Below are positions 1-64,000 of a stretch of 64,000 nucleotides of DNA, piece after piece. Position 1 is the stretch's first letter, and every line of letters begins with the position of its first letter. Where the stretch lies: positions 41,317,180-41,381,179 of the forward strand of contig OX485808.1 in assembly GCA_950295325.1 (NCBI GenBank). Reading direction: 5' to 3'. A model generated the notes under the pieces. The model did no database searches. It was not told the DNA's origin and saw only the letters and a program-made list of their open reading frames with translations. Source of the stretch: Polytrichum commune (Eukaryota; Streptophyta; Polytrichopsida; Polytrichales; Polytrichaceae). Position numbers and translations under genes: made by a program.

Positions 1-1127
1 GGTTGTTCAGAGCACAATTTACTAGACAGGGAGCAAGGCTGCAACAAGATTGGCCATGGGATACTTGTGTAATAGTTTCTGGAGAAAATCATGTGCGCTG
101 TGGATTTTATCTCAGCAAACATGCGAGCATGGAAACTGAAGATGAAGGATGACGTCATGTATCATCACGCAAGGTATAATGTACAGTACCACTTGGAGAG
201 CATTTTTCTCCTCTTCTTTTTAAAATTTATAGCTTGTGTCAACTGAACACATTCTGGAAATCCCTCTTTCTTTCTCTTACATAAGTTTTGAGTGTCAAAG
301 TTCGATAGCGGCTATGTTCTGAAGCAATTGAGTGCATATGTCAATTTTGCACAGTATGTGCTAAGCGTGTGCAATGTTTTATGTTGATAAGTCTCCAAAA
401 GATGAACATATTTACAAACATTTGATGAAGTTTTTGCTTTGAAAATGCTTACACGAAGCTCATGACCTTATATAGAAAGTCCAACCGTATGGATGTGATC
501 TTTGACTTTGTGTCAACAATTTTGCTTCATGAATGTTCAAAAAGCGAGCTTGCAAATCCCTTTTCATGATTAATCTTGAAATACATAAAACCCTAGAGAT
601 AATAAGGTTAAGTGGGGGCATTACTTTACATTTCTAGAATTGTTTTCAATCCTATATTTACACACACACTTCGTACAAGATGGTTAGCAAATCCAAATTG
701 AGGCCATAGCCACTTCCTTCATAGATTTCGAAGCCCATGTGAATTATTTGGGGACACATTGTTGTCAGATTCCCTAAATCTTGGCATGCTTCATTTTGCT
801 CAATTGCGTTTGAGCCGATGACACTTCCGAAGTTGGTGCTACAGCATGCATGAATAGGGAACATATACAAAATAATTCCCTCAGTGGACATACATTAATG
901 TGACCTAAATGACAACCTACAATCATAAGTTACATAACATAACATTACTCATATGAGTATTATCGCTCAGTGGGGTCGGGAATTGGGAATGGATTGTTCC
1001 ACCATTATTTTGGGGTTGTTTGATTTTCATATTGCTTAGGCTGAGTGTTGTATGGTAGGGGGTTTTTGAAACCAACATCCCGCCCAAAAGCAACACTTAT
1101 AAACGCCTCCCATTCACCAACACTTTG
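1..1127. other. non-genic stretch
   Basis: No coding exon with plant-like splice signals is visible here. The only structure seen is a segment at 687-747 that recurs, diverged, at 3127-3186. Read on the minus strand both encode a similar short peptide with the core SGYGL(N/D), so they may be scraps of one decayed repeat. Confidence 0.5.
687..747 (-). repeat. dispersed repeat, copy 1 (copy 2 at 3127-3186)
   Basis: The two stretches share the core 'gaggccatagcc' and flanking bases over about 60 positions in the same orientation. On the minus strand both can be read through without a stop as a peptide containing SGYGL. No family was recognised; a fragment of a transposon gene is the simplest reading. 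Confidence 0.45.
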
Positions 1128-1676
1128 CAGTAATCTCCTGCTTAAGTATGCACTTTGAACCGGAGTTGTTGGTGCGTACTTTGCAGATGTCCATCGAACT
1201 AGAAGAAATGAGCGGTTTTTGAAATATTGATGCAAATAACGAAGAATATTTTGTTGTTATGGTGGAGGATGTTGATGAAGTTCTAAAAACCAATGCAAAT
1301 TGAAGAAGAACCACCCATCGATGACGAAATCCAGCCTATTGAGACATTTAGGAGTCTAAAAGTGCTACCAACTTCAAAGGCTTTGAAGCTCTACACAACA
1401 TTGTCCTCGACATCAACGACCAATTGCTTTGCGTTGATGTTCAAATAGAAGTTGGACAAAGGTATGATGAATTGCGACGATCATTTGAGGCATTTTAGTG
1501 AAATGATAACAAATTGACATTGAATGTCAAGCATAATAAATTCATACATTTGTGGCAAATGGCTTTGCATGATATGTTCAAATAAAAAAGTACAAACCCT
1601 GATTTTTGTCAAAAAAATTGCGCACTTAATTGGGATGCGTACTTAGACGGGTGTGTACTTAAGCAGAAGATTATTG
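1128..1676 (+). mobile_element. decayed pogo/Tigger-like DNA transposon
   Basis: The ends are inverted repeats: the left end starts CAGTAATCTCCTGCTTAAGTA and the right end, read in reverse, starts CAATAATCTTCTGCTTAAGTA, matching at about 18 of 21 positions. A TA follows the right end, as expected for the TA target of Tc1/mariner-pogo elements, and the CAGT terminus fits pogo. Between them, near 1290-1450 on the plus strand, is a stop-interrupted acidic reading frame (EEEPP, then PIETFRSLK) that resembles the C-terminal tail of pogo-type transposases. The element is short and dead. The assignment to pogo is moderate; the inverted repeats themselves are directly visible. Confidence 0.5.
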
Positions 1677-2186
1677 TATTACCTTGAACCTTCCCCATGG
1701 AAAAGGAGTGTCCGGGCCCATGGAGTGACGGGTTTAGGTGCCATTAGTGGCGCCACCACATACCGGCCTCCACTACCTCCATATAGGATAGGTAACAGGC
1801 TCCACTCTACATTGGGTCGGCTTGCCAGCTCCACCACATCTAAAAAATAATGTGACAGGCTTATATAAGTATATAGAATACCGTAGTACCTTTACCACTT
1901 CGGCACTAATTAAACTAGTTTTATGAAACCGATTTTTGGGGATTATTGTATTTTTAAAATCTCAAAATTCAATATGGGAAATTTGATTTCCCCTTAAAAC
2001 CCGGAATTGCTGAAACCAAAATGGAAATTATAATATTTTTTTCTATAAATAGACGAAGTGGTAGAGATACTACGATAGTCACCGGCTACATATAATAAAA
2101 ATTTCTGGGTGTGAAGACCCTACTGTGTAGCCATTTTATAAAGTGATGATGCACTGTGGGAGCAACAAGTCATTCACCTACTCAAG

Positions 2187-2431
2187 CTACATTGTTTTGT
2201 CTAATTAGTGTGGGTCACATTAATTTTCAATTACTCACATTATTTTTAGGGTATGATTTGAAGGGGCCCATTGTTAATTTTCAGTGTGAAAAATTAGTGT
2301 GGATTTTTTCATCTACATATGTGGATGAAAATTCAAGGCAAGGCAAGTACTATGAAATTAATGTGGGTTACATTAGATTCCAATTAATAGAATGAATTTT
2401 CCACCCACACTTATTAGACAAACCAATGTAG
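2187..2431. mobile_element. MITE-like element with 29-base inverted termini
   Basis: Bases 2187-2215 and 2403-2431 are inverted repeats with two mismatches in 29. The interior also holds an imperfect direct repeat (2211-2233 and 2364-2386). There is no coding capacity. Size and termini fit a miniature inverted-repeat transposable element; superfamily unknown because no clear target duplication was seen. Confidence 0.55.
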
Positions 2432-3581
2432 TTATCAATCATAATTGATTAGCTCGTGGTCAAAAATATGAGAGAACTGAGTGATATTGCACATCCATGG
2501 ATGAAAAACCGTGATGTGTTCCCATAACCCTTCTACTCTTGGATGAGTGATCGGTTATGACGTTCTAAAATCATATCCATGTTATCACAAGGATTACTAA
2601 TTTAAGCATTATATTTTTCACCTTCAAGAACTTTATGTTGCATCAATGTAAATAATAACTTGAGCTAGTTGGCCTTAAGGTAGATGGGTCATAAATGGTC
2701 AATACTTACAACTAGCTCACTTCTCTTAGAATAAGAAACATGATGTAATTAGAACAAGATGGTTAATAACATGTTTAAGTAAAATTGGACTAAGTCCAAC
2801 TTCAAATTTATGACATGTTGAAGTCTATCATAGGATCCTAAATAGGATTGTATGGTAAGATCTTTCGTTAGAATATGCAGAGTTAGCAATTGGTTTGATT
2901 GCATTTTCATTATTCAACATTTATTTATATAGATTTAACATCAAAAAATATAATTGATTTCTTTTCATCATATTTTACTAAGCATATTCAAGTCAACACT
3001 TAGGATTCACACATCTCCTAGAAAACTTAGGTATATGTGAAGTGCAACTGCGGATTTGCCCATAGAATTGAAGCAACCAAAAAATCTAAATTTCAAAAAT
3101 ATGTCCAGATTTACTTAAATACAACATGTTAGCACATCGAAATCGAGGCCATAGCCGCTTTCTTCATAATTTCCAGAGCTCATAGGAATGTTTTATACAT
3201 TAACGAAGTGAAGATTATCGTGCTCCTTAGATGTTCATATAGGTCCCCCCAAGTGTTGTATGTTGGTTATTAAGCCTAGAATGGCTATCATATTCTAGGC
3301 ATGCAATCCAATCTCTTCCAAACACATGTCTTTTTGATACCTGTTATTGGAGCCACACCAAACCACATACCACTCAAATATAGTGCGAGAAGAGTAACCC
3401 AATAAGGATTGTCTACCTTAATTCTAGTTATGGCATCCCCATGTGGTCCATGTATTTGAATAACCAGGTTTTATGAATAGTTGGGGTTTCAGATTGTAGG
3501 TTCTCTTGACAGATTCCAACTTCGGAGACTTAGTTAGCAGAAACCCTAATTCTTGGCCCTGCTTCAAGCTCCTGATTGTCG
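2432..3581. other. non-genic upstream region of the PRMT7 gene
   Basis: AT-rich sequence without recognisable exons. It must hold the promoter and 5' leader of the PRMT7 gene that starts at 3582, but no convincing TATA box or initiator was identified. The second copy of the 687-747 repeat lies at 3127-3186. Confidence 0.4.
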
Positions 3582-6500
3582 ATGGCACCTCCGGCGATGA
3601 TGCTGCAGCAGGTGCTCAACAAGCTGACGGGCGAGGTGGAGTGGATGGTTGTTTCACATAACGACGATGATGACGACGATGGCCACGTCACTGGTAACTC
3701 TCATCAACTGCATTCGCTTTCTGGTGAATTCTTGAGCTATACAGATGCCCCGAATTGGCCCGATTTTTTTTGTTTTTATAATCAATCGCAACTACAAAAT
3801 TATGAATGCCATTGAATTTGTGCTCTGGCTATGGCCTGGGCCAGAACATTATGCACGCCGGAGTCAGTAGGAAAATGTATGCCCTTCGATGTGGAGGCCG
3901 ATCCATTAGGAGATTTGCAGCTTCGTGTGAGCTCGGGAAGTGCTACAGCATCCTGTTGTTTCATCATGAGCTTGAACCTTGGGAAATTTGGAAACCGGGG
4001 GGAATCTGTTGAAATTAAGTACCTGGCGAAGGTTGTGTTATGTCCACTTCGTAAATTGGTAACGTTTCTCTACATAAAATTGTGCCTATGTAAGTCTTTG
4101 CCAAGAGTGTAACAACATTGCAGAGCTCAAAGCATACTTTCACCCCTAAATGGCCTCTCCTATAGTCCAACTGCTCTTGCAAGTATACCGGTAGCTCAAA
4201 CACAATTTTAAAATGCTTGGACCGAGCTCCTTACCTTTTGCAAGCTTAATACCTGATCTGAGGACTTTGGAAACATCTGCACCTTACAATTCTGCACCTG
4301 ATTTCTGCACCTGATTTCGTGATGGTAAGAGTGCCTGACATCCCTCTACTTGCAATGTAGATGAAAATGGAAGGCTGCGTGTGCCTGAAAGCTCAGGACA
4401 GGTCTCCGAAGCTCTCACTATGACCACCTACCTGGACATGCTCAATGACTCTACTAGAAACCGTGCGTACAATTTGGCAATCCAGAAGGCTGTGAAAGGT
4501 GCTTCTCATGTGCTCGATATTGGGTAAGAATTCTTATGCCTTCACATGCATTACCTCCTTATGTGAAATTCCTATTGTTTAGCTACTGCTCACCTATTAA
4601 AGTGATAAATGGCTGCATTACGGTATATGGTGCTAGAACCTACACTTTAAGTGCTGATCAAAAAGGTTGACAGGGGATTCCAACGCACCAAAGTATGTCC
4701 TATTTGAATTCTATATGCAAAAGTTATTGGGGTTTGAAGTTAATTGGTATATGAAAAAAAACACACGAGAGCCTGATGGTAGGGTGGTAATATTAGGGTT
4801 TTGATTTTGGGTGGGTGTTGGTTTTAGCATGCTCTACGTTAGTATACATGCCTTCATATTCAGACATTTGGAGTTTGATCATTTCCATTCTTCTGAGTTG
4901 ATGGAGACCTATACTTTCATAAAGGCAAGTCAGAATAGAATTTACACTTTGTTGTCCAGTCCTTTAAATTGTGTACAAACTGGTCCCATTGTTCATAGGC
5001 TCATGCAGGAACTGGAGAACCATCTTACAAATCTTCCAAGTTTATTGGATGTATTCAAGCCTGATGAACATGCACTATCCTACCTAGTACATTTTCTCAT
5101 GAAATGAAACATATCCTCTCAAAGAGCTGGGACAGGACTTTTATCTATGATGGCTTGGCGTGCCATGCGTGATGATGCACATCAACAGACAAGCAAGGGA
5201 ATGGGATCTGCTGAAAATAGCGATGGTGGCTCAATCACAGCCTGTGAGTCGTTCCTGCCCATGTTTAAGCTTGCCCGCAAGCTTCTGAAAGAGAACAAGG
5301 TTGGAGCAGGTGTGCGCCTCATTCACAAACGGTCTGATGAGATGGAAGTGGGCATTGACATGAATTGTCGTGCAGATGTCCTGGTTAGTCTTAAACTCAA
5401 GAGTGATGCACTGTCATTTTTTGTGAAGTCAAATAGATCGATTTTGTGTCATAAGCTGTTTCTGCTCAAGGGTTTAGGTTTAGGATTTAGAGGTGTTGTA
5501 AGACTTTCGTCAATGTATTGAGGAACGAGTTGTTGCCAAAATGAAGACTAAGCTCAAGTTGGTTTTTAAAATGGCAGATCAGCGAAATTCTTGATTCTGA
5601 ACTGCTGGGTGAGGGTTTGATACCCACTTTACGACATGCTCACCAAAATCTTCTTACACCAAATGCTCGTTGTGTTCCTCACAAGGCTACTGTGTATGCA
5701 CAGGTACTGATCAGCCAAATTGTTTCATTTGGTTGGAGATAATAGAGGTATCCTTTAATTCAATGGGACTGTTGGTCAGGAGTTGTTTGTTTTGCATACA
5801 GCACTTTTCATGTTTGGTAAGTTTTCAGTGCATGCTGGGAGGTGGTGTAGAGGTTTGAACAAAAGAACATTCTATGTTGAGGGTCAAACACACTTTGGCA
5901 TACCAAGAGGTGCTAAAATGAGTTTGGCCCTCAATGAACCAATATAGAATGTTCTACGTTTAAACCTGCACACCAACTCCAAGCATGCAGCAAAACCTTC
6001 CCAAATATGGAAAGTGTTGTATGCAATACTACCAACTCCCAAATAAAACTCCCCTTGAATCAAAAGCTAAGTTGCCTCATAATTTTTATCTTTCCCAATG
6101 GCGATCTATCTGGTTAAATAATATGTTGCATGCATTGGTTCTGAGATGTGGGTGCTTTCTGCAGCTGGTGGAGTGTGAATATTTCTGGAGGTGCTATGAC
6201 TTGCCAGGGGTGGAGTCTCAATTGGCTGATGGTCTGGTCCTTGCACCTTGTAATTCTAAGCAGACACAGGGTAGATCTACTGCAATCCATGTGGATCCTT
6301 TGTCCAACCAAATTCAGCTGGTAGAATTTTGCTCCTGATTGACTGAGTGAATTTCTAAAGATGATCAGTATGCCAAGACATTTGACTGAAGTTGCCATCG
6401 TCTTCAATTTGCTTATGAAGGGCAATCTATTATCTTGTTATTGTTGATGTACAGCTGTGATTCAAACAATGTTTCATTGTGCAATGGCCAGCTATCAGAA

Positions 6501-9500
6501 CCCTTCGAGGTGTTCACTTTTGAACTCTACAAGAGTCCAGATAACCATGGAAGGCGTGAACACAAAGTACCAATTACTCACCAAGGGAGGGGACATGCTC
6601 TCATCACATGGTACATTTAAACAAACGTTCTACTTGTTGTCTGGTTGAGAAATTTGATTTGAGTTATCTACATGTGTCTATGTGTACACCTTAGTAGCAA
6701 CAACTAGTCATCCAGCTTTGCTGCAGGTGGGTTCTTCAGCTGGATAGTGAGGGTCATATTTTCTATTCAACAGCCCCCAAGTGGATCAAGATGGCAGAAT
6801 CAAACGATTGCTCCCCATGTACAGGTAAGCAGTCCCTTGACACACTTTGATGTTTAAACTAACGGCTGCGAAGAATTGAGGTAGGTGAATCTGCCAACTT
6901 GACACAAATCGTGCACACTTGGTTTACATAACCAACACTGACCTAAACCCAAGAGCTAGATATCTTGTACAATAGGTACATAGTGATCATGAGGATGGAC
7001 ACCACCTAAACATCTGATATAGGTGTTGGTTTTAGGTCATTCAAAAATAAAACACTGAACCCTTGTAGATTGTGCTTTTAGTATCCAAATGATAGAATCC
7101 TCTTGAGCTTGTGACTTTTTTTAAAGCGTCTAATAATAGAAACTATGCTCAGAACTTATTTTGTCAGTTTTTGGTGTGCTGACCATACTTAGTGAGGGTG
7201 GGCAGGCTTTTCTTCAGGATGGTGTGACCACTGGAAGCAATTTGTTTGGTTTCTTCCCGGCAGAGGCTTAGAAGTCTCAGTTGGAGAAGCAGTTCTTGTC
7301 ACAGCCAGCCATGATTCTGTGAGTGTAAGTTACAGTGTGTTTGGATCGCCAAGGAGTCAAGTAATCCAAAACAATGATAGAGGGATACAGAATGATTACA
7401 TTACTGCAGCTGCCACTGCTGGTTTGGTGAAACTGGAGAGAATCAGTGTACTGGGGGATAAATCATGGCGATCAGTTGTCAAAGCAGCTGCAGAAATTGC
7501 GGTAAGGTCACTTGAAATTGCTCGGTCTTGACTGTATATCTGGTGTTTTTGTGAACTTCGGAACAGTACACAAAACATCTGATTTAGTGTGCCCTACACT
7601 ATTCATCATTGAGCAACATTAAACTTCTTGCAATCCATGGGTGGCAACTAGAGAGGGTGTCGCATGACTTTTGGTGCTACATCACAAGTCATGAAGACCA
7701 TTTTAATTAGCATGGCACACCAATTTTCATGCGACATTAAATCATAAGTTTAGCGGAGTTGAAACTGGCTGCTTGTAATGTACTTAAAGTTGTGGACTGC
7801 AGTTGCGCAATCGAAATACTGCTTTGTGTGCTGTTCTGGATGACAGTCTACCCTGGGCCTTGGTGTCAGCTGCTGTAGATCCAAATTTGCACATGGTAGC
7901 CATGTTTCCGGGTCGTTGTATTTGTCAAGAGGACATGGACATGATTGCCATGGCTGCAAAGGCTGATGGGAGGAATATGGCCAAGACAAGAGTCTTAAAC
8001 AAGAAAGCAGCCTCTTTAACTTTGCAGGATCTAGAAGGCCAAAAGGTAGGATTCATTCTGTGAATTGGACTATGCTCTTATGTCTATAAAACATTGTGCT
8101 TCCTGGCTAATCATTATGTTTATTGTTCAGTACAAGTGCTTTTGGATAAAGTCTCTTGCTAGTAGTGTGGATTACCATTTCAAGTGACAATACTATAACT
8201 TCTTACAACGAGTGTGGCGGAGTGCGGTAGCCTCAGCAAGATAGAGGCTATTGTCAACTTGATGGTCTAATTGAAAGAAATACCAATACACAAGTTCCTA
8301 TCATAGTAGAATCAAGTATTGTAGGTATTTATGAAATGTTAGTGCTAGTCATGCTAATGACCCTATTTTAGTGTAGTTTGCCATCCTGCATTAACAATTG
8401 CAATTGTTCTGGTTGGGTCAGATAGATGTTCTGTTGGCAGAACCTTACTACACTGCATGTGACGGGATGCTACCTTGGCGTCTCCTACGTTTCTGGTATT
8501 CCAAAATTCATCATACCTTCTAGTTTTTGCTTGGTAAACTTTGAAAGAATGCATCTATGATTTTCACATACCTGCAAGTTCTATATCATTTGTTTAACCA
8601 ATTAATCACTCTGGACATTGAGGCTTTAGAAATTTAACAAGGGCCCTTTGGGGATCTATCAGGTATGAGAGGACTCAATTAACATCACTCTTATCTGACA
8701 ATCCCATCATCCTGCCATGCAAGGGAATACTCTATGGGGTTGCCGTGAATATGCCTGTGAGTTCACTTGAAAGCCTCCATTTTTGTTTCATAGGCACTAG
8801 TGCATCTTCAAAAGTTTCTTATTGTGTAAGGTTGTGTGCCGGTTTTGGATATATGTATCTTAGAAGCATAACCTGCTCTGACTGTTCATTATGCAGGACT
8901 TGTGGAAAAGTCGCCAGTGTCTTGAAATGGTGGAGGGTTTTGATCACCGCTCAGTAAACAAGTTAATTGGAGCATGTGGGCGGCTACCTCCGCCAGATGA
9001 AGGTCCCATTCTCCCGTACGCTGTTTGGCAATGTGGGCGCTACAAGGTATTTCATTTTTATATTTGTCAAAATGCTAAACCTAAACCCTGATAGTTCACT
9101 AGATCGGACCCTGGGGCAATTCAGGGTTAAACAAACACCAGAATAAGATTCTTAGACCTCCGAAAACTGCAAATCCACTGATCTCAGCAATGCTTTGATT
9201 TTTTTTTGGCAGGAGTTGACAGATAAATTTCCTCTTCTTCAATTTGACTTCTCAAGGCCCATTTATAGCACTCAAGGCTGCATAGAGGTGGCGTCATCTC
9301 ACTTTTTGAATAGCTTATTTATACTTTTCAAGAATGTTTTTTTAGCGTGGTGTCTGTGTCTTTCTGAAGACATTCAGAGGCGAGTTTGCTCTACTTCACT
9401 CCAATTCGGGAATTGAGATCTGCTCTAGACTCATACAAGTTGTTGGCATTGCAGGCAAAAGTAAACAAAGGCGGTCTTTGTAATGGACTTGTTTTGTGGA

Positions 9501-10305
9501 TAGATTGGATTCTTGATCCTTCTGCGAGTTTGGTGATATCAACTGGGCCCAAAGGTATTGACTCTGGACCTGCTGGTATGTTTTCTGCTGAGGATGTGAT
9601 ATACAACCAAATGTTATTCCTGGAGGAATATTATGTCACATTGATGTACGGGAAGCTTCTAAACAGGATTGAACCTTTTTGTCGTATGATCTGGCCAGAG
9701 GCCCCAGCTGTGCGTTCTGAAACAAGGTCACCGTGTTGTTTAAACTGTGTAAAGAACAAAGGGCTTGCCTTCATCCCCTCAAGACTGGAAGTCGATATTG
9801 TCAATTTTTAGTCATTAAAATATGTCGAAACTATGGGTTCAGCCTGTTGAGCAGAATTGTGTTTGCCATTTCAGACACTAAATACAAGGTCGAGTATTAC
9901 TGGAAAGAAAATCACTCAAATTAAGTATCATTGGTGAAACTACTTGAGGCTACTATACTGGTGAAGTACCTCGACCTCCACCAACTGAAGCACTTAGATA
10001 TAAAAGAGTCAGTCTCTTGCAGGATTAGACATCTAATTGAAGGGCTTAGTGTGAAGTTGGGTAACCAATGCTCAAAATATACATCGAGGACTGGAAACAG
10101 ATGTATTTACTGGTATATTTCCTTGTATGAGCACACAGGTGGAAGACCTTCATACTGGAAGCAAGGAGTAAAACTGCTCAGCTCTCCTGTTCAAGTTGAT
10201 GTTGTTGGAGGAATATGTGTCCCAAACCTTGTGAAGGTTGCAGGTTCTTTTGACGCTTCCAGTGGAGAGGTCTCCATCATTGTTTCCTTCCCTGGAGTAC
10301 CGTAA
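3582..10305 (+). CDS. PRMT7: protein arginine N-methyltransferase 7 (15 exons)
   Basis: Type III-like arginine methyltransferase that transfers methyl groups from S-adenosylmethionine to protein arginines (histones and RNA-binding proteins in other species). Exons by eye: 3582-3693, 4397-4523, 5125-5383, 5578-5703, 6165-6320, 6492-6610, 6727-6824, 7218-7501, 7803-8045, 8422-8495, 8663-8756, 8897-9046, 9213-9287, 9455-9554, 10139-10305. All have GT-AG borders and join in frame to 727 residues, about the length of Arabidopsis PRMT7. Visible: LTG-EW start, YLDMLNDS, SAM-binding motif I (LDIGAGTG, D78), double-E loop SEILDSELLGEG (E169, E178), THW-type loop DHWKQ (about 336-340), then the second, degenerate methyltransferase repeat with AEPYY, CKGIL, FVLWIDW-like GLVLWIDW and a terminal YWKQGVKLL. 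It converges with the SPL gene. No disruption seen, so probably functional. Confidence 0.93.
5752..6066. repeat. foldback element in PRMT7 intron 4
   Basis: About 130 bases on the left (5752-5885) are the imperfect reverse complement of about 145 on the right (5921-6066), leaving a loop of roughly 35 bases. Matching blocks include 'agaacattctat'/'atagaatgttct' and 'tgcatgct'/'agcatgca'. The whole lies inside the intron between 5703 and 6165 and would be transcribed as a long hairpin. It may be a foldback MITE or a hairpin-RNA precursor; sequence alone does not decide. Confidence 0.7.
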
Positions 10306-11383
10306 CCTGGACTGTTAGGAGTTGAGGTCTCCTGAACTGTTGCAAATAGAAGGTAAGTGGAAAGGTTCGACCTGCGGCATGTGAAGACAAGCCATTCCCC
10401 TGCAAGTGGGAGTCAAGGAGCACACGGTTTAGGGTTAGTTACTCTAAGGTTATGGTAATAGAGAAAAAACCTCTAGGTTCACTTGCTTATGAAAAACACT
10501 ATTGAAAGACTTATTGGACTTCTTCTGTGCACAATACATGTTGCTATTCTAAGAAGCTCTAAAAAAGATCATGCAAAATAGGTGATGAAGTATAGAAGAT
10601 TGAAGTTTCAGCTGATGGATTGACAAAACATCCATCAGGACAAGTGAAATTTTACATTGCAATTTGTCACCGCTTTTCCACAATTCTTCTCGTCATGGAT
10701 CCAATAATGCTGCTAACAGTATACATGCAAGTTGGTAACCTACGTGAGTCCCACCCCTTTGGGGGAACATCACAATGTCATTTGCTCTAACCTCTTTACA
10801 TGTGTCACTCAATGTGAGTATGTTGTGGACGTTACAAATCATCACCACGTGGTTGGGACCTCCAATGCTGCATCTATTTTACTGTACAAATTGAAATGAC
10901 TCTGCAGCCAGATCCTGAGGACAGTAAATCTTGACAGAAACCACGCACTGGGTGGCAGGGTAGGTAATGCAAGGCAAAGGGTACTGTGAGTGTACCATGT
11001 GACCCATATAAAATAACAGCCTCCAAGAATAGTGCCTGTGAAACAACTGCTGGATACCTCTATCACCCTGCAGACGAGTTCAATTGTGCGACTCTCTGCA
11101 TTTGCCTGATTGATGCCTGGGCCACCATTGTATCCTGGAGTAGCCATCGATTGTGAGGGCTGCCAAATTGCGGAGGCTTTTCCAAACCTTCAGACGTCAC
11201 GGTTGTTCATTGCAGAAGATAGTTGTTGGCACATGGCACAAGATGAAACAAGGCTGCATAAGCTGGAGTGGGCCAGGAGACACAGCTGTAACTCAACGTC
11301 TCTCCTCTGTCTCAACTTGTAAATGCTCGTGTCCAGTTTTATAAACTTCTAAAATGACGAGTCTTGATCAGGCTGTTGGTTGT
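10306..11383. other. intergenic region between convergent genes
   Basis: Holds the 3' ends of the PRMT7 gene (plus) and the SPL gene (minus). No third gene is supported: the reading frames here lack splice context and resemble no family. No strong canonical AATAAA pair was identified for either transcript. Confidence 0.5.
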
Positions 11384-14300
11384 TTAGTGATCACCTTCCT
11401 TTAAGGCCTCCCAAGTGAAGAGAGAATCGGTACCTACAAGTGGAGGGTCCTTAAAAACCAGGCAAAGACACACGCATATGCATGCTATAGTCATGATGCT
11501 CAAGAGGAATGGTTTGAATATGACGCCCTTTATGCCAGCCACATGGCGAGGCAGTCGCACAGAATCATTGGATCTGCATGTGCGTGACATGGAAGCTTTA
11601 GAGCCAGTAACCTCCCTTGATGAGGTTCCCCATATGGGCAACTCCAGCTGCACACTTGAGTCACCCTTGAGATTTTGATCCCAGAGCAGCCTAGGAATGT
11701 TGATGGATGTACTGTCAGGGTTTTCCAAGCGAAGAAGCTTTGCCCTCACAAGTTGCACAGACTTGATATTCCCACCTTTGTGAGCGCAAGTTAGAGGAGT
11801 CTCTCCAGAATCAGCCTTCTTGATGAACCATGCATGCAAGCCGATCTGTAGCCAAGAAACTACGGTCAATTGCACAATTCTTCCGACGACAAACTATCCA
11901 AACTAGAACCAAACTCAAATACCACTAGTCACTGCTAGTTGTAGTATTCTATTATCTTATACTTCAGAAGAAAATACAGGAACCACTTCACATGTACAAA
12001 CCTCAGTTTCATATGACTTCCGAGAGAAAAATCACATGCCCAGAAACTGTACCCATCCACTGTCGACAAAATTGCATCTAAGTTGGAATCATTGAGTTGC
12101 CTGCCAGGGTAAGCGGTTATCACGCTCCCTGGACCAAAGTCAGACCGTTTCTCACTGACGGTATCACTCACCTGACATGGGTCGCTGGTAAGAGCATCGA
12201 CAACTTCTTCTGCATCCTGTATGCTGGCGGCAACATGAAGGGGAGTCATCCCTGCAGGACCCCACATATCCGGCTTGAAAATGGTGCTCCACTTCACCTT
12301 AAACTCTAGCTTCTGCTTGAAGCTAGCCATATCGGCATCCTTTGTACCTACAAGTATCGAAGGTACATAGGCCAGCAAAAGCTCTACCATTGGCCGACAT
12401 TTCTTCCGAACAGCCCGATGTAATAAGCTCACTTCCTCTTGCAGTACAACAGAAAGTTCTGCAGAAGCTGCATCGATGTCCTGACTTTCGAAAGCAATAT
12501 CTAGCAACTTCCTTACAACTGCGCACCAATCGTGTTCCACTGCATACACCAAGAGCTGATTTAACCTTGTTGGAGACACCTACAAAAAAGTAGTCATCGA
12601 AATGCATCAGGGTGCTTCTGCAGGAATTACGAGACTATATCTGAGAAACTATTAAAAGCACATTGAACGTCACTTAGTTGCCAATGCCATCTCAAAGCTG
12701 CAAAATTTTGTGCTAACTCCGAACTATCTAACAAATCTCCTAAACATCCTAATCAGATGACTTCCTAACTTTTTCTTTTTCTTTTTTATTGACCACGCAT
12801 CAGACAGAAATTTGTATCCCTTAGGATCTCATCCAAATAAAATTCAATGAGTAGGTCAAAATTTCATCTAGTTCAACATACACACACCTCTGCTACCAGC
12901 AGTCAGAGATGCAGTACATGATCTCTAAATACACCTACCCGGAAACTATACAAAGCAACACTTTAGGCTAAAATTAAGTTCTTGCAAAGAACCCCTTCCT
13001 TGCAGACATGAAGATAATCAAGATCAGAAAAAGATACCTGTGCTATCTGAGAAGAACCATTAAGATGCTGAAGAATACTCCTTTGAAAGAACCAGCCAAG
13101 TTCGTGCAAGAACTGCGTCACCTCCTCTTCCTTCATCAATCGAGCCAACTCAGTGTAGTAGAGAACAACAGAATGCGGGAATCCCTTCTGTTCAGCTGCC
13201 TTGCCAGCAATTGTAGCAACTGCTTCAATCTCATCTTCAAGAGAACGAATTTCCGCGCATACTAGATAATCTGCAACGATTATAGGCTTCCAATTGCCTT
13301 CAAGGGTGTCCTGGGTTACCTGCAAATTAGTCCAATACACGCAACACATAGTCAGATGTCAAAACGTCACGAACCTTAATGATATATTTATGCACCCAAC
13401 ACAAGTATCAGCCAGCAATAGCTTTTAAGGTCATTTGAGAGCAATCACTCCTCTACCTCAATGAAACAGCGTCCCGCATTGCTCGCCAGCGTTTCTGGCA
13501 TAAAGAAACTCTCATCTACTTCGATTTGAACTTCACTTCTGGGAAAGCTGGTACTATGAGTGACATCTCGATAAAGAGCACCATAGCCTGTCCCACTTTG
13601 TGAGTTATCTGTTTCTTCAGAAAGACTCGTGCTCAGGGGCTGGTCGCCATCTGGTGTACGAATACTCCAATCATCAACTGGCCTAAATGCTCCATCTTCC
13701 TTTGATGCTACATCCTCCTCCTCATCGAAATCATCCCCAGAAACCTCTGACTGGTTATCTGTTTCGCACTGTTCACAGAGCTCCTCTGCTATGTATTTCC
13801 CTCTGAAGGCACATATAAGCCTGAAATAACGACGTCACATTATGGTGGATACTAATGACTGAGCACAAGGGAAGAAAACAAGTCAACCACATGCATGACT
13901 TGCAATGACAAGGTTCCCCCAAGGTGAAAAAATTTTGGAGTACATGAGACGCGAAAAGCTGCGCATACATCACACAGATGTAGCAATGAATCCCTTACCT
14001 TGTCCCAGACTTGAGAAAATTGAAGCCTTTCACCACCACATTGATCTTCTGACCGGCCACCATGGCCAGAGGTCGTACAGATTGTATAAATGGAGTGCTC
14101 AAAGGATCCGACAACTTGCTCTCGATAATTTCACCTGCAAACAGAAGGAGATTTTATTATATAATAAAATTTACGTAAAAGAAATCTGTCAACCACAAGG
14201 CTGACTTGCAAGAGAAAACATAATTTCGAAGTCCTAAAGACATGAGTAACAAACAACCTACTGCGACTTGGCGATCAGGCCGACATGATACTCACCATCA

Positions 14301-17300
14301 ACAACAAGAACTGAATATCGTTCTACTTGGACCAAGAAACGCCCAGTACACCAGAAGTCTCCACCACCAGCATTAAGAAGCCGCTTCAAGCTTCCTGGAA
14401 GGTCGCTAACCAACTGTAACACCAAAGATTATAGCTGATGTGAACTCTCCAGTGAGAAAGTGGACCTTGTATGATGCTCCCGAACAGATATGTCCAGTGC
14501 AAAAAAACAAAACTACCCTAAGTTATAAATGCCAGTCTCATTCCAAGGACAAAATCGACGGAACTAGTAAAACATTGTGGTAGACTCCATGAAGGACTCC
14601 GATTTGATCTTCATCTTAATCAATTCAAAATTGTTCCTTTTGCACAGCCGGATGTCACAAATATAGACGGACCAAGCTGCATATTAGAGCGAAATCTGGA
14701 GAGCCGCACCTTGATCCAATCAGACTCTGGCAGAGATAGGAACACTGTCAAAATGATGCAGCCAGGCCGAATGAAGCTCTCCATTTCTGAGGGTCGCTGT
14801 GCTAGCCATTCTTCGATCTGTGATGAAAGGAACGAGGTATGCCACTGTTAAACCAAACAAAAGTGAACGCCACAATGAACGATACTGCTGCAAATTGAGC
14901 AGAATCTAATGGTCCGAACTGAGAATTGCTACGCAAACATTAAGTCGCAACTGCACATTCTAAGACAAACTCTTCTCTTCGCTAAACTCTGTCAATAAGG
15001 ACCTAGAAATGCACTGCTACATTCATCCGAATAAGCAGACCGAGGTAGAAATTACACTGAAAGTAAGAAAACCCCTAGGAGTGCGAGGAGATAAGGACAA
15101 AGAGAAACGTACCTGATCGCGCAGTGTCTTGGGGAATTGTCCAGGATGCTTGTCGAAGAGCTTGATGGAAATACGGGAGTTCCGCTTCTGATCACATATA
15201 TTTTCCAGGTAAGTACAGATGGATCAACCTTCAACACAATGTTTATAAAATATGCAATATAAAATAAGCAATATAGGGTTTGACACTAAATTGAAACGGA
15301 ATCCATTCTTAGAAAATAGAGGGACCACTTGTAGTTCAACTGATTTTATTCAAGTCCTGCCAAGGCATCAAAGATTCAAGGAAAACCAACCTCCCGGTCT
15401 GTATGCGAAGAGCCCGGTGACTGTTGATCAGATCCCGACCCTGAGGGAGAAGTATCACTGAGTTCCTGTAATGGAGGCTGCTGTAAGTCTATTGAAGGTC
15501 GACACATGGGAGATTGAGCCTCTGAAGGTGTAACTCTGTTGTTTAAATTTGTTACAACGTTTTGTGAGGGCGGCCCTTGTCTATCCCCTCCTCGAGAGCT
15601 AACACTCGCATCCTCGTCCTCGTTCCTGTCCAGCCTCCCATTGGCAACAACATCTCTCCCAGTAGTTGATAACCGCGAAGCTTGAGGAACTCTTTGAGGA
15701 TTAACCACAGGTTGAGGGACGACATGCCCAATGCCCAAAGCTTGGTTGGTCTGACATGCTGCCTGAGCGATACTCTGCTGCAAGGTTATGGCCACATTCG
15801 AGAGTAGTTGCACCGGATCTATAGTGGGTCCAGCAATTCTTCCAGACATGGGCACCGATCTTTGGGAAGGACCTGGATGATTTGTAGATGCATCTGTTGC
15901 CCCGGTCAAAGCAAATGCTAAGGGCCCTGGCCCACTACCTGGTTGTTCTCTCACAAGGGACGCTAGGTTCTCTTGTGTGATCCTTGCAGCCTCCTTTAAA
16001 CTGTTTTGGAGCAGTATTGAGTAGGCTTCAGGCGATGATGAGGTTGGTACTGAACTATGATCTTTTGCTTGGAGTCCTGAATGCATGGCTTCTGTTCTGG
16101 GTATCATATGCTCAGAAGGGTTACGAGCTAACTGATTCCATCCTGATGCAGGTCTTAGGACATCCAGACCACTGGGCACACTCCCCGCTTGTCGCAGACA
16201 CTGCAGGAGAATATCTTGCTCACTCGGCACACTGTTCGCCCGCTCTACAGACCCTGTAAACATCACAGTTAATATATTTTTGGGAAAGGAGCATGCAAAG
16301 TAACATGTTCCCATTTTGGAAAACCAAGAGTGAAGACACAAATCGTACACTTATAATTGCTACGATACGTACATTTACACATGTATCTCGAACACTCCAA
16401 ACCCAAGAAGTGCATCGTCCACAACGAGAGCACTATTTTTTGCATAGGCATGATGACCTGCTATCTGAGTAGACAGAGGTGGCAGGAATCAATCATATGA
16501 CCTTGTTGTAAGTGAGACAGAATCGTCAACATGTTTAGAAGATCTGCATTTTTTCCCCCTTCCGCTTCGCCCAAATAAGATCGAGCAGCTGCTGCTTCCG
16601 GCTGTGTTTTCCTCCGTCGCTTATTATGCCCAGCTAGTCGCCTTCGACAACTTCGTTTCCCTTCATCAAATTGATCCAAGGGATGGAATCTGCACAAATC
16701 CGTTTGTGGCAATTTCATTGCTAGAGCCTATAGATTGAACCTTCGAGTGTTCCTTAGAAAACCCAAATTGTCCGGATGGTTATGACCTTAAAGAGCACAA
16801 CTGCAATGGCCATGTCCTTCAGTCCATTTTCCAGAAGTGGTGAAAGATGAATTTGTGAGTCTAAACTTATAGTACACGGAATCTCGCTCCAACCACTGCT
16901 GGATTGACATGGTTCGACATGAGGTTATAATGTCTACAAAAACTTGTCAACACATATGTAATGGTAAATTCTACCCCAAAATGCCTTGAGGTCCAGAAAC
17001 ACAATAGTTCCAAGAACAGGAACGAAATCAATAAATCCCTTCCCCCATCCAACAATCGTCTCAATTTTCATAAAAGATAAGAACCTAGAATTTTTGCTGT
17101 TACGGAAAACTGGTGCAAACTGACTGTTGCAGTCGTAGCAGCAGCAGCAGAGCAAGATTTGAAACCTTACGAATCCCTAAAGTAGTAACAAGAAGAGAGC
17201 TATTCAGCATTTCCAAACCAGGCACTGCCATTTTCTTACCGGCTATTCATTGACGTCCCATTGCCTAACATCCTGATGGATGTCCAAGATTTTTGGATCT

Positions 17301-18432
17301 AGTCTACTGATAATAATGATTTCACTCTCTCGTATTAACTCGACTTCGCAAATTCCCACCATCTCCAAAAGTACGGGTCAAGTATAGGAATGACGGATGA
17401 TACCTGCTACACTGCTGGCAAAATCGTTGCATCGTTTCGGATACCATTGCTTTTGTGGCTTTTGAATGAGCCACACAAACTTTGTGGCGCCTGTGATAAT
17501 CCTTCGCCTTCCTAAGGTCGGCATCGCAATCGTCCACTTGACAAGTGGGAAGCTGAGATTGAGGAGAAGAAGAGCGACAGCGTTTCCCATTTTCTTCACG
17601 ATATGCATACAAGTTCCCTCCTAAATTCAGGCTGAGGGGGCAATCGTCTTCAGGCGAGGCATCCCCTCGTGTATAAGGATTTGTTTCATTTGAAGGAGGA
17701 GAAGACGTCTCCCTTCCAAAAAGATTTCGGCTCCGTGGCTCTCCTCCGCCATCATCTTCGTCAATATGAATGACCTCATGATCTGTAACTGCGTCTTCAG
17801 GCGTGCCTGAAACCCTACCACCATCTAACTTGAGGCCAACTATTTGGGATGAATCCTTCCTGGTGTAAGCACCCCCATTGTCTTGTCGATGTGTTGGCAA
17901 CTGCCTCCGTGACCTATCACCTTCCGAACATTCTGCACCTCCAGTAGCTGCTCGCTGAGCCGTGAAGGCAGCACTATTCCAGTCCCATGAGTTCGAGTGC
18001 CATTCATCTCTTTGTGATGATCGATGCTCACCGTTCTGAGGGGAACTTGTACGCTCCGCGGACAGGCTTCTATTCCCACCACCTTTTGATGACTGCTTCA
18101 CAACTCCTGGAATCATCGACGACAGTGAATGCGTCACATGACAACTAATAAGACACATTTGACACTTGAAACTCTAAGATAGCAAAAAAAAACAAAAAAC
18201 CGGCATCTTCAATGATCGCTTAAAGCATTAACACATTTTCAGAAATTTCCGATCTTAGGCTTAGCGAGCAGCAAACTGATATGGCGCGTCGTCATCAAAT
18301 TGTTCCGAATATTATCATCTTTCTGCATAACATTGAGCTGATGTCGTAAATGAAAAATTCACCTCCTGGAAAGAACTGGTGCTGAAAAAGGTGTGTGCTG
18401 TCCACCCTGGTCTGGCCCGATGCCGGCTCCAT
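11384..18432 (-). CDS. SPL: SBP-box transcription factor, SPL1/SPL12 class, with ankyrin repeats (12 exons)
   Basis: Plant-specific nuclear regulator binding GTAC-core DNA. Exons (minus strand): 18432-18363, 18106-17404, 16689-16502, 16253-15391, 15187-15113, 14817-14710, 14413-14296, 14134-13999, 13820-13457, 13319-13038, 12579-12172, 11845-11384. Phases agree at every junction and give 1258 residues, typical of the long SPL class. The SBP domain spans about residues 212-285: zinc ligands C212, C217, C234, H237 and C253, C256, H260, C272, with the basic KR...KRRRK nuclear signal at its end. An intron splits the domain at the usual SPL position, within CSR|FHP. Later come the conserved [15 protein letters not shown] and MESFIRPGC blocks, ankyrin-like repeats (LLHRAV, TPLHVAA, TPLTCA) and a C-terminal hydrophobic segment near [20 protein letters not shown] 18432 is chosen because exon 1 reads FQHQFFPGG into exon 2 in phase. 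Members of this class usually lack a miR156 site. Confidence 0.93.
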
Positions 18433-20400
18433 TGATAGCTGATGAACACACCGAGGTGACAATGCTCACAACAAGTACTGCGGAGGCCGCAGAATCATCA
18501 CACGCTTGCCGAGTGCTAACAAATAGATGCATGCTCTCCTGTGTTCAGGCATCCCACTCTCACTGTTGAACAATAATGATATACCCCCTCGAACGAAGTC
18601 TGCTTTCCATTCCCACACGTTGGACTGCACGCTAGCAGATTATAAGCGTACATGGATCCTCTCCTCCGCCATCCACCCCGTGGCTACATACTTCATGATA
18701 TTCGTCGTCAAAACTCCTCAGATTTATAAAAGATAAAAATAAAATAAAATAAAAACTAAGCGCTGGCGGACGAACGAGCGGCTTACGTTGGCCTAACACA
18801 ACGCTGGTGGCCGTAAATCGAAACTCGCCGCAACTCGCCTCACTAACTAACCTGCGCTAAATTGCCAGATACCACAATACAGTTTATTCTTCACTTCCAC
18901 TTCGCCCGCAAGCAGTTCGCGGTCACGAATTTTCTTGTCAACCATCCTGCTCATCATCCCCCTCCCTTAGATCCCGCCAAGATTAACCTACGAGACGCCA
19001 GCCAGCCGTATCGAAACACAACACAACACAATTCCCACACGCTCCGTCGCCACATCCAGATTCAAAACTCCGAGCCTCCTTCCTTCCAAAACCTGAACGC
19101 ACACATCTCAACCGCCAACCTACTGTCCACCAATTACCGCTTCCACAAAACAACCCCTCCCTCCCCGCTCCATCCAATTCCCGCATCCGCACCTCTCAAC
19201 CTCGTCCTTACCTTGACCCCAGTCTTTCACTCCCACACGCCACAACAACCACCACCATCTCCCTCACACTTCCATCCTACACCCCTTCCCACACCATGCC
19301 CTTCCCCCTTCCCTCCCCTCACCGCCTCCTACCAACCAAACCTGCCAAGCTGCCGCACGCACCTCCGCAGAATCCTAGCTCTACACTGCCTGACCACAGT
19401 GACTACACGCGCCCTCCTTCCCTCCCTCAATAACCACCCGCCCCACGCCACGGCTGCTACACCAGGAGTTCCCCTTCACGGTTGAGCCCCGCCCCGCGAG
19501 GTCCCTCCCCCTCCATCCCGCTCAATCCTCGCAGTCCCCAATGTCGATGACGATGTCGACCCACACGCAGGCGGTAGTAACAACCCGAAACGCGCGCGCG
19601 CGCTCGCTCGCTCGCTCGTGCTGGTGGTACGGCTGTCTTCGCTCCAGCCTCCCTGGATACCCTTTCCCTTGTGCGCGGCACTGACCCGGGGAGTCGTGCT
19701 CGCTTGCTAGCTTTAGCTCAGTCCGTTAAGACAGTCGCAGGAAGCTGACGACGAGGATGTTGATGCGAAGCCGCGATCGAACGGGCAGCTCGCTTGCTCG
19801 CCGCAGGAGTAACCGGCGTATGGGGGGGGGGGGGGGGTGGAAATCTTTGATCAGTTTGCGTTGGTTGTTAATAAGATTTGTGACGGATCGGAGGCGAGCC
19901 GAGCCGAGGATCGGTGGAGGACTCCGGAGAGTATCTGCTTCTCCTCAATCTACTAGGTGACAAAAGTCAACGCCGAAGCAAAGGCTCCGTTGTTAACCTG
20001 CTGGCTGCATACATGCACCGGGTGACGTGCGATTGAGTCGACTGACTCCCAAGAGACGGGGAGACCCGGTGGCCAGGTACATATCGACCGGGTTAGCCGG
20101 TTCAAGACTTCGGGGAGAATCACCCGCCATTTTAGAAGGGGAATCTTTGGAATATACCTCCAGATAAGTCAACATCGTCCATTTCGCTAACCGGTTGGAC
20201 CTGGAAACACGAGGATCTCGACCGATTGGATGATGAGTGATGAGGAGTCTGTAGAGTACTTTACTTACGCTCTAAGTTCGCGGCCTCATTCATTCACTTT
20301 ACATCCATCCATTTCTGTCCAGACCTCCCTATTCCTTAGAGTAGGTCTGCAAGGATTCCCTCCCCTCCCGCAGTGGCCTGCCCCGGCCAAGGCTGAGCTT
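18433..20400 (-). promoter_or_regulatory. 5' leader and promoter region of the SPL gene
   Basis: About 2 kb upstream of the SPL start. On the plus strand it is markedly C-rich (18860-19500), followed by a CG and GCTC microsatellite near 19590-19620 and a run of about 16 G near 19821. Strand-biased, GC-rich sequence of this kind fits a long 5' leader or promoter. No TATA box or transcription start could be placed. Long open frames here, such as a proline/threonine-rich one on the plus strand, are side effects of the composition. Confidence 0.4.
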
Positions 20401-20561
20401 TATTAATTGTCCCCCTCTTCCTTCAGTCTTTTAAAGAGTTCGCCTATGTAGTGTTGCGGACTTTACTTCCATGTATTTCTAATAATAACGTGTATTGTGT
20501 GTCTAGGTAACTTATGGGTACCTTGCCGGCCTCGGCCCCGGGTTAGATCACATCTGCCCAG

Positions 20562-21185
20562 GGTTGGGCCCCGCCCCAGGCACGCCTCCTTCAATGCCCA
20601 AATGAAGCCCATGCTCCCTGCTCGCTCCGCCCGACTTCAAAACATACAATTGCCCTTGCATTCTTGAAGGCCGCTTGTTCATATAACCCACGTTGAGTGC
20701 ACTTCGTCTTCAAGATCCAAAATTCAATATATATAAATAATCAATTATGCCTAATTAATTATTAAATGCATTTACTGTAATTAATCATGATTTAATTCAG
20801 ATGTGAGGAATGATGTGCTTAGTTACACTTGTTTTAAATGACAAAGACCCTTTCAATGGTAAGTCACAAAAATTGTAACCTCAGTGTTAATCATGGTATT
20901 GTATTTTTTTTTACTTCCAAGCAGATTACATGCTTTATTAACGGTTTCACTTCGAAAATGAAATCCCAATCAATTGCTCATTTACTCAATTTAAGTGAAT
21001 ACATATATATATATATTGGATTTTGGACCTTGAAGACGAAGTGCACTCAATATGGGTTATATGAACAAGCGGCCTTCAAGAATGCAAGGACAACTTTATT
21101 TTTTGAAGTCGGGCGGAGCGAGCAAGGAGCACGGGCTTCATCCGGTCACTAAAGGAGGCATGCCCAGGGCAAGGCCCGACCGAGC
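20562..21185. repeat. long inverted repeat, about 180-base arms
   Basis: The left arm (about 20562-20745) and right arm (about 21003-21185) are imperfect reverse complements. Matching blocks include 'cttgaaggccgcttgttcatata' against its reverse complement at 21052-21085, and 'gagtgcacttcgtcttcaag' against its complement at 21026-21048. The spacer is about 260 AT-rich bases with no gene. It may be a non-autonomous transposon or a source of hairpin RNA. Confidence 0.7.
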
Positions 21186-21189
21186 AGGT

Positions 21190-24100
21190 GAGTGGGAAGA
21201 ACCAATTGTTATTGCTACACATATGAACCAGTTGAAGTTCAAGACTTTAGGAAAATTGCCAATCAATTTAGAGGAATCTAGAGAATTTATGTATTATGTG
21301 TACGTTAACTTAGGGCGAGTTTACATGTTGGCAACTCGCCCACCATATTCTAGATAATAGAGGGTTGTAGGTGTTCTCATATAGACAAGCACAAGCCACC
21401 AACCAACCACATTCTGGTGGCTTACAAGAATGTTGAGGGCCGTGGACATAGGTCACTAGATTTCCATGCACCCACTAAAGCACTTTTTAACTTACAAGTG
21501 TCAATCACTATAGGATTTGAAGACCGATGGTCTAGAATTCCATCCTTGGTAACCTATAGCAGGAGGTTAGTAGATGGGCCCGGATTTGAGAAGATGAGAG
21601 TAGCTAGTTGCCAAATAGAAACCCTACCACACCATATTCCAACTACATTTGGATGAGTTTGTCCTTATTCCCACTACAATCTCGTGGGCGAACGGCCTAC
21701 ATGGAAATTCAAAAGTACCTTGTCGACCGAGCCAAGGCTTAGACACCTACCTCTTTGAGTTGGGCCCTTACCACCGTTACCCAAGATGAAAACACATGCA
21801 ATTTTATTGTAGCACGTGGATCACCTTTTTTGGACAATTTGACCTTGAATTTCGTATCAAAGGTCTCGAATAAGTGTTGGTGGAGTCTAACACTAATTCG
21901 AGATAAATGGAGATAAATTGACCACAAAGTTACAGGGTCATATTTTTACATTTTCTTACCTTGGTGATAGTGGTGGGGGGCTAGTTCAAAGAGGTGGGCA
22001 TTTAGCCTTGGACCGACAGCCAGGGCTTGGCTTCGGATTTGTGGTGTGTATGTAAACTCATTTATTATGGATGAAGGGATTTTAGTAAAAACAAACTCCC
22101 TACATGTTGAGGGAAAGAGGGAATTGTTGCATACGAGTGTACTTCTCATCCATCCAACTTAAAAACTTAACCCTATGCAAGTTTGTGGTTGGTTCGTCTT
22201 AATTGACTTGGACTAGACAAATTCAAAGTTTTTAAAAGTTAACTTTAGTGTGAATTAGAAATAACCTTTGGACTACGTAGTATATTTTGGTAAGATAACT
22301 TCATGGAAGTGCAAACTTAATTTCGTGAAGGTGCCAAGCTAGTTCATGAACCTTCCAACCAATGTTACCATAGTGTTCGACCAATTTCATGAACCTTCTA
22401 AATTAGTTCATAATTCTTCTAAACCGACTTGACATGGATATTCCAAACCAATGTTGTGGATATTTTTTGCACTTTGTGCATTTTGTATTCTCAACTTCTT
22501 GCCTCCTCATTTCCCATTCTTTGCCTTATCATTGTTCATTCGTTCCTCTTTGTTTTGTGTTTACCTGGTAGCTTCTAGCCTTGATGTTGATTTTCTTTGG
22601 TCTAACATTACAGTACCTCAAAGCCGGAAGCAAGCAATGTTAATTCTTCTTTGGTCTTTCATTAATGTACATCAAAGCAAGCAACACAAACCCGATGTAG
22701 TTGGAGTGCATAGTCTTGTGGATATTAGAGTGTAGTATGGTTGTGGATTTGATTGTGGGAAGAGCGTTGGCCATGTGACTAGAACGCAAACATGTTTGGA
22801 TTGCAGTGTCTAGTTGTACAGCGTCGGGTTGTTTCAACATCTAGTTGTTGGTGATGTACAAGCAATCACTTACGTGTCCGAGGTTGGATAAGAAAAGTCA
22901 ATCCAAATTTTGGTAGAGCTACTCGCGGGGAGCGATAAGGAGAATCTTACACATGATGTACCATTCTTTGTGAAATAAAGTTATGTTGTTCGTGAGATTG
23001 ATTTTATGAAGTTGTGAATATGGGTACCAAATCATGAAATGGGTCACAACATGTAGTCAAATATGTTGAAAGTCCAAGTTAAAATTGGTTGTTCATATAG
23101 TGATCTTGGTTCATGATTCCAATGAAATTGATAGAACCTACTGCTAAACTAGTTTGTACAATCATGAATTTGAGTTTGCACTTATGTGAATTCATCTTAC
23201 CAAAGGAGTACTCCAATTCTTTTGTATTCAATGAATGAGAGGTATATTCACGTACAATAATTCCCTCTCACCCATGTTGAGAGAGGATCAATTCATTATA
23301 CTTGCACCCCCTTAGACTAATTTAGTGTCTTTGAGCCATTTCTAGACTCAACCATCCACAAATAGGAAAAATAGCTCATTGGGTAATCACCTTCCTCATG
23401 GATGAGTTTATGTAGACACCATAATCCCTGGCCTAAGTTAATTAGGTACCTTGTGGCTTTGGAATTTGTGGTGTATGTGTGCACTCATCCATTGTGGATA
23501 CAAGAGCTTCAATCAATTAAAGAAGTCCCCTACATGTTGAGGGTTAATTCATTTCAAATCAATCCTACAAACTCATTCAAGGTTTCTTATGATATTTTTG
23601 AAGTCGCATGTAGCCTCGAAACAACCATGTGAAGGCTATAGAGCCGTCCTCTAGATTTTCACCTTCCTCTTGGACAAGTTTACACATACACCATGAATCT
23701 AGGAGAGAGGGAAATATCACATACAAGGAAACCACTCATTCATCCAACATAAAAGCTTGGAAATAGCATCCCAACAGTTACTACCTTTAGTTAATTTGAC
23801 AATGAAGTGAATTTTAAAGACCCCGATTTAGCTTAGTCTAGGTCATTTGAAATGAATCGACCACAAACCTATAGGGGGTCAAGTTTTTATGTTGGATGAA
23901 TAAAACATTCGCTGATATACAATAATTTCCTCTTTCCGTGAATTCATGGCTCATTGTGCCTTCTATGTAAACTTGTGCATCATGGATAAAAAAGCTTTAC
24001 TAAAAACAAGTCTCGTATAGGTTGAGCGTTGATATCATTCCATTTGGACCACATGTAAGGTCCACACACTTAGCTTTGCTAGATTCTTTATATTCCATTC

Positions 24101-25570
24101 TATTTAATTTGAGGTAACTTGGTCTCATTGACATGAAACTACATGTTACAATGGACCTTTTGAGGTGTCTAGGTAAACTTCTCCATTGGGGAGGTGAAAA
24201 GGTCTCGAGTTGTTATATAGCACAGAATATGCAAGCTTAACTTAATTGACCTCATAAGTAGATCAAGGATGCAATTTTAGTTTGATGGGTTTCGGTTGGA
24301 ATGAATGGGCCCTCGACACCTTGCTCCACTAGGCTCTATGGTCTTTGAAGCTAATCCGGTGGCAAAATCAACTATTAAAAACTAGCCTCTAAATTATATT
24401 TTTATTTAGGACATCTATAGTAGATAAACAAGAGATGCTCTCATATGCAACAATTACATTCCACTCGTATTATGGGTTTGTTTTTACTATAGCAACTTCA
24501 TGATGCTTGAGTTCATCTAAATAAATGACATGTAGTCCAAGTTGAGTATTATTATTTTTTCTTCTGGAGACATAATGCAAAAAAAACCAATGCCATATCA
24601 AATTAAGAACAAAGGAAGACACAACCACTTGGAGGGGAGGTGGGGACCCTCAAGCATGCCACATCGCCATGTAAAGATGAGAACGACAAAGACCACCCAT
24701 CGCAGACTACTCACTGGCCCGCCACCAAGGAGAACCCCCACCCCACCAAGGACCAAAAACTATATAGAAAATTTTAAATTCTAGCTAACCATAAGACCAT
24801 GCCTCTTGCAAATAATATCCCTGCCCCCCCCCTTTTGTGCGTTAAAAAATGTTGAGCTGGAGTTAAGTACTGGACCTTGGTTTTAGCAACATGCATGGCA
24901 CACACATCTATCCAAAGATGTGAACGCAACAAATTGTTTCATGTTATGAAAATTATATGTTGAGCTTATTTGAATTAAAAATCAACATCAAGGACCCCAA
25001 ATTGGGTTAGTAGGATGTAGTTGGATCAAATGGACCACAAACTTATATGAGTCTATATCAGGGGCTCTTCGTCCATTACATTTGGATGAGATTCACAAGG
25101 ATCATGCCTCAAGTGAACTATAGCTGAGTTGCGGTTCTCAAGAAACACGATATTAAACATTATGGGACTTTAGGGTAATTTTGGGACTTTTGTGATGTAA
25201 GTCGGGAACTCATTGAGAACCCATTGGGAGCTTATTGGGAACTCACAGGGAACATGCTGGGCAGAACACATGCGACACAAATACTGTTTGATTCCAATGG
25301 TTGTTTGCATTAGCCATTTGGGTATCCAATGACATGCAGCCACTGGGGACCTTAGTGATGGGTCCCCACTAAGTGCCATAATGGTGAGACTCATAATCAT
25401 AAATAAATTGTCATACAATATGGGAATTGCACCCACAAATGTCCTTCAATGAAACACTGGATCTATGCTGGGAGATATGTAAATTTTTCATGTTGTGCTA
25501 AGTATAAAATCTTGCAAATTGGCTGATCTGGAAGTACTCTACATTTGTACATTGGCATTCGTAAACTATG
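21190..25570. other. non-genic region with decayed dispersed repeats
   Basis: AT-rich, no supported exons. Related segments recur at about 21990-22160, 23430-23540 and 23940-24050, with the shared core 'ctacatgttgaggg' or 'gtataggttgagcg' after 'aaactcat..at.atggata'. A second loosely similar family (22300-22420, 23110-23220, again at 61040-61210) shares 'catgaaattga.tttg.acttctatgaa'-like wording. These look like old, diverged transposon remains. No terminal repeats were resolved. Confidence 0.45.
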
Positions 25571-25572
25571 AA

Positions 25573-26073
25573 TTACTGATTGGCCAAGGACTCAAAGATG
25601 TTCTCCAAATGAGGCTTGATTTCTAAAGATTGTTCCCACGTAACTTTCTCCATGAACACCAAGTCTGGGATCCTGCTCTCGATATATGCCAATTGTTGAG
25701 AGTCAAACCCAATATTTTGTGCCGCAAGCACCACCATCTCAAGGTTGTATATGCGATCGCTGAGCAACAGACACTCCGTATATCTCTCTAGAGCAGTGGT
25801 CATGGTCGTTTGTAGTCTCATAAACTTACCCGTAACTTCATCAATCTCCGCAGCTAAGTAGTTAAACTCCTCATGAATTGTACGCTCTCCCATTGGGGGC
25901 TCCATCAGGCCTCTTTCCTCATCATGACGTTGTGCCAAATGACATGATTCCAACATCGCTGTGATTGGGAGGTTCTCCTCCCTATTGTCATAGACATGGT
26001 TCACCATTGCTTCTAAATGAGGATGGAGTAGGTCATCTAAATGAGGTAGGATTTCTTGAGTGGCTTCCCACAT
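25573..26073 (-). CDS. hypothetical coiled-coil protein, copy 2 of a tandem pair
   Basis: A frame of up to 166 residues with a helical, glutamate-rich region whose core, EFNYLAAEID...FMRLQTTMTTALERY...RIPDL, matches the neighbouring frame at 26086-26436 over about 80 residues. No known domain was recognised. It may be an exon of one larger minus-strand gene that also includes the pair partner, since only about 13 bases separate the two open stretches; the joining splice sites could not be fixed. It lies downstream of the DUF7869 and FCP1-like genes of cluster 1 and is probably cargo of that element. Confidence 0.45.
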   Translation of the reverse strand: MWEATQEILPHLDDLLHPHLEAMVNHVYDNREENLPITAMLESCHLAQRHDEERGLMEPPMGERTIHEEFNYLAAEIDEVTGKFMRLQTTMTTALERYTECLLLSDRIYNLEMVVLAAQNIGFDSQQLAYIESRIPDLVFMEKVTWEQSLEIKPHLENIFESLANQ

Positions 26074-26085
26074 AGTGTTCTCTAT

Positions 26086-26436
26086 CTAGTACAAATCTGG
26101 TACACGTTGTTGGAGGAACTCCACTTGTGGGATGGTGAGCCCTATATCAATAGTTGCATGCACCAATCTCCCAAGCATGTGTGCATCCATTCCAACCAAG
26201 TGGCATCCTTGATATCTATCTAGAGCAGTGGTCATATTCGTTTGTAGTTGCATGAACCGTTCCGTGCAGACATCAATTTCATTGGCTAAGTTGATAAACT
26301 CGTCGTCCATACTTCTCATTTCCATTGTAGGGTCTAACGGGCGATCCGGATCAACTGTTTGCAATCTCCGGATCCACTCCCCAAATCCAGTTGGCCGGGG
26401 AGCTGGGGAGGGGGCGGGACGCCCATCCACGACTTC
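26086..26436 (-). CDS. hypothetical coiled-coil protein, copy 1 of a tandem pair (exon)
   Basis: An exon starting after a plausible 3' splice site (ending TCAG, at 26437) and running to a stop at 26086. It encodes a proline-rich start (PAPSPAPRPTGFGEW) and then a helical block EFINLANEID...FMQLQTNMTTALDRY...RVPDL that is paralogous to the next frame downstream. The upstream intron would contain the minisatellite at 26592-26815. Function unknown. Confidence 0.45.
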   Translation of the reverse strand, partial: EVVDGRPAPSPAPRPTGFGEWIRRLQTVDPDRPLDPTMEMRSMDDEFINLANEIDVCTERFMQLQTNMTTALDRYQGCHLVGMDAHMLGRLVHATIDIGLTIPQVEFLQQRVPDLY

Positions 26437-26591
26437 CTGATTTGTACGAACACATGTGATTAATGCAGCAACATATAAGGGCAGATTAACAGGGTCCACA
26501 CATCTGTAGCTACCGTGGACGTGTTTAGGCAAGACATACATGCTTTATACATTGCGACCAGTCATGCCAGTGTTTGGGCAAGACACGTAGG

Positions 26592-26815
26592 TTCCATACA
26601 TTGGGAGCTTCCGTGTGAAGTATTGTTGCAAGACAAACAAGAACCATACATTGCGACCGGTCATCGAAGTGGTTGGGCAAGACAAATAGGTTCCATACAT
26701 TGGGAGCTTCCGTGTGAAGTATTGTTGCAAGACAAACAGGAACCATACATTGGGAGCAATCATGCACTTGCGATTGAAGGACAAATAAGTTCCATACATT
26801 GGGAGCATGGTTGAC
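26592..26815. repeat. minisatellite, 99-base period with half-units
   Basis: Two full units (period 99, from the repeat of 'ttgggagcttccgtgtgaag' at 26601 and 26700) plus partial copies. Each unit holds two related half-units carrying 'caagacaaa.aggttccatacattg'. It falls in what appears to be an intron of the cluster 1 small gene. Open frames through it on both strands are repeat artefacts. Confidence 0.75.
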
Positions 26816-26943
26816 ATCTGTACCGACTTGGCGGAAAACAATGCATTGGGTAGTGGAAGTGTTTGGCCACCTTGTATATATCAAGTATTCCATTAACAAC
26901 TGGGTACAATATGTATTCCCGCACACATTTGACACATGATGGT

Positions 26944-27423
26944 TCAACTTCTAGCATATTTAGGGTACAAACGGAAGATTTGTCCATCACAGGGAAGGCT
27001 CCCCTTTAGGGCATCTAAGGTGAGGCTAACCATTGGTGGACCGGGTTGAGGGGGTGTGATGTTGGCAAGGTCAGCCAATCCAACCTGCAATAGATGGACA
27101 CCTCTTGAATTAGGGCCTCGTGACTCGATAAGAGCAATTTGATGCTCGCGGGTAGCAAGGGGTCGCGGGGGGGTCATATTGACGTCAGCAACCTGCGCGT
27201 TCAAAACAATCGTTGGTACTGTGGTAGTAACGGGTTGTGGGTCATATGTTTTGCCAATGCTCGCCAATCCAGCACGCAGCATTTGAACACCCCTTGAATT
27301 AGGGCCCCTTGATTCAATAAGAGAAATTTGGTACTCGCGTGTAGAGGTGGAGCGTACGATGGGCAACGTATCAGAAGGGGGTGCAGACTCTTCCACTGCG
27401 GGTTCCATGTTGAGATCAACACC
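26944..27423 (-). CDS. hypothetical protein with internal duplication (exon)
   Basis: An exon that begins after a 3' splice site (ending GTGCAG, at 27424) and runs to a stop at 26944. It contains two copies, about 60 residues apart, of a block reading TREYQISLIESRGPNSRGV and TREHQIALIESRGPNSRGV, each followed by a hydrophobic helix and a PQP tail. The near identity of the two copies indicates a recent or selected internal duplication. No family recognised. Upstream exon not located. It probably belongs to the same transcription unit as the coiled-coil exons at 26436-25573. Confidence 0.45.
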   Translation of the reverse strand, partial: GVDLNMEPAVEESAPPSDTLPIVRSTSTREYQISLIESRGPNSRGVQMLRAGLASIGKTYDPQPVTTTVPTIVLNAQVADVNMTPPRPLATREHQIALIESRGPNSRGVHLLQVGLADLANITPPQPGPPMVSLTLDALKGSLPCDGQIFRLYPKYARS

Positions 27424-27977
27424 CTGCACGGTGACAAAGGGACAAGCAGGCTCTGATTTACTAATTTACATTTTTGTCGCCATACATACATATGATTTGC
27501 AACTGAGCCTGATTTTATGCCCCACACACACTGGTGCAGCTGAAGCACAATTCCATACACATTCACGAAAATTTATACAAATGAGCCTCAATTGGAAATG
27601 AAATGTGTGTTTGATATTACAATAACATGTACACAATAACATTGTCAAAGTGTGAAATAACTTAAAATTACCATAGGGGATCCACGAGTCCATTGCGAGT
27701 GGTGCAAGTGGTCTTCAGAGTGACAGGTCTTCACTGGTGGCATCTCCAATGTCTTGCTCGATTGTGAAATGTGTTTTGCCGCGATTAGACTGCGTGAATG
27801 CCCCGATGTCGGGCAGACAAAAGCAGAGGGCGTGGAACTGGAAGGTGTGTACCCAGCAGGAGGAAACTGGAGATACCATAAAATACAATGTTACATGCCA
27901 TACAATACTACTCATTTATTTCCTACTTCTAGTGGAGCGAGTTCTAGAGGTTGCAACTCAAGGTCCATTGAACCTAC

Positions 27978-29955
27978 TTATTTAGGTATTATTTCCATTG
28001 GCTTGAGTTCTACGGGTTGCAACTCGGGTCCATTGAACTTGTTGGATTGCATAACTGCCATCTTGACTGCATCGTTATGCGGTATAGGTTGTTGCCCAAA
28101 TCTATGTCTGACCACAAAATCGCGTGTGTCAGACATTGGTGAGTAGTACAATGATTCAAAGAAAGGGAGGAGAACCTTCATCATGTCTGCGTCATGGACC
28201 CGATTATTTGTGAACGAATTCGGAAATATACCACACTCGTCCGGATTGCAAACAGATTTGTAAGGGCAATCATCTACTAGAATGGTGTTTGACTCTGCAG
28301 CTGTAATCCTCCCAGAATCGAAAGATATAGGTGGCCACCAAAACTTCCTGACCAAACTCTTCAAAAACAATGGAGTTGTTGGCTTCAAAGGGTTCGTCAC
28401 GACATTGCCCCACATGTCCTTGAATGTGGTGCAATCCTCTTGGCCAAGTACTAAAGCTGGTTTTGGCAGCGCAGCAAATAGATACTCCACCACAAGGTCG
28501 ACAGTTGATTTTTTCATGGATGACCATATGCAAAGATGAAACATTGTGGACATCCGGTACCAAAACACCTTGTATCCCAATCTAGGGAGGACAACCTTGG
28601 GCCCTACCAAGGCAGGAAGTTTGTCCGCCGCACGATCGTGCATTACCCAAGTGGGGACAGTCCCCATATTGCTGTGACGGGGGGTACAGTGGCAAAATAT
28701 ACCGTTTAAATCGAACACCACAATTAACCTCTTGGCGGGCAATGCAGCAGGCGCCTGCCGACAAGAATCCAATGTGAGCTTCTGAAATTTGCTAAAATGA
28801 ACTAAACAAAGAATGACCTTGCAAATCTACGCATGATAGAACAGACCATTAATGACTTGATTGTGCTGATTTGTAATCCACGTGTGGTATGCGAGACGTA
28901 TGGGCGAACTCGAACGTGCATGGATTAATGGGCCCGGACCAATACCTCGTAGTATATCGGATTGAATTCCCATCGAGCAGAGTACCCTAAGGAAGGATCT
29001 TCAGGATACTTAGACATTAGTCTTTTAGCACACGCAATTCCCATCTCCCTTGTGAATACGCGGATAGGCCTATTGACCTTTGGGTAGGTGTCATCGTAAA
29101 CAAAGAGCTTATCATAGACAATGTGTTTTGGTATAGGCGCATCCACAGGCGTTATCGAGTGTTGTGGACCCTGAACCCAAAACTACGCGACGATAAATTA
29201 AAGAGAAGTGAAAACGTTGAAATAGGAATATGTAAATCAAAACTAATAACCTTGAGTCCGGGATGGAGAAAACTTACATTAACATGACTAGGCACCACTT
29301 TGGCAAGAGCGGCACGCCGTTTGTCCTCATCTTAATTGTTGTGCATCGTCCGGAAATCGTGGACATCGGTGTTGTCAAATACGGGGTGGGGAGCCTTGTC
29401 GCCGCGTGGCCAACGTGTCAAATACCTCTTCACTGCTTGTGGGGCATTTTTAGTGGCTTCTGGACTGTGGCAGTCCAACGGGATGATATTGACGGCACTC
29501 GACGATGCCTGCACCTTCGGAGGAATCTCTGTATTACCAACCATTACGGCGAGATTTGATATGTTGTCGACAACAGCTAGTGTTGGCTGGACAGACTCCA
29601 ACTCGGAGGGCCTAAGTGGAGGCTCAGTACAATGTGCCACTGGGAGGACACAGTCCGTCCCACCAGTTGGTAAGATTTTCGTCCGCGGTGATCGTATTGG
29701 CGATAATGGACTATCACTCATAGTGATGATTGATGGCACATCTTGACTGGGAGAGAGGTCTAAGTCTGTAGGTGGAGCACGCTTCTGCACCGTTGTTGTC
29801 GTTGCGTTTAGGGGACCCATAACGGGCGAGAGTGGCATGGGATCGTCGTTGATAGTAGGTGACGTTCGAGGAGACAATGTTGCAGAGTGTGGTGGATCCA
29901 CTTGTTCTGGGTTCTGCAAGGAAGCCTGTGAATTGCAAGACATCATTAAAGACAC
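27978..29955 (-). pseudogene. FCP1/HAD phosphatase-like gene of cluster 1, with a premature stop
   Basis: Three exons join in phase 0: 29955-29278 (donor GTAAGT), 29170-28946 and 28781-27978, in total about 568 codons. Exon 1 is proline/serine-rich and probably disordered. Exon 3 carries an FCP1-like HAD fold: motif I FDLNGIF (the usual second Asp is Asn), CIWSSMK, LVLGQEDC and LVDDCPYKS. Some plant HAD/FCP1-like proteins are also recalled to carry DLNG in place of DLDG, so the change need not mean inactivity. A TAA at 29334-29332 interrupts exon 1, but the frame continues in register for 18 codons to a perfect donor, so it looks like a nonsense mutation. Exon 1 begins at a 3' splice site, so 5' exons may be missing. 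The FCP1 part is homologous to exon 4 of the cluster A gene. Confidence 0.6.
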
Positions 29956-29980
29956 CTGAATGCAAAATAAACACTATATT

Positions 29981-30032
29981 CATTAAATTGAGACTTTCTC
30001 TAGTCTCAAATTAATATATGGATCAAACAACA
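29981..30032. repeat. short direct repeat shared with 36888-36935
   Basis: The core 'tctcaaattaatatatgga', preceded by 'ttgaga.tttctct', is present here and at 36888-36935 in the same orientation. At the second site it runs directly into sequence shared with the 3' flank of cluster A, which suggests these are pieces of element boundaries. Confidence 0.5.
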
Positions 30033-30500
30033 TTCCGTGTTCCGAAACTATATTGCGAACAATTTCAAATATATTATATGTTCTAATATCCCAAATCTAT
30101 GGGGTGTGGACATAAGCACATATGGTAGAGCACTCAACACCAACTTCATCAACAAAAACACTTTGGGTAGAGCACTCCAAACTAGTTTCACCCAAAAAAC
30201 ATATAAAATGATTTCTATTATTAGCATGGTCAATAAAATATAGACATTGCAACATACAAAGTACATGCAATAAATGCATTTTTCTTCAATGGAAAATTTA
30301 GTCCCAAACTTAATAAAAAAATGAACTTCACAACTGTATTGAAATATAGTAAATGGATATTCATCCAACCCCAAACAATATAGCATTCGCAAGTTCTACC
30401 CAAACTTTGCCCCAAGTTTGAGGAGCACACATATGAGTAATATATATTCGTCGAATTACATATTACACTATAATCATGCTAACACAATCCTACCAACTTC

Positions 30501-33500
30501 TCATTCAACGTGGGTTGCTTCTTCTGCGATCCGAGCAAGGTTGTCTTTTGCAAAAGTTATGTACTTTTGAGGGATGGACACTGATCCACTATGATTTTTC
30601 CGTGGTTTCCATGCTATGAATATGGAATCTGTATCTACCCAAGATGGACCGTGCTCAGAATCCACCTTCCACCGAAAGTGTTGGTTTGTATCCCAGCCTG
30701 TATAATGCCGAACAACATCTTCATTCCGTGCTGTCGGTCGGTAGTACTCTATTTGTATTTGTCGAAAATGAGGGCTGGAAGTTACAAAATTTGGTTTCGA
30801 CAAAGCTCTTGCCACCCACACTGGCTTTGCATATGTCTCATCTCCAGGACGCAAAATGAGCATATAACCTTCATGACAATCCACTGCAATGCGGAAAGAT
30901 GGTAGCGGACGACTACTAGCAGGCCCCACGTAATGGTCGTCCACATCAAACTCCTCTCGAACCTCTCCATTTCCCAAAAGACTAGCCTCCGAAGCTTGTA
31001 CATTGACACCTGTTTGTGGCCAAAACCCATGCCTTAAAGTAAGGGGTGTATCTTGATGAAGGTTTGCCAAAGCACCACGAACACGTGTCCAATATTGTAT
31101 CCAACTTCCGTAACGAAGCCAACACGATCCACCAACATCCGCTACCCTCAAACTCTCCCAATATTGTATGAAGCCTGATATGCCTTTACAAATGTCCTCC
31201 AAATTCTTCATTAGTATTGGTTTGCAAGGCTTAGGCTCTCCGTTAGGCAACATCGTCCTTCCCTCCCCATCAACACGCCATACAAGGAGACCCTCCGGCG
31301 GGCTCCAGTCTTGTGACGTGCACAACAACTTGTATTGCATGGCGGGGACACCATCGTCACGCACGTAGAACCGAAATTGTTGTGCCTTCGTATGTCCGAT
31401 CAATCGGTGAGCTCCGCTTCGAATATACGGTTCTATAAATGCCTTGAAGTCTGGAACCTCCTCGATCATATGGGGGATGACGGGAATGTTCTCCAAATCC
31501 ATGTACGACTTCATCAACAATGGGATTGTCGGAAAATCCTCCTCGCGCAACTTCATGCTCCACCGCCCAAAAGATGCATCGATATCGTCGTGCGTGTGGC
31601 CTACCAATAGAAAGGACACAAAAATCTCCTTGAAAATGCCTTTCGCAACCAACAACGACCAATATGCAAAAACATATCTACTTTTATTGTCCTTCGCACA
31701 ATTGTCCAATTGGACACGCAGAGTTGGGGGCAAATTCTTGGCAATCATATCTTCACTTGGTGGCTCCGGCAAGGAGTGCACGCATACATCTCTTCCATCC
31801 AAGACCGCTTCATATAGAGGTGTTGATCCCGAGTTTTCAAATAACAATCTTGATGAATAGGACGGCGGTTTCTCCAAATCACGTAAAAGCTTTGCAAATG
31901 ACCCTATCGTGTGGTTTGAATCCGCCGGATACAAATCAAGAGCATAATGAGCATACTTAACATCACCATGTCCATGTGCAATCATCCCTGTAAAGCCAAC
32001 CCAATGGTTTAATATTCAACTATAACACCAAAAAATTCACATAGTGTACATCTATGGCCCCAAGTACAAACCTAAAGCACAAATTTGTGTTTAGGTAATG
32101 CAATGCAATTGTTATCGAAATCACCTGTAACCGATACATGAAGCTTAAAAAGGCCGTCCGTGGCTTTGATTCGATTTGCAAAACATGGTGAGGCTGTTTG
32201 GCATGGTCCATTTTGTCATGGATGATTGTAAGGACCTCCAAAGGCCTAGAGATGGACAAAGCTCTATTTGTGTAGTAATCATTACGGTGTGCCTCTTGCA
32301 TGTTCACATGCTTGAAATAGTTCATTTGATGTGAGGCATAGGACTCTGTCCCCATCGTGTGTGCATCTCGAAGGCGTTTCAACTTCTCGCATTTGGAACA
32401 ACGGGCAAATTTGTCGCCTCGTCTTTTTGTGATGTATTCGCTAAAGTGAGATTTTTTTATTGCACTCAGTTTCGACAACGAAATAGGGTCCAACCCAGCC
32501 TTCTCGCCAACTGCGTTTACGTCCAACAATATGTCTTTCCATTTCGTGCTTGTAGGAAGAACCTTCTCCACAACCTTTTCACCGGTTGCGAGTGTGCTTG
32601 TTTTGTGCGGCATTGCATCGGCAAGGGGGACAATGATGGTTGCCAGAGTGGCGGTTGCTTGTCTCGTTGTTTCCCTTGGTTTCTTTAAGCCCGTATTCCC
32701 ATGGTGACGGGACTGGCGGCCTTCCTTGGCATACGCGGCTTGTCTATAAAATTCCGCTTTCGACACACCGTGAATGATGTACCATGCGGTACAACACACG
32801 TCTATGCTCTCAAGGATGATGACCTTGCGACCCGCTCCGTTCACATGTATCGCCCTATGGACATCAAGCTTTTTGGTGGATCTTAGACGGAAATCTCCAA
32901 GCCACATTTCCTCGCGGATGGCCTTCAATTTATCCCTTGGGAACAATTGGCAACAACGATGTACACAACAATCCTTTGTGGCAACTTCTCTAATGGACTC
33001 CTCACAAAGCAACCTTTGACGTTTACACTCATTTGCAGACGGAGTAGGACGTGCCAATGTATCGTACTTCCGTAGGCCTTTGCGTGGCCGAATGTTTGCT
33101 TGGAGCTCTTCTTGGATTTGGATGTGTCGTCGCTCATGCTCATGCAAATTAACCCCATCAATTGTCACATTCCTCAACGGCCACCTTCGCAACGAGAACC
33201 TATGAGTTGGATTCACTTCAGAATGTACGAGTGATTCTAATATAACAACTCCAACGTCCTCGGTGCCAAGGGGGTTTTCATCAATGCAATCTTGTGGATG
33301 TGTGTTACGACAAATACCCTCCGCCATAGCAACTCCACTGTCATTAACAAGTACTACATCCAAATTCACCCATGAAGCTCGTGAAAGCCCAGCACATTCC
33401 ACAGTGGGGCAAGAAGGGGCAGATGGCGAAGGACTCCCCAAGTCACCTTCATCTGCACTGTCATCAAAACTATCCTCCCCAACAATGTCTAGCTCATCCC

Positions 33501-33567
33501 CAGACGTAGATTGGGTGTTGCCCATGTCGTCAGAGAAGGAATCCCCTCTTCCACCAACTCCCTCCAT
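30501..33567 (-). pseudogene. DUF7869-type transposase-like gene, probable frameshift
   Basis: Two coding exons: 33567-32125 and 31987-30501. The second contains the conserved blocks GMIAHGHGD, VQLDNCAKDNKSRYVF and LVGHTHDDIDASFGRWS typical of DUF7869 proteins, which are abundant in mosses, ferns and some animals and are thought to be transposase-like. An upstream block CCVHRCCQLFP and HDKMDHAK lies in exon 1. Acidic aspartates (KMDH, LDN, HDDID) suggest an RNase H-type core, an inference. After KMDHAK the frame is wrong: the residues that should precede the splice (ATDG..KLHVSVTG) are in another frame, and that frame joins exon 2 in phase. One missing base in the T run at 32197-32199 explains it. 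The 5' leader is split by an intron full of palindromes, with a TATA box beyond it. Confidence 0.7.
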
Positions 33568-33744
33568 TGCGCCTACACACATGGAAAGAATGTAAGGGTC
33601 CAAAAGAATCAAATATCGGAAAATGCAAGACACCATGATCAATGGGGACACCGAGGATGAAGACATTTCCAACACAACTACAATGTGAACTCCCAACACT
33701 GTGTGCAAGTCCAAAACAAGTTCCAGAAATTATTTTGGTGCGGG

Positions 33745-34624
33745 TTTGGGTCGACCGGCCCAAACCTCATAAGGGTCGGACTGAACCCCTAACACACTGG
33801 GGTAGGGGTTTGGGTCGACCGACCCAAACCTCACAAGGATGCATCCACCCACACCAGGTAGGGGTTTGGGTCGGTCGACCCAAACCTCACAAGGGTCAGA
33901 AAAAAAAACCCTAACACACTGGGGAAGGGGTTTGGGTCGACCGACCCAAACCTCACAAGGGTACATCCACCCACACCAGGTAGGGGTTTGGGTCGGTCGA
34001 CCCAAACTTGATAAGGGTCAGGAAAAAACCCTAACACACTCGGGTAGGGGTTTGGGTCGACCGACCCAAACCTCACAAGGGTGCATCCACCCACACCAGG
34101 TAGTGGTTTGGGTCGGTCGACCCAAACCTGACAAGGGTCAGAAAAAAACCCTAACACACTGGAGTAGGGGTTTGGGTCGACCGACCCAAACCTCACAAGG
34201 GTACATCCACCCACACCACGTAGGGGTTTGGGTCGGTCGACCCAAACCTGATAAGGGTCAGGAAAAAACCCTAACACACTGGGGGTAGGGGTTTGGGTCG
34301 ACCGACCCAAACCTCACAAGAGTACATCCACCCACACCATGTAGTGGTTTGGGTCGGTCGACCCAAACCTGATAAGGGTCAGGAAAAAAACCCTAAGACA
34401 CTGGGGTAGGGGTTTGGGTCGACCGACCCAAACCTCACAAGGGTCAGACATAAACCCTAACACACTAGTGGACAGGTTTGGGTCGGTCGATCCAAACCTG
34501 ATAAGGGTCAGACAAAAACCCTAACACACTGGGGTTGGGGTTTGGGTCGACCGACCCAAACATGTTAAGGGTCAGACATAAACCCTAACACACTAGTGGA
34601 CAGGTTTGGGTCGGTCGACCCAAA
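33745..34624. repeat. palindrome array 1 (15 sites) in the DUF7869 leader intron
   Basis: Fifteen copies of TTTGGGTCG-NN-CGACCCAAA, starting at 33745, 33809, 33865, 33931, 33987, 34051, 34107, 34171, 34227, 34292, 34348, 34413, 34477, 34541 and 34605. The central dinucleotide alternates AC and GT, so neighbouring sites are inverted to one another. They sit in a macro-repeat of about 120 bases, with linkers such as 'tccacccacaccaggtag' and 'aaaccctaacacactgg'. Only a few sites carry mismatches. The open frames through the array on both strands (VDRPKP-type repeats) are by-products. Confidence 0.92.
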
Positions 34625-34689
34625 CCTCATAGAGTCAGACTCAAAACCCGCCAACACTAGTGTAAAGGTGAAGGTTCGCCCAAGTACAC

Positions 34690-34945
34690 CACAAAATCCG
34701 GCGTATAATGCGGCGGATATTGCGTGGTGTGTTGAATTTGAGCTCATTGCAAAGTTCACGGTGGGCTTGCATGGTGTGGATAGGTGCTCATGAACTTGCA
34801 TGCTATGGATAAGTGCTCATGAACGGCAGCATGCATGAACCTTGAAGTACAGCTCCTACTAAGAGTTCTCTCTACGAATTCGACAGCGGGAGAAGAGAAA
34901 AAAAGGACCGACTTTTGGGGGGTGCGCCCCTTTATACTATCCACC
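34690..34945 (-). promoter_or_regulatory. putative promoter and 5' leader exon of the DUF7869 gene
   Basis: Read on the minus strand, GTATAAAGGGGCGC around 34939-34926 is a good TATA box. A pyrimidine-rich leader follows from about 34905 to a donor near 34690 (GTGTAC). The next 3' splice site, TGTGTAG near 33573, lies six bases before ATG 33567. This places the palindrome array in the leader intron. The transcription start and exact donor are estimates. Confidence 0.5.
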
Positions 34946-36111
34946 TCCGCTTCCCTGACTTAGTCATTGGATGTCTTCCCCGCCTTCTTCTCTTGCAGAG
35001 GTTATTTCAAACCTCCTGACAGAATTCCCTGTTTTCTGTTTATAGTAGAAAAATGCGCATCTATCAATGCCCCCCTGATACCCCAGCCGTCATATGACTT
35101 AGTCTATGTTATTTAATCTATTTGTTTTGTTTTGTGTGGATATGACATACGCCATTGGGAGGAAGGATGGCGGCCACATTAATTTTTTCAAGTATCATCA
35201 AGGTATATTTTAACCAATATGTAGACCCAAACACAACTCCATTCAATGCTTTCAAGTGTAAACCTATTTAGGTGGGGTTTGGGCCATTTGGAGGCTGCAA
35301 TTATGAGAGAGTTTCCAAGGCTTGAGGCCATTGTCATGATGAATAGAATTATTTATTTGTCCCCCCTAAACCCTAAACCCTAGAACCTTGCTCTATTATC
35401 TCGCATGCAAGAGTGGCAATGACGAACGTATGTGGACGTTGTTAAGGGGATACTAACTACCAATGTCCCTTTCTAGTTCAATCTTTTAATGTTATTTGAA
35501 TCCATCCTCAAGTTCACTTCAAGTTTACTAATGTGTGAGAGCAAAACATCCAAGATTGGACCCTAAACCCTTATAACATCCACAACATGAAATACGCATT
35601 TACTAAATACAAAACCAATTAGGATATCATGTTTAAACGTCCCATATAACATATTAACATGATCAAGATTGTATTTACTATGACCTTCCGATTAGACTCT
35701 TCTTCATATTATGCAAACAATATCTGTTATATCTTCCTCCATTATCTAATACACGTGGAGAGAACAATGAATAACAACATGATGTTGTGCTTCTCCGATT
35801 TACTTTTACATGACATTCCATATATTAAATACATCATGAACGATGGTTTATTAGCGACTAATATGTGATTCCCTAAAGTGAGCGAAACATCCAAAGTTGG
35901 ACCCCTAGCCCCTATTAACATCCACAATATTTCATGTTATTTGAATAAACACACGACCAATCAATATATCGCGTTTAAACGTCTCGAATAACAAATTAAC
36001 ATAATCAACATCGTCTTCACTATAACCTTCCTATAAGACTCTTCTCACGAGTAAGACAATGTTATACATTGACATTGGATAGATTAATATGTTATAACCC
36101 TATCTCCTATC

Positions 36112-36140
36112 TCCTAAACCCTAAACCCTAAACCCTAAAC
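36112..36140. repeat. interstitial telomere-type repeat
   Basis: About four tandem units of CCCTAAA. A shorter run occurs at 35365-35385, and the reverse, GGGTTTAG, at 56757-56778. This unit is the standard plant telomere repeat and supports a plant origin for the window. The array linkers also contain isolated 'aaaccctaa'. Confidence 0.85.
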
Positions 36141-36887
36141 ACCAAATGTAGTTGTGGTTCACTGATGCCCCATATACAAACAACATCTATTTTATCTTGC
36201 GCCATCATCTAATATACATGGAAGGAACAGGGAATAACAACATGATTGCTTGAATGGCTTCATTTGATGTTGTGCTTATCCCATTTACTCTTATATCACA
36301 ATCTATATATTAAATAAATCATGAACCATGATTTATTGGCGACTATGTGATTCGTGAAAGTCACGATCTAAGGGATGTACTTAAAACTTGAGCATGTTCG
36401 CATTTTCAAATAAGGATCGTGCATTTCAAAACCCTTGCAAAATGCAGTTGGGGAAGGTATTCATTTATTAGGCTCCACACTCAATTATTCTAAATTGTTC
36501 CACATGTTGGGGGGTGTGGGTAATCTTTTTTTTTTCATTCAATATCGTGTGAATTGTTGGCATCATTGGTAAGGACTAAATGTGAATGGTTACATCGTTA
36601 AATATAACGCAATTATATGGTTTAAATTTTCTAACATGCTCAAACAAAAGAGAAACCAATGCCTTCAATGATTTTGGAAAATTTAGGGTATGGTGTCATG
36701 TAAGTAGGGGATAAGTATTAGTTTAGCATAAAGTTTTGTTGTAAGAATGCGCTGGCTATATAAATGGTTAGTTTTGTAGAATAACACATTTTATGTAGCA
36801 CCTTAGGGTACTCCATAGTTCTTTTGAAAAAACTAATAAGGGTTTAGAGCAGGGTCCAAAAGAACCTAAACCCTAAAATTCGCTAAT

Positions 36888-37140
36888 TTGAGATTTTCTC
36901 TTCTCTCAAATTAATATATGGACCACAACAACATAGTGTAATGTTTGGGTCGTCCTACCTAAACCATCTTCATATGAGATCTTAATTGCGTTCTTGATAT
37001 GAACACCCGCTTCAAAGTATTTGCATCTTACAACATTCTCCAATGTACGTGCGATTTTATCCATGTTCTTATATTTGTAACTTTCTCAAAATGCCGAAAA
37101 AATCCCAAATTAACGAATATACCGATTAAAACAAATGCAG
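36888..37140. repeat. direct repeat, copy 1 (copy 2 at 46474-46690)
   Basis: Bases 36935-37140 match 46474-46690 in the same orientation with moderate divergence. Shared stretches include 'aacacccgcttcaaagt.tt' and 'gcatcttacaac.ttctccaat'. Each copy begins with a decayed palindrome of the form 'gtttgg.t.g.cctacctaaacc'. The pair brackets cluster A, so it may represent long terminal or subterminal repeats, or two insertions of one repeat. Confidence 0.6.
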
Positions 37141-37859
37141 CCTACAAAATTAGTGACTTAGCCTATAAAATTTTGAAAGTGTAGGACAAAGAGCCTATGG
37201 ACAATTTAAAAACATAGGATATCAACCTATGTGATAAAAACATTTAGGAAATTTTGCCTAAATTTTTTTTAAAAGAAAGGATTTTAGCCATTCATCCTTC
37301 TTCAAATTGGGAAATTAGTTGGCCTAAGTACATATCTTTAGGCTATATCTTGCAGGAAGAGTAGAGGTTGAATGAGAACATGGTGAGAACTTTCACCCTT
37401 AAACTCATTTGAATTTTAGCAACCTTTCATAACTTATAATCAACTCTTTAAAAAAGACTTGGTTAATCCTTGGCCTTCAAACGTGGTGAAAGGCTTAGCC
37501 AGGTTCAATTCCTGCCAAGGATCCCACTTAGTACTCAAATTTTGATTTTAAAACCTTCAACATTAAAAGATATGAAGGATTTTAACCTACTAAAAATTAG
37601 TTTTGAGGCAATTGGCGAGGAACTTACAAACTCAAAAGGTTTTCAACTTACAAAAAGTTGATATTGTAGAATGCAACCTATGCTATGAGGCAAATAGCCT
37701 ATGTACTCTTAAAGAGGTAGGCCCGCTAAGGGTTTAGAGTCAAGCGTTATGATTTAGGTTTTAGGGTTCCCTGTAACCCTGTTTCCGTGGGTGCCCTAAT
37801 CCTGTGGGCACCCTATTCATGCGGTTGGGGGCCAATGCCCGAGGTAAACAAAACCCCAA

Positions 37860-38651
37860 CCGTCGCATTTCTCATTTCTTTCTCTCTCTCTCTCTCCGCG
37901 CCTCGCTTGGAAGTGCCGCGGCGAATCAGGCTTGGTGTAGGTTAACCCTTCATTCTCCCGCGTTCATTGCTTTCTTCTGCATCTTTTTTTCCCTCCTTTC
38001 TTTTGCTCTTCAATAGAATAGCCCTTGTGCAATCTTAGAAGTTAGGAAGAGTTTTGAAAGAAACAGAAACATACGGAGGAAGGTTTTAGAGCGTGAGAGT
38101 GAAGGAAGTTAGCAAAAGAGTGTTGAAGAGTATTGGAAAGTGCTGAAGGAAGTTAGTAGAACATTCGGTAGTAGATAAAGCTTCGGTTTGGGAGGTCCAG
38201 GTGTTTGTACTGGAAGTTTTAGGAGTGCTTGTGAAATTCAAGAGTTCTTTAAGAGTATCAAGAGTTGTTTGAGAGTTTTCGAAGTCGTTTGAGAGATTCA
38301 GTAGTTTTGTGAGGGATTCAGGAGTGGGTTTAGACATTTCGAAGTCTTCTGAGAGGTTTAGTAGTTGTGTGTGAGATTCAGGAGTTGGTTTGGACATTTC
38401 GAAGGCTTTTGAGAGGTTTAGTAGTTGTGTGTGAGATTCAGGAGTTGGTTTAGACATTTCGAAGTCTTTTGAGAGATTCAGTAGTTCTGTGTGAGATTTA
38501 GGAGTTGGTTGAGAGATCCAAGAGCTATTTGAGAGAGTTGATACTTGTTTGAAAGTTTCTCATTGAACTTTCTCACAGTTTGTTTGATATTGAGAATTAT
38601 TGGAAGAACAACCTGCTCTACTCCAAATTGTCTGCACAACATCTTTGAAAG
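37860..38651 (+). promoter_or_regulatory. putative 5' leader exon of the cluster A gene
   Basis: A pyrimidine-rich tract (TTTCTTTCTCTCTCTCTC near 37876) and GC-richer bases resemble a plant transcription start region. The sequence then runs to a donor (GAAAG|GTATTG) at 38651/38652. The next acceptor, CTTACAG, lies directly before ATG 39359. This implies a 5' leader intron of about 700 bases holding palindrome array 2, matching the layout of the DUF7869 and cluster B genes. No TATA box was identified. Confidence 0.4.
38283..38520. repeat. 60-base minisatellite, about four units
   Basis: Period 60 from the recurrence of 'ttcaggagttggttt.gacatttcgaag' with 'gagaggtttagtagttgtgtgtgag'. Because the period is a multiple of three, the minus strand reads as a repeated 20-residue peptide (KPTPESHTQLLNLS). 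It lies in the presumed leader exon of the cluster A gene, so that peptide is probably not made. Confidence 0.8.
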
Positions 38652-38770
38652 GTATTGTGTTTTATTTTAACCAATATGTGTTTGTATATTCACGGTTTTG
38701 TAGCATACACAATGCATAAGCATTGTATATGCTAGATGCCAAGTTTAAAAAATATATTAAAATAATACTG

Positions 38771-39071
38771 TTTGGGGAGACGACCCAAACACAGCCTCTT
38801 GTATGGGTCGACCGACCCAAACACAGCCTCTTGTTTGGGTCGACCGACCCAAACATATCCTCTTGTTTGGGTCGACCGACCCAAACACAGCCTCTTGTTT
38901 GGGTCGACCGACCCAAACACAGCCTCTTGTTTGGGTCGACCGACCCAAACACAGCCCCAAACACAGCCCCTTGTTTGGGTCGCTCGACCCAAACACAAAA
39001 CAAAGCATCATGTTTGGGCCGAACGACCAAAATATAACACAAAGCATCATGTTTGGGTCGAACGACCCAAA
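38771..39071. repeat. palindrome array 2 in the cluster A leader intron
   Basis: Nine sites of the TTTGGGTCG-NN-CGACCCAAA family, starting at 38771 (degenerate), 38802, 38834, 38866, 38898, 38930, 38974, 39012 (degenerate) and 39052. The middle ones recur every 32 bases with identical linkers ('acagcctcttg'). All complete sites have the AC centre or CT/AA variants, so here they share one orientation, unlike array 1. One more relaxed copy is at 39312-39331. Confidence 0.92.
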
Positions 39072-39358
39072 CTAAGTCTTCTAATTATAAACTCATAAAG
39101 AAATCCATGATTTTTGCATCAATATAAAATTCACATCAACCCAAAATAATAATCAAGGAATGCATCAAGGAAAAGTATCAAGGAATCCTGCATGTCACAA
39201 ACAATATAAAATGCAAATCCACCCAATAATCACAACATTCTTATTATCATTACAAATGATGCTGAAATATATAAATACACAATCCACCTAAACCTATTCA
39301 TGTCGTAGATGTTTGGGTCGAACGACCGAAACTAACTTTGCGCATTATTTTCTTACAG

Positions 39359-42300
39359 ATGGCTCCAAAGAAAAGACCCGGCGAAAGGTGGTTCATGCCT
39401 GCGCCGGACATGTTGTGGCAGGAGCACGAAACCCCGCAGGATGACTCCTATTCCCCTAAGGACGGGCTTGTCCTCGCTTGGTCTATTCAAGTAGTCAAAG
39501 CCTCAACATACAAAATGATTTTTGTTGTCAAGGTGGGAACCGTGGAGAAACACACCTGGGCGACTCTTACGGGATGGGAGGTCGCATCGGTACAGTCTCT
39601 TGGAGACTATACCGACGTCATCCTCGAGAACTCGGCTGTGCAGAACGCGCATATGTTCATGCACCAGTTCTCCGAGCCTTTCGACGCACTCTATGCAAGA
39701 GAGTCCTGTGTCGAATCGGAAGTTATCAAGCCGGAGACAATATTTATCGATGGGAGTACATCGAATACCAAGGTCTCAAGCCGGTTCACAAAACTAAAAC
39801 ATGCAATAACCGTGCTGAACAGGGGCCTGCAAAGCAAAACCAAATCACAGCAACCTGTGAGGCGGAAAGCTCCCACAGAGGAAGGAGCAGGGTCGTCAAG
39901 ACCTCAATCGGTGAGGATGCCGCTACCAGTACCGGCTGACTCGCGTAGGACCACTCCCTCCCAAACACCTACGAATAGTGAGACCCCTACACCTTCTGGG
40001 AGCCGTCAAACAACTCCATCCAAGAGGGCGAGAGAGTCATCTGTGATGACTGACGAGCCAGTCTCACCGGAGTTGCGCATGCCGAAGCCCGGCGAAGAGG
40101 TGGATGTAGGGGAGCTGCAGAAAATCGTGAACAATTTCACGACGAAATGCTCCCACTGTTTTTTCATGGGCAGGGATTTCAAGTTCGACGTGAACATCAG
40201 CCAGTGCCATCTAGCGCCACCGGAGAAGTGTGTCCGGGCAAAGGAGGACGCCTACGTTGACTGGATAATCGCGCAGATCGTTTGCGAGCAGTTTAAAGAC
40301 GACAGGCAAACGATTGTAGTGATGCCACAGGGTCTCAAGAAAATGCCTACACCTGAAATGTGGCCAACAATTCAGAAGGGCGATTTTTGGCTGATAGACG
40401 GCCAACACAGCGTGGAGGCATCCAAGAAAATCCAACTCATGAATGAGTGGGACGATCCCAACAATCAGAAGGAAAAGCTGAAGGTTTGGAAGGCACTGGT
40501 GGTGTGGTCTGACGACGAGACCAAGCTCAGCGACATCTCCCGGTACTTCAATATGGGAAACAAGAAGAGGGCCTACCAAGCTTCCTGGATAAGGAATATC
40601 ATGGCCTCGCGGGAGGTGTGGGAGTTCTATGGTAGGCCTCCCAAGGAGAGGGAGAATGCGAAGGACAAGAATCCCAAGTGGGAGGTGAGTATTGTTTGGG
40701 TCGACCGACCCAAACTCCTGGTGCAGTCTTGTGTTTTTTTAAAGTTTGGGTCGATCGACCCAAACAACTGTTGCAGTCTTGTGTTTTTTTTCAGTTTGGG
40801 TCGACCGACCCAAACTCTTGTTGTAGATGTTGGTCATGATATGGTTTGGAAATCACATGTACTTAACTAACACGCATTCAAATGTTCTGTTTTGTTCACG
40901 TGCAGAATTTCAAATACCAAATGATCAACAAATTCTCCTCCATTGATAATTCGAGCCACAAGCAGAAGAAATACAGCGACCTGAAGGGGGAGATTTACTT
41001 TATTACAGCATCGGACTCAGTTTGGAGGAAGTGCAAAACCGTGTTTGAAAAGCACGAGACGGGGGATTTGATCGACCCTGACACTGGCGCTTTCTTCAAC
41101 CTGGCCTCGCGCTTCAAGCAGATGAAGCCTCTCGTGAGAGAGTTCTTTAGAACTCTTCAAGGGCTGTCAGAGACGAAGGTGGAGAAGGCGGCATCGCACA
41201 TCCTGCACGTGGCACCCACGGCCAAGAGGTGCTGGGTGCACCCGAAGATTGTCTTCGTAAAGCCCAAATCCTTCGTTCCTTCATGCTACACCATGAAGGA
41301 ATGGACGGAGAACAGAAAAAAGAAGACGACTATCGTGCAGGAGCTGCATAAATTGGTGCCAGAGAGGAATATTGTCGTGGACGGCGAGGTTCATGGGGCT
41401 AACTGGAGAGCATTCAAAGATGAATATAAGTTCACCAGTGCCTCCATGGCGGCTCTAATAAGGGAAGCGGGGGACGACTTCTTGCGGGCCAAGATGGTGA
41501 AGGGTGGGAAGAACCGGGCGCTTCCGGATCACACAGCGCGTGCGTTCTCGAACTTCATCAAGGAGAAGAAGATTGTCCAGTTTGAAGGGGACGCTTACTT
41601 CAACCTTGTCACCTTCGAGCCTTTGAAAATTCAGGGCTGGCCATGTCAAGACGCCAGAATGGCGATAAGGACGAAAGCAAGGGACCGCTTTCCTTTTGGG
41701 ATGATTGATTTTAGAAATATTCCTGGAAGCTCATTTGAGGGCACGATGAGCACCCTCTTCTACGACCCCTTCTTAACTAAGTTCGTCGATTATGCAAGCC
41801 CTAAGTTCAGGGAGGTAGATATCTGGCTTTGGATAGTCGAGGATAGAAGGGCGGAGCAGGTGTACGAGCTTGTCCGGAAACTGCAGCCGGAGTATGCAGT
41901 GTCCAAGTCTCACTACATCGCCGCACCGGCGGAGGGGGCTTACACGACGTTGAAGGACAAGAAGACCAAGTTCGTCAACGTCTTGTGTTCGTACTTCGTG
42001 TACAAAGCGGAGTTGCTGAAGGTGCCAAACCACCCTATATCCCGGATGGACAAACTCTTCCAAGTTCCAGAAGGGTTGGGTGCGAACAAGTGCCTCTACG
42101 ACGAGGCTAAATACGCGAACTATCCTGCAGATGAGCTGCGGATGGAATTTTACATGAGAATGATGAGGACGCTGACGAGGAGAGGGGACTGCATCTTCAA
42201 CGTCTTCGGAGGCTCAAAACCTGTCTATGCTGCTATGGTAAGTGACTTTCTATAGCTCGTAAGCAGTTTGTGTCGATCGACCCAAACTAGGCTCTTTGCA

Positions 42301-45190
42301 GGTTTGGGTCGACCGACCCAAACTACACATTGTACTTAGTCTTGTTTATGTGATTGCCTCGACAAATTCTAATTTCCCTATAACTTGGATTGTGTAGATG
42401 TCGGGGCTGAATATATACTCCTACATAGAGGATGGCGATCTGCCATTTTACAGGGTGCAGAAATCGCTGGCGAAGAAGATGGACATCCTCGATTGGATCC
42501 CGGGTAGCTACGTCGACGAGGTTGTTCAGGGTGGCGAAAATCCTCTTGATAGGGTGAGGCGCATCAACCCGGAGGAAATGGCCATGAAGGCCACGACCCA
42601 AGTTCCCGAACCTCTGGTCGGGTTGCATCTGGGCAATCCGTCCCGCACAGAAGGTGGCGAGGTTGAGGAGGAGGAGGAGGAAGAAGAGGAACACGAGGAG
42701 GCGGAGAAGGAAGGCGACGTCGAGGAAGGGGCAACGGGCTTCACGCAACAATCCGAAGCCCCTCAACGGAAGAAGGCGATGCGGGCGGCAACCCCGCAGA
42801 GTAAGCTCGTGCCCGTCTTGACTGTGGACGATGCACGGGACATGTACTCCAGGGACGCCACCGCGACGTTCAGGGAGAGGAGGAAGTTAAAGGGGAAGAA
42901 GCTGTATGGCGACTACTCCGTGGAGAAGACCATTGCCATTAGTAGCGAGGACGACGATGACATTGAGCTCGCCAAACGGCTAAGATCAGATCCCCCGTCC
43001 CCGACAGCGTTCGCTGGCATGGTTAGGGTGAAGCCCGAGGTCCTGACTGTGGAGGAGGCGAACGAGAAGATGAGGAGGGACGAGGAGCAGCGAGTCCGCC
43101 TGCAGAAGGCTGCCGCGGAAGAACCCTCAATGCGGAACGAGGTCGCAGAGCTGAGGGCTCTCCTGTTGGAGCAGGAGCGTCAAAGGGCGATGGCCCAACC
43201 TCCGTCCCACGCCGACTTGATATCACAAGTGATACAAGGAATGTGGGCGCAAGGTTTGGTGGTGGCTCCCTCCAGCTCCTTCCCGCACTTGCCCCCCGGC
43301 TTCCCTCCGCAGAGCATCCCTCAGCAGCCTGTGCCGCAATCGTCTTTCAGCTTCCAGCACTTGATGCGGCCCCACCAAGTTCCGTACGCGCCGGTCCAGC
43401 AAGTGGATGACCCCAACATCTGGCGCGTCTCTGGAGCCTCCTCCCCTTTGGGCCCTCCACCACTTCGGCCCCCCATAGTCATGGCGCCACCCCACCAATC
43501 GGACGACCCCAGGATGTTTGGGTCGACCGACCCAAACCCACCATCCACTGTAGTGTCCGAAGGGCCCTCTCCAGATGCAGGACAGTTTGGGTCGGGCGAC
43601 CCAAACCCCGTTGCAGCGCAGTCCTCCCTTGACCAACATGGGTGTCAACTAGACACGGCCATGCTAGATGTTGAAGGCCTGCAAGGGCCTGGTGATACCT
43701 CTACTCCTAACCAAATCGATGAACCCATGCATGATGCACATGCGGAGATTGGTTTAGGACAAGGGCCTGATGCCGATCGTTTGCAGGAGAAGGTTCCTGA
43801 CGTCGTCGGAGAAGGCGGTGGCGAGAGAGGCGGGGCAGCGGGGACGGTGGAGGCTTCCATATCGTCGAGACATGACCAGGGCGAGGTAATACACTGAGCC
43901 CTCCCAGTTTGGGTCGACCGACCCAAACTTCCTGGGTCACTGTCTTGTTGGCGTGGTCGTGTCCCCCTTGCTAGGAGGAAATGCACACCCCCTGCCCCCC
44001 CTGGTCTACACTTGCTCCCCCTCCCCCCAACGTGCCCCCCCGCGATCCCCTTCGTCTCACCTGCATTCGACTACGCTCGACCTTGGCGGCACGCAACCAA
44101 TTTTGTAGATGTAGAATTAGGATAGTGTGAATGCCGTCGTTCACCGCGCCCCCCCCCCCCCCCCGAATCAAATTGTACATAGAGATTTGTAAAAATAAAA
44201 TTATTATTTTTGGCGCCCATATGTTTGCATCCGTGTCCCAATGTATGTTGTTCCCTTGTATGTTTTTGTTGCCACCAATGGTCCAATTCTTCTTGTGTTT
44301 GCACAAAATTTCCGTTCTGCTTGAGATGGACATAGCATAACATAGTCCTTGCCGCCTTCTCTCGCTCGTCGCCGCAGGGTTCGGAGCATAGCGTCACGGC
44401 TCCCCACCGATCCTCTCCGAGGAGTGTGGAGGACAGCGCGGTGGTCCCCCCGATTTTACCCTCGCCACCTTTGCCTCCCAAAACCCGGTTCCTGGTGCTA
44501 GACCTCAACGGGGTCCTTGTCCAATGCGTGCATTGTCCGAGGGTCCCAACGGTGCCTTTCTGCAAGCCCGAGGACGCCAACTACGATGGACCCCCCGCGT
44601 ACATCAAAAGCAAGCTAGTGTACCTCCGCCCGTGGCTTCGGCGCTTCCTACAGGTCGCCCTATCCAAATGGTGGGTGATCATTTGGAGCTCCATGAAGTC
44701 CGAGAATACCCAGGCCGTCGTGGAGTTCATCTTCAAGGGACTCCAACCCCCGTGCTTGGTCCTAGGACAGGATTCTTGTAAAACATTGTACACCCCCGAG
44801 GGCAGGGTTGTGAAGAAGCCCAACAACCCCGCCGTAAACCAATTTCTTAAGGTCTTGAAGCCAATCGTATGGGACCAGCGTCCGACCATGGTCGGCTGTC
44901 CCTACGACGTTCGCCCCACCCGTGACAACACGTTGATGGTGGACGACAACGCTTCCAAAAACATTTTGAACCCGACCTCCAACTTCATCGTTTGCCCCAC
45001 GTGGACGGTCGAGAAGGTCCGAGACCGCTTTTTGTTAGACCTACTTAAGTACATTCAAATGCTCGTGGGGAGTGGACTACCCGTGCCCCGGTTCCTTAGT
45101 TGTAATCCGATAGGCGAAAGATACATGGATCCGAAGGACTATATGTACAGAGAGTTGTACGCTCACGCGAAATATAATAAACTCATTTGA
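39359..45190 (+). CDS. ParB-like / methyltransferase-like / FCP1-like fusion protein of mobile element A (4 exons)
   Basis: Exons 39359-40684, 40906-42237, 42398-43885 and 44378-45190 have GT-AG borders, are all in phase 0, and give 1652 residues without a stop. Start: the acceptor TTACAG abuts ATG 39359. Order: an unrecognised N-terminal domain (about 1-150); a Ser/Thr/Pro linker; a ParB/DGQHR-like domain with WLIDGQHSVEAS (D347-S351); a second exon ending LTRRGDCIFNVFGGSKPVYAA (G869 onward), which resembles motif I of beta-class DNA methyltransferases, with YDPF (728-731) where DPPY would sit; an acidic, then coiled-coil, then Pro-rich linker (887-1382); and an FCP1-like HAD domain with LDLNG (D1424, N1426), IIWSSMKS, LVLGQDSC and MVDDN (D1571, D1572). 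ParB-methylase fusions are known in phages. The methyltransferase reading is inferred, as key residues are altered. Every intron holds palindromes. Confidence 0.75.
40695..40814. repeat. three palindromes in intron 1 of the cluster A gene
   Basis: Sites at 40695-40714 (AC centre), 40745-40764 (AT centre, a perfect palindrome) and 40795-40814 (AC centre), spaced 50 bases apart with related linkers ('ttgcagtcttgtgttttttt'). The first begins ten bases after the donor. Confidence 0.93.
42267..42322. repeat. two palindromes in intron 2 of the cluster A gene
   Basis: Sites at 42267-42286 (one mismatch, AT centre) and 42303-42322 (AC centre, exact). They occupy the first half of a 160-base intron. 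Confidence 0.93.
43517..43605. repeat. two palindromes inside coding exon 3 of the cluster A gene
   Basis: An exact site at 43517-43536 and a GG-centred site at 43586-43605. Both are in the same reading frame and encode FGSTDPN and FGSGDPN in the disordered linker. These are the only copies within coding sequence. Confidence 0.92.
43908..43927. repeat. palindrome in intron 3 of the cluster A gene
   Basis: One exact AC-centred copy of the family, 22 bases after the donor at 43886. The rest of the 492-base intron includes C-rich tracts, among them about 15 consecutive C near 44150. Confidence 0.93.
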
Positions 45191-45309
45191 GATACTACAT
45201 GGTGTGCCATTGTGTGTGATATAGTATGCCTCAATTGTATATCGATTTTCTCATGCTCCCCCCCTGCCCCCCTCCCCTTGGGTTTTGTTTGTTTTAATTT
45301 TGCCATCAG

Positions 45310-46118
45310 CGTTTGGAGCCCTCGATTGAGATCGTCAGCGAATCAAACTTGGGGAGCTTCTTCTACGAGACCGTCTACGATGCCGCGTCCACCATCGACT
45401 ACTCCAAGGAGCCTCTTGACGCCGGCGTCGTCGATAGTCCCCCACCCAAGCAAATCTTCCGGCGATCTCCGTCCCCGTCGCCGCTCAAGGGCATAAATCG
45501 CAAATGCGTCCGGACGTCCCCCTCTCGGCCCGGCGGCAGTAGTACACCTCAACGGCGGCTGCGGATGGACGCTCGGCCTACGAAGAGTGGCACCCTTCCT
45601 ATTCCTTTGCGGGACGCATTGCCCCTCCTCGCCGCCTCCGACGGGAACGCCCCCGGTGACAAGGTGAACCCCCCCCCCCCCCCCCCAAAACATGGTTAAC
45701 CGCGCATTACAATCATCCGACACTTAAAAAATGAACGTGTGACACGTTTGGGTCTTCCTCCCTAAACTAACACGTGTGTTCTTGCATTCACGCGTTGCAG
45801 GTTGCTCCCACCCGTAGACCTATGCGGGCTAGTGCGTCCGTCGAGTTGGAGCGTTTCTACTCCATGACCAGAAATGCAAGACAGTCCCCTTCATCGTATT
45901 CGAATTCTTCGTCGTATAATTCGGGCGGCCGACGGAATCCAAAATGTGTTATTGATGGCGGTCACCCCAAGAATGGCTATAGTCGCGGGGCGGAGATTTT
46001 CAGGAATGTTGAAGCAATGCGAGCAAAAGAAGCCGCAGCAAAAGAAAAAGAGGCAAAAGAAAAAAAAGCAAAAGAAAATGAAGCAAAAGAAAAAGAGGTA
46101 GTCTCCGAGGCTAGATAG
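45310..46118 (+). CDS. hypothetical basic-tailed protein of cluster A (2 exons)
   Basis: Exons 45310-45663 and 45801-46118 join in phase 0 (GDK|VAPTRRP). The product is rich in Ser, Pro and Arg, has a short ordered start (IEIVSESNLGSFFYETVYDA), and ends in a Lys/Glu/Ala helix repeated as KEKEAKEK before a stop. No family recognised. It begins only 120 bases after the stop of the large gene, at an acceptor (CCATCAG), so it may be a downstream exon of that transcript used after alternative splicing; no phase 0 donor before the upstream stop was found. A run of about 20 C lies just inside its intron. Confidence 0.45.
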
Positions 46119-46260
46119 GCCATAGTAGGCGTAGGGTTTTGGGCCATAGGCAAGAACATTTTGGGTCGCACTATCCAATGGATGTGTTGTGTTAGCATGC
46201 TATGCATTTTACATGCCACACTTTGTATGTTTTTTTTTTGCAATAATATAAGTGTCACAT

Positions 46261-46506
46261 GATTTCCCCTTCCATATGGTCTAAGGTTTGGATTGCCCTA
46301 CCTAAACCATCACAAATATGAGTTTGGAATATTTTGTATGTTATATTATATTGGTTCACATATTTCCCCTTCAATATGATCTATGGTTTGGATTGCCCTA
46401 CCTAAACCATATTCATACAAGTTTTTGTGCGATAATATGAATGTTTTAAGATTTCCCCTTCAACTTGGCCTAAGGTTTGGATTGCCCACCCTAAACAATC
46501 CCAAAT
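46261..46506. repeat. three direct repeats with decayed palindromes, 3' flank of cluster A
   Basis: Copies at 46261-46313, 46361-46416 and 46449-46506 share 'atttccccttc' followed by 'ggtttggattgccctacctaaacc'. The latter is an imperfect inverted repeat that resembles a degraded member of the TTTGGGTCG family; similar sites occur at 36938 and 45748. Confidence 0.7.
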
Positions 46507-46690
46507 ATTGAGTTATTAACGGGGTTCTTGTTCTAAACACCCGCTTCAAAGTGTTCGCATCTTACAACTTTCTCCAATATGTGTTCCATTTATCCTTGTT
46601 CTTATTTATGTGAATGTCTCAAAATGCCCAAAAAGTCTCAATTTAACGAATATAGTGTTAATAGATACTACATGTCCAAGCCAAAAGATT
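46474..46690. repeat. direct repeat, copy 2 (copy 1 at 36935-37140)
   Basis: Same orientation as the copy upstream of cluster A, and starting with the third decayed palindrome. It lies between the last cluster A exon and the truncated end of cluster B. Confidence 0.6.
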
Positions 46691-48180
46691 ATACTTTATT
46701 TATAATAAATTGTGGCACATATGGCCTCATCTTCCCACAAGGGATGAATTCTACACTATCCTATCTAAATGTATTGAAGAAATAGGCGTCCTAGTCGACA
46801 AGAGGCTTCAAGATGCCGCGCCGTCTCCGACCTGGATCAAACATCCAGGTGGAGATTCAGTCACTTGAACAGGGTCAAAATAAAGTAATTAAAATGAGAC
46901 GGGGTTTGAATACTTATATTGGCCTCTTCGTCATCGGGGGTGTCCTTGGTTGCACGTTCAGCTTCCATATGCGTGGCTCCATCCACGCGATCCACCTCCA
47001 TTCCTTGGACGCCAACCTCCACTTGTGTGATATCCCTCTCGATCTCGGCAGCTCCGACGGCGACTTCCACTGTAGGGGCTGGTTGCGGCACCGGCTGAGG
47101 GGTCTGTTGCCGAGCAAAGCTCATTGCTTCTTGGAGCAAGCCCGATAGCATGGTGGGCAGTGTTCTGTTCATGATGCCCACGATTTTCTCCTCCACCCAC
47201 GTCTCTGTAATCGCGGGCTCTTGAGACCGTGTACTATGTCTCTTCGACTGCTGGTCTTTGTGCTTCCCTCGCTTGGAAGCCTTGGGTTTCGGTGGACTAG
47301 GGGGTGGGATATCTTCGCCGCTCTCATGGCGATGTAGTGGCGACGATGGTCCTGAGGTGGTTGGAAGATCGGGTGCGGGTGTGCCCACAACGTATTCGGT
47401 TGTGTTTTCTTCGACAGGGGCCTCGCGGTCGGCCTCTTCCCCTTCAGTAGGGTCTTCCGCTACGGCCTCATCAGGGTCCTCCTCGTGGACCTCCTCAATT
47501 TCCTCCTCCACGCCCTCGTGTTCGTCCCCGCCATCATCATCCTCATCGTGGGTGTCCGCCTGTTCAACCTCCTGATGTGGTTCCTCTAGCGGGTCATCCG
47601 CCAGCGAGGTGACATGATGAGGATCCTCAGCAAAGTCGAGCACCCTGGCCTGCAAAGGGGAAGGTGAATGACGAAAATCGTGCGGTCGCCTTTGTGACTG
47701 AATGGAATCGCTATCCGATTGCGATTCCAACTGCTGCTCCTCCCCTCTGCTAGCAGCCTCATATGTATCCTGCTCGCTAGGCGCCTCTTTGTCGTCGTCG
47801 TCGTCCTGTTCAGGCTCTTCGTAGTCGTCGCCCTCTGAGTCGTGTCTATCAATGTCCATGGCATCGATATCCACACCGGTGGAAGGATCTCGGGGGGCAT
47901 CCTCCAACAACAGTGTTGGGGTTGCATGTTGTTGACGATGAGGTTGCGAAGCTCTGCCGTGCGCAGCGTCATCCTCCTCTTCATCTTGGAAGTCTACTGC
48001 TCGAAGGGGACGAATGTGTTCAATCTTACCAGGCAGCGTGTGCAGAAAACAAGAGTCCATATACGAAAACACATGTTGGTCGTTCATCTGCCCACATGAA
48101 CAATATAAATGTTATGTAACTTGACCCATTTAAAACAAGAACTTCAACCTTTAAACTTCAACCCTCTAAAACTTAAAGTC

Positions 48181-48278
48181 CTCCCCACTTAAAATCCTCC
48201 CTGCAGTGTACAAGGGAGGTTCCTCTCGGCCGAGAGGAACCTCCCTTGTATACTGCAGGGAGGATTTTAAGTGGGGAG
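48181..48278. repeat. 98-base near-perfect palindrome in cluster B intron 2
   Basis: Centred between 48229 and 48230 on CTCGG|CCGAG. Each arm of about 49 bases matches the other except at one position (gtgtac against gtatac). It lies within the intron 48322-48088. Confidence 0.93.
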
Positions 48279-49836
48279 GGAGGCAGTGAGGGACTAGGTG
48301 TAGGGTGTTGCAGAGAACATACCAATGCGGCAACAATTGGCTTCAAACCGCCGAATAAGTTAATCACGACTCCTCCTGTGCTTCCAAGGAAGCTGAAAAA
48401 CGACAGGTAAACCTTCATTCGCAACTCCCCCCGGGTCACTTTGTATGAAAATTCGGACCACTCCTTGGGGTTCACATTGTAACGCCGAGCTTCAGGCGGC
48501 ATCATTGGACATCGGAAGATTTTGTGGCCCGGGAGGATGCTCGGGCAAGTAAGGAAGTCCACGTAAATCATCGGTGACTCCCTCTTGCAGTCCACTTCCT
48601 TGTAGAATGGATAATTCTCGGCGTGACAAGGTAAATACACCGACGGGATATTCAGGAACGTCTGCGGATGCTTACGAATTATGGCTGAGATGAATTCCTC
48701 AGCTGCGTTGTGGTTTCGCAAGTCGGAGACAATCATCCAAGCTGGGATGGTCTTGAGTCCAGGAGACCATATTGGATCCGTAAAATACTTCACCAAGGAC
48801 TCCACGACCGAAGAGGACACTGGTTGATCGACACAACCTGGAATGAATCTAAAGTCCATAACCCCCCTGTTATGGTGAACTTCGACATCCAATCAAGATC
48901 ACGCTTATCTTGCACATGGATCAGCAACTTCCTTTTGAGAGCGTTGTACTCGACATATCGTGTAATCACCTGTCCGTCACTCTCTTCAAGGTCCGTATGA
49001 TGCCACTCATTCAACAAACGCAGACATGCTGGGGGCGGATCCAAGAACTTGTTATTGGGCATCCGCTTCTTGTTCAGCCAACTATCAGTAGCAACCTGGT
49101 AAAGCTTCATCCACTTGGCCTTCGAGATACAGTGGTCCTTCTTGAATTTAAACCAAACGGATCGGTTGAGACAGTCAGCACCCTCCGCGTCCTTTCCCCA
49201 AATGCCAAGATCTTTTGGGTCACGTGCTGACAATTCTTGCAGCAGTATGTTTTTCCACTTCCTAAAGATACATCACGACTTCAAGAGTGACACATTAGAG
49301 TTCTTGGTTGACCTGAAAGTCACTCTAGGAACCTCTTCGTTTGGCCTCACTTCGAGTATTCGTTTTGCACACAAAAGATAGTCAGGCTTAGTCAAACCGG
49401 CCAAGACCCTAAAAGTTTCTCGAGTCGATGGTTTGCAGACATAAGGCTTCTCCTCGAATGTGGTTGCCGATTTCTTCTTCTCATGATGCGCTCGTTGTCT
49501 CTGTTGCGCTTCGAGGTATTCATCCAAATAGGTTGATCCTGGCTTGTCGGGATTCATGAGGGTCCCCTTCTCATGCGCAACGAAAATCTTCTTCCACAAC
49601 CTGGCAGTCTCATCGTCGGCTATGATGATTGCGAGCTCAGCATTAAGGTCCGTGTGGGTGATACCTCTCGCAATGGCAGTGAACGAAGCCTCCATGCTTG
49701 TTGTGAAATTCTGTAATGTGGAAGTGTTAGAATACAAACATAAGGGAAATAGACAGGAGAGATGGAGTGGGAAAGAAATCAACCATGGCATCATGGTAAC
49801 TAGCTATTTAGGTAGTCATGTCTTTTTAGGAATGTA

Positions 49837-50050
49837 TCCCTCCCATGAAGTGCTTAAGGGAGGTTCCTTTCGGCCGAGAGGAACCTCCCTAGAGCACTTC
49901 ATGGGAGGGATCCCTTGAGAAATACATGGGAGGTTCCTCGCGGCCGCGAGGAACCTCCCATGATCACTGCAAGGGAGGCTTCCTTGAGAAATATATGGGA
50001 GGTTCCTCTCGGCCGAGAGGAACCTCCCTTGAGAACTACATGGGAGTGAG
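49837..50050. repeat. three B-family palindromes in cluster B intron 1
   Basis: Cores at about 49859-49892 (TCGGCCGA type, with arms extending to 49837-49910), 49928-49960 (GCGGCCGC type) and 49998-50031 (TCGGCCGA type). All share GGGAGGTTCCTC arms and linkers such as 'cccttgagaaatacatggg'. They fill most of the intron between 50112 and 49711. Confidence 0.92.
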
Positions 50051-51654
50051 TGAGTTTGAAAGGAGGGAGTGAGGAAGTGCATTGTATGAATATGCATACT
50101 TATTTTCCATGCCTCCATCATTTTGGGGTCGAGCGTTGCCTCAGCTTTGTTAACCCTTTACTTTTGGGGCCTGCCTAGTTTCACCCACACTCTACGACAA
50201 TACATAATCTGGGTTGTCCAAGTAGGGGTGAACTTGTTAAATGAATTGGAGTTATTTAGGGTATAAGATAGGCGGACTGTCATGCTTGGATCCTCGCTCC
50301 AGACAATTGTACAAGGCCACGTCTTCAATTTATCTTTCAATGTTTGTTCTGTATCTTTGTGCCCTATAATTTCTCTTGATGCAGTCACGCTGTGTTGACC
50401 GTTGATAATGAGAAAATTTCCATTCTTGATGTCGTCCCAAGTCATCCATTTTCTCCATCTTTCACCCTTATTGAGCTTCGGCATTAGGCAAAGATTGTGA
50501 TGAGGCCATGCCGGTGGAGTCTGTATAAGGTAGTTCTTCATGAGTGCTACCCCGGCTTCATCCAGTGGGCGAGTAACCTGGTAAGATTTAGCTTGCATCA
50601 TTTTCTTTATGTGGACATGGAAAACTTTCTCCACACCGAAAGGGTAAAGGTGTCCAAATAATTGGACAAATTTTTTCCGGTCCGCTGCAGCTTCCTCCAA
50701 ACTTGGTTCCTCTCCATGCGCGATAACTCTCCCCTTCTCTGCTGTAGTGAGCACTAGGGGAGTTTCATCTGTGTCATCCGTCGCCTTCATCTTCTTAGCC
50801 TTAGTCTTCCTGGGTTCATCAGTTGTCCTCTTCGTGGCCGGGGGTTTCCTTGGGCCCGTTGTCTCCTCGGGATTGTTGTCAAGAATTGGCGTTGGGTTGA
50901 AGGTCCTGGCCAACGGACCAATGTCACCTGAAACATTCTTAGACCTCTTAGAAGTCTCTCGTGTTCCTCCAGCTTCCTCTCCGGGTCTCTGTTTCTTTTG
51001 TGTCTTCTTATTTCCTCCATCATCATTCCTAGAAGCGACAAGAGTCTCCGCTTGTTTCTTCTTTTGCTTCTTTAGCGCCTCCTTCTCGGACGCCTCTCTT
51101 GCATTGATATCACCTATTGCTTCAAGTATAAAATTTATGGCCTTCTTGGAAATGCCAGAACCCATCACTCTCTCCATATCTTCTTTGTCCGCAGTAGGGA
51201 GCGTCGAGATTGATTGCGTAAACGGCTCCATATGGAATCTGTGTCTCTTGCAATCGATGGACAAAATTCGTGTTTCAAGTCCTTCGACGACCGACACGTT
51301 TAGTTTGTCGCTATCACCTATAGCAGCCGAGGTAATTGCATTTCCCGGGTTTGGAATCCAGCTTTTGTCCACCCGGTACGCAAATGTTAATTTTAAAGGC
51401 GATTCATTGTCTTTTCTATGTACTTGCAGCGACCAATGTCGTAAGTGGGTGTCCCTTAATTCCCAGTGGACACCCTTCGGCCCCACTTGGATATCCCCAA
51501 CAAGATCGGTCCATAAAACTTCTCTCTCCATGTCACCTGCACGAATCATTGAAATGGTTAGTGTGTGTGGACTGCATGAAAGAGTGAAGTCTCAAGAGTG
51601 TGGTGTGAAAGAGAACCTCAAGGGTGGTGTGATAGTGTTTCTACATTGCGAAGG

Positions 51655-51800
51655 GGAGGATCCTCTCGCCCGCGAGGAACCACCTCCCCCGCTCACAGTG
51701 AGCCTTTGTGAGGTTATCAACCTCACGGAGCCAGGGCTCAGTGATGAGGGGGGGAGGAGGTTCCTCGCGGGCGAGAGGATCCTCCTCCCCCCCCCCCCTC
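51655..51800. repeat. paired B-family palindromes in the cluster B leader intron
   Basis: Two sites with CGCCCGCG- and CGCGGGCG-type centres at about 51655-51690 and 51763-51797. The second site is the reverse complement of the first, so the pair forms a larger inverted repeat around 'gagcctttgtgaggttatcaacctcac'. Confidence 0.9.
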
Positions 51801-51938
51801 ATCACTGACCCCTTGTGAGCGGTGACCCCTTGCTAAGGTATGGTGGTAGCAACATTAGATATAATCAAACACTTGATATCTTATTTAGTATTGTTTAGCG
51901 TTAGACCTCGGATGAAAGTGAAATAGATGACGGACATA

Positions 51939-52090
51939 CCTATGGATGTATATCCTTTAAGGAACACTAACCAAATTTTGGATGAATAAAATCGGATGAG
52001 ATTGCAGGGGATGCAACGGAGTCTCATGGCGTATCTAGGCATATGGTTAAATAAACCGCATGTCCTCCACAAGCACATCTATATAGTACA
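51939..52090 (-). promoter_or_regulatory. putative promoter and leader exon of the cluster B gene
   Basis: On the minus strand a TATATAG box lies at 52086-52080, and a leader of about 115 bases runs to a donor (CATAG|GTATG) at 51940/51939. The acceptor TCGTGCAG lies just upstream of ATG 51531. The layout mirrors the DUF7869 gene. Position of the transcription start is estimated. Confidence 0.45.
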
Positions 52091-52306
52091 AGATGTGGTT
52101 AATTCTAAAATTAAATGACATCAAAAATTTAGAAATTGGAAACCTACATCACTAAAAATTAAAAACACAAACATTCGGCCGCAAGGCTTGACCTAAAGAA
52201 CTTAGGCACAGTCAAGTTGAAGACCCTTGAGAGCCAGGGCTCAGTGATGAGCGTGGGAGGAGGTTCCTCTCGCCCGCGAGGAACCTCCTCCCCCCCTCAT
52301 CACTGA

Positions 52307-52590
52307 GCCCTGGCTCACAAGGCGTCACTCATGAGGGGGGAGGTTCCTCGCGGGCGAGAGGAACTTCCTCCCCCCTCATGAGTGAGGCCTGGCTCACAAG
52401 GACTCACAAGGGCTCACTCATGAGGGGGGAGGAGGTTCCTTGCGGGCGAGAGGAACCTCCTCCCCCCTCATGAGTGAGCCCTTGTGAGTCCTTGTGAGCC
52501 AGGCCTCACTCATGAGGGGGGAGGAAGTTCCTCTCGCCCGCGAGGAACCTCCTCCCCCTTCATGAGTGACGCCTTTTGAGTCCTTGTGAG
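52307..52590. repeat. giant nested palindrome, about 280 bases
   Basis: Centred on GCGGGC near 52446. The inner palindrome reaches 'ggctcac...gtgagcc' (about 52390-52500). Outside it, the left site at 52333-52370 and the right site at 52518-52556 are themselves palindromes and are reverse complements of each other, and the match continues to 'tcacaaggcgtcactcatga' on the left. An isolated related site at 52255-52292 and another at 52617-52650 flank it. Confidence 0.92.
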
Positions 52591-52749
52591 CCCTTGTGAG
52601 TGAGCCCTCGCCTGGGAAGAGGTTCCTCTCGACCGAGAGGAACCTCCTCCCCCAAAGTTGTTTGTGTACGGATGGGAATTCCGTACAATTCGGACCACTC
52701 ATTACATTCATCGATTGATTTGATGTGATTCTATGTTTATGTTAATGTT

Positions 52750-53820
52750 TTACATTGGATTTAACAAGGGCATGAACATAAGTATAAGCATGAGCATAAA
52801 CACAAGCATGAGCATAAACATAACACATTCAATCAGATAACACATTCAAACACTCAGAGCACACAAGCTCTTATACAGATTGAATACAACCCCTAGGTAC
52901 TCAAACACAACCAAAAAGCACATTCAAACCCTGCCTACATTCAACCAGATTGAACACAAACATACATTCAAACACATTCAAACAAACTAAAACCAGGTTC
53001 TATGAGTTTCAACACAAACACACATTCAACACAAACATACATTCAACACAAGCAGAATCAATGTAGGATTCACCACAAGCACTTTCAAACACATTCAAAC
53101 AAACTTAACCAGGTTCTATGAGTTTCAACACAAACACACATTCAACACAAGCAGAATCAATGTAGGATTCACCACAAGCACTTTCAAACACATTCAAACA
53201 AACTTAACCAGGTTCTATGAGTTTCAACACAAACACACATTCAACACAAACATACATTCAACACAAGCAGAATCAATGTAGGATTCACCACAAGCACATT
53301 CAAACACATTCAAACAAACTTAACCAGGTTCTATGAGTTTCAACACAAACACACACATTGAACACAAACATACATTCCACACAAACATACATTCCACACA
53401 AACATACATTCAACACATACATACATTCAACACAAGCAGAATCAATGTAGGATTCACCACAAGCACATTCAAACACATTCAAACAAACTTAACCAGGTTC
53501 TAGGAGTTTCAACACAAACACACATTCAAACACATTCAAACAAACTAAACCAGGTTCTGAGTTTCAACACACACACATTCAAACAAACTAAACCAGGTTT
53601 TGAGTTTCAACACACACACATTCAAACACATTCAAACAAACTAAACCAGGTTCTATGGGTTTCAACACAAGCACACATTCAACACAAGCAAAATCAATGT
53701 AGGATTCACCACAAGCACATTCAAACACATTCAAACACATTCATACTGAAGATAAACCTAACACATTCAAACACATTGATACACATTCAACACAACCACA
53801 TTCATACTGAAGATAAACCT
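52750..53820. repeat. complex minisatellite, about 99/116-base units
   Basis: Repeated words 'ccaggttctatgagtttcaa', 'caatgtaggattcaccacaa' and 'cacattcaaacacattcaaa' recur with spacings of about 99 or 116 bases (for example from 52993, 53109, 53208, 53323), shortening towards the right. Strongly A/C-biased strand. No gene. Confidence 0.85.
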
Positions 53821-54790
53821 AACACATTGAGTTGAGAGTTACCACAAGTTGCTGGAAGGAGGGCTGAGGATTGTGGGAGACTTGGCTATGGAACTCAGCA
53901 CCCCAACCTAGAGAGAAAAGGCGAACAATCTGGAGTAGAGAAAAGTCGAACTGGAGTGCGACCAGGAGTGCGACCAGGTGTAGAGAAAAGTCGAACAATC
54001 TTGTTTAGGATGTACAATTCAATCTCAGAATATGAGAGCGTGGAAGGTGTGAGTGGAACTTGGAAGGAAGAGAGGAGAGGAAGACACAAATGAGGAGTCG
54101 CCCGACATTCGAATGGACGCCACCCGGGCGGGTACGGCTACTGGCCGGTATCGACGGTTCAGATTAAGCCGTCATCATGGATGGCCGGGATTAACTCACC
54201 TTCCCATGATGACAAGTGTACCGACTAGTAACAACTGCCTATGGGACGTGTGTTGATTGAGTACCTTTTCCCCGGTTGCTCTTTCAACTAATTTTATTTT
54301 GGACGTTGGATGCGTGCGTAAACCCTATGGCTCCATCTGCGACATCTGATGTCAAGATGGGAATGAGATTACAACCTCTTTTTCGATGCGGTAATGAGAA
54401 ACAATTGTCATAATTGAATCCATATCTTATATGTCAAATTACAAAGTTACGTCATGGATCATATACATATTGGAATTATTTTATAAGCAACTAATTAAAT
54501 ACTAACACACACACACACGCATTAAGTACTACATATATGTGGATTTGTTAACATTTTCATGTAAGTTTTGACTTAATTATATGAAAAGATTGGATTGAAA
54601 ACTCAAAAGATAACACTCACCATGAGAAAACGATTCGTATTAGTATAAATCAACGGTATTGTCAATTTGATTATCAAAACTTGTCTCAAAAGGTGTGTTA
54701 ACATGTGCACAAAATATATACAATTTTGATAGAAGAATTCAACCTGTTGTTGATCGTCATGCACATTTGGAAGTTTGTTGAGAAGGGTTG

Positions 54791-54872
54791 ATACCAATAG
54801 CGGAAGTGATGTGGTGGTCATATATGGGTCCATACCAATATCGGAAGTGTTGTGGTTGTCATATATGAGTGT
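54791..54872. repeat. two-copy 41-base tandem repeat
   Basis: 'ataccaata.cggaagtg.tgtggt.gtcatatatg' occurs twice in a row with a few differences. Confidence 0.85.
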
Positions 54873-56681
54873 ACAAAACACAATCACTATTCACTCCAAT
54901 AGTGATCATGATTCACAAAATCTAATCTACGCACTCATGTATATGTCATATTATGCGACGCGACTCACACAACCAATGATTAATTCAATCTTTGTCCTCG
55001 TTGAACCCTAACAATAAGCACTAATAATAATCACTAATTACGTTTAAATTTTATTATATCAGTATAAAGATATAACACCGTGTAAATCCCAATAGTAAGT
55101 CACACAAATATCATATTTGGTCTAGTTGTTAAATGTTGCTGAAACCGAGATGTTTCTCATATGATCATCAAGTGTGTGGGGAGTTTCTTACATAGATTTG
55201 ATTAATAGGTGTGAATACCATATGATAGTAGATCGTTCATTTCAAGCGAGGCATACCAAATATTCAATCACAAACATATACGAGTTAATGAGGCATTGTA
55301 CTAATTTGTATTGTTAACTAATGCTTTTTTTATGATGCATCATGAAACATCAAGTGTCTTAATATGCCACTTGTCTTTATTTTCTTATATAATTATTGAT
55401 TCCTTTAAAACTAGGACATAAAGTTCAATGATTGTAATTCTTAAACATTCCCTATTGGCAAAATATTTAATACCTACATATGATATAGAGCATGGTAGAA
55501 GATACGTGTATTTTGTATTTAAAAGACACTCATACAACAACAATGCTCCTCAAAAATGATTTATTCATTTATTTTCTTTGTTGAGGTGCGATTACATAGT
55601 GACACGAAAGAAGACACCCATTTTGGCCGTTGGATGCGTGCTTCATAGCAAACTTAGGATGGTTAGCATATTTTGAGCACATAATCCTCATCTTTGCTAA
55701 CACGTGTCTTCGTGCCGCCAATTCCGGGTCTCGACGTTACACACTACTCAAATATATAGGTGTCCAAATTATTGTTGTGGTTGATTTAGGCACATCTACC
55801 TTATATTATCAAGCTGGATAATATTGTATGAATAGTCAAGTAACGGCCGAATGTCATGTGCGTCAAAGGTGGTGAGAGTCAGTGGCAACAAATATGGTTG
55901 TCCTAATAAGGATCAATTTCGTTTGGTAGTAAATACATTCTATCCTTCCATGCAATAAACATCAACTCGGGCCTAATTCGGTTAATTTTTTTCATTAGAC
56001 ACCTACCATAGAGGGCGTTCTATTTCATCAAGTAATGCCATAATGTACATAAACTAAAATTAATGTTACTTTACATAAAAAGAAGCAAAAAATACAAATA
56101 ATTAACCACATTAAGATTTGAGCAATACAATGAATGTGGCTTGCATTGATTTTCTATTGAAAAATAACTTCAAACAAATAGTAATGTAAATCATTATCAT
56201 AGTAGTGCTAATGTTTCTTGCACACACTTGTATGTCAATCACCTAATATACTAATTCATTTTGCTTCTAGTAATGGACCCCAAAAGTAGGGCGTGAATTT
56301 TTACTACCCAAGATGTGTTATTACACAATATTTCCAAGTGTTTCTTGACAACATCAATAAAATGGGGTCTCATGGTCACAACTAGTATTATCTTATAATA
56401 CCCATTGTTGTTCATAAAAACAATTGAAGATGGGGAAAGATGTTATTTCATCACCCCTGGGCCAATAACTAACACATGACCCATTTCCATGTATTAAACA
56501 TGTACTCAATACTGAAATTGTGGTTAGCAACACTCAAGGTTGATTATGTTTTTAAGATGCACCCATGGCATTGTGGACCCATAACATTAGTGGAATCCGA
56601 GCCAATGATTTGTTGGACCGACTGTCACAGTGAATTTAGAAAGTGGGTGCGAACCTTCCATGATGGTGGGAGTGGCCGGTC

Positions 56682-56733
56682 TGATTTTTGGGCATAATCG
56701 GTCAACATCCCAATGTTTCCAAGTCCAGCCGGT
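56682..56733. repeat. dispersed 52-base repeat (second copy 60138-60188)
   Basis: Both copies carry 'atttttgggcat.atcggtca' and end in 'aagtcca.ccggtt', same orientation, about 85 percent alike by eye. Probably an end of an unrecognised repeat family. Confidence 0.65.
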
Positions 56734-59700
56734 TCCATAATGTGATTGTTTGGTTTTAGGGTTTAGGGTTTAGGGTTTGGCAAATACATGAATTTTAATT
56801 TTTAAAATAATAACCATAAAAACACCACGCAAATATATGACCCTATGACATTTAACCCTAAACCCTATTAGAATTAACATTATTTTACATTAATATTTGG
56901 CATCGCACGATGTACTGTTATTCCATTGGGCAATTCAAATGTATTACTTATGAGTTCATAATCACTCATGTTGAAAAGGTTGTTTGGACGTTTAGGGCCT
57001 TCACTTATTTGTGTGAATAGGTGTGAAGCTAAGAAAAACCCACCGCCCCCCCCCCCCCATAGGTAGAAAGAGAGTGTGTAGAAAAGATTGGACTTATATG
57101 TGCTCAAATATGGACATTAGGTAGGTTTAGTACTTAAGACATATGTAGAGACTTTGTAAGCGCTTTGGCTTTTCAATAATTAAAGGTTGACCAAGTAATC
57201 ATTGTGAAAGATTGACATGCAAATAGATAAATAGCATCACCAACTTCTTATGCAAGCGAGCAAATGTAAATAGAGAGTCTCTTCACATGTACTAGGTGTT
57301 TACTGCCTTTTGGTGGGGAACTTTGTGACCGTGGCTTTATGAATGGTTTTGTATCTTAGGTAGGGATTGATTAGATGGGACATTTGGGGAGAGGTCTTGG
57401 TGAGAGGTTATTAAGTGTGTTAATGAGGAGTTGGGTTGGGTGTGACTTCAACTTAGTGTTCTTGGGGGGGGGGGGGCGTGTGGCTTTTTGTGAGATGAAG
57501 ATCGAGGGTTCGAAACCTTAATAGACGATAATGAGAAACATGATGACAAGAAAACACTATCCTTTACCATAAATTGGGCGTTCTTTGGGGGTAGTTGAGT
57601 TTGGGTGACCAACCTACAAGGGATGCTCTCTCCATCAGTCAATTGTAATGCAGCTTTCAAAGATGTTTAGTTTCTTTTGCTAGGGGTTTGTTAAATGAAA
57701 TCAACTCACTGCCAAGCTCTTGGGTGGGCAAATAGTGTGAATTGAGAGACAACCACAATTGCATGTATTGTTGTAAGAGTTTGTAAGACTTTATCCTATG
57801 AATCATCATCCAAACACCGATTCAAAACCAAAACAACCTTAATTAATCATGTGAATGTCTTAGTGAAATTAATTTGTGACACCAAGATGATATCGGAATC
57901 ACCTTTGAAGTCTTCCTTGAATATTTCATTGGCTTTATGTCTTATTTAAAATCCTAACTACACACCCAAGTGTCATGTATTACAATGTAGCATGCAAGAG
58001 GAAGATAATTGTGAGCAAGTATGGAATGTAGAATATATATTAAAAATGTTGAAACATTGGTGTTCATGCACTAAGGTTGATGAGGCTATTGTGGAAACCT
58101 CTAGCCTACTTAAAATTATCTAGGTGATGGATTCGAGCATTAGAAGCTTGAGCAGGATAACAATTGTGAATCATGACCAAGCAATCTAAAGTTGTTGAAA
58201 TTGGAGTTGAGGAAGGTGTTCGTCTAGGCTCTGGAATCAAAGATTCTCTACTTTCCAATTTGGTTTTAAAGCAAGCAACTCTTACATTGTTCAATGTTGT
58301 GTAAGTGGATGGTGACACTAGCAAATTCTACATGGGTCATTTGTCAATGAAAACGAAGTTTAATGCCAACATTTGTTGTGTCATGTTTTTAAAGTGGTCA
58401 TGAATAAGATGAAATGTTGCCAAATTAGGTTATCATTATAAAATACCCACTATGCAAGTGGTTGGCACCTCACAACCATATGCAACCTCTTAATTTGCCC
58501 ACTTCACTTACAAAATCAAATGTGTCATAGGTTGGTGGATAACACTCCTAATTATGAAGGATGATAGGTGTAGTTTGTTTTTTGCAAAGGTGGCTAAATC
58601 AACATGTATTACTCACCCTTTCAATTAAAGCAACAATATTGCCAATTCCAAGCCAAATATAAGTGTCCAATAGGAAGCTAACTTAAGTGGCCTCCTCTTA
58701 CCTTAGCGTAAATATGAGCCCATTCTCCTAACGTAGATAATGGGTGTCCATGATGTAAGGTGAGGTATCTACCCGTTTTTTTTTTTTGAAAGGTGGGCTC
58801 TATGTGGAAGTTTGAAGAGAGGGGTGGGGGCGTAGTTGAGGGTGTGTGGGTGGTATTGAGGTATTTTAACAGGGTTCTATGGTGGTTTGTCAATGGACTA
58901 CTTTTAGTTTTATTTTGTATATGATTGAATAGGTGAGGTATTTTATGGCAAGTTGGTATAAGGATTTCATTATTTTTGGGGTATGTTGAGGTTCTTGAGT
59001 TTTTCCATTGATGGCTCATGTATGGGGGCCTTTTACACCCACCGTGATGGTTAGTAGGGGACTCAGGTTGATCACCTAGCACTTAGGACCCATGCGTTTA
59101 GCGCTTAATTAAAAGGGGAGAAGTTTGGTGCATGGTAGTATATATATGTCATTTATTGATTTCAAGATACCGTATAGTTAGTTAGAAAAATTATACTGTT
59201 GCATAAATTGAGGGATATGTTTGTTGAAAAAACCCCACCCCTGAAAACCTCGTCAAAGTCATTCAAAATGCATAGTGCCATGCGAATGAGCATGATAAAT
59301 ACACAAAATGCAAAAGCCACTAAAATGCAGAGGCAAATATCCTAGGGCTGACAAGATAAAAATGTGTCCTATAAAAACATCCATGATAGTGGATGAAGAT
59401 GAACCATTTTCATTTGTCTATACCCTTGTACAAGGAACCAGTTGTCACATGTAGCTAGGTATAATTTCCCTCATTTTGTTTTTTCATGTGGAGAAGGCGG
59501 GGGGGGGGGGGGTCACTCCCATATTTTACAAAACTATGTGAGAACCATATGGAGTCCACTTTGAAGTTGCTACATACAAATTATAAAACCTATATTTGTA
59601 ACAATGACCAAGTTATATATTGAACTTTGCAATACAAATAAATTAGGGTGGTTACAAATTGACCATGTTAGAGAAATTTCAAAACTAACATACCATAAGG

Positions 59701-60457
59701 TTAAGTAGGGTGGGGTGTTATATATATATATATATAAAGGCCCACACACTTTGGGAGAGACCTTAATCCCATCATCCCAAATATTGAGATTAATTTTATT
59801 TATAACATTCAATATTTCATGCATAAAAGGAAACCCTTAGGGAAGGAGGAATGCCCTTCCCAAAATGCTAAAGAGGACTCATTTTCGCCCCATCTCTCTC
59901 AAGTGTAGTGTGGCTAAAAAGGGTGTGTGAACTCCTAGGGGTGTGGTAGTTTTGAGTGTGTTGTGATGGCCTGGTTAGGTTGTGATTACACAAGTGGTGT
60001 CGTGGCATGGCTAGGTTGTGAGTGGCTCTCTCTCTTTTTCCTTTGAAATGTTTTGAAGATTGCTTATAGAGTGTATGAATTTAGGGTTTAGGAACATGAT
60101 GTGTGAGGAAGATACGTAGCACGCTAATGTCCAAGGGATTTTTGGGCATGATCGGTCAAAATGCTAGTGTTTGCAAGTCCAACCGGTTATTTCTCAAACT
60201 CAACTCTACAAGATCGGTAGCTTCAAAACATCAACGCCACCAAATGGCCTTTGACGTTATTTCACAAGATCGATAATTATGTTGAAGCGTTGAACTTCAA
60301 ACATTTATTTCTCAAACTCAACATGTGCATTTGTAACTATTGGTCAGTTCTCCCGTATCATTTCAGCCGATCATGTGTGCGCTTCACTAAGGATAGATCT
60401 CTCTTCCCAATTGGATAGACAATGATATTTTGCAATTCTCCCATATTTATTGGTGCT

Positions 60458-60786
60458 CATGATAGTAGAAAATTATGTCCAAAAACACCGTAGCCAAAAT
60501 CGGCTGAGATTCTTTTGACTAGCCTTATATGCAGTTGCTAAACAATTACATATATATTGTTTTACAACAACAATTTCATGACGTTTAGAGCGTGTAATAT
60601 ACCGTTGGAAAGGTGTTTTCAAGACCTTTCCAACAATTTCTTACACAAATACAAATTACTTAAAATTTTGGTTGCTTAACCAATAAACAAATATGCAATG
60701 TTTAAGCAACTGTTGATCACGCTGGTCAAGATAACCGCAACCAATTTTGGTTGCGGTTGTTTTTGACATAATTTTCTACTATGATG
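60458..60786. mobile_element. MITE with long inverted termini
   Basis: The left terminus from 60458 (CATGATAGTAGAAAATTATG) matches the reverse complement of the right terminus ending at 60786 (CATCATAGTAGAAAATTATG), with similarity continuing inwards for about 80 bases ('cc.aaaat.gg', then 'agttgct.aaac'). The interior also has an 11-base perfect stem (GTTGGAAAGGT) at 60603-60633. Non-coding; superfamily unassigned. Confidence 0.75.
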
Positions 60787-62537
60787 TGTCTATTTGAAAG
60801 TAGTTTGGTGAAAAGATACGATGTTGTTTTGCTAGTTAGTTGTAGTAGCTATTGGGATGCTAGAGTCTTCTTGTTAAAGCAAAACCCCAGAGAAGGGCCC
60901 TAGAGTGCTCACTAATGTTTGAGCAGTGATTTCTCTCTATAAAATTAAAGTGGTAATAATATTAATATAATGGGTTGATAAATAGACTTGTGGAGCCACT
61001 TCACATGGGACGTCTACGTCATTTGTCTACGTCATGGTAGAATTGAAGTTCATGAAATTGGTTTCAAAGATCCAAAAAGCTGCTAGAGTTAATTTAAGGC
61101 CCCCTACCATGAAATCGATAGAATACTTTGCTAACGTTTATTAAGTCCATGAAGTAGCTTGGAACCTTCATGAAATTGAGTTTGTACTTCTACGAAGTCA
61201 TCTTACTAGGAGTATGGTTATTTATCATTCTTGCGTCATCTGAGTCATCTGCCTCCGACAAAATTGAGGCACAGTTAGGAGGCACTGGCATTTTTGTCCA
61301 TAAGGTACATACTAGGTCTTAAGTGGCACATTTTCCTAATTGGACACCTAATATATTTGATTGGACCAGGTATGCAGATCAATGAGGATCACAAAGCAAA
61401 CATCATGAAGACACATGTTTAAAATACAATGGATCGCGTCTTTCTTCCAATATTAATAACTAATCTACACTTGCTAGTGAACACAGTTCGGAGGATTTGT
61501 ATATACATTAATTTCCACACAATCCAACAAACATAGTTTGCTAAAATAGGTCATACTTTAATAGTTCGACATTTTAATTAGAAACGGAGTATTTGCTTCA
61601 ATATAATGGAAACTTCGACATTTCAATTGGAAAGTTCGACATTTCAATTAGAAACTAACGTTGGGGATATGACCCCACGTAACTTCTTGATGATTACATA
61701 TATAAGATGATACAATGGTTTTGCTTACATAACATATACCTAATCATCTTGTGCGATAGGTATTTATAATGTAGTCAGGGTAGCAAAGAAGAATCACAAG
61801 ACCATCATGAAACTTGACTACACGTGACCATGCTAATTGGGCCCGCAAAGCCAGTATGTCATTAACTATAGCCCATAGAGGCTTCAAAGCCATGCAATGC
61901 GATGTGCACAAGTAGTTTGTTCTAACTTGGTGAAATTTTAATATATAACTAATAATTGATTCCTATGCCGCCGTTTTTCATGACTTCCCACCCATCCGCA
62001 TGCAAAGGGTAATTGTGCACCTTCTTGGAACAACCTTAATAATTCTCGGTGTAGCAATCTTAATAATTAAGCATGCAACACACACAAAGCACGGTAAATG
62101 GTTGTGGGCCCCATTAACTTCACTTAAGTGCCCAAATTTGTGGGTGCAAAGCCGTTCTTCTTTGATGCCCATCATCACCCCTTACCATTGGCTCTTTTTC
62201 ACTATACATGTTTGAAATGCATGAATATGGACTCAAGTCTATGGAGTAGGGTATTGTGCTAATTCAAGTAGTGGTAACACTTATCGATTCCACATAGGTT
62301 AGAAACTCGACCCCCTTTCGATGGGTGGCAACATCATCAAAGAGGCGCTAGACTAACGTATGCATGTGTTATTCAATAATTTCTCTTAATAGGACCCCCA
62401 TAGTTGGTCGGTCCCTGGTTCAACGAGGGTCAAAGAACAAATACCATAAAGACATGTTTTAGGGGAAGTGGACTACATCTTCAAATTTGATCAAACTACT
62501 CCATGTTCAACAATGAACACATTTGAGAGGATCTATG
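60787..62537. other. non-genic AT-rich region
   Basis: No supported exon. Three close copies of 'ttcgacattt.aatt.gaaa' lie at 61561-61660, and a diverged copy of a repeat also present near 23110-23220 lies at 61040-61210. Confidence 0.5.
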
Positions 62538-62933
62538 TAGTGCCACCCTCTATAAATGTTACACCTATAAGTGTTAACCCTCTCTAAATGTTAACTTTCT
62601 TCTACTGCCCACATATTGCACACTATAAATGTTAAACGAGTCAACTATTAACAAAATAGTACTCCCTTTGTAAATTTGACTCTACAAATGTTAATGAATG
62701 AAATACAACCACAATATGGCTTTCACCAAAGAGTCATTGATTCATACTTCACCCGTGATTTGTAAACTTTATTGAATAAAGTATTGATTGGGTTTGTATA
62801 CATTCATAAACTTAACATTTGTATATTGGTCAAAAAAGCAATTTACTAATTTTCTAATTGTTAATTATTAGCACCTTTATAAATGTTAACTTTGATCCAC
62901 TCCCGAGGGTTAACATCTATAGAGGGTAGACTG
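62538..62933. mobile_element. pogo-type (Emigrant/Lemi-like) MITE
   Basis: The left end, TAGTGCCACCCTCTATAAATG, matches the reverse complement of the right end, CAGTCTACCCTCTATAGATG, allowing one indel, and a TA follows the right end at 62934. The terminus CAGT...CCTCTATAAAT resembles what is recalled of plant pogo-derived MITEs. The inner sequence is rich in repeats of 'tctataaatgttaa'. No coding capacity. Confidence 0.65.
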
Positions 62934-64000
62934 TACACTCTAAATCTCGTTGTATCATGCCGTTGGCAATCAAAGGAAGGTAATGGAGAATGTACATTAT
63001 AAGTACTATCAACTAGGGAGCACATCAGCTCGCCAAACGATCATTCTCTACTACCACACCTCAAACCATGATATCTCCTACAAGAGAGGACCCCGTACAA
63101 TAGGGAGGGAAGCTTCAAATATTTTAGTACCCAAACTTAGTCTCCCACCAAACCAAATTGACACTACTATATAAGGTCCATACCTCCAACCGTTTGTGGC
63201 TCACTCTTCAAGCATTTCCATATCTCATTGTTGCCATTCCATGCGTTCAGAACCCACACATGCTGGTTTTAGCAGGTGCCGGCCCAAGTAGCTCATGCTT
63301 TGCCTGAGCCACTGCTCCCCGAAAAAATATGCCCTACGTGTAGTACGTACAATTCCAGGATGCAAGCGTGTAGTCCGTACAATTGTACGGACCACTGCGA
63401 TAGGGTGCCGAGGTTCCTCTCGGCCGAGAGGAACCTCCGTTGCCAAGGGCCAGCCTTGGATATCCAAGGCTCCTCTCGGCCGAGAGGAACCTAGAGGCCA
63501 GATTCTTGATATCCAAGGCTGGCCGAGGTTCCTCTCGGCCGAGAGGAACCTAGAGGCCAGATTGTTACTGCACTTGAAAGATTGATGTATGTGACATGGG
63601 CATTTCATGTGGGGAACATGAAGAGGACAACTTAGACCCTATCTCCAATGGAAATATTTTTTATAATTTGAACCTCGATCTTGACTACATCAAATGTCTT
63701 CCAATGCAGTTGTACAGGAGTGAAGTTACACTCTCGGAACTGTGATTTCAAATTCCTATATGGGATCAGACAGGTCAACTAATAGCTCATTCGGCTAATT
63801 TTGTGATGGAACACCTGAAGGAGAGTAACAAATAGATAACATGGAGGCATAGCAGATTGTGCTTGTATAGTTCACCTAATTGACTATCTTAATTTCCCAA
63901 CCACGGGCTTGTGTAATTGCTATGTGGGCCTATATTGGGAGAAAGGGAATATAGACTTTGACCTGTCATACGTTTTGCATCTCAACTCCAATTCTGGAAA
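62934..64000. other. non-genic region to the end of the window
   Basis: No supported exon apart from open frames created by the palindromes at 63405-63560. Confidence 0.45.
63405..63560. repeat. outlying cluster of three B-family palindromes
   Basis: Three TCGGCCGA-centred palindromes at about 63411-63438, 63469-63491 and 63529-63551, embedded in a repeated linker ('gaacctagaggccagatt', 'ttgatatccaaggctggcc'). They lie 11 kb from cluster B with no element gene nearby. Confidence 0.9.

Follow-up and report, generated by a model that had tools for sequence, protein, structure and literature searches.

A ParB-like, methyltransferase-like and FCP1-like fusion gene on a high-copy moss DNA transposon and the candidate palindromic sites of its product

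A four-exon gene of the moss Polytrichum commune was found to be one of the two genes of a DNA transposon of 16,690 bp. The element was shown to be a young, high-copy DNA transposon that carries this gene as an accessory gene. We consider the chances about even that the product is an accessory protein that binds DNA and addresses the element encoding it, perhaps to counter silencing in the way VANC does. The wider issue is how transposons evade host silencing yet limit damage. One sequence-specific escape system, VANC, is described in the accessible part of the literature, and the moss element would be a second, independent candidate. All coordinates are positions in the window, the whole 64,000-nt stretch of DNA that was analysed. 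Counts taken from the match lists of genome searches, which contain only scored candidates, are lower bounds.

The element was delimited by the limits of similarity and by matches to its terminal inverted repeats (TIRs), and its features are collected in Table 1. At the right end, similarity ceased at 46659-46664 in 10 of the 10 stretches compared. At the left end it ceased at 29968-29970 in all four stretches that reached the end, and ten stretches wholly outside this end showed no similarity to the window there. The TIR had 803 matches genome-wide with at most one mismatch, and the reversed control had 0. An exact 4-bp target duplication was observed in 10/10 further TIR pairs; these came from the first eleven inward pairs of 14-18.1 kb on C1, with the pair at 27537294 omitted. 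When four copies were read at both ends, two had a 4-bp duplication (ATGA, TTAA) and two did not. Inverted repeats and a target site duplication, by which a TIR (class II) DNA transposon is recognized, were thus both found, and the nuclear mobile element proposed in the initial annotation was supported. Its extent was corrected: 37860 does not mark a boundary, and the annotated stretch 37860-46690 was rejected as the element, whose true ends are 29970 and 46659 and which carries another gene on the opposite strand. The Sola1 superfamily has a 4-bp target site duplication. This was the only compatible feature, and other superfamilies share it, so it was not diagnostic of Sola1 membership, which was not adopted.

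Table 1. Features of the focal element and of the interrupted family-B gene in the window
Feature	Positions	Strand	Details
Complete family-A DNA transposon	29970..46659	.	basis: similarity limits and TIR matches
Target site duplication, left copy	29966..29969	.	AATA
Left TIR	29970..29997	+	AACACTATATTC(A/G)TTAAATTGAGACTTT; 28 bp; one mismatch vs right TIR
DUF7869 ORF, presumed transposase	30501..32015	-	Pfam PF25273 E=3.1e-42
Upstream ORF in presumed transposase gene	32020..33729	-	similar ORF by eye in B60 element
Tandem array of 15 A-type palindromes	33742..34669	.	13 exact in arms; beside 5' end of DUF7869 gene
Palindrome cluster before exon 1	38769..39331	.	8 array copies within 3 mismatches and one at 39312
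Exon 1: N-terminal region and ParB-like domain	39359..40684	+	442 aa; DGQHS at 40397-40411
Intron 1, three palindromes	40695..40814	.	
Exon 2: methyltransferase-like region	40906..42237	+	444 aa; DFRNIPG from residue 710, FGGSK 876-880
Intron 2, two palindromes	42267..42322	.	one with 1 mismatch
Exon 3	42398..43885	+	496 aa; acidic, proline-rich after first ~25 aa
Intron 3, palindrome	43908..43927	.	
Exon 4: FCP1/NIF-like domain	44378..45190	+	270 aa; stop 45188-45190
Right TIR	46632..46659	-	28 bp
Target site duplication, right copy	46660..46663	.	AATA
Family-B gene, 3' part	27978..29973	-	ORF 29332-29973; FCP1-like exon 27978-28826, Pfam NIF E=3.5e-9
Family-B gene, 5' part	46861..51591	-	ParB-like exon 50158-51591 (INGQHS)
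Family-B gene, methyltransferase-like pieces	48173-49803	-	INLFGG; exon-3 equivalent 46861-48111

The gene on the other strand is divergently oriented to the focal gene. Its DUF7869 ORF contains the motifs QLDNCAKDN and VGHTHDDID and had at least 85 scored genomic matches that were 96-100% identical. It presumably encodes the transposase, as judged from its context and the DDE-like motifs. Comparison with solved structures gave no match for this ORF, no mention of DUF7869 was found in the literature searched, and the single pattern match among viral contigs searched with it was not confirmed (0/1). The Pfam search of the ORF upstream in the same gene gave no hit. Among the matches listed, 41 of 87 exon-3 matches had an opposite-strand DUF7869 match 9-25 kb upstream; 200 random placements gave a mean of 0.17 and a maximum of 3.

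The focal gene (39359-45187) encodes 1652 aa. It had been annotated as intact, with four phase-0 exons, and this was upheld: the introns were GT..AG and phase 0, internal stops were absent, and substitutions were in excess at codon position 3. Compared with a copy of an 89-90% identical subfamily (L045/L012), substitutions at this position were 131/171 in exon 1, 88/127 in exon 2, 111/172 in exon 3 and 27/39 in exon 4, and the introns were flat. The copies L045-L047 and L051 are near-identical and were therefore counted as one comparison. Two other copies gave 56/93 and 45/77 for exon 3. In copies ~98-99% identical the excess was not clear (for example, 1/10, 7/21 and 5/11 in L048), which was expected because these copies are young. 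The codon-3 excess meant that the four-exon frame was not due to chance, and substitution patterns of this kind show purifying selection on the exons between subfamilies. The upstream exons are needed, since no Met precedes the catalytic motif in the FCP1 exon. The motifs named in the initial annotation were located in the translation, namely IDGQHS (DGQHS at residues 347-351), GDCIFNVFGG (FNVFGGSK at 873-880), LDLNG and VDDN. By eye, the first ~25 aa of exon 3 showed a likeness to methyltransferase motif II. Past the FCP1 stop, the ORFs at 45311-45664 and 45802-46117 may be additional exons. The former resembled, by eye, ORFs that follow the FCP1 exon in other families, and codon-3 excess was absent from it here.

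The domain order, ParB-like, methyltransferase-like, linker and FCP1, was found in families A, B and C/E and was kept in relatives with as little as ~25% identity, which supported the annotated order. In the window, the focal family-A element was inserted into a related family-B gene and divided its 5' part from its FCP1 exon. The left FCP1-like ORF was rejected as a part of the focal element, as its position is beyond the left end and it is part of the interrupted family-B gene. In a sample of 45 long rows from 91 ParB rows and 58 from 139 FCP1 rows, 42 of the 45 long family-B ParB matches had a same-strand FCP1 match 4-11 kb downstream. The window's own family-B pair, 22 kb apart, was one of the three misses.

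Active FCP1/NIF phosphatases have the catalytic motif DxDx(T/V). The FCP1-like domain named in the initial annotation was borne out, and on profile evidence its FCP1/NIF homology was certain. The FCP1 exon of the window matched Pfam PF03031 with E=1.8e-13 and 50.9 bits (gathering 21.8), a NIF match at E<=0.01 was obtained in 6/6 rows, and the best solved-structure matches were SCP1 CTD phosphatases (E=1.9e-4). As in FCP1/SCP CTD phosphatases (PF03031), there is a HAD/NIF domain that keeps its first Asp and DD motif. Unlike them, it had an invariant D-L-N-G instead of DxDx(T/V) in 6/6 rows, and it is part of a transposon protein in which DNA-binding-like domains are joined to it. Ordinary phosphatase chemistry appeared doubtful because the second catalytic Asp is replaced by Asn. 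An ordinary phosphatase was rejected on these motif grounds.

Weak in-register profile matches hinted at the ParB-like and methyltransferase-like identities of the upstream parts. Against a phage-type reference, hhalign gave P=0.0028 for the ParB part, in register on the signature motif, and P=0.0017 for the methyltransferase part, in register over motif I; neither was beaten by shuffles (0/100 each). An earlier, smaller reference, enlarged afterwards, had given P=0.13 and 0.018, respectively. The mismatched pairing of the ParB part with the methyltransferase reference (score 23.1) was also unbeaten (0/100), and the shuffles are thus a lenient null. Pfam returned no ParB or methyltransferase family for six rows at E<=10, and three others at chance level (best E=0.036). 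The PDB profile search with the ParB/methyltransferase alignment gave a single unrelated match at chance level (E=0.21). No match was obtained between the methyltransferase part and the methyltransferase of family F, which is the clearer one (P=0.35). A tblastn search of phages with the ParB-methyltransferase part gave 6 records that were treated as noise (best E=4), and 0/25 pattern matches were confirmed in viral contigs searched with the family alignment. AlphaFold gave no fold, with pLDDT 34.5 for exon 2 alone and 34.1 for the ParB part with two rows. Of the checks suggested in the initial annotation, the profile-profile search gave the in-register matches but nothing related in the PDB, and structure prediction did not help; both identities were weakly supported.

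The motifs of these parts were altered. The DGxHR signature was not seen, as Arg was replaced in 5/5 rows having the ParB part; the variants were DGQHS in families A and C/E and NGQH(S/T) in B. DPPY was absent in 6/6 rows, and an invariant DFRxxPG was found about there, placed by spacing. The FxGxG motif was degenerate in 6/6 rows, motif I being FGGxK, with CGGxK in one. An active methyltransferase was rejected on these motifs.

The palindrome of the family-A element is GTTTGGGTCG-NN-CGACCCAAAC. Its copies lie mostly in noncoding DNA, and the exon 3 coding sequence holds two (43517, 43586). Palindromes with 8-bp arms numbered 54 in the element, counted with overlapping registers, vs 0.5 in shuffles. 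The A-type sites were chosen by their arms; the adjacent outer base (G/C) was conserved too, and the spacer and flanks varied. Apart from one with 3 mismatches at 46160, the sites closest to the element ends lie 3.8 kb and 2.7 kb away, and subterminal transposase sites were ruled out by this position. Substitutions in the array, within sites vs outside, were 1/260 vs 21/666, 0/221 vs 23/579 and 6/259 vs 41/655. In intron 1 they were 3/60 vs 30/152, 4/60 vs 30/151, 3/60 vs 28/151, 1/60 vs 9/158 and 4/60 vs 27/151, and the sites were better kept in 5/5 copies. In the 5' array of diverged copies, CpG loss was similar at sites and elsewhere (6/12 vs 2/5 three times, 8/11 vs 3/6, 0/7 vs 0/7). Substitutions there differed little (36/120 vs 187/455 in L045), and copy-number change made this alignment unreliable.

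Each of families A-D had its own 9-2-9 palindrome in the common frame TTnnnnnCG-NN-CGnnnnnAA, with differing variable bases. On one strand, the genome contained 9,731 A, 236 B60, 3,737 C and 1,349 D sites, with 0 for each reversed control; locations were checked for the 100 rows at the head of the list for each pattern. The family-D site was first guessed, on the basis of imperfect copies at one locus, and then found genome-wide, with exact arms in 99 of the 100 rows listed. Three of six family-D site clusters on C1 lay next to an FCP1 match listed for this family (27.96, 30.51, 31.28 Mb; by eye). Each of the 50 distinct B60 sites listed had a B60 gene match no more than 10.5 kb away. When five arms were compared with 11 loci, six had one arm only and four had B-type arms only, which cross-match at 2 mismatches; the one locus without any arm belonged to family D, and the five did not include the arm of this family. 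The address thus appeared to differ where the protein differs, as a correlation over few families. No trend linked arm difference to identity when distant pairs of families were compared.

VANDAL transposons are MULEs. According to the accessible text of PMC5735166, the VANC protein of VANDAL transposons in Arabidopsis binds family-specific repeated noncoding motifs. The moss element is similar in having a transposon-encoded accessory protein and family-specific short noncoding motifs in tandem repeats that diverge between related families, a likeness in working and not homology. However, the VANC motifs have 8-9 bases and are not called palindromes in that text, whereas the moss element has 22-bp palindromes and a different protein, and anti-silencing is only proposed. 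A giant DNA transposon bearing a ParB-methyltransferase gene is also known. In the accessible text of PMC12477816, the Ectocarpus giant transposon Sola1-1_Ec32 has a gene with ParB-like and N4/N6 methyltransferase parts opposite the transposase, and self-binding is proposed for its protein. The moss element is likewise a giant DNA transposon with such an accessory gene opposite a (here presumed) transposase. It differs, as far as that text goes, in its degenerate methyltransferase motifs, C-terminal FCP1-like fusion, green-plant host and candidate target palindromes; PMC12477816 does not contain the word fcp1. The combination had been annotated as undescribed, which no longer holds for the ParB-methyltransferase pair; the FCP1-like fusion was not found in the literature searched. 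A ParB-like part and then a beta-class methyltransferase whose motif I is close to the C-terminus are also seen in phage ParB-N6_N4_Mtase proteins, for example in the 'putative DNA methylase' of phage WOVitA1. Seven aligned phage/viral proteins retain DPPY and FxGSG, whereas the moss protein is degenerate, and the FCP1-like domain of the moss protein was absent from the one phage protein scanned.

In the reading we favor, a ParB-like domain would be followed by a catalytically degenerate N4/N6 methyltransferase-like domain serving as a scaffold for DNA reading, a disordered linker and an FCP1/NIF-like domain probably without normal phosphatase chemistry. Most likely, the protein would bind as a dimer to the 22-bp palindrome that recurs between the genes, before exon 1 and in the introns. 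Binding might keep the element promoters expressible, through anti-silencing like VANC of VANDAL or as a self-specific transcription regulator, and the FCP1-like part might contact the transcription machinery. Such a self-addressing system of giant plant DNA transposons, unrelated to VANC, would pair a protein in which a ParB-like/pseudo-methyltransferase reader and an FCP1-like pseudo-phosphatase are fused with 9-2-9 palindromes of the fixed frame in thousands of genomic copies, their five variable bases co-evolving with the reader; our confidence in this falls slightly short of even. If true, a bacterial/phage-type ParB-methyltransferase pair became a plant DNA reader, with a code of five variable bases inside a constant frame. 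Since the moss families offer an intact many-copy gene, diverged families and a candidate site each, the specificity is testable by swaps.

The palindromes could instead be sites for the DUF7869 transposase or a host factor, with the accessory protein doing another job, such as helping transposition or replication. The 15-site array immediately adjoins the DUF7869 gene at its 5' end, and many transposases bind repeated motifs. However, the sites are not subterminal, each of the accessory gene's three introns contains at least one, and the address varies among families with differing accessory proteins, so that we regard this as unlikely. Non-functional expansion of tandem repeats, with a conserved protein unrelated to them, would fit the many sites in arrays, which expand by slippage, and the site CpGs of the 5' array, which had no extra conservation. 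It appeared improbable, as single intron copies retain arms but not flanks, the arms differ between families inside the same frame, and the 236 to 9,731 genomic sites have no reversed counterparts. An active protein might methylate adenine or cytosine in its own palindromes and so mark self copies, as proposed for the Ectocarpus protein in the accessible text of PMC12477816. The palindromic CG-NN-CG cores fit symmetric modification, but the missing DPPY and altered motif I make this quite improbable. In the view of the initial annotation, the FCP1-like exon is a working phosphatase of the RNA polymerase II tail that the ParB-like domain brings to the element. The NIF and SCP1 matches and the kept first Asp and DD motif are in its favor; the Asn in place of the second catalytic Asp in 6/6 rows leaves it highly improbable, and the proposed phosphatase action on transcription was not sustained.

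Some sites lay outside the main pattern. Among the A-type sites listed, 19/100 were outside recognized family-A copies, and 9 of these 19 were upstream of a family-F ParB-methyltransferase gene. This indicated that family A is not alone in having the A-type address. The palindrome census also gave off-frame arms, namely GTGTCTCGG with 6 copies at a single locus, GCGCTGTCC with 4 copies over 4 loci and GACTTCCAT with 3 copies over 3 loci.

The accessory gene of the focal transposon (family A) is a mobile gene under selection. When the window was compared with a subfamily 89-90% identical to it, every exon showed a strong excess at codon position 3 and the introns showed none; no clear excess was seen against copies about 98-99% identical. 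The four exons of the initial annotation were confirmed as all phase 0, with GT..AG introns and a total of 1652 aa. Since the FCP1 exon has no start codon ahead of its catalytic motif, and the exon junctions, read by eye, are the same in relatives, the natural prediction is a single spliced gene. Two ORFs lie beyond the FCP1 stop. The first (DAAS..DYS...GVVDSPPP) had same-place relatives by eye in families C and D and lacked a codon-position-3 excess between A copies. These ORFs are possible alternative 3' exons. The presumed 5' leader holds a 60-bp tandem repeat, across which the minus strand is open for 157 codons.

At the sequence level, FCP1/NIF homology is certain. It was matched in 6/6 aligned family proteins (A, two of B, two of C/E, and D), and the closest solved structures were CTD small phosphatases (E=1.9e-4). 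The second Asp of DxDx(T/V) is the general acid/base. The motif was replaced by DLNG in all six rows, which meant that this Asp was absent. The ParB-like and methyltransferase-like identities, also proposed initially, were retained as weak matches in register with profiles; the Pfam scan matched no ParB or methyltransferase family, and structure prediction of these parts gave no usable fold. References for both were built from phage ParB-methyltransferases. The first seven sequences gave P=0.13 for the ParB part and P=0.018 for the methyltransferase part. With enlarged references (21 and 20 sequences), the ParB part found its best alignment precisely at IDGQHS (P=0.0028; score 25.9, against a shuffle maximum of 17.6), as did the methyltransferase part at motif I (P=0.0017; 29.9 against 25.1). 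A wrong pairing of the ParB part with the methyltransferase reference still scored 23.1. DPPY and FxGxG were not retained, and because of this loss we take it to be a methyltransferase that has degenerated.

A separate ParB-methyltransferase gene, family F, appeared to carry a clearer methyltransferase. Its N6_N4 methyltransferase, with exons joined by eye, gave E=5.4e-5 (23.7 bits, under the 26.7 cut-off); a single exon gave E=0.021, and hhalign gave P=1.1e-5. Its DGNHR exon matched ParB weakly (P=0.03; 2/40 shuffles were equally good). A direct comparison of the focal methyltransferase part with family F gave no match (P=0.35). Upstream of the family-F gene there are A-type palindromes, and no family-A terminal inverted repeat (TIR) was near it among the matches listed. 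The combination had been put forward as undescribed. The ParB-methyltransferase pair is already published on a giant DNA transposon, in the part of PMC12477816 consulted, which also cites comparable proteins from transposons of green and red algae (references 50 and 51 there); for the FCP1-like fusion, no description was found in the portion of the open-licence PubMed Central literature covered.

Palindromes that differ between families occupy the noncoding DNA of the element. With up to three mismatches to TTTGGGTCG-NN-CGACCCAAA allowed, the focal element has 34 sites; two of these fall in exon 3 and the other 32 in noncoding DNA. Sites were picked by their arms, and one base outside each arm was also conserved (GTTTGGGTCG-NN-CGACCCAAAC, 22 bp), with spacer and remaining flanks variable. 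The arms were TTCCTCTCG in B1, TTCCACTCG in B68, TTTCACTCG in B60, TTACGAACG in C, C2 and E, and TTACGGACG in D. Counting that of A, there are six arms, all of which fit TTn5CG-NN-CGn5AA; the three B arms are only one or two bases apart and so cross-match at two mismatches. One-strand genomic sites numbered 9,731 (A), 236 (B60), 3,737 (C) and 1,349 (D), with 0 in reversed controls. Among the matches listed, all 50 distinct B60 sites had a B60 gene match no more than 10.5 kb away, and 100 A-type sites were divided between two full A elements (63), a one-ended copy (18) and places outside A copies (19, nine of them upstream of family F). In a census of 42 partly overlapping sequences (339,580 bases), perfect palindromes with 9-bp arms numbered 220 at gap 2, against 1 and 12 at gaps 1 and 3, respectively; gaps 0, 4, 6 and 8 gave 74, 206, 81 and 58, largely the same sites with the register shifted. 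A few recurring arms lay outside the frame. Sites changed at least 2.7-fold less often than their surroundings in 8/8 comparisons (array and intron 1), all of shared ancestry; in the 5' array they changed hardly less.

Proteins of C and E are 85% identical with the same arm, and those of B68 and B60 are 70% identical with arms one difference apart. The other eight pairs (24-39% identity) differ at three or four of nine arm bases, with no trend among them. Protein and arm divergence appear linked, as a correlation only, since the rows share ancestry. The accessory protein may bind the family palindromes, and such binding would favour expression of the element. In Ectocarpus, self-binding has been proposed for the transposon's ParB-methyltransferase gene (PMC12477816, in part). 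No family-specific palindromes were met in the part of open-licence PubMed Central covered, by queries aimed at other subjects. VANC proteins, as described in the part of PMC5735166 consulted, act in this way, on family-specific motifs that recur in noncoding regions; the candidate here would be alike in working, not in kinship.

The focal element measures 16,690 bp with 28-bp TIRs. Its borders, where copy similarity ends, were common to 10/10 stretches on the right and 4/4 on the left. Exact 4-bp target duplications flanked 10/10 TIR pairs fetched for that test; the window copy has AATA/AATA, and among four further copies the duplication was present in two and absent in two. The TIR, with up to one mismatch allowed, matched 803 times (the reversed control gave 0) in the 408-Mb host genome, about 406 Mb of which is in seven contigs. 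That size and contig number would suit a moss with n=7, and the SPL-type host gene beside the element indicates a green plant. On contig C1, 21/35 inward adjacent TIR pairs were spaced 14-19 kb. A DUF7869 gene on the strand opposite the accessory gene is presumably the transposase. Among the matches listed, 41/87 exon-3 matches had an upstream DUF7869 partner, whereas random placement, repeated 200 times, never gave more than 3. In comparison with one copy of the 89% subfamily, the codon-position-3 excess was 21/33 for the DUF7869 ORF and weaker, 37/83, for the ORF preceding it; three close copies gave none for either. One half of a 185-bp direct repeat (79%) is a diverged internal copy of the element's right-end sequence.

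Positions of features (window coordinates, except family F on contig C1 of host genome G000)
Feature	Position	Strand or content
Host gene pieces, SBP domain (E=6e-18) and ankyrin repeats, SPL-type transcription factor	11384-18173	-
Family-B FCP1-like exon	27978-28826	-
Focal element	29970-46659	
185-bp direct repeat	36939-37121 and 46471-46654	
60-bp tandem repeat	38218-38536	
Two ORFs beyond FCP1 stop	45311-46117	
Family-B ParB-like exon	50158-51591	-
Family-B-type palindromes and repeats	52236-52592, 63225-63638	
Family F gene	C1:479511-482718 (in fetched stretch L196/L198, G000 C1:475300-482718)	DGNHR ParB-like exon + N6_N4 methyltransferase

The family-B ParB-like and FCP1-like exons of the window are two ends of one related gene. 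For 42/45 long family-B ParB matches selected from a longer list, the same strand carried an FCP1 match 4-11 kb downstream; in the window these two exons lie 22 kb from each other because the focal element inserted between them. Families C and E keep the domain order of A (about 38% identity to A, 85% mutual). The methyltransferase-like, linker and FCP1 exons of family D also matched, in a fetched stretch without the ParB exon. In a B60 element, a similar first transposase ORF was seen by eye on the other side, adjoining its palindromes. Family-B-type palindromes and repeats extend rightward in the window, which suggests that the B element has its own transposase side beyond 64000. The SBP-domain gene is about 12 kb left of the focal element.
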